A DNA stretch of 50,829 nucleotides from Ferrimicrobium sp. Its GTDB lineage: Bacteria > Actinomycetota > Acidimicrobiia > Acidimicrobiales > Acidimicrobiaceae. Within the stretch, counting starts at the first letter, position 1, and each line of letters starts with the position of its first letter. The notes beneath the pieces are model-generated. The model was not told where the DNA came from. It saw nothing but the letters and a program-made list of their open reading frames with translations, and searched no databases. The stretch lies in contig JALCZJ010000018.1 of assembly GCA_022690815.1 (NCBI GenBank), positions 1-50,829 of the forward strand, written 5' to 3'. Both the position numbers and the translations under genes were made by a program. This document shows positions 1 to 50,829 of this stretch, one piece after another.

Positions 1-347
1 TGCTCGCCCTCTATGTCACCTGGCACCTAAGGCAGGTTCTCACACCACTCATGTTCATAGACGAGGAGATTCCAGAGCGCCAAGATCCGGTTGCCCCCGC
101 GCTTCGCTCCGATGCCGCTAAGACCAAAGATGCGACCAAACGCGGAGCTGGTGGCGAACCGATTCACAGCTTTGGCACCCTGCTTGCCCATCTTGGAACC
201 CTGACGAGAAACACGGTTGAATTTGGTCAAGGCGTCCAGATAGAACAGCTCTCGGTGCCAACTCCCTTACAGCGTCGAGTCTTTGAACTCATTGGATCAC
301 CGATTCCAATCACCATTGGAGGTAAGTCGACAGAACCAAAGCATTGA
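1..347 (+). mobile_element. IS1634-type transposase, C-terminal end (partial)
   Basis: An open frame runs in from the window start (codons from base 3) to the TGA at 345-347. The text LALYVTWHLRQ, followed by a DEEIPERQDPVAPALRSDAA stretch, HSFGTLLAHLGTLTRNTV and TPLQRRVFELIG, is the characteristic C-terminal tail of large DDE transposases of the IS1634 (IS4 superfamily) group, recognised from memory of the family. The catalytic DDE residues would lie upstream, outside the window. The ATG at 51 is an internal Met and not a real start. The right end of the insertion sequence should fall shortly after 347, but without the left end I cannot define its inverted repeat. Whether the full transposase is intact is unknown. 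Confidence 0.75.
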
Positions 348-783
348 TCCACGACAACGTACCTGATAGACGGTGCTATCGGTCGGGGGGTTAGGCTTAA
401 GTTCGGTTTAGCGGTTGTGGATGGTGGCTTAGGTCAGGTGACAAGCGGCGTTAGGTGGCTGTATAAACCTAGTGTGTTGAAGAGACCGCGTACAAAGAGC
501 GGAGAACAAAACTTATTGGGCGCACAAAGCATGTCTGATTACCGCTGAGAGGGTGACCTGTTGTGGTCTCGACGAGTCCAGCGTCTCGATAAGGCGAAGT
601 TTTCCGAAAAAGTCTGACTTGTGAGTTGCGTCGTGTGATCGGAGATGTTATGGTAATGACAGTGAAGCGTTGAGTCACTCGGTCGAATGGTCGCCTTTCC
701 GAGTGGTTAGCTAGTGGCGAAACCGGCACGTTGTTTGGGTAGAGAACCTTCGATGGGTTCTTATTGGAACAGGGAGGTCGGCG
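348..783. other. Intergenic region upstream of the TasA-like gene
   Basis: About 435 bases without a convincing gene. It must hold the right end of the insertion sequence and the promoter of the secreted-protein gene at 784. A short hairpin lies at 743-761 (AGAACC, loop TTCGATG, GGTTCT) just before the Shine-Dalgarno sequence GGGAGG. The small reading frames on both strands look random in composition. Confidence 0.5.
743..761 (+). promoter_or_regulatory. Small leader hairpin before the TasA-like gene
   Basis: AGAACC at 743-748 pairs with GGTTCT at 756-761 around a 7-base loop, ending about 12 bases before the ribosome binding site GGGAGG. It could affect translation or mRNA stability, but a 6-bp stem can arise by chance. 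Confidence 0.25.
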
Positions 784-1560
784 ATGCCGTCACGGTTAAC
801 ATTGGCTGCGGGCGTGCTTGGAGTAGCTTCGCTAGCATTCGTAGGTGTTGGTGGATACGCAGCATTTACCAGCAACGTCAATTTGGATACGAGTGCCACA
901 GCCGGTACTTTCTTGCTAAATGCAAAGGTGGGCACGACCGGGGAGGGATGTGCTTCTGGGAACACCCAGGCCAGCTGTCTATTCTTCGATGCCAATAACT
1001 ACACAAGTAATAAAGGGGGTTTTAGCTCACTGAGTAATAATACGAATATTACGTCAGATGGCGACAATGCTTTACTTAAGTGGGATGTACCCAACATGGC
1101 TCCAGGTGATTACTACTTTGCGGATATCTATCTTCGAGACGTTGGCACCCTGCAGGGCAAGGTATCCGAGGTGACCTACACGCCGCCAACGGGTACGCCT
1201 TCTCAGTTGTTGCAAGACATGACCGTAACCGTTCAGGAGTTTACGGGAACAAAAACTGTAAGCAACAACAATGGTGGGTCGACATCTGTAAAAGTATGGA
1301 CCAATCTTCCTAGGATCCATGGTAACAATATCGATGGATCGCAGGTTGGTGCTGGTAACTATCCTGCGAACGGGACGTATACGTTTAGTACGGCTGTGAA
1401 TAATTCACAGGTGCCATTCCTCCAACCATTGGGTGTCGGTACAGATGAGCAAAGTGCGGAGTTCAGGGTGATATACACCCTGAACGATTCAGCTACAAAT
1501 GTCGCTGAAGGCGAAAATGTTGCTCCAAGCCTCAGTTTTGTTGGTACCTCGATTCCGTAA
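784..1560 (+). CDS. TasA/camelysin-like secreted protein (SipW substrate)
   Basis: 258-residue secreted protein. The ATG follows GGGAGG with 6 bases spacing. The N-terminus is hydrophobic (about residues 5-29: LTLAAGVLGVASLAFVGVGG) and then reads YAAFTSN, followed by TSATAGTFLL. This matches the layout of the TasA/CalY (camelysin, peptidase M73-like) family, whose members begin with a signal peptide cut by a dedicated SipW-type signal peptidase and then carry a T-TAGT-L motif. The rest is Asn/Thr/Gly-rich and beta-strand-like. TasA-family proteins build extracellular fibres in Bacillus biofilms. The next gene is a SipW-type peptidase, which strongly supports a substrate/processing pair. Fibre formation here is inference; an unrelated exported surface protein is possible. 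Confidence 0.72.
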   Translation: MPSRLTLAAGVLGVASLAFVGVGGYAAFTSNVNLDTSATAGTFLLNAKVGTTGEGCASGNTQASCLFFDANNYTSNKGGFSSLSNNTNITSDGDNALLKWDVPNMAPGDYYFADIYLRDVGTLQGKVSEVTYTPPTGTPSQLLQDMTVTVQEFTGTKTVSNNNGGSTSVKVWTNLPRIHGNNIDGSQVGAGNYPANGTYTFSTAVNNSQVPFLQPLGVGTDEQSAEFRVIYTLNDSATNVAEGENVAPSLSFVGTSIP

Positions 1561-1589
1561 TTAAAGCGAGAACAACCAAGGTAATGAAT

Positions 1590-1616
1590 CGGAGTCCAGC
1601 CTATTGCTGGACTCCG
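1590..1616 (+). terminator. Perfect hairpin between TasA-like gene and sipW
   Basis: CGGAGTCCAGC, loop CTATT, then GCTGGACTCCG gives a perfect 11-bp stem starting 30 bases after the TasA-like stop codon. Downstream bases are T-rich (TGTATTCCTTCT) but not a clean T run, so it may act as a partial terminator or mRNA stabiliser. Either would give more secreted protein than peptidase from one transcript. Confidence 0.7.
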
Positions 1617-1650
1617 TGTATTCCTTCTATGGTATTGACAGAGGTGAATT

Positions 1651-2265
1651 ATGCTTGTTACTGAGCAATCGGATGAGGCGAGTGGGGTACTACTGGCTCC
1701 TCGCGATAGTACTTCGCCACGATTAGTACCGAGGAGATCGCGCAGTAGGCTCGTATTGATGTTGCTGCGGCGCGCTGTGGCGCTTTTGGTGTGCCTGCTT
1801 GTTGTCGCCCTAGGGTTCTCGGTTCTGTCGGGTCGTTGGGAGCTGCTGCCGGTCCTCTCCGGTTCGATGAGTCCGGGGATGCCGACTGGAAGCATAGCGT
1901 TTGCTCAACGCGAGCCGATTAGTGACTTGAAATTGCACGATGTTGCGGTCTTTCATCCGCCGAATTCTACCCGTGTTATCTACTTGCATCGGGTGATCTC
2001 GCTGAAACGAGTCCATGGTGAGGTCGTGGTGCGCACGAAGGGCGATGCCAATCCTGTTCCTGACCCGTGGACGCTTCATATCACTAGTTCTACCGTTTAC
2101 ATCGTGCGCTACAGTGTTTCGCATGCTGGTTATGTTGTGCTTTGGGTCCATTCGAAGACGGGGCGCGAGGTCATCCTGACGGTGGCTGGCCTCCTAGCCT
2201 TTGCTCTGGTGGTTTCTGCTCTGCGTGATGGCGGGCGAAAGGTCAGTGCCGCGGCAGAGGAGTAG
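1651..2265 (+). CDS. sipW: SipW-type signal peptidase I (Ser/His dyad)
   Basis: 204-residue membrane peptidase, ATG preceded by AGAGGTG at good spacing. A hydrophobic anchor lies at about residues 31-58, and a second C-terminal membrane segment (VILTVAGLLAFALVVSAL) near residues 170-190. The catalytic serine is in SGSMSP, about residue 70. The position that holds lysine in ordinary bacterial LepB has histidine (YLHRVI), and KGDANPVPDPW gives the conserved GD box. Ser/His is the ER or archaeal type (S26B), as in Bacillus SipW. It sits 90 bases after the TasA-like gene, past a hairpin, so both are probably co-transcribed and the upstream protein is its substrate. Confidence 0.85.
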   Translation: MLVTEQSDEASGVLLAPRDSTSPRLVPRRSRSRLVLMLLRRAVALLVCLLVVALGFSVLSGRWELLPVLSGSMSPGMPTGSIAFAQREPISDLKLHDVAVFHPPNSTRVIYLHRVISLKRVHGEVVVRTKGDANPVPDPWTLHITSSTVYIVRYSVSHAGYVVLWVHSKTGREVILTVAGLLAFALVVSALRDGGRKVSAAAEE

Positions 2266-2478
2266 ATGCCAATCGCTTGGCATGCTTGGGTCCAATGACG
2301 GTAGGTCAACACCATATGGGTGTCTTTTCGGGGGTGGACTTGATCCTTTGTCCGTGACTGCAGGTATTGAGCGCGTGGTTCATGCCGAGGGGTTTGTTGG
2401 GCTGGGTCGAGATGTCCATGCGATGCCGTGCGTGATATAGGGGGCCCTCAGCGGGTTCATGGTTACGGTTTTTGTCGA

Positions 2479-2690
2479 TGATTACGTGTCTTTGCAGGTA
2501 ATGTTGGATGAGGCATGTGGCGAGACGTTAGCTGCGTTAATTGGCCAAGGTCATCGGGATGGCCATTGACGATTGCATAGAGGAACCCCTCCAGTTCTCG
2601 TGCAAGAGCGTCAGCCGCGTTGAGTCGCCTCTGATATTGATGGCTGCAACTATTGGTTCGTAGACGGCGTGATGGGATTTGTTACGCGTA
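2479..2690 (-). pseudogene. Frameshifted gene remnant, family unknown
   Basis: Reading the minus strand, one frame gives VYEPIVAAINI. After a one-base frame change the neighbouring frame continues YQRRLNAADALARELEGF, LYAIVNGHPDDLGQLTQL, then a stop near 2479. Both parts have ordinary protein composition and neither has a start codon with a ribosome binding site. I read this as a broken gene whose two halves are now in different frames. I cannot assign it to a family; a mobile-element protein is possible given the surroundings. Confidence 0.35.
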
Positions 2691-3042
2691 GTTCGTCCTC
2701 GTCCATGTGAGGGAGAACTCCTTCTATGGACTCTGGATCTGTATGGGTCAGCAAGAGGCACCTGTACGTCCGTCCGTGGCGCGGATTGGGGCGCGGATTG
2801 GTCAGTGCAGCGATGCATATTGGCAACCGCTATGGAGCTTAAGTGTGGTGCCTTTCCTTCTACTCTACCGCTTGGCTTCTTGACCGCGCTCTTTGAGGGC
2901 ACGGGTTGTTGGGGAGTGTGTGCGTCATCCTGAGGAAGATCCGAAACCGATGATATGAAGGCAATACGGTTCGTGAGGAGGCGTAGTCGGCTCGGAGCGC
3001 TCATCACATTTTGTGGCCAAATCCTACATGGGGCCTTGTCCA

Positions 3043-3182
3043 TCCATCACCTTTCTCGTCCTGCGCACAGTAGCTGGCGTTGGGTGACGGTCGCGTCGAC
3101 TTGGGTAGTGATGATTGCGCCTGTATCGAATACTGAGGCACTGAAGTGTGCAATGGCGTTGGGGCCACAAGAGTGGACATAA
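3043..3182 (-). pseudogene. Second short gene remnant, family unknown
   Basis: On the minus strand a frame reads HSCGPNAIAHFSASVFDTGA, IITTQVDATVTQRQLLC and stops at about 3050. It is protein-like but lacks a start codon and continues into no larger frame. It could be part of the same former gene as the remnant at 2479-2690 or a separate one. No family recognised. Confidence 0.25.
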
Positions 3183-3370
3183 GGCGATGAGACCTGAGAC
3201 CGTACAGTTCGTGCAGTGAATCGGTGAAGCGGAGGTCAGATCATGCTCTTGAGGCCACCAGCGCCGCTATGGCCAAAAGCTGGGCGTGCGCACAACAGCG
3301 GCTGCGCGTTACTGTCCTGCCTGGAGAGGCAAATCGAGCAGGCGTTGAACTTTGTAATGACTGGTGGGTC

Positions 3371-4189
3371 CTATGTATTGGTCGGCAGTTTGTCGAGGAG
3401 ATCGCGATAGGGTGACGCTTTGACGCCGAGGTCGGCCAACAAGGTGGCCAGTGATGCGCTTTGGGCCGTTAGCTGCCCACCATCGATGATCTGGATGCCC
3501 TCGGTGCCATAAGCGCGAAGTTCTGGACTATCGATGGCAAAGGTGGCGGCCAGCTCTATCACCTCGTCGTTGCTGATTGGTGCAGGGTCACGGCTGGTGA
3601 GCGTATCCTTAAGCACCGCTGCCAACGGTTGGGAACCGGGTCGCAAAATGCGCGAAGGTGTCGTGATACCACGTTGGCACGCGAGTCCATAGGCGTCATA
3701 ACCGAGTAGCGTTTCGTTGAGCCGGTGCGTGATACTGAGCGCCAAATGGAACTCTTGCGCCAATTGCAGCACCGCATCAGCCAAGTCTGCCCGCGGCCAG
3801 ACGGCATCGGAGAGGACCGAGAGATGGGAAATGCCGACGCCCCAGAGGATGGCGCGCTCGAGCTGCGCCCGAAGTTCTGCATACGTTTCGTTGGCATCGG
3901 CATGCTCCAAAAGGTCATCCACGGTGGTTGGGAAGGTGCCATCACCACCCATGAGCGTGGGTGCGTAGGTGAGTGGCCGATAGCCAAGCACCGGGTTTGG
4001 TGAGGTCAGCACGGCTTCAACGCCGAGATCCTCTCCTTCGTACCGTCTTGCAACCTCTTTGGCCCATGCTCCTACCACGACGATTCGACCCGAGCTCGCA
4101 AGGCCACCACGGATCGCCGCGAGCCCTCCCGAGGTCATCGCCTCGGTGACGCCAAGGGAGTCCGCTACGACGATGAGCGCTCTAGTCAC
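3371..4189 (-). CDS. ChbG/HpnK (YdjC)-like protein, metal site degenerate
   Basis: 272 residues. The opening ALIVVADSLGVTEAMTSGGLAAIRGGL has the fold signature of the YdjC/ChbG/HpnK carbohydrate deacetylases, which normally begin with a hydrophobic strand and ADDFG. The central ELRAQLERAILWGVGISHLSV matches the family's E-L-QIE-F..G..PTHLDSH segment. However, the second Asp of ADD is Ser, and the metal-binding THLDSH is SHLSVL, so classical deacetylase activity is doubtful. It starts with GTG directly after the ftsH stop codon (TAG then GTG) without a clear Shine-Dalgarno, so translation is probably coupled to ftsH. Role unknown. A divergent active enzyme or a sugar-binding pseudoenzyme are both possible. 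Confidence 0.6.
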   Translation of the reverse strand: MTRALIVVADSLGVTEAMTSGGLAAIRGGLASSGRIVVVGAWAKEVARRYEGEDLGVEAVLTSPNPVLGYRPLTYAPTLMGGDGTFPTTVDDLLEHADANETYAELRAQLERAILWGVGISHLSVLSDAVWPRADLADAVLQLAQEFHLALSITHRLNETLLGYDAYGLACQRGITTPSRILRPGSQPLAAVLKDTLTSRDPAPISNDEVIELAATFAIDSPELRAYGTEGIQIIDGGQLTAQSASLATLLADLGVKASPYRDLLDKLPTNT

Positions 4190-6160
4190 CTAATCGTTTG
4201 GGGTAACCGTCGAGTGGTTGGCGCTCCCCGCGACAGGGAGGCCAGCAGTTGGGCGAAAGTCTTCAAGCTTTGCGATGGACGCGTTCTTCTTGCCCTCCGG
4301 GTGAACCGGTTTGCCAAAGGCCTTGTCAACCAACTCGGCGACGTCAGCACCGGAGATCGTTTCGCGTTCGAGCAGAGCATTGGCGACGTTGACGAGGCCC
4401 GGGAGGTGTGTCTTTAGGATCTCTGAGGCACGCTCTTCTTGCTCGCGCAGAATCCGTTCGACCTCTTCGTCAACGAGACGGGCAGTTCGATCCGAATAGT
4501 CGGAGGAGTGCATGAGGTCTTCACCGAGGAAGACCACGTTCTGTGATCCCCAAGCCATCGGGCCGATGCGCTCGCTCATACCCCATTCGCGTACCATTCT
4601 TCGGGCAAGCTCCGTGTTCCCCTGCAGGTCGTTACTTGCCCCCGTCGAAAGATCGCCATAAACGAGCAGCTCAGCCACGCGACCGCCCATCCGCACGACC
4701 AGTGAGTCTTCGATGTACTCCTTGGGGTAAAGATGGCGCTCCTCGAGTGGGAGCTGTTGGGTGACACCGAGAGCCATGCCGGTGGGCAGGATGGTGACCT
4801 TGTGGACGGGATCCGAGTACTGAAGTACGTAGGCGAGTACAGCATGGCCGCCCTCATGGAACGCGACGCGCTCCTTCTCCTCGTCCGAAAGGATGGTCGA
4901 CTCGCGTCGTTGTCCCATCAAGACACGATCGCGGGAGTACTCGAAGTCCTCCATGTCGATCTCCGACGAACTCCGGCGTACCGCGCTGAGCGCCGCCTCG
5001 TTGACGAGGTTTGCGAGATCGGCACCACTCATACCTGGTGTGCCTCGGGCGACGACACTCAGGTCGACATCGGAGGCAAGCTTCTTGGACCGAGTATGCA
5101 CCTCGAGAATTGCGGTTCGCTCGTCGAGGTCGGGCAGTGGAACCACTACTTGGCGGTCGAAGCGTCCTGGTCTCAACAGTGCTGGATCGAGGATGTCGGG
5201 TCGGTTGGTGGCTGCCATGACGACGATGCCTTCGGCGGGATCGAAACCATCCATCTCTGAGAGCATTTGATTGAGCGTTTGTTCACGCTCGTCATGACCA
5301 CCGCCGAGTCCGGTTCCGCGCTTGCGACCGATCGAGTCGATCTCATCGATGAAGATGATCGATGGCGCCTGCTTGCGGGCGGTCTGGAACAGATCTCGGA
5401 CACGACTTGCCCCCACACCAACGAACATCTCCATGAAGTCGGATCCACTGACCGACATAAACGGTACACCGGCCTCTCCAGCCACCGCGCGAGCAAGCAA
5501 GGTCTTGCCGGTACCAGGAGGACCGACCAGCAGAATGCCCTTGGGAATTCTGGCTCCGAGATCGGTGAAGCGTGTCGGGTCACTCAAGAACTCGACGATC
5601 TCCTTGACCTCACTCTTAACCCCTTGATAACCAGCGATATCATCGAAGGTGGTCCGTGGTCGCTCCGGTGAGTAGACGCGGGCTTTGGATCGGCCGATCG
5701 ACATGATTCCAGACATGGAGCCTTGCGAACGTCGACTGATAAAGATCCAGACGAGGGCGAATCCACCAATGAGGATCACGTACTCAAGAATGGTTCCAAG
5801 AATGCTCGGTGTCGAGGTTTGGAAGTTGTACGTTACCCCCGCCTTCTTCAGGGCGTCGACTTCGCTTTGGAAAGCGGGGTCGGGTCCATACAGGCTATAT
5901 TGCTTGCCATTGCTCAACGTTCCAGTGATCTGGCCTGAGGAGTTGTCTATCAGCGCGCTTTTGATATGGTGTGCGCTTACGTCGGACAAGAACTGGCTGT
6001 ACGTCAGCGTCTTTGCCGTCGGACCGCGGTCGAGGAACGAGACCAGCAGGACGACGACGACGAGGCCAATCAACAGGCCAAGGGTAATTCGCCCGCGGTT
6101 GTCTTTGCCTTGGAGCTGACCGTTGTTACCGGGTCGCATGTTTTGAGGAGTGCGGCTCAT
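4190..6160 (-). CDS. ftsH: ATP-dependent zinc metalloprotease FtsH
   Basis: 656-residue membrane AAA+ protease that degrades membrane and regulatory proteins. Order: a first membrane helix (about residues 26-44), a periplasmic FtsH_ext domain, a second helix (about 120-140), the AAA module with Walker A GPPGTGKT, Walker B IIFIDEID and the second region of homology ([20 protein letters not shown]), then the M41 protease domain. The zinc motif is HEGGH at about 435-439 rather than the usual HEAGH; HExxH is intact. The third ligand region ([10 protein letters not shown]) is present. Length is typical. A -10-like TAGCAT lies 7 bases before the ATG, suggesting a leaderless mRNA. The following ChbG-like gene starts immediately after its stop. 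Confidence 0.97.
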
Positions 6161-6167
6161 TGCTACT

Positions 6168-6173
6168 ATGCTA
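6168..6173 (-). promoter_or_regulatory. Candidate -10 box of ftsH (leaderless)
   Basis: TAGCAT on the minus strand, seven bases before the ftsH ATG, with no Shine-Dalgarno between. No convincing -35 box was found. Confidence 0.4.
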
Positions 6174-6306
6174 GGCGGTTTGATGCCAATTAAGAAACAG
6201 GCACGCCTTAGTAACCGGTTGCGAGTGACCGGCGATTCCTTAGGTTGTGGTCGATTGGATAGCCTCAGAAAGGATGTTCAGACAATTAGCGTGGAGGGAG
6301 CGACGC

Positions 6307-7044
6307 ATGGAGGCGACTAAAGGCCGGCCGGCACCGCTTTGGTATCCACCGGTCGTGCTGGGCTTCGCTCTGATCTCGAGCACAATTTTTCTGTCGGTTG
6401 GTATCTCGGTTTCCCATTTTTCGGGGCCGACAACGCTGGCACGGTTGACACCCTTTCTCCTTGTCATGGATGAGATTGGGCTGTGGATCTTCTTCGTGGG
6501 AGGCGCGGTGGCTGCCGCCCGGATGTACTGGCGACGTCCGTTCTTTGACCTCATTGGCTGGCACTTTCGCCCACTGATCGACATACCGGTTGGGCTGGTC
6601 GCAGGGGTAGTGAGTCAACTGGTGATTGTTCCTCTGCTCTATCTCCCGTACGAAGCTTTTGATCCGTCGGTGTCCAAATCACTCTCAAAGCCAGCTCAGT
6701 CCCTCGTCGGTATCGGGCATGGGGGAGGGCTATGGGTGGTGGCCTTTGTCTTGGTTGTTGGTGCGCCAGTTTGTGAGGAGATCTTCTTCCGTGGCCTCAC
6801 GCTGACGGCACTGGGCGATCGACTCGCAGGCAGGGTTCCCTGGGTGCGGGCAACGCTCGCGATTCTCGGCAGTGCACTGCTCTTTGCGATAGCCCATTTC
6901 GAACCGCTGCAATTCTTAGGACTCTTGGCGGTCGGTTGCATCTTGGCCGGCCTGATGTGGTGGACCAAGCGTCTTGGTACCTCGATCGTCGCGCATGCCA
7001 GCTTCAACCTTGTGGCGTTGATTGCGCTTGTCCATGTTCATTGA
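6307..7044 (+). CDS. CPBP-family intramembrane metalloprotease (CAAX/Abi type)
   Basis: 245-residue multi-pass membrane protein. The start at ATG 6307 is chosen because GGAGGGAG lies 6 bases upstream; an in-frame upstream GTG at 6247 has no such support. Three motifs of the CPBP (CAAX proteinase and bacteriocin-processing) family are visible in order: EEIFFRG (the EExxxR motif), a FAIAHFEPLQF segment (FxxxH), and VAHASFN (HxxxN). Members cleave prenylated or other membrane substrates or process peptides. Here the substrate is unknown. It is divergent from ftsH across a short gap and likely monocistronic. Confidence 0.85.
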   Translation: MEATKGRPAPLWYPPVVLGFALISSTIFLSVGISVSHFSGPTTLARLTPFLLVMDEIGLWIFFVGGAVAAARMYWRRPFFDLIGWHFRPLIDIPVGLVAGVVSQLVIVPLLYLPYEAFDPSVSKSLSKPAQSLVGIGHGGGLWVVAFVLVVGAPVCEEIFFRGLTLTALGDRLAGRVPWVRATLAILGSALLFAIAHFEPLQFLGLLAVGCILAGLMWWTKRLGTSIVAHASFNLVALIALVHVH

Positions 7045-7048
7045 TTAC

Positions 7049-7096
7049 CCCAGTCGATCAACGATGGTTGAGCCCAGTCGATCAACGATGGTTGAG
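7049..7096. repeat. 24-bp tandem duplication
   Basis: Two perfect, directly adjacent copies (7049-7072 and 7073-7096) beginning CCCAGTCGATCAACG. Each copy contains TCAAC-GATG-GTTGA, a 5-bp stem with a 4-base loop, so the tandem forms two small hairpins just after the CPBP protease stop codon. They may serve as a weak bidirectional terminator between the two convergent genes. Confidence 0.75.
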
Positions 7097-7216
7097 CAGA
7101 GCCTGACGATCAGCGGGGTTGTCTGATGAACAATCACCAACAGGGCCGTGCGCTCACGGCGGTGGCAGAGACGTCGCGTGAGTACCTTGACGGCCGAGAT
7201 GAGATTTGTTCACGTG

Positions 7217-7906
7217 TTACCCGTCGAGCGGACGGCGGCCCCACGCCGTGACGAGCGTCGGCAGCGCGACGAAGTCCCTTGGATCAGGATCGTTGCCGGT
7301 CATGGCGCCAAGATAGCGTCCCACCAACGACTCCCCTACGCCGACGGGTGTTGTGGCAAAAAGTTCGATGCCGCTGAAATCAGTTACCTCCAAGAGTCCG
7401 GCGAGCTCTATGCCGATGTCGGGATTAACGATCTCAGCGCTGTCGACCCTGAGAGGTTGGTGGTTGACGCGGCCCGTGGAGGTGATCGGCTCGAGCAGGA
7501 CGAGATGCCCACCTGGCCTGAGCCAGGAGCGCATCTGTCGAATCGCTTCGAGCGGGGTTACCAGGTCGATGAGCAAAAAGCGACTCACGATTACATCGAC
7601 GAGGCGTGGCAGTCTGAGATCATTGACGTCTTGGACCACTTCGATCACCGAAGCGTCGGCCCGGTTGCGCCAATTGTGGACAAGCACGTCGGGATCCTGA
7701 TCGACGGCGTAGACGGTCACTTGGGGACCAAGTGATACCGCAAGTACATCGGTGATACCAGCGTCACCGCATCCAATGTCTGCGATGGAGTCGACTGCAA
7801 GGCTTTTGACGCGGGAGACGAGGTCGTGGGTCGCCGACGCATAGGGATCTCGCTGATTCGTGTGAACAAATGCGGAATTAGTTATAAGAGAGTGGCGATC
7901 GCCCAC
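7217..7906 (-). CDS. Class I SAM-dependent methyltransferase
   Basis: 229 residues. SIADIGCGDAGIT (about 40-52) is the glycine-rich SAM-binding motif I, VYAVDQDPDVL is motif II with the acidic ribose-binding residue, and LRPGGHLVLLEPI is the motif III/post-III strand. These are standard for Rossmann-fold methyltransferases. The substrate cannot be deduced. The assigned GTG start has no Shine-Dalgarno, and a TAGAAT box overlaps its upstream side, so the true start may be a little further in. The start lies back to back with the DUF6941-like gene, only 24 bases away, so the two divergent promoters overlap. Confidence 0.8.
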   Translation of the reverse strand: MGDRHSLITNSAFVHTNQRDPYASATHDLVSRVKSLAVDSIADIGCGDAGITDVLAVSLGPQVTVYAVDQDPDVLVHNWRNRADASVIEVVQDVNDLRLPRLVDVIVSRFLLIDLVTPLEAIRQMRSWLRPGGHLVLLEPITSTGRVNHQPLRVDSAEIVNPDIGIELAGLLEVTDFSGIELFATTPVGVGESLVGRYLGAMTGNDPDPRDFVALPTLVTAWGRRPLDG

Positions 7907-7930
7907 AATTCTACGCTAGCGTTATGGGTC

Positions 7931-8413
7931 GTGAATGCAACGTTAATTCTCTGCGATTCTGCGCAGGTCAGTGAAGGCAAGCTTTTTCTGCTTGGTGGTG
8001 GGTGGTCAGTCACCGGTCCGGGAATGTCGCCGATGGCAATCGCCATGAAGGTCGACGTTGGATGGGCAGAAGCGCCTGAGGCGCACCATTGGGAGCTGTT
8101 CTTGCAGGACAACGATGGCAATGCCATCACTGTCGAGACGCCGGAGGGGCCACAGCCAGTCGAGGTGCGTGGGGATTTCCAGATCGGGACCCCTCAGGGA
8201 GTTCCGCTCGGTAGCGATATTCCGGTCAACCTGGCCATCAATCTCGGTCCGTTGCCACTGCCTCCCGGTGGGCGGTATCGATGGGTACTCACGATCGATG
8301 GTGAGTCTCAGCCAGACTGGAATGCTCCCTTCTCAACCATGGCATTGCCGCAGGGGGAGAACGCTGAGACGTCTGAGCCGAGCGAGGCTCCCCGGCCTAT
8401 CTCTGAGGACTAA
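7931..8413 (+). CDS. DUF6941-like protein of unknown function
   Basis: 160 residues. The GTG at 7931 is chosen because the text then starts NATLILCDSAQVSEGKLFLL followed by GGGWS, which matches the start of the small actinobacterial family I know as DUF6941 (typically M-A-L-CDAAQV-GKL-LGGGW). The in-frame frame further upstream has no family resemblance and overlaps the divergent methyltransferase. The body alternates short beta-strand segments (HHWELFLQDNDGNAI, VNLAINLGPLPLPPGGRYRW), and the tail is acidic and Ser/Pro-rich. No enzymatic motif is visible. It is followed after six bases by the MaoC-type gene and probably co-transcribed with it. Confidence 0.6.
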   Translation: MNATLILCDSAQVSEGKLFLLGGGWSVTGPGMSPMAIAMKVDVGWAEAPEAHHWELFLQDNDGNAITVETPEGPQPVEVRGDFQIGTPQGVPLGSDIPVNLAINLGPLPLPPGGRYRWVLTIDGESQPDWNAPFSTMALPQGENAETSEPSEAPRPISED

Positions 8414-8419
8414 CGCTTC

Positions 8420-8926
8420 GTGACGACCATTGACCGGCCATTCGGGCGTGCATTGGAGGACTTTGTGGTCGGTGACGTGTACCGTCACTGGCCTGGCAAA
8501 ACGATCACTGAGGCTGATGATCATTTGTTTTGTATGATCACGATGAACCATCATCCTCTCCACACCGACGCGTACTTTGCCGAGCAATCGACCGTGCACG
8601 GTCGAAACGTAGTGGTGGGCAACCTGGTTTATTCGGTGGTGCTCGGGATGAGTGTGCCGGATGTCTCTGGATCTGCGATTGCTAATCTCGAGGTCGAGTC
8701 GCTCGTGCATCGCAAGCCGACGTTTCATGGCGATACGATCTATGCGCAATCACGCGTATTGGCCGTGGAGCCTTCGAAGTCGAAGCCTGATCGTGGCATT
8801 GTCACCGTTGAGACCTTTGGTTACAACCAAGATGGCGATGAAGTGGTCTCATTTCGTCGCAAGGTAATGGTGTGGCGACGAGACGCTTTGCCGACACGAC
8901 AGTTTCCGTATCCCAACGAGACCTGA
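8420..8926 (+). CDS. MaoC-like (R)-specific acyl-CoA hydratase/dehydratase
   Basis: 168-residue hot-dog-fold protein. FCMITMNHHPLHTDAYFAEQ is the hydratase-2 motif region with the catalytic Asn-His(-Asp) character, followed by GNLVYSVVLGMSV and the C-terminal sheet strand (ANLEVESLVHRKPTFHGDTI). Family members hydrate trans-2-enoyl-CoA or related C4-dicarboxyl-CoA thioesters. A GTG start at 8420 lies six bases after the upstream stop codon; there is no strong Shine-Dalgarno, so coupling is likely. The exact acyl substrate is unknown. Confidence 0.85.
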   Translation: MTTIDRPFGRALEDFVVGDVYRHWPGKTITEADDHLFCMITMNHHPLHTDAYFAEQSTVHGRNVVVGNLVYSVVLGMSVPDVSGSAIANLEVESLVHRKPTFHGDTIYAQSRVLAVEPSKSKPDRGIVTVETFGYNQDGDEVVSFRRKVMVWRRDALPTRQFPYPNET

Positions 8927-9430
8927 GCGCTCGTTGATTGTGGTGGGCGACGCGCTCGTTTGATCGCACTTTGTTTGCGCCTTCGCCCTTGTTGGAACCG
9001 AATACCGGTGAGATTTTTCTCAAGGCTCTTGGTTGACGGTCGATACCAATACTCGAGGAGATGAGCCGTTGACACAGACCTCCCCCTCTTTGTTAGACGG
9101 CCTCTCCTCATGATCTTTTTGGAGCTTGAGGCAGTTGGCGCCTATCGCGGCGAGTTGTCATCATTGGTCTACCGATCGCGCGGTTTGACGATCAGAGGCT
9201 CGAAGGTTTATCAGCGTTTCGTTGCTCTCGTGCCTAACCCGCCCTTTGCTTGATTGCACGTTTGTTGTGCTGCTGCCTTCTCTCACCGGTTGGCCGCATG
9301 TCCTCTGATTGACGATCTGGGGCTACCAGTGGGCCTCCTATTGGCGTAGTTAGAGTAGTGGGGGTTGTGTGGTGGCACTCGATGGCTCCAATGCCGTAGG
9401 GTGTGTCGCTTGCCGGGTGCCTATCGAGCA
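8927..9430. other. Intergenic region without a gene
   Basis: About 500 bases between the convergent MaoC-like and RmlC-like genes. Frames on both strands are short and not protein-like. The only structure seen is the imperfect hairpin at 9055-9109, followed by a T5 run. Confidence 0.5.
9055..9114 (+). terminator. Candidate terminator hairpin downstream of the MaoC-like gene
   Basis: GAGGAGA-TGA-GCCGT at 9055-9069 can pair with ACGGC-C-TCTCCTC at 9097-9109, with an internal bulge and a 27-base loop. ATGATCTTTTT follows. It lies about 130 bases after the MaoC-like stop codon. The long loop makes it weaker than a classical terminator. Confidence 0.35.
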
Positions 9431-9982
9431 CTAGGTGCGGGGAGTGCCAAAGGGTAAGAGCTGCGGAGCGATCTCAGCGAGCTTCGGGTTGGTCTGATCT
9501 CGGGTGGAGACGACGGGCTCTGAAAGGCGCCAAACGTCCTTAAAGCGGGCGTCACTCCAGAGAATTCCGAGTTCGTCCGAGGGGTTGTAATAACCATCAA
9601 CGAGGTAGGTCAACGTGATATCGGTCAGCGTTGCAAAACCATGCGCCACACCTGGTGGAATGAAGACACCGATCGGGTTGGCCTCACCCATCTCCACGTC
9701 CATCAACTGATCAAAGGTCGTCGACTCAGCGCGTAGATCATAGAGGACTACCTGAGCGGTGCCGTTCACGATGTACCAGTAGTCGGCCTGGTGGAGATGA
9801 TAATGGAGCCCCACCAGGGAACCAGCTACCTTGTCTGAGCGCGATCCTTGCACCATCTCATGGCCTAGCGGGAACCACGAGCGCCGGTAGGTCTCCTGGA
9901 ATCGACCACGTGCATCGGCATGGACCTCAGGGTGGATGATTACCACATCTTGCAATACGTTCTTGGTGCCATTGTCCGCCAT
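9431..9982 (-). CDS. rfbC: dTDP-4-dehydrorhamnose 3,5-epimerase-like protein (RmlC/RfbC family)
   Basis: 183 residues from ATG 9982, which has GGAG six bases upstream; an in-frame ATG at 10033 would add 17 residues but lacks a ribosome site. The cupin fold of RmlC is seen in DARGRFQETYR, GSLVGLHYHL (RGLHYQ in the family, with the catalytic His), YYIVNGTAQVVLYDLR-like strands, and FIPPGVAHGFATL. Family members isomerise dTDP-4-keto-6-deoxyglucose at C3 and C5 on the way to dTDP-rhamnose. No other rml genes are nearby, so the sugar could differ. It lies downstream of pilT on the same strand. Confidence 0.85.
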   Translation of the reverse strand: MADNGTKNVLQDVVIIHPEVHADARGRFQETYRRSWFPLGHEMVQGSRSDKVAGSLVGLHYHLHQADYWYIVNGTAQVVLYDLRAESTTFDQLMDVEMGEANPIGVFIPPGVAHGFATLTDITLTYLVDGYYNPSDELGILWSDARFKDVWRLSEPVVSTRDQTNPKLAEIAPQLLPFGTPRT

Positions 9983-10082
9983 GCTTGCTCCGCTGCTGTC
10001 AGGAAACTGTTGCGAAGTCAGACTAACGGTCATGCGATGCTGGCTCAGCCCTCATCGGCGATCATGTCATCGACGGGGTCGC

Positions 10083-11174
10083 CTATACGGCTAGTTGACC
10101 CAAGTCCTTGAGCATGAGGCCGAGGTCGTGGCTGTTCGAGGCGTTCGCGAGTGCGGTCTCGACGGTGATCTTGTTATCCGTGACCAACTGTGCGAGTGCT
10201 TGATCGAAGGTCATCATGCCGTAGAAGGCGCCTTCAGTGACGATCGTTTTGATGTCGGTGGCGTGTTCGGGTTCAAGGATTGCCTGCTTGACTCGTCCGT
10301 TGGTGACAAGGACCTCACAGGCGACGACGAGCGAAGATCCAGATGCGGCATCGACGAGGCGTTGCGAGACGACTCCAGCCAAGATGTCTGCGAGTGAAAC
10401 CCTTGCTTGGTGCTGCTGGTAGGGGGGAAAGAAGTCGATGATCCTCGAGATCGTCTCGGCTACCCCTAGCGTGTGCAGCGTTGAGAGCACAAGGTGGCCG
10501 GTCTCTGCTGCCTGGATGGCCGCCTCAACGGTCTCGAGATCGCGCATCTCTCCCACGAGAATCACGTCTGGATCTTGGCGCAGTGAGGCACGAAGGGCCG
10601 AAGCGAAGGTTCGTGTGTCAAAGCCGATCTCGCGCTGGTTGACGAACGATCGCTGGTCGTGGTGAAGGTACTCGATCGGGTCTTCGAGCGTGATGATGTG
10701 TTTCGCTCGACTGGTGTTGATCGCATTGACCATTGCCGCCAGGGTTGATGACTTACCCGACCCCGTCGGGCCGGTAACGAGGATTAGCCCGCGTTCGATA
10801 GTTGCGAGCTTTGCGATCGATCCCGGCAGTCCGAGGTCGTCATAGCTTGGGGCCTCGGGCTTCACGGCCCGGAAGGCAAACCCAAGAGCCCGCCCGAACA
10901 GGAAGCAGTTCACTCGGTACCGACGTCCGTGGCCATCGATGTAGGCGAAGTCGGTTTCACCAGTCTTTTGAAATGAGGTTCGCGCAGACTCAGGTACGAT
11001 AGCGTCCATGATGGCAGAAAGGTCCTGCTGCGAGGGGACGGGGAGATCGTCCATGGAGCCGAGCCGCCCACTCACGCGCACATGGGCAGGTGCGTTGGCC
11101 TTCAAGTGAAGATCGGAGCCCCCGAGTTCCCGTAGGGCGTCAAGATAGTTTTCAAGCAATACGTGGATCGCCAT
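10083..11174 (-). CDS. pilT: PilT-type twitching/retraction ATPase
   Basis: 363 residues from ATG 11174, where the PilT-type text AIHVLLENYLDALRELGGSDLHLKANAP starts (the family's SDLHL/ASDLHI opening). It has Walker A GPTGSGKS, the Asp box (HIITLEDPIEYLH), Walker B DPDVILVGEMRD and the His box (GHLVLSTLHTLGVAETISRIIDFFP). PilT powers type IV pilus retraction as a cytoplasmic hexamer. No other pilus genes occur in the window, so the partner machine must be elsewhere. The AAGAAGAA upstream is a weak ribosome site. It is divergent from the RodZ-tail membrane protein, 123 bases away. Confidence 0.92.
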   Translation of the reverse strand: MAIHVLLENYLDALRELGGSDLHLKANAPAHVRVSGRLGSMDDLPVPSQQDLSAIMDAIVPESARTSFQKTGETDFAYIDGHGRRYRVNCFLFGRALGFAFRAVKPEAPSYDDLGLPGSIAKLATIERGLILVTGPTGSGKSSTLAAMVNAINTSRAKHIITLEDPIEYLHHDQRSFVNQREIGFDTRTFASALRASLRQDPDVILVGEMRDLETVEAAIQAAETGHLVLSTLHTLGVAETISRIIDFFPPYQQHQARVSLADILAGVVSQRLVDAASGSSLVVACEVLVTNGRVKQAILEPEHATDIKTIVTEGAFYGMMTFDQALAQLVTDNKITVETALANASNSHDLGLMLKDLGQLAV

Positions 11175-11297
11175 ATCTGTTCTTCTTCGACCATCTTGAC
11201 AGCCAGCTGAAGTGTGGCCAACGCGTGGCAGGTATCGCAAATTGGGCGCCGCCTATACTGGGAGTTGAAGAGCCGTCTCTCACCTTCGAGGTGTCCC

Positions 11298-12518
11298 ATG
11301 TCAGTAATTATCATCTTTGTCGTCGCCTTTATCGGCTTGGCAATCGTAGCGAGGATCGGCCTGGCGAATTCGACCCGGGAGCGTCGTTCGATGTCCGGTC
11401 ACCGTCATACCCTTGAGACTATCTCCAAAGTAGCCGATGCTTCTACCGCGGAGAAGGACATGCGAACCTTCAAAGTGGAACCGTTGCGTCCAGTCCGCCT
11501 CGATCTGTCAAAACTCGATGACTTGACCGACCCTGATCTCATTCGTATCACGACGCCACTTGCCAACGATGACCCGAACGAGGAGAGTGGGGCCAATCTG
11601 GTCCAAGATGATGGTAGCGAACCGTCGCATGACGTCGAGGGATTGAAGTTGGCGAAGGAGTCGAACGATTCAACGCCGACGGTGCAACACGATGAGCTTT
11701 CCAGCAACGACAAGACATCGCTCGAAGAGCCGTCGCCAACCGGATTAGTCTTCGGTGAAGACGACGTCATCGGACGAGTCGGCGACGATGATGCCACCGT
11801 TGAGCTCAGTTCGGCTGCCCTCGGAGCAACGCAGGTAATTCCCCAAATAGACGACGTCGCGGATCAGCAGTCTGGCGATGCAGAGCGCGGCCAGCATCGG
11901 GTGTACTCCACTGGTCGGCGCAGTCTTCCACTCTCGGCCATGGTCATCGGCGCTGGCGCGATCGCTGTCGTCTTAGGCGTTGGTTTTTTTGTGCTTGGCA
12001 GGAACTCTTCTTCCACATCACCCTCGGCGTCGCCAACGGTCGCGACCAAGAAGCAGACGAGTTCGGGATCAAAGACGACCAAATCTTCGGCTACGAACAA
12101 GTCGACGCCGACCAAAAAGGCGTCTACAACGACCAAAAAGGCAGCAAGCTCTGCATCTTCTGGTGGGGGTTCGACGACGTCGGGGAGTCAAGGGTCGTCA
12201 ACTACGACGACACCAGCCAGTTACACACCGGTCAGCGCCAACGCAAACTATGCCACCTACGACATACCCGGTGGCCCAAAGACCGTCGTGGTGAGCGCGA
12301 CTCAGCCGTGTTGGGTAGCTGATTCCAACACAGCGAACGGTCCTCTGTTGTGGGATGAGACGTTACCGGCAGGGGGATCGTACACGATCTCATCGACTTC
12401 ATCATCACTGTGGATTAAGGTTGGCAACGCCCATGACTTCCAAATGCAAGTCAACGGCGTTCCAGTCACCTTCTCCTCGCCCCCGGGAGTGTTCGCCTTC
12501 AACCTCGTCAAGTCCTAA
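11298..12518 (+). CDS. Membrane protein with RodZ-type C-terminal (DUF4115) domain
   Basis: 406 residues. ATG 11298 follows GAGGTG at 5 bases. Order: an N-terminal membrane helix (SVIIIFVVAFIGLAIVARIG), a long acidic, Asp/Ser-rich cytoplasmic segment to about residue 215, a second helix (LPLSAMVIGAGAIAVVLGVG FFVL), a low-complexity Thr/Ser/Lys linker, and a C-terminal all-beta domain. That domain has the DUF4115 pattern of RodZ: CWVADS, LLWDETLPAGGSYTI, LWIKVGNAHDFQMQVNG and PVTF. The helix-turn-helix that RodZ uses to bind MreB is absent. It may act in the cell envelope or with the neighbouring PilT; both ideas are inference. Confidence 0.7.
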   Translation: MSVIIIFVVAFIGLAIVARIGLANSTRERRSMSGHRHTLETISKVADASTAEKDMRTFKVEPLRPVRLDLSKLDDLTDPDLIRITTPLANDDPNEESGANLVQDDGSEPSHDVEGLKLAKESNDSTPTVQHDELSSNDKTSLEEPSPTGLVFGEDDVIGRVGDDDATVELSSAALGATQVIPQIDDVADQQSGDAERGQHRVYSTGRRSLPLSAMVIGAGAIAVVLGVGFFVLGRNSSSTSPSASPTVATKKQTSSGSKTTKSSATNKSTPTKKASTTTKKAASSASSGGGSTTSGSQGSSTTTTPASYTPVSANANYATYDIPGGPKTVVVSATQPCWVADSNTANGPLLWDETLPAGGSYTISSTSSSLWIKVGNAHDFQMQVNGVPVTFSSPPGVFAFNLVKS

Positions 12519-12672
12519 CCGTTCCACGCATGATTATGGGTGTGTACTCCTAAGCGGTTCGTCCTCAATGAGAGAGCGCGACCTCTGATTGGGACTTGTG
12601 CCCTGGTGATGACCGGCTTCTTTTGGTGGGCTCTTTGCCGTGTGCTAGGTGGTTGCGATAAGCGCTCAGAAG

Positions 12673-14751
12673 TTAGGTCGCCTCGATCGTGGTGCAAGCT
12701 GCCAGCAAGAACGCCTGGACAAGGGCCTCGTTTTCGTAGACTTGGGTTCGTTTGGACGCTCCCATGTGGCCAGCGTCCTCCTCGACCTTGAGGGCGACGT
12801 TGGTCTCCGGCGATATGGAGCGCAATTTTGCAACATACTTCGTCGGCTCCCAATAGGGTACCCGGGAGTCGTTGAGTCCAGTTGTGACCAACAGATCAGG
12901 ATAGCGAGTTGCTTGGAGATTGTCGTAGGGGCTATACGACGCCATCAGCTCCTCAATCATCGTTGATTCCAGCGGATTGCCCCACTCCTCCCACTCGGTA
13001 ATGGTGAGCGGAAGATCGGGGTCCGAGATCGTGGTCAGGCAGTCAACGAAGGGAACTTCGAGGACGGCCGCGCGAAAGCGGTCAGGATCAAGATTGAGCG
13101 TGGCACCAACCATGAGACCGCCTGCGCTCGCGCCGCGTAGGCAGACAAGATCGCCATCAGCGACACCTCGAGAGGTAAGCCAATCGCAGGCGCTAAGGAG
13201 GTCATGAAACCCTTGAGGTTTGTGCTCGAGGCGTCCCTGGTCATGCCATTGACGGCCAAGCTCTCCGCCTCCACGGACGTGGGCGATGGCATAGACAAAA
13301 CCGCGGTCAAGCAGGGAGGTTCGCATGGTCGAGAAGGTGGGGTCAATCGGTTCACCATAGGCACCATAACTGTAGACCAGCGTTGGTGCAGGCAGGGCCA
13401 GATCCTTGCGGTGTACCACGGTGACTGGCACCGAGACGCCATCACTAGCCGTCGTGTAGCCACGGTAGGTCACATAGTTGCCAGGGTCAACACCACCAAG
13501 CACCCGTTGTTGCCAGAGGGTGGAGCGTTCCAGCGTTGCTAGGTCGATTTCGATCAGCGTGGCTGGTAGTCCGAGCGAGGTCTCCTCAACGCGGATAGTG
13601 CTCGCCGATGGTTCCGGGTTGCCGAGCAGAATTGAGGTGATCGCTGGATCATCGGTTGAAAGTTCGATACCATCAGTGTTGTGGTCGCGGTCAAACGGTA
13701 GAAATGTGAGCTTGGTCCTGTCCTCGGAGCGCAGCTGTGTGACGAGGCCAAGGGTGGTGAGTTCGAAGCTCTCAAGTCGATCGGTCGGTGGCAGGTCGCA
13801 GAAGCGTTCCCATGGGCTCTCAGGACCTTGGGTTGAGTAGAGCCGGTATTCCTCACCTTCCCTGGCCGCCATGACGTAGAACGAGTCGTTGATGTGGTCA
13901 AGATGGTACTCGAGCCCTTGTTCGCGCGGACGAAAACATACTGGATCGCCAAGGTTGCCGGTTGCTGACATCAGCCAGTACTCGCTCGTGATCGCGCTCG
14001 AAGAAGTGATGACCAGAAGAGTTCGATCCTTGGTTCGACCGACATCGAGGTAGAACCGTTGATCGGATTCGTGCATGAGTACACGATCCTCACCGGGGTC
14101 GGTACCAAGGGTATGTACCAACACGGTGTCAGGGCGCATGGCATCGTCGGGACGGGTGTAGAGCAGCTGCTGGTGTTCGTTGGTGAAGACGAAGCCATAT
14201 GAGGTGGACGGAATCTCGTCGGTAATGGTGATGACACCGGCGTCGAGACGTCCGATGCGCAGCACGTAGCGTTCTTCACCGGTAAAGTCCACGCCGTAGG
14301 CGATCGTGTGGTCGTCGTCGCCAATCGCGATGCCACTGATCGCGAGAAAGTCGTGGCCCTCGGCGATGACGTTTTCGTCAAGTACCGTCTCAATCTCGGT
14401 CTCGCCGATGCGGCGTCGGAGATGAATCGGGTAGTCGAGGTCCGGTTCGACTCGCGTGAAGTACTCGTAGCCACCACGGCGCGTGGGGTAACTCTCATCA
14501 GGTTCAGGAATGCGAGATCGGTACTCGCGCACGAGTTCATCACGCTTTGCACGCAGTGTTCCGGTGAGGCGATCCATGAAATCGCGCTCGTGCTGGAGAT
14601 AGTCGCCGGTAACGGGGTTGGTGAGGTCGCGAAGCCCATAGAAGGGGTCAAGACGAGTAATCGTGGCGCCCTTGAGGGTCTGGTCGAGACCGCGAGGTGC
14701 GGGAGGGACGGGGAGGGCACGCGCGAACAGCTGCTGTGACAGATAAGGCAT
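12673..14751 (-). CDS. ptrB: Oligopeptidase B / prolyl oligopeptidase family (S9A)
   Basis: 692-residue cytosolic serine peptidase that cleaves oligopeptides. ATG 14751 begins PYLSQQLFARALPVPP; a TACACT box lies 7 bases before it, so a leaderless transcript is likely, and longer in-frame extensions upstream are not needed. The N-terminal seven-bladed propeller region spans about 60-410, and the C-terminal alpha/beta-hydrolase has the nucleophile in RGASAGG, the Asp in TGLNDSRVPYWEP and the His in DAGHMG. The VRGGGELGRQWHDQGR segment is typical of oligopeptidase B and prolyl oligopeptidases. Specificity for basic residues (PtrB) versus proline cannot be settled by eye. Confidence 0.88.
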   Translation of the reverse strand: MPYLSQQLFARALPVPPAPRGLDQTLKGATITRLDPFYGLRDLTNPVTGDYLQHERDFMDRLTGTLRAKRDELVREYRSRIPEPDESYPTRRGGYEYFTRVEPDLDYPIHLRRRIGETEIETVLDENVIAEGHDFLAISGIAIGDDDHTIAYGVDFTGEERYVLRIGRLDAGVITITDEIPSTSYGFVFTNEHQQLLYTRPDDAMRPDTVLVHTLGTDPGEDRVLMHESDQRFYLDVGRTKDRTLLVITSSSAITSEYWLMSATGNLGDPVCFRPREQGLEYHLDHINDSFYVMAAREGEEYRLYSTQGPESPWERFCDLPPTDRLESFELTTLGLVTQLRSEDRTKLTFLPFDRDHNTDGIELSTDDPAITSILLGNPEPSASTIRVEETSLGLPATLIEIDLATLERSTLWQQRVLGGVDPGNYVTYRGYTTASDGVSVPVTVVHRKDLALPAPTLVYSYGAYGEPIDPTFSTMRTSLLDRGFVYAIAHVRGGGELGRQWHDQGRLEHKPQGFHDLLSACDWLTSRGVADGDLVCLRGASAGGLMVGATLNLDPDRFRAAVLEVPFVDCLTTISDPDLPLTITEWEEWGNPLESTMIEELMASYSPYDNLQATRYPDLLVTTGLNDSRVPYWEPTKYVAKLRSISPETNVALKVEEDAGHMGASKRTQVYENEALVQAFLLAACTTIEAT

Positions 14752-14758
14752 GTTGGTC

Positions 14759-14764
14759 AGTGTA
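14759..14764 (-). promoter_or_regulatory. Candidate -10 box of the S9 peptidase gene (leaderless)
   Basis: TACACT on the minus strand, seven bases before the ATG of the peptidase gene; no Shine-Dalgarno is seen between. Confidence 0.45.
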
Positions 14765-14778
14765 GACCGGTCGATGCA

Positions 14779-14807
14779 TTGTGGGGAGTTGTTACTATGG
14801 ACATAGT
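14779..14807 (+). promoter_or_regulatory. Candidate sufB promoter
   Basis: TTGTGG at 14779-14784 and CATAGT at 14802-14807 are 17 bases apart. The -10 box lies inside the inverted repeat at 14794-14807, so a protein bound there would block or recruit RNA polymerase. The sufB leader would be about 50 bases. Confidence 0.5.
14794..14807 (+). promoter_or_regulatory. SUF operator candidate, site 1 (sufB)
   Basis: ACTAT-GGAC-ATAGT, a near-perfect inverted repeat (ACTATG/CATAGT around GA). In reverse orientation it reads GCACTATGTCCATAGTAA and aligns with the sites before sufD (22745-22758) and sufC (26755-26768). The binding factor is unknown; a SufR- or Rrf2-type Fe-S sensor is the natural candidate. 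Confidence 0.6.
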
Positions 14808-14864
14808 GCAAATCGCGGATGTCAAGTGCGTCGGCGTGTATTGCAACACTGTGAAGGAGAAGCA

Positions 14865-16265
14865 ATGGCCTCTGTGGAACTTGATCTTGGGCGTTACAAG
14901 CTTGGCTGGTCAGACGTCGAGGACTACGTGTTCAAACCGAAGAAGGGACTCTCCAAAGAGATCGTTGAAGAGATGTCTCGGATCAAGGGTGAGCCCGAAT
15001 GGATGCGTCAGTTCAGGCTGAAGGCCCTCGAGCACTTCATGCGTCGCCCAATGGCTCCATGGTTTGCGGTAAATATGCCGGACCTGGATTTCGATGACAT
15101 CTATTATTACGTCAAGCCGACCGATCACCAGGTTGACAACTGGGATCAGCTTCCTCAGAACATGAAGGACACCTGGGACAAGCTGGGGATTCCGGAGGCG
15201 GAACGCAAGTACCTGGGCGGAGTAACCGCACAATATGAGTCCGAGGTTGTCTATCATCGCAACCGCGATGATCTCGCCAAGCAGGGTGTTCTCTTTACCG
15301 ACATGGACACCGCGTTGCGTGACTACCCCGAAATTGTCAAGAAGTATTTCGGTACCGTGATACCTCCCAACGACAACAAGTTCGCGGCGCTGAACTCGGC
15401 TGTGTGGTCCGGAGGATCGTTTATCTACGTGCCCAAGGGTGTCAAGCTCGAGATGCCGTTGCAGGCGTATTTCCGCATCAACTCCGAGAACATGGGTCAG
15501 TTCGAGCGCACGTTGATCATCGCGGATGAGGGTTCGCAAGTGCACTATATCGAGGGATGCTCGGCGCCAGTGTATTCGACAGACTCGCTGCACTCGGCGG
15601 TGGTTGAACTCATCGCGTTGCCGGGATCGCGTATCACCTACACGACTATTCAGAACTGGTCATCGAACGTCTACAACCTCGTGACGAAACGAGCGCGTGC
15701 CGAGGCCGAAGCTCGCGTGGAGTGGATCGACGGCAACATCGGCTCGAGATTGACGATGAAGTATCCGTCGGTCTATCTGATGGGCCCGAAGGCATCGGGC
15801 GAGGTGCTTTCAGTCGCCTATGCTGGCGCTGGTCAGCATCAAGATGCTGGTGCGAAGATGATTCACGCTGCGCCCGAGACCACGTCCACGATCGTATCGA
15901 AGTCCATCTCCAAAGACGGAGGTATCACGACCTACCGTGGTCTGGTGCATATGGACGAAGGGGCGAAGAACTCGCGGTCGTTTGTCCGCTGCGATGCCCT
16001 GTTGCTCGACGACCACTCCATCTCCGAGACCAAGCCATACATGGAGATCGGTGAACGCAATGCCTGGGTTGGTCATGAAGCCACGGTTTCTAAGGTGGGT
16101 GAAGATCAACTGTTTTATCTGATGAGTCGTGGCCTGTCGGAGGCTCAGGCGATGAGTCTCATCGTCAATGGATTTATCGAGCCGGTTACGAGAACCCTGC
16201 CGATGGAGTACGCGGTTGAGTGGTCACGGCTTATCGAACTCCAGATGGACGGTTCGATTGGGTAA
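14865..16265 (+). CDS. sufB: Fe-S cluster assembly scaffold subunit SufB
   Basis: 466 residues. ATG 14865 has AAGGAGA four bases upstream; the in-frame upstream frame to 14781 is not needed. SufB with SufD and SufC forms the SufBCD scaffold on which Fe-S clusters are built. Visible signatures: [31 protein letters not shown], the beta-helix core, IEGCSAP with a conserved Cys at about 232, [11 protein letters not shown] with Cys about 376, and [23 protein letters not shown] near the C-terminus. Length is typical. Unlike most actinobacterial clusters, it is not followed by sufD, which lies 6.6 kb away after genes on the other strand. It carries its own promoter with the shared operator. Confidence 0.97.
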
Positions 16266-16868
16266 ATCGATCCGCTACGTCCCTGCTAGACGCCGACCGA
16301 GAGGTAGGCGAAGCCAAGGTCGGTCGACTCGCTGTTGGTGATGCATGGGTCTGTGTGCGTCGCCAATGGAGGGTGGTCTCAAAAAGCGATGCGGGTCCCA
16401 AAGGACTATGCCTTGTAGCCAGGTGGGTAGTTATTCGTCTTGAGCTGTGCGGATGTTGTCGTTACGGGGCTTGTCCATACTCGTTCCCTGTTGGGCTTTG
16501 AGCGTGACTGGTAGGCTTTGGTGTCGATATGGCTTAGCCTCATGTGTAGTGCGTGTCCTGCACCATCGAAACGTTGTTGGGGTACGCAGGAGGACTCGTC
16601 ATCCACGGGTATTCGCTACGAGCTGATTGATCCTGGCTACCCGGCATCCACCACCCCATACCAATAACAAACAGCTCTGGCCATCAATGCTCAGGCTGGA
16701 GTCGTTGTGACAACTGTTGTGGGGTCGAAGAGTCAACGCTGTGTCGAGCGTGGAGCGCAACAACTGAGCGATTCACCTTCTAAGGGCAAAACCATAGACA
16801 AGAGCAACCGAGAGTGGTCAGAGTCGATGGGGGCGATATGTTCTAGACAGCGAAAATTGATGAGAGGA
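16266..16868. other. Intergenic region downstream of sufB, no gene seen
   Basis: About 600 bases. Short frames on both strands have no ribosome sites or protein-like composition. I see no strong terminator, RNA gene or mobile-element terminus. It marks the breakpoint between sufB and the inserted opposite-strand block. Confidence 0.5.
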
Positions 16869-17039
16869 TCAGCGGGTCTGATCCTTGGTGGCATACTTGT
16901 AGCCAAGCCAACCGCCGGCGGCAGCACCGACCACGAGACCGATTGGTCCGGCCACCAAGGTCCCAATGACCGCCACAACGGCTCCCGCACCAACCGTTTT
17001 GCCAACCATGGCTGATCCACGATTCGAATAGCTGCTCAC
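16869..17039 (-). CDS. Small glycine-zipper membrane protein
   Basis: 56 residues if started at GTG 17039, which has AAAGGTGG four bases upstream; a longer version from 17066 is possible. The text GKTVGAGAVVAVIGTLVAGP IGLVVGAAAGGWLGYKY is one long Gly/Ala/Val membrane-compatible segment with small-residue spacing like glycine-zipper proteins, ending in a short charged tail. Such proteins often pack tightly in membranes or act as envelope-stress proteins. Function unknown. It lies downstream of the histidine kinase on the same strand, about 200 bases away. Confidence 0.55.
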   Translation of the reverse strand: MSSYSNRGSAMVGKTVGAGAVVAVIGTLVAGPIGLVVGAAAGGWLGYKYATKDQTR

Positions 17040-17244
17040 AACGCCACCTTTCACTGCTGACTGCACCTGTCATGCTACTCGCTAGCTGGTGCTTCGATCA
17101 CATTTCGAATTTCAGCAGATTCCTCGCTCCACACTCTCTGATGCGAATCCAATCATCATTGGTGGGTTGAGGGCTTGGAAAGATTGCTGGCCAAGATCGG
17201 GTCACCTTGGCGCTGTGATCCGATTGTGTGATCTGATGCGATAT

Positions 17245-18879
17245 TCAGTCTGATTTGGTTCGATCTCGTCTCGATCCAATTCGCCAGGGTGTACTGTTGC
17301 GCGCCGTTGTCTCGACTGGGGAGGTGGTGCCGTGTTGAGCGATGGCCTCGTCCCCAGTGTCCATCTCCAACATCGGGAGATCGACACCGAAGCAACTACC
17401 GCGCCCCAGGCCTGGACTCGCCACCCAAGCGGTTCCTCCATGGGCATGGGTGATGGCTGCCACCAGCGAAAGCCCGAGTCCAGCGCCCCCGCGGGATCGT
17501 GAGCGTGATTCGTCAGATCGATAGAAGCGCTCGAAGACGCGGTCCAGTTGTGCGCCTTCGAGTCCCGGACCGGTATCGCACACGGTAAGCCGAACCTTCC
17601 GATCCCACTCGAGCAGTGCGATCGTCTCGTCGGTGTTGCCAAACAGGTCAGCGATCTCCTTCGCGGTACGCGCTCCTGTGGGCAGTGGCGCCTGTTTTGG
17701 AGTGATCTCGACGCGAACGACGACGGTTGCGCTCGGAGGCGTATGGGTGCGTACATTTGAGAGCAGGTTGGTGATCACTTGGGTGAGGCGATGCTCGTCG
17801 CCAAGTACGAGAGCTTCTGGCGGTATCACGAGGTCAATCTTGCGCTCTGGTTCTACAGCGGCGGCGTCCATCACCGCCGCTTTGGCTAGCTTCGCCAGAT
17901 CGACTGGTGCCAGCGACAGTGGTCGATTTTCGTCCATGCGGGCCAGAAGCAGGAGGTCCTCGATGAGGGCGGCCATACGGCTAGCTTCTGATTGGATGCG
18001 CTCCATGGCCAGTGGCGTATCCTTCACTTGATCCAATGCGCCATCAAGATAGAGCTCTGCATAGCCCTTGATGCTGGTCAACGGTGTCCGCAGCTCATGA
18101 CTGACGTCAGCGATGAATTGGCGAAGCCGTGTTTGAGAGCCCTGAGAATTTGTGTAGGCGTCTTGCAGTCGTTCGAGCATGGTGTTTAACGTGTCGGCGA
18201 GGCTGGCAATCTCTTGTGGACCATCGTCGTCCACTCGTGCCATCGAATCGCCTGCAGTGATTCCTCGCGCTTGGGAGCGCATGCGCTCAAGTGGGCTTAG
18301 TCCGATCCGAATCGAGATTGCTCCAGCGAGCCCTAACGCTAAGAGCACACCCAAGGAGACAAAGAGCTCGGCAAGTTCCAGGCGACCCAAGGTGCTCGTA
18401 ACCGAGCTCAATGGGATGGATAAGATCATCGTTGCATCAAGAGCCGGGTCGCGAGCTGCGAGCACTCGATAGGAATAGTCTGATTTCGGCAGTTCGATCG
18501 TGATGGGATGTCCCACAGGGACGTCGACGCGCTGATCACCCGGCTTGCCACTGGCAACCGCTGGGGGAGGTTCGGAAACGGAGTTTGAGAACTGACCGAT
18601 GACGGATGTCCCGTTAGAGAAGATGAGTTCGCCGTAGCTACCCTGGGGCAGTGAGACGAGACCGGCGAAGGTCGAATCACCGTACACACTGGTGTGCAGC
18701 AGTTCCCTGGCGGCCAGTGGGATGTCGCTGGTGAGTTGGGAGTCGACGCGGGTTATGAGAAAAGAGCGGAGTGCTGTAACCGTCGTGAAGTCGATCGCCA
18801 AGGTGCCAACGACCAGTGTTGCGAGTGTGATGATTAGCAGCCGAGCTCGAAGGGAGAGTTTCGGTTTCGGTCTAGGCAC
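17245..18879 (-). CDS. Sensor histidine kinase (MprB-like)
   Basis: 544 residues. Two membrane helices (about 12-33 and 180-200) flank an extracytoplasmic sensor, followed by a HAMP linker, the dimerisation/H box DVSHELRTPLTSI with the phospho-accepting His, and the ATPase lobe with N box (ITNLLSNVRTHTP), G1 DTGPGLEG, F box FERFYR and G2 GGAGLGLSLV. It starts at GTG 18879, 17 bases after the response regulator stop, so the pair is an operon. The order htrA, regulator, kinase on one strand recalls mycobacterial mprA-mprB-pepD, an envelope-stress system; the equivalence is inferred from layout. An unusual insert lies between the N box and G1 (about residues 395-425). Confidence 0.88.
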   Translation of the reverse strand: MPRPKPKLSLRARLLIITLATLVVGTLAIDFTTVTALRSFLITRVDSQLTSDIPLAARELLHTSVYGDSTFAGLVSLPQGSYGELIFSNGTSVIGQFSNSVSEPPPAVASGKPGDQRVDVPVGHPITIELPKSDYSYRVLAARDPALDATMILSIPLSSVTSTLGRLELAELFVSLGVLLALGLAGAISIRIGLSPLERMRSQARGITAGDSMARVDDDGPQEIASLADTLNTMLERLQDAYTNSQGSQTRLRQFIADVSHELRTPLTSIKGYAELYLDGALDQVKDTPLAMERIQSEASRMAALIEDLLLLARMDENRPLSLAPVDLAKLAKAAVMDAAAVEPERKIDLVIPPEALVLGDEHRLTQVITNLLSNVRTHTPPSATVVVRVEITPKQAPLPTGARTAKEIADLFGNTDETIALLEWDRKVRLTVCDTGPGLEGAQLDRVFERFYRSDESRSRSRGGAGLGLSLVAAITHAHGGTAWVASPGLGRGSCFGVDLPMLEMDTGDEAIAQHGTTSPVETTARNSTPWRIGSRRDRTKSD

Positions 18880-18896
18880 AGTTCCCGGCTCGGATT

Positions 18897-19619
18897 TCAG
18901 GATTCGCGCGCCTCAGGCGCTCGTAGGCTGTAGCCAACACCCCTGATCGTTTTGATCATTGGCGGACCATACTGGTCGAGCTTCTTGCGCAGGTAGCTGA
19001 TGTAGGTTTCGACGATATTGGCATCGCCACCGAAGTCGTACTCCCAGACATGGTCGAGGATCTGTGTCTTGGAGACGACCTTGTTGGCATTAAGCATCAA
19101 AAAACGCAGCAACTTGAATTCGGTCGCAGTGAGCTCCACAGGCTTGCCGGCGCGGAGCACCTCGTGGGTTTCGTCATCTAACGTGAGATCGTGAAACGTC
19201 TGGCGAGAGACCTCGGCCGGTCCACCACCAGTTCTGCGCAGGACCGCCTCGATGCGCGCGGTGAGCTCGGCGAGCGAAAACGGCTTGGTGATGTAGTCGT
19301 CGGAGCCGAGTCGAAGGCCTTCGACGCGATCTTCGATGGAGTCACGGGCGGTTAGGAACAGGATGGGCGTGTCATCGCGCTCTTCGCGAAGTCGTTTGAC
19401 AACCTGAAAGCCGTCGAGGCCAGGCATCATGACGTCCAGGACAATAAGGTCGGGCCGAAACGATTTGGTCAGCTCCAATGCCTCGCGTCCGGAGGCAGCG
19501 ATGTTGACCTCGTAGCCTTCGAAGTTGAGTGCCATCTGGAGCAGCTCCGTTATGGGGAGCTCATCATCGACGACGAGCACGCGCTTGTCCTTCGATGGCC
19601 GTCCCTGTGTCGATGTCAT
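18897..19619 (-). CDS. OmpR-family response regulator (MprA-like)
   Basis: 240 residues from ATG 19619, with GGAGA 4 bases upstream; the longer in-frame extension to 19742 would run through the hairpin of htrA and is rejected. The receiver domain has the acidic pocket VVDDE, the phospho-accepting Asp in LIVLDVMMPG, the Thr of FLTARDS and the Lys of ITKPF. The C-terminal winged helix (ELTATEFKLLRFLM to IKTIRGVGYSLR) is OmpR/PhoB type. It is partner of the kinase that follows, and lies after htrA, separated from it by a strong hairpin. Confidence 0.93.
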   Translation of the reverse strand: MTSTQGRPSKDKRVLVVDDELPITELLQMALNFEGYEVNIAASGREALELTKSFRPDLIVLDVMMPGLDGFQVVKRLREERDDTPILFLTARDSIEDRVEGLRLGSDDYITKPFSLAELTARIEAVLRRTGGGPAEVSRQTFHDLTLDDETHEVLRAGKPVELTATEFKLLRFLMLNANKVVSKTQILDHVWEYDFGGDANIVETYISYLRKKLDQYGPPMIKTIRGVGYSLRAPEARES

Positions 19620-19706
19620 GCATTCTCCTTGCGTTGATGATAGCCGAGCAAGATCAACCGCTAAGCATCGAGGCTGATGCGGCGCAGTTGTGCACCGGTG
19701 AGCGCG

Positions 19707-19742
19707 ATGACACCGCCAACTGGGGGCGGTTGGCGGTGTCAT
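19707..19742 (-). terminator. Strong terminator hairpin after htrA
   Basis: A perfect 14-bp stem: ATGACACCGCCAAC at 19707-19720, loop of 8, GTTGGCGGTGTCAT at 19729-19742, starting about 31 bases beyond the htrA stop codon. There is no T run. It separates htrA from the regulator-kinase genes and probably reduces read-through. Confidence 0.8.
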
Positions 19743-19773
19743 TGGATTGATAACCGTGATGCGGTTTCGTCAT

Positions 19774-21366
19774 CTAAGCTGCTGGTGCGTTGCCTAGGGT
19801 GATGGTTAGGGTAGATATACCAGACTGAGATAGTACCTTGAGCGTTACTGATGCTCCGGGTGACTTCGAGGTGACGTCGGTGACAAGCTGCGATGCGTCA
19901 GTGACTGACTTTCCATCAAAGCCGATGATGACATCACCCGAGGTGAGGCCAGCATTCGATGCAGGGGACCCAGGGTAGATATAGTCGATCAGGGCCCCTT
20001 TCTGGTTCGTCGGATAGCCGAGCTGAGCGGCGGCCTGTGCATTCATGGTCTGGATGCCAACGCCAAGGAAGGCCTTGGCTGTCGTTGTACCATTTGATGA
20101 ACCCGATGACGACTTTGTGTAGTAGCTCGGATCCTTCAGGATGTGCTTGACCACCGGTAAGACCGAATCAATCGATTCGGCAAACCCGAGGTTCTGCGCT
20201 GGTGTCTGGGAGGTCGACGAGATAATAGCTGTATCCATGCCGACCACCTGACCGGCGGCGTTGACGAGCGGACCTCCGGAGTTACCAGGGTTGATAGGCG
20301 CATCCGTCTGGATCATCTGTGTCAGGTGCTCACTGAGGTTCTGATCTTGGGCGGTGATCGAACGGTTCAGCGCCGATACGATCCCCTGGGTAACCGTCGG
20401 GTCACCCTGGAGCGCCAACGCGTTGCCGATTGCCACGACTGGGTCCCCGACTTGGAGCTGCGCTGAGTTGCCGAACTTGACGGTCGGAAGGTTTGACAAC
20501 CCCTCAATCTGAAGCACCGCAACGTCGTGAGCGGGATCGGTGCCGATGACCTTGACTGGATAGGACTTGGACTGGTTATACAGCGTTGCCTGTACCGATG
20601 TCGCCCCAGCAATCACGTGGTTGTTGGTCAAGACGAGTCCACTCGAGCTAAAAATCATCCCAGTCCCAGCATCCTCAAACTGGCTGGTGCCGAGGAAACC
20701 ATTGTTCGTGGAACCTTCTGCCGTGATATCCACGACGGCTGGCTCGACTTTGGCCAGGATCTGGGGGACATTGAGACTGCCGTTCCCATTGAGTCCAGAC
20801 CCCTGAATCGATGTTGGAGATGCCGATGACTCGCTGATGACCACCGGCTTGGAATTGGACGAGTTGGTGAGGTGCACAACCGTGAAGCTGGTACCCACCG
20901 CTACCACCGCTGCGACCACTGCGGCAGTGAGAACCGTGAGTCCAGAGAACCGACGTTGTGAGAGTGACCCCCTGCTTTTGCCCTTCTTGGTGGTGCTCGA
21001 CGCCGGTGCAGACGGGGCCGGCGAGGTCCAGGACGAGGCGTATTCGTAGCCGGCGTAACCGGGCGAGGAGGTTGACGAAGGGCCCGAACCCCGAGTAGGA
21101 CCACCGACCCCACTGCCGTCTAGGTCGCCTTCGTTGGCCGGCACCGAATCATTCACCAGATTGCCGCCCGAGGCCAGCGTGTCGCCAGCAGACCATCCAT
21201 CACCAGAGGGCCATCCATCACCAATGGTCGCATCGTCACTCGTCGACCCTTGATCAGTGGGCCCTTGATCTGTCGGCGCAGCATCGCTAGGAATTTCTTG
21301 CGTCGGATCATCCCCGTTGGTGGGTTCTAACGAGTGCTCGTCTTCGGGAAACTCATTGTTATTCAT
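19774..21366 (-). CDS. HtrA-like membrane-anchored serine protease with PDZ domain
   Basis: 530 residues. A long acidic, Gly/Ser/Asp-rich cytoplasmic part (1-130) precedes one membrane helix (LTVLTAAVVAAVVAVGTSF), then a trypsin-like domain with His in LTNNHVI, Asp in DPAHDVAVLQI and Ser in NPGNSGGPL, then a C-terminal PDZ domain (AFLGVGIQTMN to VTLKVLSQSG). The family degrades or refolds damaged envelope proteins. The domain order equals mycobacterial PepD/HtrA. ATG 21366 follows AAAGG at 8 bases. Together with the two-component genes downstream it probably forms an envelope-stress module. Confidence 0.93.
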   Translation of the reverse strand: MNNNEFPEDEHSLEPTNGDDPTQEIPSDAAPTDQGPTDQGSTSDDATIGDGWPSGDGWSAGDTLASGGNLVNDSVPANEGDLDGSGVGGPTRGSGPSSTSSPGYAGYEYASSWTSPAPSAPASSTTKKGKSRGSLSQRRFSGLTVLTAAVVAAVVAVGTSFTVVHLTNSSNSKPVVISESSASPTSIQGSGLNGNGSLNVPQILAKVEPAVVDITAEGSTNNGFLGTSQFEDAGTGMIFSSSGLVLTNNHVIAGATSVQATLYNQSKSYPVKVIGTDPAHDVAVLQIEGLSNLPTVKFGNSAQLQVGDPVVAIGNALALQGDPTVTQGIVSALNRSITAQDQNLSEHLTQMIQTDAPINPGNSGGPLVNAAGQVVGMDTAIISSTSQTPAQNLGFAESIDSVLPVVKHILKDPSYYTKSSSGSSNGTTTAKAFLGVGIQTMNAQAAAQLGYPTNQKGALIDYIYPGSPASNAGLTSGDVIIGFDGKSVTDASQLVTDVTSKSPGASVTLKVLSQSGISTLTITLGNAPAA

Positions 21367-21719
21367 GGTGCGCGCCTTTCTCTCTACTCAGCTCGCCGTA
21401 CTCTGACCACGCGCCGTGGCTCTCGCGCGAGTTGAGGTTCAAAACCCAATGCACTAACTTTCTGTGATCCATTCTTATGTTCCATGCTTTGAGAAACCTT
21501 AGGAACAGGTAGGAGCTTGACGAATGGATGACAGCTCTCCTTCTCACGGTAGTGCCTTTTTCATGGTAATGGAGTGCGCCGGCAGTACCGTTCGATGTGC
21601 GATTCAACCAGACGGTCGAAGTGTCTTAAGTGTAATGCCCCACCACCTAAAGAATTGGGACGACAAAACCTAAGCATCCGACGATGCGAGCTGGTCTTTG
21701 CGTTGTGAGATGCTCGGGC
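21367..21719. other. Intergenic region upstream of htrA
   Basis: About 350 bases between htrA and the fragment at 21720. It should hold the htrA promoter, but I could not single out one box pair with confidence. The stretch around 21625-21650 (TTAAGTGTAATGCCCCACC) could be a mobile-element edge, since it directly follows the transposase-like tail; this is a guess. Confidence 0.35.
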
Positions 21720-21983
21720 CTAGGCGACCCTCTCTGCTGCGGTGACCTGGAATCCGAGAGCTTCAATCCGCTTGCTCAGTCGCTTTACCTGAACCGTTGG
21801 ATCGTCGTGGCTCTCGAAGTAATTGGCACCTGATTCTTCAGATGCACAAAGGATAGCACAAGCATTACCTGCATCTGTGGTGTGCGCTCGTTCATCAGGA
21901 CTAAGAGCTTGCTGGACTCTAGCGCCCTTGAAAACGTGGCTCTCGGTGCTCTTGAAGGGCCCGAAGTGCTTCGCGCGCGTCAT
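21720..21983 (-). pseudogene. Possible transposase C-terminal fragment
   Basis: The last 45 residues of this frame, reading ESGANYFESHDDPTVQVKRL then SKRIEALGFQVTAAERVA, resemble the tail of actinobacterial transposases, which often end with D-P-x-H-x-x-R-L-x-x-x-L-E-x-L-G-x-x-V-T. The part upstream of it overlaps the end of the crotonase gene and shows no resemblance. I read it as a remnant left by an insertion at the end of the crotonase gene. Assignment to a specific insertion-sequence family is not possible by eye. Confidence 0.35.
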
Positions 21984-22698
21984 CGGAGCGCATCAAAGCG
22001 ACATTTGCCTCAGCTGCGCGAGCGAGTTGCGTGCCGAGGCGCTCTCGGCGCTCGCTGACAAGCAATCGTTTCGTCGCCTGCACGGCGAGTGGAGGATTCG
22101 CGGCAAGCCTGTTGGCAAGTCCTAAAGTGGCAGCTTCGAGGGCTTGGAGCGAAGGGTGCACTGATTGCACGAGGCCGAGCTGTTTGGCCTCGCCAGCGGT
22201 GATATCGCGACCGGTGAGTGCGATCTCTGCTAATGTGGAGTAGGTCAGAACGTCAGCTAGCAAGCTCAGCGATCCAAGGTCGGCAACGATTCCGATTCGG
22301 ACCTCGCGGAGAGAGAAGATCGCGGTCTGTGATGCCAGACGCCAATCGCACGCAGCAGCCAAATCAAGGCCTCCCCCGATGCAGTAACCATGGACCGCGG
22401 CCAATGTGGGCTTGCTCACGGTGGCGAGCGATGCGAATCCACGTTGGAGGGGTTCGATGTCGTCGGCGGTCTTGACGGCTTGTGATCCAGGTGCCATCTC
22501 ATGCAGATCCAGTCCGGCACTAAAGTGGGGACCGTTCGCACGGACGATGATTACTCGTGTCGCTGGATCGTGCTCCAAGGTCTCGATCGCTTGCGGCAAC
22601 TCCTCGAAGAACATAGCATTCATGGCGTTGAGCTTGGATGGTCGGTTGAGCGTCAGCTCGCTGATCCCGTTATTGGTCGTGATTGTCAACGTCTCCAT
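21919..22698 (-). CDS. Enoyl-CoA hydratase/isomerase (crotonase family)
   Basis: 259 residues from ATG 22698, with GGAGA 5 bases upstream. LNRPSKLNAMNAMFFEEL, the oxyanion-hole pair in FSAGLDLHEM and VHGYCIGGGLDLAAACDWRLA, and IGIVADLGSLSLL identify a crotonase fold. The position that is normally Glu in hydratases (G-x-x-P-D-x-G-x-x) reads GIVADLGS, with the Asp typical of dienoyl-CoA isomerase-like or other crotonases, so the reaction may be isomerisation rather than hydration. It is divergent from sufD and shares the intergenic region that contains operator site 2. Its 3' end overlaps a transposase-like fragment. Confidence 0.85.
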   Translation of the reverse strand: METLTITTNNGISELTLNRPSKLNAMNAMFFEELPQAIETLEHDPATRVIIVRANGPHFSAGLDLHEMAPGSQAVKTADDIEPLQRGFASLATVSKPTLAAVHGYCIGGGLDLAAACDWRLASQTAIFSLREVRIGIVADLGSLSLLADVLTYSTLAEIALTGRDITAGEAKQLGLVQSVHPSLQALEAATLGLANRLAANPPLAVQATKRLLVSERRERLGTQLARAAEANVALMRSDDAREALRALQEHREPRFQGR

Positions 22699-22744
22699 CG
22701 ATGTCTCCTGTCGGTGTCGCTTCGGGGGATTCTCCCAGATTAGC

Positions 22745-22758
22745 ACTATGCTGATAGG
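22745..22758 (+). promoter_or_regulatory. SUF operator candidate, site 2 (sufD)
   Basis: ACTAT-GCTG-ATAGG within TTAGCACTATGCTGATAGGG. It matches site 3 before sufC at GCACTAT and GATAGGGT and site 1 in reverse. It lies in the divergent region between the crotonase and sufD, about 160 bases before the sufD start, so it could also affect the crotonase. Confidence 0.6.
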
Positions 22759-22881
22759 GTAAACCATGACGCCGGGCGATCGCTAATCTGTAGTGCTCGT
22801 GAGGGCGGTACCCAGAAGGGCTTTGCTCGTGGGATTAACGCCCACAGAGTCGAGCTTGCTGGGTTTGGTTCGGGTGGCGGT

Positions 22882-22935
22882 ATGGAAACAGCGTTTGCAA
22901 TTGAACGAAGGAGAACGTGTGGGGTCCTTAGGTGA
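22882..22935 (+). CDS. Possible 17-residue leader peptide overlapping the sufD start
   Basis: An ATG at 22882 opens an 18-codon frame (17 residues: METAFAIERRRTCGVLR and stop) that overlaps the first codons of sufD in another frame. Its stop is 15 bases past the sufD GTG. Such an arrangement could couple or attenuate sufD translation. The frame is short enough to be chance, and only a modest purine stretch (GGTGGCGG) precedes it. Confidence 0.2.
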   Translation: METAFAIERRRTCGVLR

Positions 22936-24118
22936 GGATGTAGCTTGGCAATTGCCGGTTCGAAGCACGGCGAGAGCTGCCGAGATGGGGCGGCTGGAGC
23001 GACCGACTGAGGCGCTTGAGTGCTGGCGATACTCTCCAATTGATGACGTCCAATGGGACCGGTATCAGGGTTCGGGTATCGAGAGCGATGAAGCTCTTTG
23101 GTCGCGAGCGACTGAGATGCTCGCGACCTTCGGCCCTATGGATAGCGTCATTCGGATCGATGGGGGCCACCTCGTGGATATCGACTCCCACTCCGATGGG
23201 GTCATGGCTGTGGAGGTTCAAGCCATTGGGGAGTTTCTCCGCCAAGCGGATGAGAGCCTGTTGTCGCTGACCACGCTGCTTGCACCGGGTCGACTGGAGG
23301 TCAACCTCGACACATCCGTGCATCGCATTGGCATCATCACCTGCGGCAGCGGTGCCGATGCTGGGCTCTGGAGCTGGCTTCGGATATCGGTTGCGCCAGG
23401 CGCGAGCGTGGAGATCATCCAGATTGACCTTCTGAGCGGATCGGTGCTGCATGCTCCCGTCATTGAGATCTTCGGTGGCGAGAAGGCGTCGATTACCTAT
23501 CGACAGCAGCTCGATCACGATCGGCAGGCACTGAGCTTGGGCTATGTAAGGTTCCGATTAGGCGCCGATGCGCGGCTTGAGATCGATACGGCGAGTACCC
23601 ATCAGGGCTACACCCGGGTTCGCACCGACGGTACGCTCCAAGGCGCCCGCGCCAGTGCCGTCATCAGGGTTGGCTACGTGGTGGGCGCCGCAGAGCGGGT
23701 CGATTATCGGACTTTCATCACGCATGATGCACCGCGCACGAAGAGCGATTTGCTCTACAAGGGGGTGGTCAATGGCGATGGTAGCTCGATTTACACTGGC
23801 ACCATCACCATCACGCCGCTTGGAGGAGGCTCTGAAGCCTTCCAGACGAACCGGAATGTGCTGCTCTCCGAGGAGGCGCTCGCTTGGTCGGTCCCCAACC
23901 TTGATATCCAAATTAGCGATGTGAAATGCTCTCATGCCTCCACCGTTGGACCGATCGACGAAGAGCAGCTGTTTTATCTTGCATCCAAGGGCTTCCCGGC
24001 CGAGGAGGCACGCCGGACGCTGGCTCGGGCATTCTTTGCTGATATGGGTGATGATTTCGCCGTGGAACAACGATCCTTGCGCGCGGCGGTGGATGAAAAG
24101 TGGGAGTCGGGTCAATGA
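22919..24118 (+). CDS. sufD: Fe-S cluster assembly protein SufD
   Basis: 399 residues if started at GTG 22919, which has a near-perfect AAGGAGA four bases upstream, the same arrangement as sufB; in-frame starts back to 22793 lack a ribosome site. The beta-helix core of SufB/SufD is present, with the typical C-terminal block NRNVLLSEEALAWSVPNLDI, then DVKCSHASTVGPIDEEQLFYL and ASKGFPAEEARRTLARAFF, where the conserved His of the SufD interface lies. SufD pairs with SufB and SufC in the scaffold. The stop TGA overlaps the next start (ATGA), so the Rieske gene is coupled. Confidence 0.95.
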   Translation: MGSLGEDVAWQLPVRSTARAAEMGRLERPTEALECWRYSPIDDVQWDRYQGSGIESDEALWSRATEMLATFGPMDSVIRIDGGHLVDIDSHSDGVMAVEVQAIGEFLRQADESLLSLTTLLAPGRLEVNLDTSVHRIGIITCGSGADAGLWSWLRISVAPGASVEIIQIDLLSGSVLHAPVIEIFGGEKASITYRQQLDHDRQALSLGYVRFRLGADARLEIDTASTHQGYTRVRTDGTLQGARASAVIRVGYVVGAAERVDYRTFITHDAPRTKSDLLYKGVVNGDGSSIYTGTITITPLGGGSEAFQTNRNVLLSEEALAWSVPNLDIQISDVKCSHASTVGPIDEEQLFYLASKGFPAEEARRTLARAFFADMGDDFAVEQRSLRAAVDEKWESGQ

Positions 24119-24459
24119 CTGAATCTGTGGGAGTATCCGGGGACTTTGAAGAGGGAAAGGCCGTCAAGGTCGACTTCGCCGGCTTCCCGGTGGTAGTTGT
24201 GCGAATCGATGGCGAACTCTTCGCCATTGGAGACACATGCTCGCATGCTAAGTACAGCCTTTCCGAGGGGGAAGTGTACGCCGAGGAGCGAGAGATCGAG
24301 TGTTGGAAGCATGGTAGCACGTTTTCACTAAGAGATGGACATCCGACGTGTTTCCCAGCTACGAAGGCTGTTCCGGTGTTCGATGTTGCTGAGCGCGATG
24401 GGGTGGTACTCCTCAGTCGTTCAGAGGATGACACAATTGATGCGAAGCGAGGTAGATAA
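24115..24459 (+). CDS. Rieske-type [2Fe-2S] ferredoxin in the SUF operon
   Basis: 114 residues. ATG 24115 overlaps the sufD stop as ATGA. The Rieske motifs are CSHAKYS and CWKHGS, giving two Cys and two His for a [2Fe-2S] cluster; the spacing equals dioxygenase-type Rieske ferredoxins. A Rieske ferredoxin gene beside sufD is known in actinobacterial SUF operons such as those of Streptomyces. It may deliver electrons for cluster assembly; the precise role is not established. It is followed by the second sufC-like gene after four bases. Confidence 0.93.
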   Translation: MTESVGVSGDFEEGKAVKVDFAGFPVVVVRIDGELFAIGDTCSHAKYSLSEGEVYAEEREIECWKHGSTFSLRDGHPTCFPATKAVPVFDVAERDGVVLLSRSEDDTIDAKRGR

Positions 24460-24463
24460 ACCA

Positions 24464-25204
24464 GTGACACTGTTATCGGTCAGGGATCTTCACGTATCTA
24501 TCGGAGCTACGCAGGTGTTGGCAGGGATAGATCTTCACATCGATTCCGGCGAGGTTGTCGCGGTCATGGGACCGAATGGATCCGGCAAGAGTACGTTGGT
24601 GTCGACAATTATGGGGCGTCCGAGCTATGTGGTCGACCACGGCGCTATTGAGATCGACGGCAAGCCTATCGCCGACTGGTCTACCGACCAACGAGCCCGT
24701 AGTGGCCTCGCGCTCATCTCGCAAAGCCAGCCCGAGATCCCAGGGGTGCGCGTCGATGAGCTGGTCACCTCCATGTATCGCTTCCGCGACCTCGATGCCC
24801 AACAGGTATCTGAGCGTATTACTTCGGAGGCGCGTGATCTATCCCTCGATGAGAAGCTACTCAATCGTTGGGTTAATGTTGACCTCTCTGGGGGCGAGCG
24901 CAAGAAGCTCGAGACGCTGCTCGTTAGCGCAGTTCCCGAGTCACTGGTAATTGGTGATGAGATCGATTCGGGTCTTGACATCGATGCCCTACGTGACGTG
25001 GCGCGTCGACTTCGGAGGTTGAACGAGGAGCAAGGAACAGCGCTGCTCCTCATCACCCACTATCCGCGGCTGTTGCGAGAGATACGTGCAGATCGGGTTC
25101 TCGTGTTGGTGCGGGGAAAGATCGTTGCTGAAGGCGGCATGCACCTAGCGGTCGAGCTTGAGAGCACTGGCTACCAACGCTTTGGAGTAGATGCCATAAG
25201 CTGA
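24464..25204 (+). CDS. SufC-like ABC ATPase, divergent paralogue
   Basis: 246 residues from GTG 24464 (TLLSVRDLHVSIG is the normal SufC opening; GAGGT lies upstream); an in-frame ATG at 24440 is an alternative. It has Walker A GPNGSGKS, the SufC-type EIPGV after the Q-loop, signature LSGGERKKLE, Walker B ending in GDEIDSGLDIDAL, and H-loop ITHYPRLL. It is clearly of the SufC subfamily. It differs from the other SufC in the window: the Q-loop region is LALISQSQPEIPGV instead of the usual FLAFQYPEEIPGV, and LVIGDE replaces LAILDE. Being in the sufD-Rieske operon, it may be the SufD partner or a specialised copy. Confidence 0.9.
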   Translation: MTLLSVRDLHVSIGATQVLAGIDLHIDSGEVVAVMGPNGSGKSTLVSTIMGRPSYVVDHGAIEIDGKPIADWSTDQRARSGLALISQSQPEIPGVRVDELVTSMYRFRDLDAQQVSERITSEARDLSLDEKLLNRWVNVDLSGGERKKLETLLVSAVPESLVIGDEIDSGLDIDALRDVARRLRRLNEEQGTALLLITHYPRLLREIRADRVLVLVRGKIVAEGGMHLAVELESTGYQRFGVDAIS

Positions 25205-25212
25205 GCCATGTC

Positions 25213-25341
25213 ATGGTCTTAGTGATGGATCCGGCCTGTCGCTGTGGCCACTATCAACGGTTCTGTTGTAGCTGTGGTAAAGAGATTGGGCTTTGCTCTT
25301 ATCAAAGGGCGACGGTAGCGCGCTCACACATCGTTCGTTAG
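25213..25341 (+). CDS. Possible Cys-rich small protein (42 residues)
   Basis: ATG 25213, just after the second sufC stop, opens a 42-residue frame with six Cys in 20 residues: ACRCGHYQRFCCSCGKEIGLC. The C-x-C, CC-x-C and C spacing resembles a zinc ribbon or small metal-binding protein. A second Met at 25225 is possible. There is no clear ribosome site, and its end overlaps the convergent reductase gene by 18 bases, so it may be a chance frame. If real, it would be a fourth gene of the sufD block. Confidence 0.35.
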   Translation: MVLVMDPACRCGHYQRFCCSCGKEIGLCSYQRATVARSHIVR

Positions 25342-26472
25342 CGACGAGATGATTCGCTCTCGTATCGTTGTGAGCGCTTCAGCTGCATCGATAAGCACAG
25401 CCCCCTCGAGGCGCTCGCCGCGGTAATACAGGAAGCATCGTCCACCCTCGACAGGCTCCTCGACTTCGAGGAGGTCGGGACTCGGCAAGCCGAGGATCTG
25501 GATCAAGAGCCCACCCTGGTCGCTCCAGCCAAAGGGGAGCTCTTCGTAGGGTGTGCGCTGATTTCCAAACAATGCTGCAACGGCGTGCATTGCCTGGTTG
25601 GTGGCGACCTCAAAGTGCTCGAAGCGCAACGGACGTTGATACAGAGGGTGATACCAGCTCGCGACGTCACCGATGGCCGAGATCGACTCGAAGCCCTCCA
25701 CCAGTCCATGCTGAGTGACGGCTATCCCACCGTCATCGTTGACGGGGAGTGCGCCGTCGAGCCATTCGATCGTCGGAATCACTCCAACTCCGACGACGAT
25801 GAGATCCGTTTCCCATGCTTGGGAGCCATCGTTGACCAGCATTCGTAGCCCGTCATGTACTTGGGTGGCCTCGTGGCCAGTGACCAGAGTGACGCCCTCG
25901 TGTCGCAAATGCTCCTCGACGAGGTTGCTGACGCTACGACCCACGGCGCGCGACAGCAGGTGAGGAAGTTGCTCGACGAGTGTGACGTCGATGTGATGAT
26001 GGCGGGCACTCATCGCGACTTCTGCACCGATGAAACCACCTCCGATAATGGTGAGGTGGCGAATGTGCCCAAATGCATCTCGAATTCTGGTCGCATCTAC
26101 GAGCGTCCGTAGATAGATAATCTCTTCGCTCGGCGGGAAGGCATCGAGGTGTCTGGGGTGGGCGCCGGTGGCGACGATGAGTTGGTCAAATGGCTCGACG
26201 TCATGATCGGCGGTGACCTCGCGACGGTCGAGATCAAGGTCGGTGGCTGCTGTGAGTGCTCGAAACCGATAGCCCTCAGCTGCGCCACGCAGTTGGACTC
26301 GGTTAGCAGATACCGTACCCATGAGGTACCCTTTCGAGAGTGGCGGACGCTGGTAGGGAAGCTCGCGCTCGGCGCCGAGCACCGTGATATCGAGATCGGG
26401 CCGAAGGCGCCGCGCCTGCACGGCTGCTCGGTGGCCAGCCAACGCCCCTCCAACGATGACCAGTCTGCCCAC
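25324..26472 (-). CDS. FAD-dependent ferredoxin reductase-like oxidoreductase
   Basis: 382 residues. FAD site LVIVGGALAGHRAAVQARRL, then ELPYQRPPLSKGYL, the ATGAHPR strand, NAD-binding LTIIGGGFIGAEVAMSARHH, and the second FAD motif SISAIGDVASW. These belong to the BphA4/CamA-type NAD(P)H:ferredoxin reductase family. GTG 26472 lies four bases after the ferredoxin stop codon, so both are co-translated. Together they form an electron-transfer pair, normally serving P450s or oxygenases; none is in the window. Lying between sufC-like genes on the opposite strand, it may serve Fe-S assembly or be an insertion. Confidence 0.9.
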   Translation of the reverse strand: MGRLVIVGGALAGHRAAVQARRLRPDLDITVLGAERELPYQRPPLSKGYLMGTVSANRVQLRGAAEGYRFRALTAATDLDLDRREVTADHDVEPFDQLIVATGAHPRHLDAFPPSEEIIYLRTLVDATRIRDAFGHIRHLTIIGGGFIGAEVAMSARHHHIDVTLVEQLPHLLSRAVGRSVSNLVEEHLRHEGVTLVTGHEATQVHDGLRMLVNDGSQAWETDLIVVGVGVIPTIEWLDGALPVNDDGGIAVTQHGLVEGFESISAIGDVASWYHPLYQRPLRFEHFEVATNQAMHAVAALFGNQRTPYEELPFGWSDQGGLLIQILGLPSPDLLEVEEPVEGGRCFLYYRGERLEGAVLIDAAEALTTIRERIISSLTNDV

Positions 26473-26476
26473 GTTG

Positions 26477-26668
26477 CTAGTCGTTCACGCTGATCGCCTG
26501 GGTGGGGCACTGCGCCTGCGCTGCAAGGACACTCGCATGCACGTCTTCGGGTGGGTTTTCATTCAAGATGTAGAGGAAGCCATCCTCTCGAATCTCGAAT
26601 ACCGATGGTGCAAGACCTTCGCAGACTGCATTGGACTGACATTTGTCGAAATCAACTTCGATACGCAT
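26477..26668 (-). CDS. 3Fe-4S-type ferredoxin (P450-partner-like)
   Basis: 63 residues; ATG 26668 has GGAGA 7 bases upstream. Only three cluster Cys are present: CQSNAVC (C-x5-C) and a later CP in AQCPTQAI, the pattern C-x2-x-x2-C..CP of actinobacterial 3Fe-4S ferredoxins. The residue at the variable position is Asn instead of the Cys or His found in many relatives; such variation is known to tune potential in mycobacterial members. It probably passes electrons from the reductase to an unknown acceptor. It shares a divergent promoter region with sufC. Confidence 0.9.
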   Translation of the reverse strand: MRIEVDFDKCQSNAVCEGLAPSVFEIREDGFLYILNENPPEDVHASVLAAQAQCPTQAISVND

Positions 26669-26754
26669 GGTCGATCTCCTTCGCTAGGCACACGCAGTTA
26701 AATCTAACCGACCTCGCGTGCTACTTAAGCCTCGAGTCGTGCTTGGCCAATTGC

Positions 26755-26768
26755 ACTATTGCGATAGG
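26755..26768 (+). promoter_or_regulatory. SUF operator candidate, site 3 (sufC)
   Basis: ACTAT-TGCG-ATAGG within TTGCACTATTGCGATAGGG. It overlaps the candidate -35 of sufC, so it is placed to control sufC-sufS-sufU and perhaps the divergent ferredoxin. Confidence 0.6.
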
Positions 26769-26786
26769 GTTAATTCCCACTAGACT
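26759..26786 (+). promoter_or_regulatory. Candidate sufC promoter (leaderless)
   Basis: TTGCGA at 26759-26764, 16 bases, TAGACT at 26781-26786, then six bases to GTG 26793. There is no Shine-Dalgarno, so the sufC mRNA probably starts at or near its start codon. The same TAGACT-N6-GTG is found before the ATP-grasp gene at 33867. Confidence 0.55.
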
Positions 26787-26792
26787 GTGCTC

Positions 26793-27548
26793 GTGACAGT
26801 TGAACCGTTGTTTGAGGCTCAAGACCTGTGGGTATCCGCTGCGGGCACGACGATCTTGAAGGGATTTTCGCTCTCCGTCGCTCCTGGCGAGTTGCATGTG
26901 ATCATGGGACCGAATGGATCCGGCAAATCGAGCTTCGCGAACGCGATCATGGGTAGTAGTGAGTACCAGATCGACCGCGGCCATGTGCTGTTCAAGGGTA
27001 TTGATATCGGTGGACTTCCGGTGGATGAGCGAGCCAAAGAGGGGATCTTCCTCGCCTTCCAGTATCCCGAGGAGATCCCAGGTGTGTCGGTTATTCAGTT
27101 TCTCAGACAGGCCTTGCAAGCTCGGCGGGGTACCGACGTGTCCGTCATCGAGGTTCGCTTCGATCTCCTCGAGTGGCTTGAACGGCTTGGGCTCGACCCT
27201 TCATTCGCCTCAAGGCACCTCAATGAGGGGTTCTCTGGTGGTGAGAAGAAGCGTAATGAGATCATTCAGATGGCGATGATGCAGCCTGAACTAGCTATCT
27301 TGGACGAGACCGATTCTGGTCTTGACATCGATGCACTGAAAACCGTCGCCAATGGCATCGAGACGGTGCGTGAAGCGAATCCGGAGATGGGGGTGGTCCT
27401 AATCACCCATTACCAGCGTATTTTGAGCTGGCTTACCCCGACTCTGGTGCACGTAGCCGTCGACGGTCGCATTGTTGGATCGGGAGGCATGGAGTTGGTG
27501 GAGGATCTTGAGCGAGAGGGTTATCAGAAGTGGCGAGTGTTGAAGTAG
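26793..27548 (+). CDS. sufC: Fe-S cluster assembly ATPase SufC
   Basis: 251 residues from GTG 26793, chosen because TAGACT lies exactly six bases before it (leaderless). Canonical SufC: Walker A GPNGSGKSS, FLAFQYPEEIPGVSV, signature FSGGEKKRNEIIQM, Walker B ILDETDSGLDIDAL, H-loop ITHYQRIL, C-terminal EREGYQKW. Its ATPase activity drives rearrangement of SufB/SufD during cluster formation. It overlaps sufS by 19 bases. It starts the third suf block, sufC-sufS-sufU, after the opposite-strand ferredoxin genes. Confidence 0.96.
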   Translation: MTVEPLFEAQDLWVSAAGTTILKGFSLSVAPGELHVIMGPNGSGKSSFANAIMGSSEYQIDRGHVLFKGIDIGGLPVDERAKEGIFLAFQYPEEIPGVSVIQFLRQALQARRGTDVSVIEVRFDLLEWLERLGLDPSFASRHLNEGFSGGEKKRNEIIQMAMMQPELAILDETDSGLDIDALKTVANGIETVREANPEMGVVLITHYQRILSWLTPTLVHVAVDGRIVGSGGMELVEDLEREGYQKWRVLK

Positions 27549-28780
27549 CAAATCTGGCTAGTGAGTTGCGTAAGGATTTTCCGATCTTTGCCGATATTGA
27601 GTCATCTCGGCCTTTCTACTATTTGGACTCTGCGGCATCGTCGCAGCGGCCGGTTTCTGTGCTCGATACCATGGATCGCTATTATCGGCATTCTCATGCC
27701 AACGTCCATCGAGGTGTTTACGGTCTCGCCGAGGAGGCGACCGGCATCTACGAGGCTGCCCGCAAGCACCTCGGAACCTTTATCGGCGCTAGCGATCCCG
27801 CGCACGAGATCGTCTTTACCAAGAACGCCACGGAAGCCCTCAATCTTGTGGCTCAGGGTTTGGGTCGCGTTGTCTTGACGCCTGAGAGCCACGTCCTCCT
27901 GACGGAGATGGAGCATCACGCCAACCTCGTCCCGTGGATGATCTTGCAACAACAGATCGGTTTTACCGTCGATTATTTGCCACTCGATGCCGAGGGTCTA
28001 CTGGTGCTCGACAATCTTGATGCGCTCTTGGACCGTGCGAGCATCCTCGGGGTCACGCTGATGTCGAACGTTCTCGGTACGCTGAATCCTGTCGCCATGT
28101 TGAGCCGCAAAGCGCATGAGCACAATGTGATTGTCGTCGCCGATGGAGCCCAGTTTGTCCCCCATTTTAGGACCGACGTTGGTGAGCTTGGAGTTGATTG
28201 TCTCGCGATCACTGGGCACAAGATGCTTGCACCGACCGGTATTGGGGCGCTCTGGGCGCGAGCGGAGATCCTCAACAAGATGATTCCGTTTCTCGGTGGT
28301 GGAGAGATGATCAGTGACGTCAGGCTCGATGGGTTCACGGCCAACGAGATCCCCCACAAGTTTGAGGCAGGCACCCCGCCGATCGCAGAGGCGGCGGGGT
28401 GGGATGCTGCACTTGGCTATCTCGAGGCGGTCGGGATGGACGCCATCAGTGCACATGACCGGGCGCTAACGAGCTATGCGATCGACCAGCTCCATGATCG
28501 GCTCGGCGAGCGTATCAAGATTTTTGGGCCGGGTGATATCACGAAACGAGGAGGGGTCATCTCCTTCGAGCTGGCTGATGTTCATCCCCATGACGTCGCC
28601 CAAGTGCTGGACCAACATGGTGTCTGTGTTCGTGCAGGGCACCATTGTGCCAAGCCGTTGATGCGTGAACTCGGTGTGGGCGCGACGGCCCGCGCGTCGT
28701 TTTATCTTTACAATGACGAACGTGATGTCGAGGCGCTGGTCGTGGGGCTCCTCGATGCCTACCAGATGTTTCACGGTTAG
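27530..28780 (+). CDS. sufS: Cysteine desulfurase SufS
   Basis: 416 residues. GTG 27530 lies inside the end of sufC; GAGAGGG is upstream. PLP-dependent enzyme that takes sulfur from cysteine for Fe-S assembly. It shows YYLDSAASSQRP, HANVHRGVYGLA, TEMEHHANLVPW, ITGHKMLAPTG with the PLP lysine at about 231, and RAGHHCAKPLM with the persulfide-forming Cys at about 373. Group II desulfurase, typical length. It acts with SufU, next in the operon. Confidence 0.96.
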   Translation: MASVEVANLASELRKDFPIFADIESSRPFYYLDSAASSQRPVSVLDTMDRYYRHSHANVHRGVYGLAEEATGIYEAARKHLGTFIGASDPAHEIVFTKNATEALNLVAQGLGRVVLTPESHVLLTEMEHHANLVPWMILQQQIGFTVDYLPLDAEGLLVLDNLDALLDRASILGVTLMSNVLGTLNPVAMLSRKAHEHNVIVVADGAQFVPHFRTDVGELGVDCLAITGHKMLAPTGIGALWARAEILNKMIPFLGGGEMISDVRLDGFTANEIPHKFEAGTPPIAEAAGWDAALGYLEAVGMDAISAHDRALTSYAIDQLHDRLGERIKIFGPGDITKRGGVISFELADVHPHDVAQVLDQHGVCVRAGHHCAKPLMRELGVGATARASFYLYNDERDVEALVVGLLDAYQMFHG

Positions 28781-28788
28781 GAGTGATG

Positions 28789-29235
28789 ATGAACGATCTT
28801 GACGACCTTTATCGGGAGATTATCCTCGATCACTACAAGAATCCCCGGAACCAGGGGGTTCTTGAGGGCCCGACGGTGCACAGTGAGGAGGGTTTTAACC
28901 CACTGTGTGGGGATGAAGTGAAGATTTACATCCAAGTCGAAGATGGGGTGGTCGCTGACATCAAAATTACCGGGCAGGGGTGTTCCATCTCCCGGTCCTC
29001 GGCCTCATTGATGTCACAAGCGGTCAAGGGACAGCCGGTTGATGAGGTGAGAGCAATCGTCCATCGTTTCAAACGAATGATTGCCGTAGAAGAATCACCG
29101 GTGGAGCCTGAGCCTGTGGATCTGCGAAAGATCGGAGAGCTTGCGGCGCTTCAGGGTGTCGTTAAGTTCCCGGTTCGGATCAAGTGCGCGACGCTGCCCT
29201 GGAACACGCTGATGCTCGCGTTGGACGAGTCGTAA
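28789..29235 (+). CDS. sufU: SufU zinc-dependent sulfurtransferase
   Basis: 148 residues; ATG 28789 is chosen from three tandem starts because TAGGAG is at 5-base spacing. DLYREIILDHYKNPRNQG, NPLCGDEV, GQGCSISRSS and IKCATLPW give the three Cys and the Asp that bind zinc in SufU, which accepts persulfide from SufS. The insertion KRMIAVEESPVEPEPVDLRK typical of SufU relative to IscU is present. In many actinobacteria a sufT-like gene follows; none is here. Confidence 0.95.
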   Translation: MNDLDDLYREIILDHYKNPRNQGVLEGPTVHSEEGFNPLCGDEVKIYIQVEDGVVADIKITGQGCSISRSSASLMSQAVKGQPVDEVRAIVHRFKRMIAVEESPVEPEPVDLRKIGELAALQGVVKFPVRIKCATLPWNTLMLALDES

Positions 29236-29268
29236 TCGAACTGATCGGCCACTCCTATTGGCTGCGCT

Positions 29269-29286
29269 ACACCGATTAATTGGTGT
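29269..29286 (+). terminator. Weak palindrome after sufU
   Basis: ACACCGATTAATTGGTGT is an 18-base near-perfect palindrome 34 bases past the sufU stop. It lacks a T run, so it may be only a binding site or a weak terminator of the sufCSU operon. Confidence 0.3.
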
Positions 29287-29497
29287 CATGTCAGCCGACG
29301 GCGGCAGACAAAATCAACCTGGCGGAAGGGGCGAACTGGTTGCTATCGATGGGATGAGGAGCGTGTCTACTCCGCGGCGAGCTGGCCCGTCGTCGGTGAC
29401 CCCGGGCGCGTGATCGCCTGGCAAACCGGCTCATTGCTGCACTCTAGCCACCGGTATCACCCAGCTCATCCCGACGGAGCGCCAAGGCTGTCGGATC

Positions 29498-30703
29498 TCA
29501 TAGCGCTACGTTCAGTGGGTGGGCCCTCGCTATTGCTGCGACGAAGTCGCGAGCGGTCCCCTCAAAGTAGCGCTGTGGAGGTCGCTCCATGTTATAGACC
29601 AAGCGGTAGCCATTGGCCGGGCTGGCGGGTGTGCCGAGTGTGTGATTAAAGTAAAAGAAGTTCGTCCACGCGGAGTTAATGTCAAGCTCCATCGCGTTGA
29701 CGGCCCCAGCTCGAGCCAAGAGCTTCGCGAGCGACGCCACTGAGAGTCCCGGGCCACTCGCGTAGACAATTGCTCCGTTCGCTGTGACACCCACGCCCGA
29801 GCGCCATACCAGGACCTGGTTGCCTACGGTTGCGCCCCAAGTCTGGTAATTTGATGAGTACACTCGCGGGTTGACCTTGCCGGATTCCACGATCGGAACC
29901 AGGTTTTGACGGACAACTGCAACTGACCGAGGGACGTGTTGGCCATCGGTCCAACGCTCGACGGTAGCGACACCATTTTGGTTCACGACGAAGGATGCGG
30001 CTCCGTTTTTGAGTGGGACGGCCATGCGTCCGTAGGCATAATAGCCCCCCTGTGCATCGCTCATACGAAAGCCTGAGTTGAAGGCAGCGACCAAATTGGA
30101 GGCTTGGGTGCCTTGAATCGGTGCCACATACGGCCATGAACCGCCGCCAGGTGGCTCCTGGGCACCAGCGTACTGAAGGAAGCTCACGAGTTTGGGGTCG
30201 AGCCAGGCGACACCTGCGACGAGCGAGGTGTGGACCTTGTCTGGTCGCATCAACGTGACGTAGAGTGCGGGCGAACCATCAACGAGTGGCCCTTCCGGAG
30301 TCCACTGTCCTTCATGCGCCAATGGGGGACTTGCGATAGGAGGGATTGCCTTGGGTGCGGGCAAAATACCAGAACTTGCCCTAGCAGGCTGGCTCTCGCG
30401 AACACTCGCTGCCGGGCGAAGTGAGCCTTTCGGTGGCGTCCCGCCAACAGGTGGCTGGTTTATGCTGTACCAGGTATCCTCCGCTGTTTGGACGATGCTT
30501 GCGCCTCCGTTGCCCCGCACCCACTCAACGAATTTGACACCGAAGCTGGCCGATCCGGGCGACCCTAGCGCGCCGATCACCCCCAGTGAGCCGTAGCCAC
30601 CCACGACCACGATGCCAGCTATGATCACGCCACGGACCCGACGGTAGGCAAGCGAGTGGCGTTTGTGTTGCTTGCGCGATGGGGATGAGGTGAGTTTTGT
30701 CAA
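29498..30703 (-). CDS. Membrane-anchored phosphodiester glycosidase-like (NAGPA/DUF2233) protein
   Basis: 401 residues. A basic N-terminus and one membrane helix (GVIIAGIVVVGGYGSLGVIGAL) precede a Pro/Ala-rich linker and a C-terminal domain with NLVAAFNSGFRM, GYYAYGRMAVPL, ASFVV, YASGPGLSVASLAKLLARAG, and AMELDINSAWTNFFYF. These are signatures of the NAGPA family (phosphodiester alpha-GlcNAcase-like, DUF2233), which removes sugars or phosphosugars from glycans. Bacterial members may act on cell-wall polymers such as teichoic acids. The start overlaps the kinase stop by four bases, so the two are translated together. Its expression is probably tied to this two-component operon. Confidence 0.8.
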   Translation of the reverse strand: MTKLTSSPSRKQHKRHSLAYRRVRGVIIAGIVVVGGYGSLGVIGALGSPGSASFGVKFVEWVRGNGGASIVQTAEDTWYSINQPPVGGTPPKGSLRPAASVRESQPARASSGILPAPKAIPPIASPPLAHEGQWTPEGPLVDGSPALYVTLMRPDKVHTSLVAGVAWLDPKLVSFLQYAGAQEPPGGGSWPYVAPIQGTQASNLVAAFNSGFRMSDAQGGYYAYGRMAVPLKNGAASFVVNQNGVATVERWTDGQHVPRSVAVVRQNLVPIVESGKVNPRVYSSNYQTWGATVGNQVLVWRSGVGVTANGAIVYASGPGLSVASLAKLLARAGAVNAMELDINSAWTNFFYFNHTLGTPASPANGYRLVYNMERPPQRYFEGTARDFVAAIARAHPLNVAL

Positions 30704-32307
30704 ACAGTTTCCTTTAGTTGAGCGCCCTTGGCATGAGCGACGGTCGTTTGCGGGTCGTGAAGTGCCGGACTGGTAGGTTCACGTTGATCGGCCACGATGG
30801 GTAGGCGGACGTTAAAGTATGCCCCCTGTAGGTGGGAGGTTCCAATGGTAACCGTTCCTCCCATGAGTTCCACTAGGCTTCGAACGATTGGAAGGCCGAG
30901 CCCCGACCCACCTTGGAGGCGGCTTCGCGCCGGGTCAAGGCGAGTAAATCGTTCAAACACGGCGTCTCTGCGCTCGGGTGGGATGCCCGGACCATCGTCG
31001 GCCACTGCGAAGGTGGCACATTGTTCGTCGGTTTGGGCCACCACGATGACCGTGGTGCTGGCATAACGGACGGCGTTCTCGATCAAGTTGCGGACGATGC
31101 TGCGGATCTGTTCCGGATCGGCGAGGAGCCGAACGGCGTTGACCCTCGACATGTCGATGTTGATGCCGGGATGGGTACGACGTATCCTTTGGACCTCTTC
31201 GCGACAGAGCTCATCGAGGTCGACCGTGACGCGTACGGCTTGCACGTGGGCCTCAGCTTTGGCTAGTGTCAAAAGGTCCTCGATCAAGCGCTGCATTCGT
31301 TCGCTCTCTTGGAGGGCAACGCTCGCCGTTTGATGCCAATCGGTCATGTCACTATGCAAGAGGCCAACCTCGAGCGAAGCTCGAAGGGCGGACAGGGGAC
31401 TCTTGAGTTCGTGGGAAGCGTCGGCGATGAATTGCTTCTGCTGCTCTGATGCGGCGTCGAGACGGGCGAGCATGGAGTTCATGGTGGCAGCGAGTCGAGC
31501 GATCTCATCGCCGCCGTCCGGCTGAAAGACGCGGTTTGAGAGGTTGAGGCTGGTGATCTCTTCGACGTCTCGGCGGATCTGATCGACTGGCGCGAGTGCT
31601 CGCCGACTCAAGATCCAAGTCGATAACGCCACGACGAACAAGATGAGCGGGTACACGATGAAGAACTCACGTTTGAGCGCTGCAACCGAAGCATCCACCG
31701 AGGACAGGGAGGCGATGGTATAGACGTAGAAGGTGGTTGGTTTGCCAGTGGACCCAGCCATGAGGTGGCTCGTGCTCGACGATGAGGGGGGCCGATTGAT
31801 AACTCCTACCAGAAACGTCGGCACCTCAACCTGATCGGCAACAAATACCGCGTGGTGGTCGACGTTGCCGTTGATGGCGAGTCGGTTTGCCCTAGCGGAA
31901 TACTCGGTCATTACAATCCCATCCGCAGGCACCCTTTTGGGTGTGCGCAACGCTTTTGCCCCCTTCAGGTTCGGGGAGTAGGCTACAACAGCGCCTTTGC
32001 TGTTGACAACTTGGGCGGCGAGATCCCCTCTCGGTATCGGCAGTGGATTCGGGAGATGGCCATCCCTGACCAAGAGCACGATATCGTCGGCTTCGTTCTT
32101 AGCCGTGTTGATGACGTTTTTGGTGAGCGCAGAGCGAAGCGTGACGGCAACGCCGATGAACGCCGCCAACAGGACGAGCCCTACGACCACGGTCGCTGCT
32201 ATGGTGGTACGTTTGCGAACCGAAGCAAGCTGGCGACCAACCCAGCGTAGGGGCGGAAATCGCGTCTTTTGGACCTGATCAATTCGCTCCATGGAGGCAA
32301 GCCTCAC
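30700..32307 (-). CDS. Sensor histidine kinase, OmpR-partner type
   Basis: 535 residues. GTG 32307 has GGAG 6 bases upstream. Two membrane helices (about 36-58 and 220-240) flank a sensor domain, then HAMP, H box DASHELKSPLSAL (the Arg of the usual ELRTPL is Lys), and the ATPase lobe with VRNLIENAVRYA, DDGPGIPPERRD, FERFTR and GGSGLGLPIV. It lies 24 bases after its response regulator and overlaps the NAGPA-like gene. The signal is unknown; linkage to a glycan hydrolase suggests a cell-wall signal. Confidence 0.9.
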   Translation of the reverse strand: MRLASMERIDQVQKTRFPPLRWVGRQLASVRKRTTIAATVVVGLVLLAAFIGVAVTLRSALTKNVINTAKNEADDIVLLVRDGHLPNPLPIPRGDLAAQVVNSKGAVVAYSPNLKGAKALRTPKRVPADGIVMTEYSARANRLAINGNVDHHAVFVADQVEVPTFLVGVINRPPSSSSTSHLMAGSTGKPTTFYVYTIASLSSVDASVAALKREFFIVYPLILFVVALSTWILSRRALAPVDQIRRDVEEITSLNLSNRVFQPDGGDEIARLAATMNSMLARLDAASEQQKQFIADASHELKSPLSALRASLEVGLLHSDMTDWHQTASVALQESERMQRLIEDLLTLAKAEAHVQAVRVTVDLDELCREEVQRIRRTHPGINIDMSRVNAVRLLADPEQIRSIVRNLIENAVRYASTTVIVVAQTDEQCATFAVADDGPGIPPERRDAVFERFTRLDPARSRLQGGSGLGLPIVRSLVELMGGTVTIGTSHLQGAYFNVRLPIVADQREPTSPALHDPQTTVAHAKGAQLKETV

Positions 32308-32331
32308 GTTGGTCTCCTAGTCATATATGAG

Positions 32332-33048
32332 CTAGACGACAGTCGACACCTCATCGCAGGTGACTGGCGCCGTGCCGCCATCCTCTTCCAGGAGGTAGCC
32401 CACGCCGCGAACGGTACGGATCGACTTTGTGCCAAACGGCGCGTCGATCTTCTTGCGCAGGTAGCCAATGTACACCTCAACTATGTTCGAGTCTCCCTCA
32501 AAATCGTAGTCCCAAACGTGTTCGATGATCTCACGCTTGTTGAGGACCTTACCTTTTGAGCGCATGAGGAGTTCAAGGAAGGAAAACTCTCGGGTCGTGA
32601 GCTCGATGGTGACATCACCTCGAGTGACCGAATGGCTCGAGGGGTCGAGCTTGAGGTCACCAGCCATCAAGACCGGTGGTCGACTGTCAACATTGCGGCG
32701 TAACAGCGCGCGTATCCGTGCCACAAGGACCGTGAAGGAGAAGGGCTTTTTCAGGAAGTCATCGGCGCCGGTATCGAGTGCTTCAGCCTCGTCAAGCTCG
32801 CCGTCTTTGGCGGTCAACATGAGAATCGGTGTCCAGATCTCCTCATTTCGCAGGGTTGCCGTGAACTTGAAACCGTTCATTCCAGGCAACATAATGTCGA
32901 GGACGATGCAGTCATAGGGCGCGCTTCGCGCCAGCTGCAGACCGTCAAGACCGTTGTAACAAGTATCCACTGCAAAGCCTTCGGCCACGAGGCCACGCTT
33001 GAGGGTGTCTACCAGTGTCTCTTCATCGTCGACTACTAGAATTCGCAT
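32332..33048 (-). CDS. OmpR-family response regulator
   Basis: 238 residues from ATG 33048, with GGAGC 6 bases upstream. VVDDEETLV, VLDIMLPGMNG with the phospho-Asp, MLTAKDG, and LKKPFS form the receiver; the winged helix reads LTTREFSFLELLM to IRTVRGVGYLLEE. It is first gene of the operon regulator-kinase-NAGPA protein. No binding site for it was identified. Confidence 0.93.
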   Translation of the reverse strand: MRILVVDDEETLVDTLKRGLVAEGFAVDTCYNGLDGLQLARSAPYDCIVLDIMLPGMNGFKFTATLRNEEIWTPILMLTAKDGELDEAEALDTGADDFLKKPFSFTVLVARIRALLRRNVDSRPPVLMAGDLKLDPSSHSVTRGDVTIELTTREFSFLELLMRSKGKVLNKREIIEHVWDYDFEGDSNIVEVYIGYLRKKIDAPFGTKSIRTVRGVGYLLEEDGGTAPVTCDEVSTVV

Positions 33049-33129
33049 GCGATGCTCCTTTCGCAACTCTTAAGCTAGTCAGCGTTACGAAGGGCAAGCT
33101 AGGAGTATCCCGAAGAATAGCTGAGAGTC

Positions 33130-33840
33130 TCACTTGCGTGGCGCCTCGATCGTTGCAGGGTTGGTCCATAGCTCACGCTCTAGCCACCCCAAGATGAGCG
33201 CATACGGACGCGGGTCGCTACCGAGGCGCGATGGCGTCGCAAAGATGCGGTGCACCTCTGGGCGGTAGCGTTCGATGCGTTGTGCAAGTCCGACATCGTC
33301 AGATCGTCGTTGGTCACCCGGGACAATCACCAGCCACCGTGTCCGGTGGCTGTCGAGATCGATCGGGATGTCAGTGACCGTGAGTGTGCGGTCGGGGTCG
33401 AGACGCACTCCCATCGAGGTGAGTTCGTCGCGGTCGTGTGGGTCGACCAGTGGATCGACGGTGACGATGCCAGCGATTTGAGGCAACGGTGTGCACGTGA
33501 GCATGGCGTAACCAATCAGCCCAAAGCCGATCATCACCAGGGAGCGAGGCTTGAGGAACTCAGCGATAGCGAGAAGATCGTTGCCTAAACCCTCAGTTGA
33601 CAGGGTACCACTCGATTCACCGACCCCATGTGGATTGAATCCGATCACCTCGGTGCGGCAGAAGTAACTCAATCGTTCAACAACCTCTTGCAATACTCGG
33701 TCGGTGCTACCCCCGATGTCGGTCTCGGTAATACCTGGAGACACCAGGATCGACGGACGATCAAGGGTGGCGCTTTCCTTGACGTTGGCGATGTAGAGGC
33801 ACAAGTCAGCGGACTCGCACCACACCCGATCTACTGGCAT
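33130..33840 (-). CDS. Alpha/beta-hydrolase-fold protein lacking a visible nucleophile
   Basis: 236 residues; ATG 33840 has GGAGG four bases upstream, better than an earlier in-frame start. The fold is suggested by SILVSPGITET, VIGFNPHGVGESSGTLS (the HG oxyanion loop), LVMIGFGLIGYAMLTC and a lid region. The strand-5 elbow that should read G-x-S-x-G is GFGLIG, with no Ser, Cys or Asp, so hydrolase activity is doubtful. Short-chain serine aminopeptidase-like proteins (exosortase-associated hydrolase) are the nearest relatives I can suggest. Its start faces the ATP-grasp pair on the other strand across 26 bases. Confidence 0.6.
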   Translation of the reverse strand: MPVDRVWCESADLCLYIANVKESATLDRPSILVSPGITETDIGGSTDRVLQEVVERLSYFCRTEVIGFNPHGVGESSGTLSTEGLGNDLLAIAEFLKPRSLVMIGFGLIGYAMLTCTPLPQIAGIVTVDPLVDPHDRDELTSMGVRLDPDRTLTVTDIPIDLDSHRTRWLVIVPGDQRRSDDVGLAQRIERYRPEVHRIFATPSRLGSDPRPYALILGWLERELWTNPATIEAPRK

Positions 33841-33854
33841 GTTTCCTCCTTCTC

Positions 33855-33860
33855 TAGACT
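33855..33860 (+). promoter_or_regulatory. Candidate -10 box of the ATP-grasp genes (leaderless)
   Basis: TAGACT, six bases before GTG 33867, identical in box and spacing to that of sufC. It overlaps the ribosome site of the divergent hydrolase-like gene. Confidence 0.5.
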
Positions 33861-33866
33861 GTAGCC

Positions 33867-34793
33867 GTGCATAAGGACCAATCCCCGTTGGCAAGAGACT
33901 CGATCGTAGCCCCAGTCATCACTGGTGCTGAGCGCGAGGTGTTGGTGGTGGCCAACCTTGGACTGGGGGAGAAGTTCGTTGACCACGGCATCCTCTATCA
34001 GCGTGGCCTTGGCAAGACCTTCGAGCATGTCCGACTGATCAGCACAGAAAACCTGATGAGCAGGGTCGAACAGGTAGACCGTCATCATCAGATCGTCGTC
34101 TTTCTCGATAAGGATGTTGCCTTGGCTGAACAGCTCGAGCTGCAGGGCGCCACGGTTCTCAATAGCGCGTCGGCGATCGCCATCTGTGATGACAAACGTC
34201 GAACCTACACACATCTCAATGCCCACGGTCTTCGCATCCCGAAGACCGTTATCTTGCCGTCACTCTATCCAAAGCAAAAAGTCGACTCCAATGCGGTGTT
34301 GTCGATGATTGACGAACTCTCATTGCCTGTCGTGATCAAGGAGGCCAAAGGTTCTTTTGGCGCCCAGGTCTACCTGGCCAACGCTGTCGAAGACGTCTTC
34401 GCCATCGTGGATGCCCTGGCAGACCGCCACCTGCTTGCCCAGGAGTTTATCGCGAGTTCGCGCGGTCGGGATCTGCGCCTCCAGGTAGTCAACGGTGAAT
34501 GTGTCGCTGCGATTACCCGAGAACACCCGATCGATTTCCGAGCCAACCTTTCGGCTGGCGGTGTGGGCTATCCTTACCAGCCTTCGACCATTGAACGTGA
34601 CTTGGCGGTGGCGAGTGCAGCTGCGGTGGGTGGCTTCAACGTTGGGGTCGATCTCCTTTTTGATGAGGACGGCCACGGCACCATCGTTTGCGAGGTGAAC
34701 TCCAATGCCCATATCTGGAGACTGTCGGCGATATCCGGTGTGGATGTAGCCTTCCGCGTCGGTCAGGCATTAGGCCAGTGGCTCGCCGGGTAG
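33867..34793 (+). CDS. RimK-type ATP-grasp ligase, first of a pair
   Basis: 308 residues from GTG 33867, with TAGACT exactly 6 bases upstream. NSASAIAICDDKRRTYTHL is the pre-ATP-grasp/N-domain junction of RimK-like ligases, followed by LPVVIKEAKGSFGAQVYL (ATP-binding Lys and glycine-rich loop), LLAQEFIASSRGRDLRLQVV with the adenine-hinge and Arg, RANLSAGGVGY, and VGVDLLFDEDGHGTIVCEVN with Mg-binding acidic residues and Asn. These enzymes join an acid to an amine through an acyl phosphate. The substrate is unknown. The second ATP-grasp gene overlaps its end. Confidence 0.85.
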   Translation: MHKDQSPLARDSIVAPVITGAEREVLVVANLGLGEKFVDHGILYQRGLGKTFEHVRLISTENLMSRVEQVDRHHQIVVFLDKDVALAEQLELQGATVLNSASAIAICDDKRRTYTHLNAHGLRIPKTVILPSLYPKQKVDSNAVLSMIDELSLPVVIKEAKGSFGAQVYLANAVEDVFAIVDALADRHLLAQEFIASSRGRDLRLQVVNGECVAAITREHPIDFRANLSAGGVGYPYQPSTIERDLAVASAAAVGGFNVGVDLLFDEDGHGTIVCEVNSNAHIWRLSAISGVDVAFRVGQALGQWLAG

Positions 34794-35575
34794 CGGTCTA
34801 CTACGATCCCATCCAGCTCGATGGCAATCGATTCTTCCTGTCCGCGCTGATGAGCGCTGGGGGCGCATTGGGGGTCGAGGTGGTCCCGGTCGTCGGCTCT
34901 GACGCCTTGCGATCGACGGATTTGACCACTATAGATGTCATCATCGTTCGATCACGCTCACTGCGCGAACGCCTCTGGCTACAATCACGTGTCCCACGGG
35001 TCGTCAACAGCCCTCTGCTAGCAATGTTGGGCAATGATAAACTCGCCCAGTATCTTTGGGCGCAACGCCATGGGATCTCGACGCCGCCACTTTATCTTCC
35101 CGGTGCCATCGGGTCGGCTTGGGTGCGCAAGCCGCGCTGGGGCCATGGCGGCCGCGGCGTAGAGCTCATGCGAGACCATGGTTGGTTTTCGTGGACATCG
35201 GCCATGCTTGCCCAGGCGTATCTCCCTGAGGCCTGGCGTGATCGTCGGCATTATGTCGTCGGCAGAGAAATTGTTGCGACCGTTGAACGGCTGGCAACCG
35301 ATGGAATGCACTCCAACGTTGCGATGGGTGCTTCGGCTCGACTCGTTCGCGCCGGCGACAACGAATATCACTTTGTCAAAGCCATCATCGGTCTGCTCGG
35401 GCCGGGATACTACGGCGTCGATGTCTGCACCGGTCCGGACGGGCCGGTCCTGATGGAGATTGAGGATGTCGTCGGTTCACGGGCACTATATGCACTGGGT
35501 CATCGAGACCATGCGCTCAGCGTTATGCGCTGGGCTTGTGATGACCCCAATGGGCAGATCCTTAGCTCGAGGTAG
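34778..35575 (+). CDS. ATP-grasp-fold protein, second of a pair
   Basis: 265 residues from GTG 34778, overlapping the previous stop by 16 bases (ARRVAVYYDPIQLDGNRFF). NSPLLAMLGNDKLAQYLWAQ matches the RimK N/central junction, AWVRKPRWGHGGRGVEL is the Lys plus glycine-rich loop, MLAQAYLPEAWRDRRHYVVG the hinge with basic residues, and GYYGVDVCTGPDGPVLMEIE the acidic Mg site; the final Glu-Asn of relatives is EIED, one Mg ligand position changed. It is shorter than usual. It may form a complex with the first protein, or add a second residue to the same product. Substrate unknown. Confidence 0.75.
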   Translation: MARRVAVYYDPIQLDGNRFFLSALMSAGGALGVEVVPVVGSDALRSTDLTTIDVIIVRSRSLRERLWLQSRVPRVVNSPLLAMLGNDKLAQYLWAQRHGISTPPLYLPGAIGSAWVRKPRWGHGGRGVELMRDHGWFSWTSAMLAQAYLPEAWRDRRHYVVGREIVATVERLATDGMHSNVAMGASARLVRAGDNEYHFVKAIIGLLGPGYYGVDVCTGPDGPVLMEIEDVVGSRALYALGHRDHALSVMRWACDDPNGQILSSR

Positions 35576-35948
35576 AGCCGCCGTCCGATCGGTAGTCGAC
35601 AACGAACTCGTCGAAGGCCTCAAGTGCCCGAGGTCCGTAGACGGTTCCTGGCCCGCCGGTCAACAAGATGGTGACCCCAAGCGCTTCGGCTAGCGCTTCG
35701 CGACTGACGCCAGCACGTGCGGCGCCGCGGGCGTGTGCTGCGATGCAACCGTCACATTTGAGGGCGACAGCTACGGCGATAGCGATGAGTTCTTTGGTGC
35801 TGGTGCTCAATGTGCCCTCCGCCATGGCACTGTGGTGCAGGGCACCGTAGGACTTAAGGACCTCGGGGATCAGGGATCTCAGATCCTTCGCTGGTTGGCG
35901 AAGATCCTCTTGGACCTGATGCCAGGGATGCAGTTGATCGTCGTTCAT
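35562..35948 (-). CDS. AhpD-like carboxymuconolactone decarboxylase-family protein
   Basis: 128 residues; ATG 35948 is preceded by AAGGTGG. LKCDGCIAAHARGAARAGVS is the CxxC...H motif of AhpD-like peroxidase/CMD proteins, in which two Cys relay electrons for peroxide reduction; LSTSTKELIAIAVAVAL is the preceding helix. It overlaps the end of the convergent ATP-grasp gene by 14 bases. Likely an antioxidant; no AhpC neighbour is seen. Confidence 0.88.
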   Translation of the reverse strand: MNDDQLHPWHQVQEDLRQPAKDLRSLIPEVLKSYGALHHSAMAEGTLSTSTKELIAIAVAVALKCDGCIAAHARGAARAGVSREALAEALGVTILLTGGPGTVYGPRALEAFDEFVVDYRSDGGSTSS

Positions 35949-35995
35949 GCGACCACCTTAGACGACCGGGCGTTTGGGCTGACCAGACTGGATCG

Positions 35996-36427
35996 TTAGG
36001 CAGGATGGTCGCTTTTGGCAAGGCTGCGCTTGATTGGGCGGTAGCGGAGCCACTGCAGCCCGTAGCCGACGTTGACCGCGATAAAGAGCACGGCAACGAT
36101 GGCAAAGATCGGAAATACCCACCCCATGAAGAAACTCAGGGCTGCAAGCGCCACGATGGGTATAAGCCCGACGGTATCGATCCGGTGCATTCTGTGATCC
36201 CAACGCGGACCGATGAAGGGTGTTCGGATCTTTTCGAAGGTGGCCTCGTAAATCTGGGAGACCCGCCGAGCCTTGGCTAGGCGAAGAAGTCGAACCTCGT
36301 ACTCATCGAAGCTGAGGTTGCCCGACCGGAAGCGATCGAGAAGCAGGGTGCGAGCCCGCTCGCGGTCCTCCGCGGTTGCAAGCAGTTCGCTGTCTTTATC
36401 TGAGGCGCTATCTCGGTCCATATTCAT
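35996..36427 (-). CDS. DUF1707 (SHOCT-like) two-helix membrane protein
   Basis: 143 residues. The N-terminus AEDRERARTLLLDRFRSGNLSFDEYEVRLLRLAKAR matches DUF1707, an actinobacterial domain that often precedes membrane segments; two helices follow (VGLIPIVALAALSFFMGW and FPIFAIVAVLFIAVNVGYG). Function unknown. ATG 36427 has GTGGA upstream; a second Met lies two codons in. It lies between an AhpD-like and an acyl-CoA dehydrogenase gene on the same strand. Confidence 0.72.
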   Translation of the reverse strand: MNMDRDSASDKDSELLATAEDRERARTLLLDRFRSGNLSFDEYEVRLLRLAKARRVSQIYEATFEKIRTPFIGPRWDHRMHRIDTVGLIPIVALAALSFFMGWVFPIFAIVAVLFIAVNVGYGLQWLRYRPIKRSLAKSDHPA

Positions 36428-36499
36428 TCCACCACTCAGGTAACTATCTACCTCACTCCATTGTACTCGCTTGGTTTTACTAACGCGATCTTCACGCCA

Positions 36500-37600
36500 T
36501 CATGTAAGACCCAGCAAACCTGCGAGGCGGCGCCGATGCAGGGGCCCATTGCCAAAGAGAATCTGATCGGCTTTGGCGCGTTTGAAGTACAGGTGGGCAT
36601 CGTGTTCCCAGGTAAAGCCGATGCCGCCATGAACTTGGATTGCAGCGCTCGCAACGCGGAAGTAGGCATCACCACAGACCGACTTGGCGGTCGCTGCTGC
36701 GATCGCCTGATCGTCTGCGCCGTCAGCGATGGTAAAGGCGGCATAGAGCGCTGTTGACCTGGCGGATTCGACGTCCACCAGCATGTCGGCAAGCCGGTGT
36801 TTGATCGCCTGAAAGCTTCCAATAGGGCGACCGAACTGATGGCGATCCTTTGCGTAGTCCACCGACATCTCTAGGACGCGTTCGGCACCCCCAATCATGT
36901 CTTGGGCGATGGCCGCGCTAGCCATCGTTGCAAAGCTTGAGCGAGCCCGTTGGAAGGCGGAGGGATCGAGGACGATGGTGGCATCAGCGGCGCTCAACGT
37001 TGCCTCAGCTATGGGTCTCGTCAGGTCAAGGGTCGTCTGTGCTGTGATGTGCACACCTGGCGAGGTAGCCGATACGAGCGCGAGCATCGGTCCCTCATCG
37101 CTTTCGATTGCAACCAGCAGATGGGTAGCCTGTGCACCATCGAGGACAAATCGACTCCCGGCATCTACCTTGTTTGACGTCAGGGTGCCACAGGGTGCCA
37201 ATGGGTCCTCTGCGGATCTACCCATCAGGCCGACGACGACGGCACCGGTGGCGATCCCTTCGAGGGTCGATGCGGTAGCGGGTGCCGTTGGATCCCCGAA
37301 TGACAGAAGCTCCACAGCGAGCACAGAGGTTACCAAGAATGGAAGCGGGGCGACGATGCGCCCAATCTCTTGGAGGATACAGGCTGCCTCTACGAACCCG
37401 AGTCCGAGTCCGCCGGCTGACTCTGGAACGAGCACCCCAGCGACACCGAGTTCAGATGCCATCGTAGCCCATACATCGAGCGCGATTGGGTGCTCCGTCT
37501 CCATGATGGCTCGAGTCTGATTCGTTGGCAGGCGTTGTGAGAGAAATCGACGGGTTGTGGTTTTGAGCTCTTCCTGCTCTGGCGTCATCGCGAAATTCAA
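36500..37600 (-). CDS. Acyl-CoA dehydrogenase (FadE-like)
   Basis: 366 residues. The start is TTG at 37600 (NFAMTPEQEELK), with GGAGG 6 bases upstream; an ATG lies five codons in. Domains: N-terminal helical (VPESAGGLGLGFVEAACILQ), middle beta region, C-terminal with DRHQFGRPIGSFQAIKHRLADM and the late block IQVHGGIGFTWEHDAHLYFKRA. The family oxidises acyl-CoA with FAD. The sequence is of the smaller, single-chain-subunit kind seen in actinobacterial fatty-acid or sterol side-chain pathways, where two different subunits may pair; no partner is adjacent. The catalytic base cannot be placed with certainty. Confidence 0.88.
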   Translation of the reverse strand: MNFAMTPEQEELKTTTRRFLSQRLPTNQTRAIMETEHPIALDVWATMASELGVAGVLVPESAGGLGLGFVEAACILQEIGRIVAPLPFLVTSVLAVELLSFGDPTAPATASTLEGIATGAVVVGLMGRSAEDPLAPCGTLTSNKVDAGSRFVLDGAQATHLLVAIESDEGPMLALVSATSPGVHITAQTTLDLTRPIAEATLSAADATIVLDPSAFQRARSSFATMASAAIAQDMIGGAERVLEMSVDYAKDRHQFGRPIGSFQAIKHRLADMLVDVESARSTALYAAFTIADGADDQAIAAATAKSVCGDAYFRVASAAIQVHGGIGFTWEHDAHLYFKRAKADQILFGNGPLHRRRLAGLLGLT

Positions 37601-37733
37601 CGTAAGCCTCCCTCTTGTCTTGCTGTGACTACTTCACAATCCGTGATTTACGATCCGCGATGTCTCCTTGGCGGCATCGCAGCTACAGTGACTAGCCTAC
37701 AGGTGGATCTCGGTGAAGTGAGGGCACAAGCGA

Positions 37734-38339
37734 ATGGAAACAAGTCAGGTATTTGGCCAACTTCGTGTTGATCAGTATGTCGTCGGACCACTGGACAACA
37801 ACCTCTACGTTCTTTCAACCCAAGACACGTCACAAGCCTTGCTGATCGACGCGACCGGGGACGATCTAGGTCTCTTGACGCAGCTGGTTGATCGCGGCGT
37901 CTCTCGGGCGTTGATTACTCATGGACATGACGATCACATTGGCGGAGTCGCGCACCTGCGTCAACTGGGAGTCCAGGTATTGGTCGGCGAGCCGGATGCA
38001 GCCCTCCTGGATGGTTACGATATCGCCCTTGTCGATAACGAAGTGATCCGTCTTGGCGAGATCTCATTGCAAGTGTTGGCCACGCCTGGACACACACCGG
38101 GTTCGATCTGTCTTGGGGCGCTCGGTCAGCGAGTGCTGTTTACTGGGGATACCCTCTTCCCTGGTGGTCCCGGCGCAACCAAATTTCCGCGCGGAGACTT
38201 TCCCACCATCATCCGTTCTCTGCGGCGTCTGTTTGCGATGTTTGATGACGACACGGTGGTCTTGCCCGGGCATGGCGCGCCGACCACCATCGGGGCTGAG
38301 TCAGGTAGTCTCGACGATTGGATCGCGCGCGGCTGGTGA
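37734..38339 (+). CDS. Metallo-beta-lactamase-fold hydrolase (glyoxalase II-like)
   Basis: 201 residues. THGHDDHIGG is the zinc motif HxHxDH, followed by TPGHTPGS, FTGDTLFPGGPGAT with the bridging Asp, and LPGHGAPTTIG with the last His. The substrate is a thioester or similar; glyoxalase II-type is likely but not certain. Divergent from the acyl-CoA dehydrogenase across 133 bases. The weak upstream GTGAGGG at 37713 is the only ribosome-site candidate. Confidence 0.88.
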   Translation: METSQVFGQLRVDQYVVGPLDNNLYVLSTQDTSQALLIDATGDDLGLLTQLVDRGVSRALITHGHDDHIGGVAHLRQLGVQVLVGEPDAALLDGYDIALVDNEVIRLGEISLQVLATPGHTPGSICLGALGQRVLFTGDTLFPGGPGATKFPRGDFPTIIRSLRRLFAMFDDDTVVLPGHGAPTTIGAESGSLDDWIARGW

Positions 38340-38419
38340 CGAGAGCCACGCGTTAGGAATTGTTTGCTTGGGAGGCCTCCGCCGGAGGGTCAGTGTGTTG
38401 ATGGCGACTGGTTTGCCAC

Positions 38420-39889
38420 TCAATGACGTTCGGCCGTCGATCGGATGATTAAACCATGGCGAATCCGAGTCGCTGAGAGAGCAGCTGCGATGATCAAGAA
38501 TATCATCGAGGCGTAAAAGGCCGAGTGGAGACCGCTCACAAAGACACTTGCGATCGCGCCGTGTAGCTTTGCAGTTCCGACAAAGATGGCAAAGGCGACC
38601 TGTCGTGGAATCGTTCGAGAGGCGATCAGGATCGCCATCGAGAACGAGAAGACCATCCCGGTGTTCTGGAAGGTGCGAAGCATGCCAGAGGCGATTCCAA
38701 AGACGTTGCGAGGGGCCGCTTTCATGACGGCTGAGTTGTTGGCCGGGAAGAAGCTGCTCGATCCGATTCCATTGATGACACTTGCGACGACCACCAGCCA
38801 CAGGCCAGTAGTCATGCCGAGTTGGGCATAGAGTGCTAGCCCAATGATTTGGGTCGCGAGGCCGAAGGTAGCAGGAAGCACAGGTCCGATTTTGTCGGCC
38901 ATGCGTCCCGAGAATGGTCCAATGGCCCCACCAACGAGATACCCCGGAACCAGGAGTAGCGAGGCATCGAGCGGCGAGAGCCCTCGCGGTCCTTGGAGGT
39001 ACATGAGAACGAGGAAAAGCACGGCATAGTTGGCAAGACCTTGACACATGGAGGCGAGCAAGGATGGGGTCATGGTGGGTACTCTAAAGAGCGAGAGACG
39101 GACCATCGGATCGGACTGGACCCGCTCAATGAGGACGAACACCACGAGAAGGACGACCCCTCCAACCAAGAACAGAATCAGTGTCGTATCGAGCGAGCTG
39201 GTCGCCAGGCTAGTAACGGCCCAGAGGATACCGAACAGGCCGAGACCGGCGGTTACCATGCCGGCAATGTCGATCTTACGCTTCTCCCGAGTCCCGGAGT
39301 CGTGGAGGACTCGTAGTGCAAGTAAAACCGCAGCGATGCCGATCGGCACGTTGATCCAGAAGATCCATCTCCAGGAGATGAAGGTCACGATGACGCCACC
39401 CAAGACGATGCCCAGCACCGCGCCGAGTGAGTAGCCGATTCCGTTGAAACCATAGGCTCGGCCTCGCTTCTCCGGTGGGAAAAGATCAGCGATGACCGCT
39501 CCACTGTTGGCGGTCACCAGTGCACCACCGATACCTTGGAGAATACGGAAGGCGATGATCGAGGGCTCATTCCAGGACAGAGCACACAGAGCGGAGCCGA
39601 CGATGAAGACGACAAAGCCGGTCTCGTACATCTTGACTCGTCCGTACATATCCCCCAGTCTTCCGACCTGCGAGGCGAGGAGCGTCACCACCAGAAGATA
39701 GCCGATGATGACCCAGATCACCGAGGAGAGGGCGACATGGAGACCGCGTTCGATCTCGGGCAGTGCGAGTACAACGATCGTGGTGTCGACCGCCGTGATG
39801 AGCACGCCGGTCATCACCACCGCCAACGCGAGCCCAGTTCTCGGCGTTGGTCTTGGCGTATCGGTCGGTGTAGCGTTGGTGGCGCTCAT
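38420..39889 (-). CDS. MFS drug exporter, DHA2 (14-helix) family
   Basis: 489 residues from ATG 39889, with GGGAGGGAA 5 bases upstream; the extended frame to 40024 is rejected. LALAVVMTGVLITAVDTTIVVLALPEI is the helix 1 motif of DHA2 transporters (D-T-IV), then GRLGDMYGRVKMYETGF (motif A), RILQGIGGALV, and LGAVLGIVLGGVI (motif C-like). It probably exports toxic compounds using the proton gradient. No regulator is next to it. Confidence 0.9.
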   Translation of the reverse strand: MSATNATPTDTPRPTPRTGLALAVVMTGVLITAVDTTIVVLALPEIERGLHVALSSVIWVIIGYLLVVTLLASQVGRLGDMYGRVKMYETGFVVFIVGSALCALSWNEPSIIAFRILQGIGGALVTANSGAVIADLFPPEKRGRAYGFNGIGYSLGAVLGIVLGGVIVTFISWRWIFWINVPIGIAAVLLALRVLHDSGTREKRKIDIAGMVTAGLGLFGILWAVTSLATSSLDTTLILFLVGGVVLLVVFVLIERVQSDPMVRLSLFRVPTMTPSLLASMCQGLANYAVLFLVLMYLQGPRGLSPLDASLLLVPGYLVGGAIGPFSGRMADKIGPVLPATFGLATQIIGLALYAQLGMTTGLWLVVVASVINGIGSSSFFPANNSAVMKAAPRNVFGIASGMLRTFQNTGMVFSFSMAILIASRTIPRQVAFAIFVGTAKLHGAIASVFVSGLHSAFYASMIFLIIAAALSATRIRHGLIIRSTAERH

Positions 39890-40169
39890 CAGGTTCCCTC
39901 CCTTGGCAACTGGATGAAAGCCGTGTCCGACTCGCACTACATTTGAGTAATGGCACGGCCATGGAGCTCGTTTACTGGAGAACTTTTGCCATTTAAATCT
40001 TAGTTGAATTGTTGTGGAATGCAAATACTTGGCGCTGAGCGGCGATTCACGACATGGTCGCCGTGTGTCAGCTGATCAAAGGTCATGGGCCGTGTCGTGG
40101 CCATCTTCTTCCAAAATCTTCCATGAGTTATCGATCAAGAGAGAACGTCCGAGACAAGTCGAGGCGTGT
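39890..40169. other. Intergenic region upstream of the MFS gene
   Basis: About 280 bases holding the MFS promoter and the end of the anti-sigma operon. No gene, clear hairpin or known regulatory RNA was seen. Confidence 0.4.
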
Positions 40170-40790
40170 CTATTGGCTCCACGAATCGATAAGGCGTCCG
40201 TTGGAGGAATAGACGCCGACCCATTTGATTGCATTGGGTCGATACGGGATCGCCGCATCTAGGGCGATGTTGGTGCGACGCGTGCCGAGCCAGGTGGTCG
40301 TGACATGCCCGCTGGTGCTGGCGACGACCATTCGAATCTGCCCCTTGGAGGGAAGGTTCGCAAAGGTCGCACGAACCTGGGTACCCCAAGGCTTCTCATA
40401 CAGCGCGAGGGAACCAGTGACCCCAGTCGACGGGGATGGCATTGCGATGACACTGGTGGGTTTCGCACTGGTGGCGGGATTGTGAGCCAATGAAAGGCCG
40501 ATCACGAGACCTGCTGCGGCTCCGACAACGAGTGTTCCGACCCTGGCGAGCCAGCGAAGTCGGACGGATTTTTGTTCCTCGTGGACTGTTGGGTTGGCCA
40601 TGGGTGCCGCTGCGGTGGAGGCGTCGCGCAGGTTTTCGATGTTTACCACGAGCGACGTCGTTGCGTCTATCGCCTTGGAGCATTCTTCGCAGACGATGAG
40701 ATGCGCCTCAAAGGCACGACGCTCGGCTGGCGCAAGCGCGCCGAGAGTATATTCGACTAGGAGTTCGTGTAGTGAGTTATCGTCGGTCAT
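40170..40790 (-). CDS. Zinc-binding membrane anti-sigma factor (RskA-like)
   Basis: 206 residues from ATG 40790, overlapping the sigma gene by 14 bases. It shows YTLGALAPAERRAFEAHLIVCEECSKAI, giving H-x3-C-x2-C, the ZAS zinc anti-sigma motif that binds the sigma factor; a single membrane helix (VGTLVVGAAAGLVIGLSLA, about 105-123); and an extracytoplasmic domain resembling the RskA C-terminal domain (GTQVRATFANLPSKGQIRMVV ASTSG). It holds the ECF sigma factor at the membrane until a signal releases it. Confidence 0.87.
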   Translation of the reverse strand: MTDDNSLHELLVEYTLGALAPAERRAFEAHLIVCEECSKAIDATTSLVVNIENLRDASTAAAPMANPTVHEEQKSVRLRWLARVGTLVVGAAAGLVIGLSLAHNPATSAKPTSVIAMPSPSTGVTGSLALYEKPWGTQVRATFANLPSKGQIRMVVASTSGHVTTTWLGTRRTNIALDAAIPYRPNAIKWVGVYSSNGRLIDSWSQ

Positions 40791-41268
40791 GCTCTTGTTC
40801 CAGGGCTGCTCGCAGGATTCTGACAGCATAGTGGAGGCGAGATCGCACCGTTCCCTCGGGTATGCCAAGTTGTGACGCGAGGACTACCGTTGGGACTCCT
40901 TCGACCAAAACCTGGCGGATCACGAGCTGATGGTCGTCGGTTAACGATTGGATGGCGGATTCGAGAGAGATCCTATCGATGACGCTGATGGTTCCATCGC
41001 CACTATGTTCGACATCTACATTGTTCATGCTCGAGAGTCGGTGTGACCGCCGTAGGTGGTCGATGGCGCGGTTGCGAGCAACGACGAGAAGCCAACCCTT
41101 GAGCCGCTCCTTGTCGGCTACCAGTGCATCCTTGTGGTCGAGCGCAGCCAGGAAGGTTTCCTGGACGATGTCATCAGCGGTGGTTGTGTTTTTGACCACT
41201 CCGTAGACCTGGGCGCGGATAAGAGGGGAGAATGATTCGAACAGATCCTGCAGAACTACTTCGAGCAT
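40777..41268 (-). CDS. ECF-type RNA polymerase sigma factor
   Basis: 163 residues from ATG 41268 (GAGGGG at 5 bases). Region 2 reads DDIVQETFLAALDHKDAL with GWLLVVARNRAIDHLRRSHR, region 4 GIPEGTVRSRLHYAVRILRAAL with VLVEGVPTVVLASQLG. Typical of the SigK/RskA-type group. The anti-sigma gene overlaps its end. It lies 35 bases after the large secreted-protein gene on the same strand, so that protein may be part of its own regulon. Confidence 0.92.
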   Translation of the reverse strand: MLEVVLQDLFESFSPLIRAQVYGVVKNTTTADDIVQETFLAALDHKDALVADKERLKGWLLVVARNRAIDHLRRSHRLSSMNNVDVEHSGDGTISVIDRISLESAIQSLTDDHQLVIRQVLVEGVPTVVLASQLGIPEGTVRSRLHYAVRILRAALEQEHDRR

Positions 41269-41303
41269 TCCATCCCCTCTTACCACCATCGCGTTGCCTA
41301 GCC

Positions 41304-42971
41304 TTACTGCAGTGGACCTGCAGCGGCGACGAATGTCATACCCAAATGGGCGCCAGAGCCAGCGAACCCAGCATCTCCGAAGTTGAAGACGCCACCATCC
41401 TTGGCCACTAGCCAATAACCAGCACCATCGGGGGTGGCGATTATTCCAAGGACCGGCATATTAAGCGGGTGTTTACCCATGAGGCCAGTCAGCCCGTCGG
41501 AGTACGTGTTCCCATAGAACCCAGCATCTCCGAAGTTGAAGACGCCACCATCGGCGCCCACGAGCCAATATCCCTTGCCATCAGGGGTCGAAGCGATCCC
41601 AACAATTGGGGATGCGAGTTTCGTGCCGTTGAGCCCACCATAGTTGTGGGCGCTACCGGCGGCATAGACGGAGCCGTTAGCAGTCACTTCCCAATAACCG
41701 CTTGCGTTGGAGCCTGCTGCGTAGGCCATCCCAACAACCTTGCCCATCACTTTGGGAGCGGCAGGCATCGATGGGACGCCGAATGCGGTGGTAGCACCAT
41801 CGGCTTGGGCGAACTGGTAGGACTGGTAGCCATACGTTGGAGCGTTGAGTTCATCAAGCGTGGAGGTATTGGAGTCATCGAAGTAGATTCCGAGACGTCC
41901 ATGACCCATCGAGGTTGTTGCAAGACCAAAGAGTGCCCCCGCGTTTCCTGTGTCGAGCGTGCGTGTCGCGAGCATACGCCCCGAGGTGGTGAGTTCGACG
42001 AGCTCGTTGTTCGAGGCACCATTGACGACCAACAGCGTGTTGTTCACTGGATTAATCGCAATGCCTTGAGGGGCGCTCAAAGCTCCGTTCTGGGCGATCA
42101 TCATCGGCGTGACGGGGCCTGTTGCCGTGAGTGCGTTGGGTAACGCATAGATCGCGTTGTTGTAATCGTCGGTGACGTACAAGGTTCCGTTGGCAGCGTC
42201 ATAGGCCATGCCTTGAGGGCCAGCGACGTTACTGGGGGTTAGCGTGGATCCGGCCATGTCTGCGGTCGGTAGGTTCGTGGCGAGAGGGACATAGGTAGCG
42301 TTGATTGGCTGACCATTCTTCGTCGTAGCGGTTGGATTGGGATTGAGCCGCCAGACTTGGCCGGTTGTGCCGGTCGCGTTTGGAGTTGCTGCTCCGGCAT
42401 TGGACCAGAAAAAGGCGCCCGGGGCGAACGCGGCACCCCAAGCACCCTCAAACAGGTCGTGGTTGCCGTTGTAGGAGCTCGTGGTGTTGGTGTAGTTGGC
42501 CAGGAGCGTTCCGGTGTTCGAGATCACGGCGTAGCCAGAGGCCGATCCGTCGGTGGCGGTTCCGTAGTACGTCACCCAAACGATGTCTGCTGATGGGTTG
42601 ATGGCAATACCGACCGGGCCAGTGATGGCTGCATTTTGATAGAAGACCTTCGATGCGCCAGTCGCGGGGTTTACTTCCACGAGTGATGTGCCTTGACCCA
42701 TCGATGATGCGCTGTTGAAATCAGTAACGAGTAGATCGCCTGCGGTTAGGCTGCCCAGGGTCTTGGGTATCACGGCCAACCCATAGGGATTGGTGTCGCC
42801 GTTGGAGCCATTGGTGGAGCCGATCTGGTGGGTTGCCATCTGTGGATAGAGGTGAGCCTCGGCCGTCGGTTGGGCGAAGGCTGCCTGCGGGAGCACGAGC
42901 AGACTCAAAGCACCAGCCCCAAGGCCGATGGATAGCAATCTGATAGCTTTGGTTGACGGATGGACCTTCAC
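41304..42971 (-). CDS. Secreted propeller-like protein with GYWLV/GGVFNFGDAGF repeats
   Basis: 555 residues from GTG 42971 (AAGGGAA at 6 bases); the frame extending to 43250 contains no plausible start. A signal peptide (LLSIGLGAGALSLLVLP, then QAAFA|QP) is followed by an NHL/beta-propeller-like region (PYGLAVIPKTLGSL, GPVGIAINPSADIVWVTYYG, GPQGMAYDAANGTLYVTDDY, APQGIAINPVNNTLLVVNG). C-terminally three repeats of the GYW(L/E)V..GxVxxxGxA(G) type (residues about 440-550, two containing GGVFNFGDAGF) occur, common in secreted proteins of Acidimicrobiia. Function is unknown; a surface or polymer-binding role is a guess. The inverted repeat at 42988-43035 lies in its upstream region. Confidence 0.8.
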   Translation of the reverse strand: MKVHPSTKAIRLLSIGLGAGALSLLVLPQAAFAQPTAEAHLYPQMATHQIGSTNGSNGDTNPYGLAVIPKTLGSLTAGDLLVTDFNSASSMGQGTSLVEVNPATGASKVFYQNAAITGPVGIAINPSADIVWVTYYGTATDGSASGYAVISNTGTLLANYTNTTSSYNGNHDLFEGAWGAAFAPGAFFWSNAGAATPNATGTTGQVWRLNPNPTATTKNGQPINATYVPLATNLPTADMAGSTLTPSNVAGPQGMAYDAANGTLYVTDDYNNAIYALPNALTATGPVTPMMIAQNGALSAPQGIAINPVNNTLLVVNGASNNELVELTTSGRMLATRTLDTGNAGALFGLATTSMGHGRLGIYFDDSNTSTLDELNAPTYGYQSYQFAQADGATTAFGVPSMPAAPKVMGKVVGMAYAAGSNASGYWEVTANGSVYAAGSAHNYGGLNGTKLASPIVGIASTPDGKGYWLVGADGGVFNFGDAGFYGNTYSDGLTGLMGKHPLNMPVLGIIATPDGAGYWLVAKDGGVFNFGDAGFAGSGAHLGMTFVAAAGPLQ

Positions 42972-42987
42972 GTGTGTTTCCCTTCGA

Positions 42988-43035
42988 GTTGAACAACTGA
43001 CACCAAGTACGCGTGAGTGATCCTGATTGTTCAAC
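42988..43035 (-). promoter_or_regulatory. 9-bp inverted repeat in the leader of the secreted-protein gene
   Basis: GTTGAACAA at 42988-42996 and TTGTTCAAC at 43027-43035 are exact reverse complements separated by 30 bases, 17 bases before the GTG. It could be a stem-loop in the 5' untranslated region, or two half-sites for a regulator. A possible promoter, TTGAAC-N17-CGTACT, starts within the distal repeat. Confidence 0.5.
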
Positions 43036-43270
43036 GATGGCAGGAAATTTATTTTACGATCGTCAGCTCCACCGCCTCGGAGCGCATGTCTGTGGGCTCG
43101 AAGCTCTGCATCCTTGCAAGTGAATACGTTTTCAGAAGCGTCGAGCGGCGCCCTGCTATGAGAAAATTCGATGGCATGACCAGCGGCGTCGCGCCGTGCT
43201 TTGGTCGTGGTCGTAGATTTAGGAAAGAACTCGACGACGGGTGCATCCAAGAGCGTGCCGACAAGCGGCG

Positions 43271-43858
43271 TCAGACCTTTCGGGCCGCCTTCATGGACGC
43301 CTTGAACAGTCGGATCTCCTCAAGGGCTTGTAGAGAACTCGCGTCCGCCACCGAACGCACCTCGTTTGCCCTACCAAAGGGGTCTGATGCCTCCTCCCAT
43401 CCCGGGGGAGCGACGCCGAAGCGTTTGCCCAATAGCGCGAGAAAGATCTTGGCCTTGTCCGATCCAAAGCCATTAAGAGACTGCAGGCGCGCAAGCGCCG
43501 CCGACCCCGACTCTGCCTCCTCCCACAGCGCTGCGGCATTGTTGTGATAATCATCAACGATCCGTCGCGATAATAGGTGACACTTGGAGGCCATGGACTT
43601 GGGGAACCGATGGAGCGCAGGCTTTTCGGAAAAAAGATAGACTAGATCCTCATCGCCCAACGATGCAACAGCAGCTGGCTCAAGACTCAGGCCATAATGC
43701 TCACGTAGGCGACCATCGAGAACATATGGAGCACTAAACGCACGCTCCATCGGGATCTGTTGATCGAGAAGCATGCCAACCAGCAGACCAAACGGATTCT
43801 CTTTGAGAAACTCGTTCGCCCTTTCGTCGGGTGAAAGGTAGATGTCTCCGGTCAGCAT
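43271..43858 (-). CDS. HhH-GPD base-excision-repair family protein
   Basis: 195 residues; ATG 43858 follows GAGAGG at 7 bases. PFGLLVGMLLDQQIPMERAFSAPY is the helical start of the family (TIGR03252-like uncharacterised HhH-GPD proteins of actinobacteria), and LQSLNGFGSDKAKIFLALLG is the helix-hairpin-helix that contacts DNA. No clear Lys/Asp catalytic pair of classic glycosylases is seen, so the activity is unproven. It lies after aceE on the same strand (24-base gap). Confidence 0.82.
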   Translation of the reverse strand: MLTGDIYLSPDERANEFLKENPFGLLVGMLLDQQIPMERAFSAPYVLDGRLREHYGLSLEPAAVASLGDEDLVYLFSEKPALHRFPKSMASKCHLLSRRIVDDYHNNAAALWEEAESGSAALARLQSLNGFGSDKAKIFLALLGKRFGVAPPGWEEASDPFGRANEVRSVADASSLQALEEIRLFKASMKAARKV

Positions 43859-43881
43859 GTAGGTGCCTCTCTCAGCGATGG

Positions 43882-46632
43882 TTAGACGGTTGGGTCATGA
43901 TGATTGTATACGACACCATAATGGGTGATCGCGTCACTGACCTCCTCTGGCTTGGCATCACCGAGCTTGGCAAGTGCCCCGAGCGTGGCGACCACGATCG
44001 ATGCCTCATCGGTCTCGAAGAAGCGGCGAAGCGCCTCTCTGGTGTCTGAACGACCAAAGCCATCGGTTCCCAACGATACGAATGGCTGATGGATGAAGGG
44101 TCGAATCTGATCGGGCACCAGCTTGACAAAGTCAGTGGTTGCGATGATCGGTCCCTCGGCACTACCGAGCAGCTGAGAGACCCATGGGGTTTCAGCAGAC
44201 TCACCTGGATTGAGGCGCTCGAATCTTTCGGCCGCTTCGGCGTCTTCCCTGAGCCGCTTGTAGGAGGTGATCGAGTAGACATCACAGACGACATTCCAGC
44301 GCTCACGCAGGGCCTCAGCCGCAGCCCTGACCGACGACTGTGCGGTTCCGGAGAACAACAGGGTCGCGTGTCGCTCGCGGTCACGCGGAGTTGCCGACGA
44401 GATCGGTGCCAACGACTGTGGCTTCTGTCCAGACGAGAACCGATATCCCCCTCGCACGATCGCGTCGCTCAGCTTTTCAAGGTTTTGGTCGGGATCTACC
44501 GCTGGCATGAGGTAGTTCTCATTGTAGGTCGTCAGATAGTAGATGACATCTCGACCCTGGGGTCCAAACATGTCTGCGATCCCATGCTTGACGATCGCAG
44601 CGATCTCGTACGCAAAAGCTGGGTCATAAGCCTGTACGTTGGGATATACGGCAGCAAGTATCTGTGAGTGGCCGTCGGTATGTTGCAGTCCTTCGCCGAG
44701 CAGCGTCGTTCTCCCAGCCGTAGCGCCAATCAGAAATCCCTTCGCTCGCGCATCGGATGCAGCCCACAAGAGATCACCGGATCGCTGGAAGCCAAACATC
44801 GAGTAGAAGAGATAGACGGGAATCATCGGTACCCCGAGTGTGGCATACGACGTTCCTACCGCCGTGAACATCGCCGTCGAACCGTCTTCAGTGATACCCA
44901 TCTCAAGGATCTGACCGTCCTGGGCCTCGGTATAGGAAAGCAGGAGTCCTGCATCGACCGGCGTGTAGCGTTGTCCGATCGTGGAGTAGATCTTGGCCTC
45001 TCGAAAGAGTGCCTCGAGCCCGAAGGTTCGCGCCTCGTCAGGAACGATCGGCGCGACTCGGGGACCGACCAACGGATCCTTCATGAGGTTGCGTAACAAC
45101 TTCGAGAACACCATGGTGGTCGACACTTGCTGCTTAGCTGACCCAAGGTAGAACTCTTTGAAGACGTCATCACTTGGTGCGGGAAGCTCGGCGCTGCGAT
45201 TGATGCGACGCGGCAACGACCCTCCTAACTGTTTGCGGCGAGATTCCATGTAGGCAGCTTCGATCGACCCCTCTGGGAGGCGGATATAGGGTGGCTCTTG
45301 AGATTCCAACATCTCATCGGTAATTACATCGTTTAGGTGCAGGCGATCGCGGAATTGACGCAGCTGCTCAACAGTCATCTTTTTAATCTGATGGGTCGAG
45401 TTACGAGCCTCGATATCGGGGCCGAGTGTCCAGCCTTTGACCGTATGGGCGAGAATCGCCGTTGGTGACCCTCGGTGGTTGACCGCAGCATGGTAGGCAG
45501 CGTAGAGCTTGCGGTAATCGTGTCCTCCGCGAGGCAACTGTTGGAGATCCTCGTCACTCAGGTGCTCGACGAGCGCACGCAGCCTGGGATCGGGGCCGAA
45601 GAAGTGCTCTCGGATGTAGGCGCCGCTCTCGGTTGCGAGTTTCTGGAAGTCACCATCAGGGGTCGTATTCATTTTGTTAAGGAGGACGCCGTCGGTATCA
45701 CGGGCAAGTAGTTCGTCCCACTTGGAACCCCAAATGACTTTGATGACGTTCCAGCCAGCTCCGCGGAACGTGGCCTCGAGCTCCTGGATGATCTTTCCAT
45801 TGCCGCGGACAGGGCCATCAAGGCGCTGAAGGTTGCAGTTGACGACCCAGATGAGGTTGTCAAGGTGTTCACGGCCAGCGAGAGAGAGCGCTCCTGAGGT
45901 CTCTGGTTCATCAAATTCCCCATCCCCGACGAAGCCCCAGATCCGGCTCTCAGCCGTGTTGGCGAGGTGTCGATCGTTCATGTAGCGATTGAAGAGAGCA
46001 TGGTAGATCGACTGGATCGGCCCAAGGCCCATCGAAACCGTCGGGAACTCCCAAAACTCAGGCATCAGCCGCGGATGCGGATAAGACGGGATGCCTAGGC
46101 CGTCAACCTCCATGCGGAAGTGATCGAGCTGGTCTTCAGTCAAGCGGCCCTCCAGGAAGGCACGTGAGTAGATACCCGGTGAGCCATGACCCTGGAAGTA
46201 GACGAAGTCTCCCGGGGATCCTGCGTCTTTGCCGCGAAAGAAGTGGTTAAAGCCGACCTCGTAGAGCGAGGCTGAGCTTGCATAGGTTGAGAGGTGGCCG
46301 CCGATGCCGTCAGCTAGATGGTTTGCCCGCGTCACCATCGCAGCCGCGTTCCATCGAATGAACGCACGAATGCGCCGTTCTACGTGTTCATCTCCGGGAA
46401 ACCACGGTTCGTTTTCGGGCGCGATGGTGTTGATGTAAGGGGTCGAAACGGTCGCGGGAAACCCAACCTGGCGTTCTCGGGCAGCCTCAAGCAGCTTCAT
46501 GAGGAGGAAGGTGGCGCGCTGCTTGCCGCGCCCGTCCACGAGCGAGTCGAACGAGTCAACCCACTCTGCTGTCTCTTCTGGGTCGATGTCTGGAATCTGA
46601 TGTGCAAAGCCGTCGATAATCACATCTACCAT
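43882..46632 (-). CDS. aceE: Pyruvate dehydrogenase E1 component, homodimeric type
   Basis: 916 residues from ATG 46632 (VDVIIDGFAHQIPDIDPEE). The longer frame to 46908 is rejected because it runs through the divergent rnhA start. It shows the thiamine-diphosphate motif GDGEFDEPETSGAL with NCNLQRLDGPVRGNGKI, the THQIKKM segment, the transketolase-like central domain (EAQDGQILEMGITEDGSTAMF) and GLQHTDGHSQILAAVYP. The enzyme decarboxylates pyruvate and acetylates the lipoyl group of E2. Lpd and an E2 gene start 2.5 kb away on the other strand. No clear Shine-Dalgarno precedes the start. Confidence 0.96.
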   Translation of the reverse strand: MVDVIIDGFAHQIPDIDPEETAEWVDSFDSLVDGRGKQRATFLLMKLLEAARERQVGFPATVSTPYINTIAPENEPWFPGDEHVERRIRAFIRWNAAAMVTRANHLADGIGGHLSTYASSASLYEVGFNHFFRGKDAGSPGDFVYFQGHGSPGIYSRAFLEGRLTEDQLDHFRMEVDGLGIPSYPHPRLMPEFWEFPTVSMGLGPIQSIYHALFNRYMNDRHLANTAESRIWGFVGDGEFDEPETSGALSLAGREHLDNLIWVVNCNLQRLDGPVRGNGKIIQELEATFRGAGWNVIKVIWGSKWDELLARDTDGVLLNKMNTTPDGDFQKLATESGAYIREHFFGPDPRLRALVEHLSDEDLQQLPRGGHDYRKLYAAYHAAVNHRGSPTAILAHTVKGWTLGPDIEARNSTHQIKKMTVEQLRQFRDRLHLNDVITDEMLESQEPPYIRLPEGSIEAAYMESRRKQLGGSLPRRINRSAELPAPSDDVFKEFYLGSAKQQVSTTMVFSKLLRNLMKDPLVGPRVAPIVPDEARTFGLEALFREAKIYSTIGQRYTPVDAGLLLSYTEAQDGQILEMGITEDGSTAMFTAVGTSYATLGVPMIPVYLFYSMFGFQRSGDLLWAASDARAKGFLIGATAGRTTLLGEGLQHTDGHSQILAAVYPNVQAYDPAFAYEIAAIVKHGIADMFGPQGRDVIYYLTTYNENYLMPAVDPDQNLEKLSDAIVRGGYRFSSGQKPQSLAPISSATPRDRERHATLLFSGTAQSSVRAAAEALRERWNVVCDVYSITSYKRLREDAEAAERFERLNPGESAETPWVSQLLGSAEGPIIATTDFVKLVPDQIRPFIHQPFVSLGTDGFGRSDTREALRRFFETDEASIVVATLGALAKLGDAKPEEVSDAITHYGVVYNHHDPTV

Positions 46633-46709
46633 TCTTGCAGCTTTTGCCGAAGAGTTCCACCTGTTACACTCCCCATCAGTCAGAATTAATCCTTGAAGGC
46701 AGGTGTTAG

Positions 46710-47138
46710 GTGGCATTGTTGATCTATACCGATGGTGCGTGTCGAGGAAATCCTGGTCCTGGCGGTTGGGCCTGGTTCGAACCCGCCTCCGGCGCTTGGG
46801 AGTCGGGAGGGGAGGCCCGGACCACCAATCAACGGATGGAGCTGATGGCGGTCTTGCAGGCACTACGGTCGCATGAAGGAGACATCGCGATTCGGTCGGA
46901 CTCGACATACGTCGTGAACTGCTTCCGTCAAGCCTGGTGGAAGAAGTGGGAGATCAACGGCTATCGAAACTCCAAGGGTGAACCGGTTGCCAATAGTGAT
47001 TTGTGGCGACCACTGCTGCAAGAGGTCATGCACGTCGGCAGAAAGGTGACGTTTGAGTGGGTCAAGGGGCATAGCAGCGACCCGCACAACAACCAGGTTG
47101 ATCTCTACGCCCAAGAGGCTGCTCGCCAGTTTCGCTAG
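46710..47138 (+). CDS. rnhA: Ribonuclease HI
   Basis: 142 residues. GTG 46710 follows AGGCAGGT. Catalytic Asp in IYTDGACRGNPGPGGW, Glu in TNQRMELMAVL, Asp in IRSDSTYVVN and the last Asp in NNQVD of WVKGHSSDPHNNQVD. It removes RNA from RNA-DNA hybrids. Divergent from aceE with 77 bases between. Confidence 0.95.
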   Translation: MALLIYTDGACRGNPGPGGWAWFEPASGAWESGGEARTTNQRMELMAVLQALRSHEGDIAIRSDSTYVVNCFRQAWWKKWEINGYRNSKGEPVANSDLWRPLLQEVMHVGRKVTFEWVKGHSSDPHNNQVDLYAQEAARQFR

Positions 47139-47169
47139 CCACACCTCGGGCGTTCGTTGCTGATTGAAT

Positions 47170-47199
47170 TTGAGTACCGTTCGTTGGCTCGGCTAGATT
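47170..47199 (+). promoter_or_regulatory. Promoter of the SDR gene (leaderless)
   Basis: TTGAGT at 47170-47175, 18 bases, TAGATT at 47194-47199, then six bases to the ATG at 47206. No ribosome site is present. Confidence 0.55.
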
Positions 47200-47205
47200 G
47201 ACGGC

Positions 47206-47970
47206 ATGGATATACGCGGAGAGGTCGCTGTCATCAGTGGTGGAGCATCGGGCTTGGGACTCGCTACGGCGTCTGCGCTGGCCGATGCCGGTGCAACGGT
47301 AGTAATCGCCGATCGTAACGAAGCGGCTGGTAAAGAGGCAGTGGAGAGACTCGGTCGTGGTGCACGCTTCGTCCCCACCGACGTCGCCGATGGGGACGCA
47401 GTCGAGCACCTCATGTCGGAGGCTGCCAAGGTTGGCACCATGCGGCTGGTAGTGAATTGTGCTGGCATTGGGATTGCCGAGCGAACAATCGATCGTAACG
47501 GCAGGCCGCATGATTTAGAGAGTTTTGAACGCGTGCTGCGTGTCAACCTCTTTGGCACGTTCAATCTTCTTCGTCATGGGGCCAGCTATCTCTCGAAGGT
47601 TGAGCCACGCGATGGTCAGCGAGGGTTGGTCATCAACACGGCCTCCATCGCCGCCTATGACGGACAGATAGGGCAGATTGCCTATGCCGCATCTAAGGGG
47701 GGTATCGTCGGGCTCACACTTCCAGCAGCCCGAGATCTCTCCAGTGTGGGGGTTCGCGTTGTCACGATTGCCCCTGGAATCATGGATACACCCTTGTTGG
47801 GTACGCTGCCAGAGGAGGTGCGGCTTGCGCTCGGTGCCTCGGTGCCGTTTCCAAAGCGTTTGGGCGTCCCGAGTGACTTTGCCAAGCTGGTGCTCTCGAT
47901 CGTCGATAATGATTATCTCAATGGAGAGGTGATCAGGTTGGACGGTGCTCTTCGGATGCCTCCCCGCTAG
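47206..47970 (+). CDS. Short-chain dehydrogenase, 3-hydroxyacyl-CoA dehydrogenase-2-like
   Basis: 254 residues. NAD site ISGGASGLGLATA (TGxxxGxG-type), NCAGIGIA (NAG-type), INTASIAAYDGQIGQIAYAASKGGIV with Ser-Tyr-Lys catalytic residues, and IAPGIMDTPLL. The overall shape matches the HSD17B10/type-2 3-hydroxyacyl-CoA dehydrogenases. It could work with the crotonase and acyl-CoA dehydrogenase genes of this window in beta-oxidation, though they are not linked. Leaderless promoter as annotated. Confidence 0.85.
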   Translation: MDIRGEVAVISGGASGLGLATASALADAGATVVIADRNEAAGKEAVERLGRGARFVPTDVADGDAVEHLMSEAAKVGTMRLVVNCAGIGIAERTIDRNGRPHDLESFERVLRVNLFGTFNLLRHGASYLSKVEPRDGQRGLVINTASIAAYDGQIGQIAYAASKGGIVGLTLPAARDLSSVGVRVVTIAPGIMDTPLLGTLPEEVRLALGASVPFPKRLGVPSDFAKLVLSIVDNDYLNGEVIRLDGALRMPPR

Positions 47971-48091
47971 AACCAACGAGCGGTGTTAGTGACGTGACGT
48001 TGACCACGATCGATCGTGGTCTGTTGATGCTAGGGCCGTAGCAATGAGTCAAGCAAGGATGTCTTCCTAGGTGCCTCTACCCCGCCTCTGA

Positions 48092-48120
48092 TTGGTCGTC
48101 ACGCCGATAACTCCTAGGCT
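48092..48120 (+). promoter_or_regulatory. Promoter of the aldo-keto reductase gene (leaderless)
   Basis: TTGGTC at 48092-48097, 17 bases, TAGGCT at 48115-48120, then six bases to GTG 48127. Confidence 0.55.
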
Positions 48121-48126
48121 GTAGCT

Positions 48127-49059
48127 GTGAGGTATCGGGAAGTAGGCGGTGTCCGGTTTAGCGTGATTGGGCTCGGCACGTGGCAATTTGGTTCTGCGGA
48201 GTGGGGCTACGGGAGCGAATACGCGGATCGTGTCGCGTTCGAGTTGGTTGAGGAGGCCCTCGCGTTGGGCATCAACCTGTTCGATACCGCTGAAATGTAT
48301 GGCTTTGGCCGGTCTGAGCGCATTCTTGGCCAAGCCCTTGGTTCCCATCGACGCGATGCCTTGGTGGCGACAAAGTATGCCCCGATCTTGCCATTACGTG
48401 GCATTGGGAGAAAGCACGCGAGAAACTCGGCGGCGCGCCTTGGGATTGAGGAGATTGACCTCTATCAGCTCCATTTCCCGAATCCAGCATTTTCGTTGTC
48501 GGCCCAGGTCAATGAGTTTGCCCTGATGTTGCACGCTGGGGATATCCGAATGCTTGGGGTCTCGAATTATTCGCTCGGCGCATGGCAGCGTACCCAGGCA
48601 TCGGTCAACGTTCCACTTTGGACCAACCAGGTCCACCTATCGCTGTTTGCAAGAAAGCCGGTGCGCGAGATGGTCCCATGGGCGACTGCTCACGACCGAT
48701 TGGTTATCGCCTACTCTCCCCTCGAGCAGGGTCTGCTCGCTGGTCGTTACGATATCGACGCAAGGCCGAGCAACATGCGACGATTGAGGCGTGAATTTCA
48801 GGATCGCACCCTGATGGCATTTCGCCCGGTGCGAGCGGTTATGGAGCGTATAGCCACAAGCCATGGAGCATCGATAGCGCAGGTGGCTCTCGCGTGGGTA
48901 CTGTCGCACGAGTCGGTGGTCGCAATCCCTGGGGCTTCATCGGTAGCCCAGCTTCGTTCCAATGTTGAGGCAGCCGACTTGATCCTGACCGATGAGGAGT
49001 ACCTCGATTTGTTGGAGGTTGCGCATCGTATGTGGCCAGAGCGAACCTGGGGTCGCTAG
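48127..49059 (+). CDS. Aldo/keto reductase
   Basis: 310 residues. IGLGTWQFG start, INLFDTAEMYGFGRSERILG (Asp and Tyr of the catalytic tetrad), LVATKYAP (Lys), DLYQLHFPNP (His), GVSNYSLGAWQ, and the C-terminal NADPH site WVLSHESVVAIPGASSVAQLRSNVEA. YajO/AKR-like with the (alpha/beta)8 fold. Substrate unknown. A likely leaderless gene by its TAGGCT-N6-GTG. Confidence 0.9.
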   Translation: MRYREVGGVRFSVIGLGTWQFGSAEWGYGSEYADRVAFELVEEALALGINLFDTAEMYGFGRSERILGQALGSHRRDALVATKYAPILPLRGIGRKHARNSAARLGIEEIDLYQLHFPNPAFSLSAQVNEFALMLHAGDIRMLGVSNYSLGAWQRTQASVNVPLWTNQVHLSLFARKPVREMVPWATAHDRLVIAYSPLEQGLLAGRYDIDARPSNMRRLRREFQDRTLMAFRPVRAVMERIATSHGASIAQVALAWVLSHESVVAIPGASSVAQLRSNVEAADLILTDEEYLDLLEVAHRMWPERTWGR

Positions 49060-49123
49060 TCGATTTATTACCGGGTCGTGATCTCTACTAAAACTAGTAG
49101 GGGGGCGGTGCAAGGAAGGAAGG

Positions 49124-50512
49124 GTGTTGAGCGAAGAGCAAGCATTCGATGTGGTAGTACTGGGCGCGGGTCCCGCCGGATACGCCGCTGCACTCTACGG
49201 TGCGTCAGCAGGTCTCAAGGTTGGCATTGTGGAACGCGATCGGGTTGGTGGTACTTGCCTGCAGCGGGGTTGTGTTCCGGCGAAAGAATATCTTGAAACG
49301 GCTGCTGTTTACCGTGGTATCCGTGGTGCGGCGGAGTTTGGAATCACCAGCAGCGACCCCATTGTCGATTTCGCGGTTTCGCAGAAGCGTAAACAGTCCG
49401 TTGTCGACAAACTTACAGGTGGTCTTGCTGGCTTGATGAAGGGCCGAGGTATTGTCACGTACGCCGGTAATGGAGTTTATGAAGGCAATGGAAGGATCGC
49501 CGTTTCAACGGGTGAGACCATTGTTGGAGACAGCGTCATCCTCGCTACAGGTTCTCGGCCACGCACGATCCCGGGATTTGATGTTGATGGGAATTATGTA
49601 TTGACCTCTGATGAGGTGTTGTCGTTGACGGAGCTGCCAGAGGCTGTAGCTATTGTTGGCGGTGGGGTCATCGGCTGCGAATTTGCGTCGTTGATGGCCG
49701 ATCTTGGTTGTCGTGTCACGATTGTTGAGGCGTTACCTCGGCTACTTCCTGGCGTTGATCAAGATCTGGTTGACGTCATGGTTCGGTCATTCAAGAAGCG
49801 TGGGATCCAGATTAAGACTGGCGTAGGCGTCACTGGTCACACTCCCAACGGGGCTGAGACGACGCTTTCGCTTGCGGACGGCACGACGATTACCGTTAAT
49901 CAAATAGTCGTTGCCATCGGTAGGCGTCCAAACTCCGAGGGCATTGTTGACGGCCAGGCGTCTGTCACGATCTCAGACAGAGGTTTCGTCGATGTGGATG
50001 GCAGCTATCGAACCTCGGAGCCTGGGGTTTATGCAGTTGGAGATCTGATCGACACTGCTCAGCTGGCTCATGTAGGGTTTGCTGAGGGCGTTGCTGTTAT
50101 CAAGACGATCCTCGGCGAAGTATCGCCGTCAGTGGACTACTCGAGGGTGCCCTGGTGCATCTATACCCATCCTGAGATCGCATTTGCAGGATTGACCGAG
50201 GAGCAGGCTCGAGAGCGTGGTTACGACCCGATCGTAAAAAAGGACCCGTTGGGTGGTAATTCCCGAGCTCGCATCATTGGTGAAGTCGATGGATTCGTAA
50301 AGGTTGTCGCCGACAAGGCGACCCACCAGATCTTGGGGGTCCACATTGTGGGTCCTTGGGCAACCGAACTGCTTTCGCCAGGCTATCTTGCCGTTAACTG
50401 GGAAGCAAGTGCCGAGGAGTTGGCACAGTTCATCCAACCACATCCGACGCTTTCTGAAGCGTTTGGTGAGACAGTATTTTCGCTAACCGGAAGGAGTTTG
50501 CACGTTGGCTGA
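49124..50512 (+). CDS. lpdA: Dihydrolipoyl dehydrogenase (E3)
   Basis: 462 residues; GTG 49124 follows AAGGAAGG, with a TTG next. FAD site VVVLGAGPAGYAAALYGA, redox disulfide GGTCLQRGCVPAK, NAD site VAIVGGGVIGCEFASLM, AVGDLI, and the C-terminal HPTLSEAFGE with the His-Glu catalytic pair. It reoxidises dihydrolipoyl E2 in pyruvate and 2-oxoglutarate dehydrogenases. It overlaps the E2 start by eight bases, so they are co-translated. Confidence 0.96.
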   Translation: MLSEEQAFDVVVLGAGPAGYAAALYGASAGLKVGIVERDRVGGTCLQRGCVPAKEYLETAAVYRGIRGAAEFGITSSDPIVDFAVSQKRKQSVVDKLTGGLAGLMKGRGIVTYAGNGVYEGNGRIAVSTGETIVGDSVILATGSRPRTIPGFDVDGNYVLTSDEVLSLTELPEAVAIVGGGVIGCEFASLMADLGCRVTIVEALPRLLPGVDQDLVDVMVRSFKKRGIQIKTGVGVTGHTPNGAETTLSLADGTTITVNQIVVAIGRRPNSEGIVDGQASVTISDRGFVDVDGSYRTSEPGVYAVGDLIDTAQLAHVGFAEGVAVIKTILGEVSPSVDYSRVPWCIYTHPEIAFAGLTEEQARERGYDPIVKKDPLGGNSRARIIGEVDGFVKVVADKATHQILGVHIVGPWATELLSPGYLAVNWEASAEELAQFIQPHPTLSEAFGETVFSLTGRSLHVG

Positions 50513-50829
50513 TGTAATTATGCCTCAATTAGGGGAGACTGTAACCGAAGGAACGATCACAAAGTGGCTCGTTCAAGTCGGTGATAGCGTTGAGATCGAT
50601 CAACCGTTTTTCGAAGTGTCAACCGATAAGGTTGACTCAGAGGTCCCGGCCACGGCATCGGGAGTCGTGACTGAGATCCTTGTTCCCGAAGGTGATACTG
50701 TTGCGGTTGGGACGGTAGTCGCTCGGGTAGGTGACGCTGGCTCAGCTCCACAACCAGCCCCAGCTCCACAACCAGCCCCAGCTCCACGACCAGCCCCAGC
50801 TCCACAGGCGGCCCCAGCCCCACAACCAG
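50505..50829 (+). CDS. Dihydrolipoamide acyltransferase (E2), N-terminal part, cut by window end
   Basis: Starts at TTG 50505 (ADVIMPQLGETVTEG), eight bases inside lpd, with AAGGAG upstream at 8 bases. The lipoyl domain occupies about residues 1-80; the lipoylated Lys is in STDKVDSEV. An Ala-Pro-Gln-rich flexible linker follows, encoded by an 18-base repeat. Whether the E2 transfers acetyl (AceF) or succinyl (SucB) groups needs the missing catalytic domain; proximity to lpd and the aceE gene favours PDH. Confidence 0.9.
   Translation, partial: MADVIMPQLGETVTEGTITKWLVQVGDSVEIDQPFFEVSTDKVDSEVPATASGVVTEILVPEGDTVAVGTVVARVGDAGSAPQPAPAPQPAPAPRPAPAPQAAPAPQP
50745..50829 (+). repeat. 18-bp tandem repeat in the E2 linker
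   Basis: About 4.7 copies of an 18-base unit beginning GCTCCACAACCAGCCCC run to the window edge. The first two are identical; the third has one base changed and the fourth diverges more. They encode an Ala-Pro-Gln-Pro hinge that lets the lipoyl domain swing. The copy number may vary among strains. Confidence 0.85.

Follow-up and report, generated by a model that had tools for sequence, protein, structure and literature searches.

The window, the whole stretch of 50,829 nucleotides of Ferrimicrobium sp. DNA that was analysed, carries three separate suf units in a bacterium that probably oxidises iron (Table 1). The identities originally assigned to sufB, sufD and sufC were confirmed by Pfam, as were those of sufS and sufU, and that of sufC also by NCBIfam. 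The sufD unit includes a small gene for a Rieske-type protein, which overlaps the sufD stop codon and occurs in the same gene order in loci L250 and L255, as well as a second sufC gene (sufC1), whose product is approximately 40% identical to that of sufC2. Inspection by eye of the region in front of sufC2 indicated a promoter composed of TTGCGA (26759-26764), a 16-bp spacer and TAGACT (26781-26786), according to which sufC2 is probably leaderless.

Table 1. Operators and suf genes of the window.
Feature	Position	Strand	Sequence and evidence
sufB operator, 24-bp palindrome	14789..14812	-	TTTGCACTATGTCCATAGTAACAA (read on -); core 14794-14807; TT/AA flanks
sufB	14865..16265	+	Pfam SUFBD_core, SufBD_N
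sufD-Rieske-sufC1 unit operator	22740..22763	+	TTAGCACTATGCTGATAGGGTAAA; core 22745-22758; motif scans, TT/AA flanks
sufD	22799..24118	+	Pfam SUFBD_core; start at 22793 or 22799
Small Rieske-type [2Fe-2S] protein, sufD unit	24115..24459	+	Pfam Rieske, E 1.8e-18
sufC1, second SufC	24464..25204	+	NCBIfam sufC equivalog, 239.1 bits (cut-off 212.8); putative start codon
sufC2-sufS-sufU operator	26750..26773	+	ATTGCACTATTGCGATAGGGTTAA; core 26755-26768; motif scans, flanks partial
sufC2 (sufC)	26793..27548	+	NCBIfam sufC equivalog, 303.8 bits; Pfam; GTG start
sufS, cysteine desulfurase	27530..28780	+	Pfam Aminotran_5
sufU	28783..29235	+	Pfam NifU_N

The original prediction had placed one inverted-repeat motif in front of sufB, sufD and sufC, and all three 14-mers were found exactly in place. 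Read in aligned orientation, they are GCACTATGTCCATAG (sufB, minus strand), GCACTATGCTGATAG (sufD, plus strand) and GCACTATTGCGATAG (sufC, plus strand). It had further been claimed that their common stretch, GCACTAT-N3-(C/G)ATAG, is longer than chance would give. The exact pattern GCACTAT-N4-ATAG occurs at only three sites in the whole genome (2,544,086 bases), all of them in front of suf units, while the reversed pattern, used as the control, has one site. The relaxed form, MCTAY-N4-RTAGK, has 11 sites genome-wide, including the three at suf; the reversed control has 51, so the motif is rare for its letter composition and is not spread over the genome at random density. The Poisson probability of three matches within 3 x 300 bp is approximately 4e-9, taking as the background rate the eight non-suf sites of the same genome. 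Five of these eight lie within ORFs of at least 120 aa, one of the eight being inside a LysR-type gene, and three lie in gaps. The TT/AA flanks, which extend the motif to 24 bp, are confined to the suf sites, in full at sufB and sufD and partially at sufC. Since none of the eight non-suf sites has such flanks, we claim no additional member of the regulon. The evidence for this operator, which is a direct observation, is stronger than originally stated.

The motif also recurs in front of the suf genes of relatives, where it forms a nearly symmetric 24-bp dyad, TTtcCMCTAY-N4-RTAGKGgaAA, with the spacer fixed at 4. Neither of the outcomes originally named as refuting the motif, random density and missing conservation, was observed. 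Among the best-scoring loci of the family, the core was present upstream of sufB in 29/30, of sufC2 in 25/30 and of sufD in 14/30, 13 of the 14 sufD cores having T/A at the ±10.5 positions. The remaining 16 sufD loci lacked the core, and in genus g4 it was missing at sufC2 in all four sampled genomes. Control half-sites, permuted so as not to overlap the motif, gave at most two matches in each family set; the shuffled half-sites CYAT and YTAC were not independent controls because CTAT and CTAC, which belong to the motif itself, are among the sequences they match. Within 80 named loci (1.17 Mb), the core preceded sufC in 61, and the full operator preceded sufC2 in 58 and was found elsewhere seven times, each time before sufD or sufB. 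At sites collected without using the flanks, T at −10.5 was present in 87/88 (sufC2) and 50/50 (sufR), and A at +10.5 in 86/88 and 48/50, respectively. Conservation and specificity for suf and sufR were observed directly. The exact window motif was at suf in 11/11 matches within the window's genus and in 1/15 in other genera, where, with that one exception, the matches were dismissed as chance. An asymmetric pattern, for which the controls were about as frequent as the signal, served only for finding candidate places; among the listed places that were inspected, several non-suf ones fell within unrelated genes and were discarded as chance matches, and others turned out to precede sufR.

The original prediction had also suggested that a different or diverged Fe-S sensor may be involved, and had noted no sufR or rrf2 gene in the window. 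This reading is supported; the best candidate is a SufR homologue encoded elsewhere in the same genome (G000:C34:10722-11348), for which binding to the operator is predicted. The protein combines an ArsR-like winged helix with a C-x12-C-x32-C pattern, and its gene is found in 108/148 genomes of the order. The core box lay in front of the sufR-like gene, within 260 bp, in 50 of the 102 genomes examined out of these 108 (at most four for non-overlapping permuted half-sites), and 47 of these 50 boxes carried the TT/AA flanks. Within the family, the operator was seen at this gene only in genera g3 and g8 (10/30 loci); its absence there from the window's genus, as from five of the remaining seven genera, counts against the SufR reading. 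In 28/30 family loci the sufR-like gene is divergent from a Mrp/ApbC-type Fe-S carrier gene, whereas a contig end truncates the remaining two loci, and it is similarly divergent from an mrp-like gene in the window's genome.

Homology of this protein to actinomycete SufR, with the three cysteines aligned, is apparent from its sequence. A profile comparison (hhalign) with a Nonomuraea gene next to sufB gave an E value of 3e-16 over 204 columns, and BLASTP against a Tsukamurella gene directly before sufB gave 8e-9; each E value is for a single comparison, and in Nonomuraea, where the record is unannotated, the label is our own. C-x12-C followed by a third cysteine was present in 60/60 proteins scanned, with a second spacing of x32 in 54, x33 in four, x31 in one and x29 in one, and the three cysteines were invariant in 43/43 aligned proteins. 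The order of the SufR family pattern, C-x12-C-x27/28-C, is therefore kept, with a longer second spacing. Pfam HTH_20 was above the cut-off both for the homologue from genome G116 and for the protein of the window's genome (E 1.7e-7 for the latter). Against the cyanobacterial SufR profile TIGR02702 (NCBIfam SufR_cyano, cut-off 178.8), the G116 protein scored 25.2 bits, below the cut-off, and the protein of the window's genome was unmatched at E values up to 0.001. Two actinomycete SufRs were also below the cut-off, at 78.7 and 66.2 bits, so the SufR-like protein is more distant than they are, and we lowered our confidence in the SufR reading slightly for that reason. By sequence, the SufR-like protein could be linked to no solved structure. 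The predicted model (pLDDT 75, pTM 0.54 overall) has a winged helix mostly above pLDDT 90 that matches ArsR-type structures. The model also matches TRAPP, BcsD and PoxR structures, presumably through its C-terminal half; these are weak leads, as the overall confidence of the model is no more than moderate.

The core box at sufC2 was present in 83/96 genomes with SufR and in 5/31 without it (Fisher 9e-13, uncorrected for kinship), in a test that covered SufR only. Counted by family, the sufC2 box occurred in 32/35 families in which all genomes have SufR and in 3/8 in which none does. This directly observed co-occurrence has exceptions on both sides, namely 13 genomes with SufR that lack the core box at sufC2, among them every one of the four genomes of family f20 that have SufR, and the five that carry the box and lack SufR. 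Some of the exceptions may be assembly gaps.

Three other explanations were weighed against regulation by SufR. Similarity among three gaps by chance draws on the abundance of loose matches: the two-mismatch scan, originally proposed as a check, gave 61 matches in the window versus 49.7 expected and was uninformative, and the one-mismatch scan of the genome gave 15 versus 26 for the control. The strict motif, confined to suf genome-wide at the Poisson probability given above and recurring across the order, tells against chance, which its conservation refutes and to which we assign practically no weight. It is also highly improbable that the suf genes share the palindrome as part of the core promoter or of the mRNA, such as an extended −10/−35 or a leader hairpin, rather than as a protein operator. 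Overlap with promoter elements at sufB and sufC, judged by eye, is plausible: the sufB operator covers a −10-like TACTAT (14793-14798) and the sufC2 operator overlaps the probable −35. However, the spacer is constant and the distance from operator to start codon varies widely, from −122 to −10 before sufR and from −124 to −26 before sufC2; moreover, the palindrome is a near-symmetric dyad of 24 bp, and it accompanies the presence of a regulator gene.

An Rrf2/IscR-type Fe-S sensor reading the operator is unlikely, yet deserves more weight than the two former explanations. Rrf2 regulators such as IscR govern cluster assembly genes in other bacteria (PMC8593673). The window's genome encodes two Rrf2 proteins above the Pfam cut-off, one on C20 (151 aa) and one on C4 (284 aa, C-x6-C-x5-C-x2-H); both are genuine members, and the C20 type occurs in 37/42 genomes of the family. 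When the C20 type was tested as the regulator, it was not favoured, as the core box was upstream of its gene in 5/30 loci examined, with TT/AA flanks in 0/5. For the gene on C4, the closest nearby sequence departs from the operator at four of the 14 fixed positions. Beyond the loci covered, an association of either Rrf2 type with the operator may be as strong across the order as that of SufR. The operator is found instead before the sufR-like gene, and the sensor is most likely the SufR homologue rather than an Rrf2 protein, from which it differs in protein family while sharing the proposed role of controlling cluster assembly genes by Fe-S sensing.

The mycobacterial SufR box given in the original prediction is ACACT-N5-TGTGA, for which a text search brought no confirmation. 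For other lineages, published boxes are CAAC-N6-GTTG in cyanobacteria and Streptomyces and GAAC-N6-GTTG in Corynebacterium (PMC8593673, PMC11995493). Neither of these two is the operator described here, and CAAC-N6-GTTG was found in 0/127 sufC2 and 0/102 sufR upstream regions. The protein resembles actinomycete SufR (Mycobacterium tuberculosis Rv1460, Streptomyces avermitilis, Corynebacterium glutamicum) in its ArsR-like winged helix, three C-terminal cysteines and predicted suf targets, and it is homologous over most of its length to the proteins encoded ahead of sufB in Nonomuraea and Tsukamurella. The cysteines of M. tuberculosis SufR are C203, C216 and C244, i.e., C-x12-C-x27-C (PMC6034842), and the promoter of the regulator gene itself carries the actinomycete operator, which overlaps the −10 (PMC11995493). 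In contrast to actinomycete SufR, whose gene heads the suf operon, the gene studied here is divergent from an mrp-like gene, its predicted targets are three separate units, its proposed operator is TTtcCMCTAY-N4-RTAGKGgaAA, its last two cysteines are x32 apart instead of x27, and its recognition-helix segment is LHPNVARHHLDKL in most proteins, compared with LTPAAVRRHLDAL in Nonomuraea. The cyanobacterial SufR has C-x12-C-x13-C-x14-C and represses suf and itself, in its holo-form, through a suf-promoter palindrome, CAAC-N6-GTTG (PMC8593673). A palindrome in suf promoters and, as proposed here, holo-form repression are shared with it, whereas the cysteine pattern and the box differ and the present proteins score far below the TIGR02702 cut-off. 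In the openly licensed literature, whose silence is weak evidence of absence, we found no paper pairing SufR with Acidimicrobi and none joining Ferrimicrobium, suf and iron-sulfur cluster.

We therefore hold it to be quite probable that the scattered suf units are repressed by a diverged SufR acting at a new operator, with binding, cluster, dimer, direction of control and signal predicted from sequence. The SufR-type repressor, presumably as a dimer, would bind the 24-bp palindrome over the sufB, sufD-Rieske-sufC1 and sufC2-sufS-sufU promoters and, in many relatives, the promoter of its own gene. The three invariant cysteines of its C-terminal domain would probably hold an Fe-S cluster; when clusters are plentiful, the holo-protein would repress the suf units, which would be released together once iron ran short or the cluster was lost by oxidation. 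A single trans-acting sensor would thus keep the scattered suf genes in step.

For the Acidimicrobiia as a whole, we somewhat favour a separate SufR-like lineage, in which TTtcCMCTAY-N4-RTAGKGgaAA replaces CAAC-N6-GTTG. Its regulator would act in trans from a gene divergent from that of a Mrp-type Fe-S carrier, on a scattered regulon that has a Rieske protein built in and a pair of SufC paralogues, and operator and regulator would have been jointly lost or changed in several families. If so, these joint losses and changes would form a natural series showing the co-evolution of a repressor and its site. A search with the canonical SufR box would miss the suf regulon found here. The system offers a testable case, made up of an exactly defined operator, three target units and a single candidate regulator gene, in an actinomycetotal order that counts iron-oxidising acidophiles among its members.

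The three 14-mers were found exactly where the original prediction had placed them, before sufB (14794-14807), sufD (22745-22758) and sufC (26755-26768), and their occurrence beyond chance in these gaps held: taking the non-suf density as background, the Poisson probability of finding three of them in 900 bp is about 4e-9. In the 2,544,086-base genome, the exact sequence GCACTAT-N4-ATAG was present at three sites, all of them at suf genes (reversed control, 1), while MCTAY-N4-RTAGK gave 11 sites, three at suf genes (reversed control, 51). The proposed scan with up to two mismatches proved misleading (61 matches in the window versus 49.7 expected). The identities of sufB, sufD, sufC, sufS and sufU were backed by Pfam. 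The gene order suggests three units on one strand, namely sufB, sufD-Rieske-sufC1 and sufC2-sufS-sufU, where sufC2 is the sufC gene at 26793 and sufC1 is a second SufC gene sharing approximately 40% identity with it. Each unit has one copy of the motif, and the copies at sufB and sufC2 overlap -10/-35-like sequences. The sufD-Rieske-sufC1 order was also observed in two relatives (L250 and L255). A pair of SufC paralogues within one SUF system is unusual.

Features of the suf region and of the candidate regulator loci
Feature	Position	Strand	Context and evidence
Rieske protein	24115-24459		after sufD; Pfam E 1.8e-18
Second SufC (sufC1)	24464-25204		after Rieske gene; NCBIfam sufC equivalog 239 bits, cut-off 213
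sufR-like gene	C34:10722-11348		sole one in the window's genome
sufR-like gene	L297 1363-2340 (G000:C34)	(-)	the same C34 gene in the numbering of locus L297; divergent neighbour of the carrier gene
Mrp/ApbC-type Fe-S carrier gene	L297 2420-3535 (G000:C34)	(+)	divergent neighbour of the sufR-like gene
Rrf2 protein, 284 aa	L017 1051-1905 (G000:C4)	(-)	C-x6-C-x5-C-x2-H (by eye)

The motif is real and conserved. In the seven genomes of the window's genus, all 11 exact matches were located upstream of sufB, sufC or sufD. In the other genera of the family this was true of only one match out of 15; the motif had therefore drifted and was generalised to the core CTAY-N4-RTAG. Among the 30 best-scoring family loci per gene (out of 37 sufB, 40 sufC and 35 sufD places; seven in each set from the window's genus), the core preceded sufB in 29, sufC2 in 25 and sufD in 14, a longer stretch being scanned for sufD because its start was poorly aligned. 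The permuted half-site CYAT scored 18, 16 and 4, respectively, although this control is not independent, as it also counts CTAT sites of the motif itself. Among independent permutations the highest count was 2 in each set, and other spacers gave at most 5. A further set of 80 named loci, partially overlapping the family set, was made up of the best 80 among 118 relatives of the window's sufC; as titled, these are mostly metagenome-assembled Acidimicrobiia or Actinomycetes, with two Acidobacteriota. Of these loci, 61 had the core no more than 260 bp from sufC2 and the other 19 lacked it there; 58 contained the full form, complete with its TT and AA ends. Outside these sufC2 regions, the 1,170,923 bases of the set contained 18 other cores and 7 other full forms, and all seven of the latter precede sufD or sufB according to gene positions.

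A motif match 28 bp upstream of a gene for a winged-helix protein, adjoining a NifS-like cysteine desulfurase gene, was identified in one order genome (G116). The protein matched Pfam HTH_20 and, below threshold, NCBIfam SufR_cyano (25 bits, cut-off 179). Within the family, 36 of 42 genomes encode homologues at E up to 1e-6, a count that takes in weaker paralogues; across the order, 108 of 148 do so at E up to 1e-20. All 60 proteins scanned carried C-x12-C plus a third cysteine (in 54 of them the second spacing is x32), and the three cysteines were invariant in 43 of 43 aligned proteins. M. tuberculosis SufR has C203, C216 and C244 (PMC6034842). The genes immediately upstream of sufB in Nonomuraea (an unannotated record, labelled in this analysis) and Tsukamurella encode C-x12-C-x27-C, counted by eye, and score 79 and 66 bits with SufR_cyano; the regulator is homologous to both (hhalign E 3e-16 and BLASTP E 8e-9, respectively). 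The window genome's own protein matched HTH_20 and MetOD1 above the Pfam cut-offs but did not match SufR_cyano at E up to 0.001, so its SufR-type label rests on profile comparison and the cysteines. In the predicted model, the winged helix is confident and the C-terminal half less certain, and the top structural matches are ArsR-like regulators. The divergent P-loop carrier matched the Pfam NUBPL iron-transfer family (E 4e-87) and NCBIfam ApbC (242 bits, below the cut-off of 348); of 30 family loci, 28 showed the divergent pair and the remaining two break off at a contig end.

Upstream regions of sufR-like genes were examined for 102 of the 108 gene-bearing order genomes (one with only 75 bp); the six omitted belonged to family members already examined or were cut at the gene. 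The core lay within 260 bp in 50 of the 102, including G116, the original lead, and in 24 of these CTAY was positioned at -30 to -24. Independent permuted half-sites gave at most 4, overlapping ones 11, and an 8-bp spacer 37, the last caused by a repeated RTAGGTAG. Since the upstream consensus reads RTAGGTAGAA, the sufR -10 in relatives probably shares bases with the box. Within the family, two genera had the box before the sufR-like gene (three loci in g3, seven in g8); it was not found there in the remaining six, among them the window's genus. The aligned columns form a 24-bp dyad, TT-t-c-C-M-CTAY-N4-RTAG-K-G-g-a-AA, whose outer TT and AA were absent from the search pattern. Of 88 sufC2 sites, 87 have T at -10.5 and 86 have A at +10.5; the corresponding counts for 50 sufR sites are 50 and 48. 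Both ends were complete in 78 of 127 sufC2 and 47 of 102 sufR regions. The canonical SufR operator, described as CAAC-N6-GTTG in PMC8593673 and PMC11995493, was found in none of these 127 and 102 regions.

Window-type sufC was present in 127 of 148 order genomes, and the core lay within 260 bp of it in 83 of 96 regulator-bearing genomes versus 5 of 31 without the regulator (Fisher 9e-13, inflated by kinship). At least one genome had the box in 32 of 35 families in which all members carry the regulator and in 3 of 8 in which none does. Seven families were mixed: f16, f24 and f30 combined genomes lacking both with genomes having both, f1 and f28 each included a single box-bearing genome without the regulator, and in f20 and f23 the regulator occurred without a box. 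In f20 (G060, G099, G129, G176) the core was absent at sufC2, and the operator may have changed again. In all 16 genomes examined from f31, f33, f46 and f49, window-type sufC was present but lacked the core upstream, and no regulator gene was found at E up to 1e-20.

The main rival reader of the operator is an Rrf2 protein, two of which are encoded in the genome above the Pfam cut-off. However, for the type on contig C20 just 5 of the 30 loci inspected had the core ahead of the gene, and these five lacked TT/AA flanks; near the gene on contig C4, the closest match carries four mismatches. The C4 protein has an additional C-terminal part of approximately 150 residues that matches no Pfam family at E up to 0.1. 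In genus g3 (L342, L345, L348, L354), a CGGCTAC-N4-GTAGCCG palindrome at about -14, different from the suf operator and with dissimilar flanks, immediately precedes an Rrf2 gene.

Because the operators overlap promoter-like sequences at sufB and sufC2, and probably the sufR -10 in relatives, the SufR-like protein would most likely be a cluster-sensing repressor acting over the suf promoters. By analogy with cyanobacterial SufR, whose holo-form is the repressing one according to a review (PMC8593673), the holo-form would repress. The protein is a SufR homologue and is proposed to work in a SufR-like way, although it falls outside the NCBI SufR equivalog and its proposed operator differs from CAAC-N6-GTTG. 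The most likely reading is thus a dispersed SUF regulon controlled by a SufR that has diverged and acts through a new operator, both binding and direction of control being predicted. What is new here, as a variant, is a scattered SUF regulon with a non-canonical operator.
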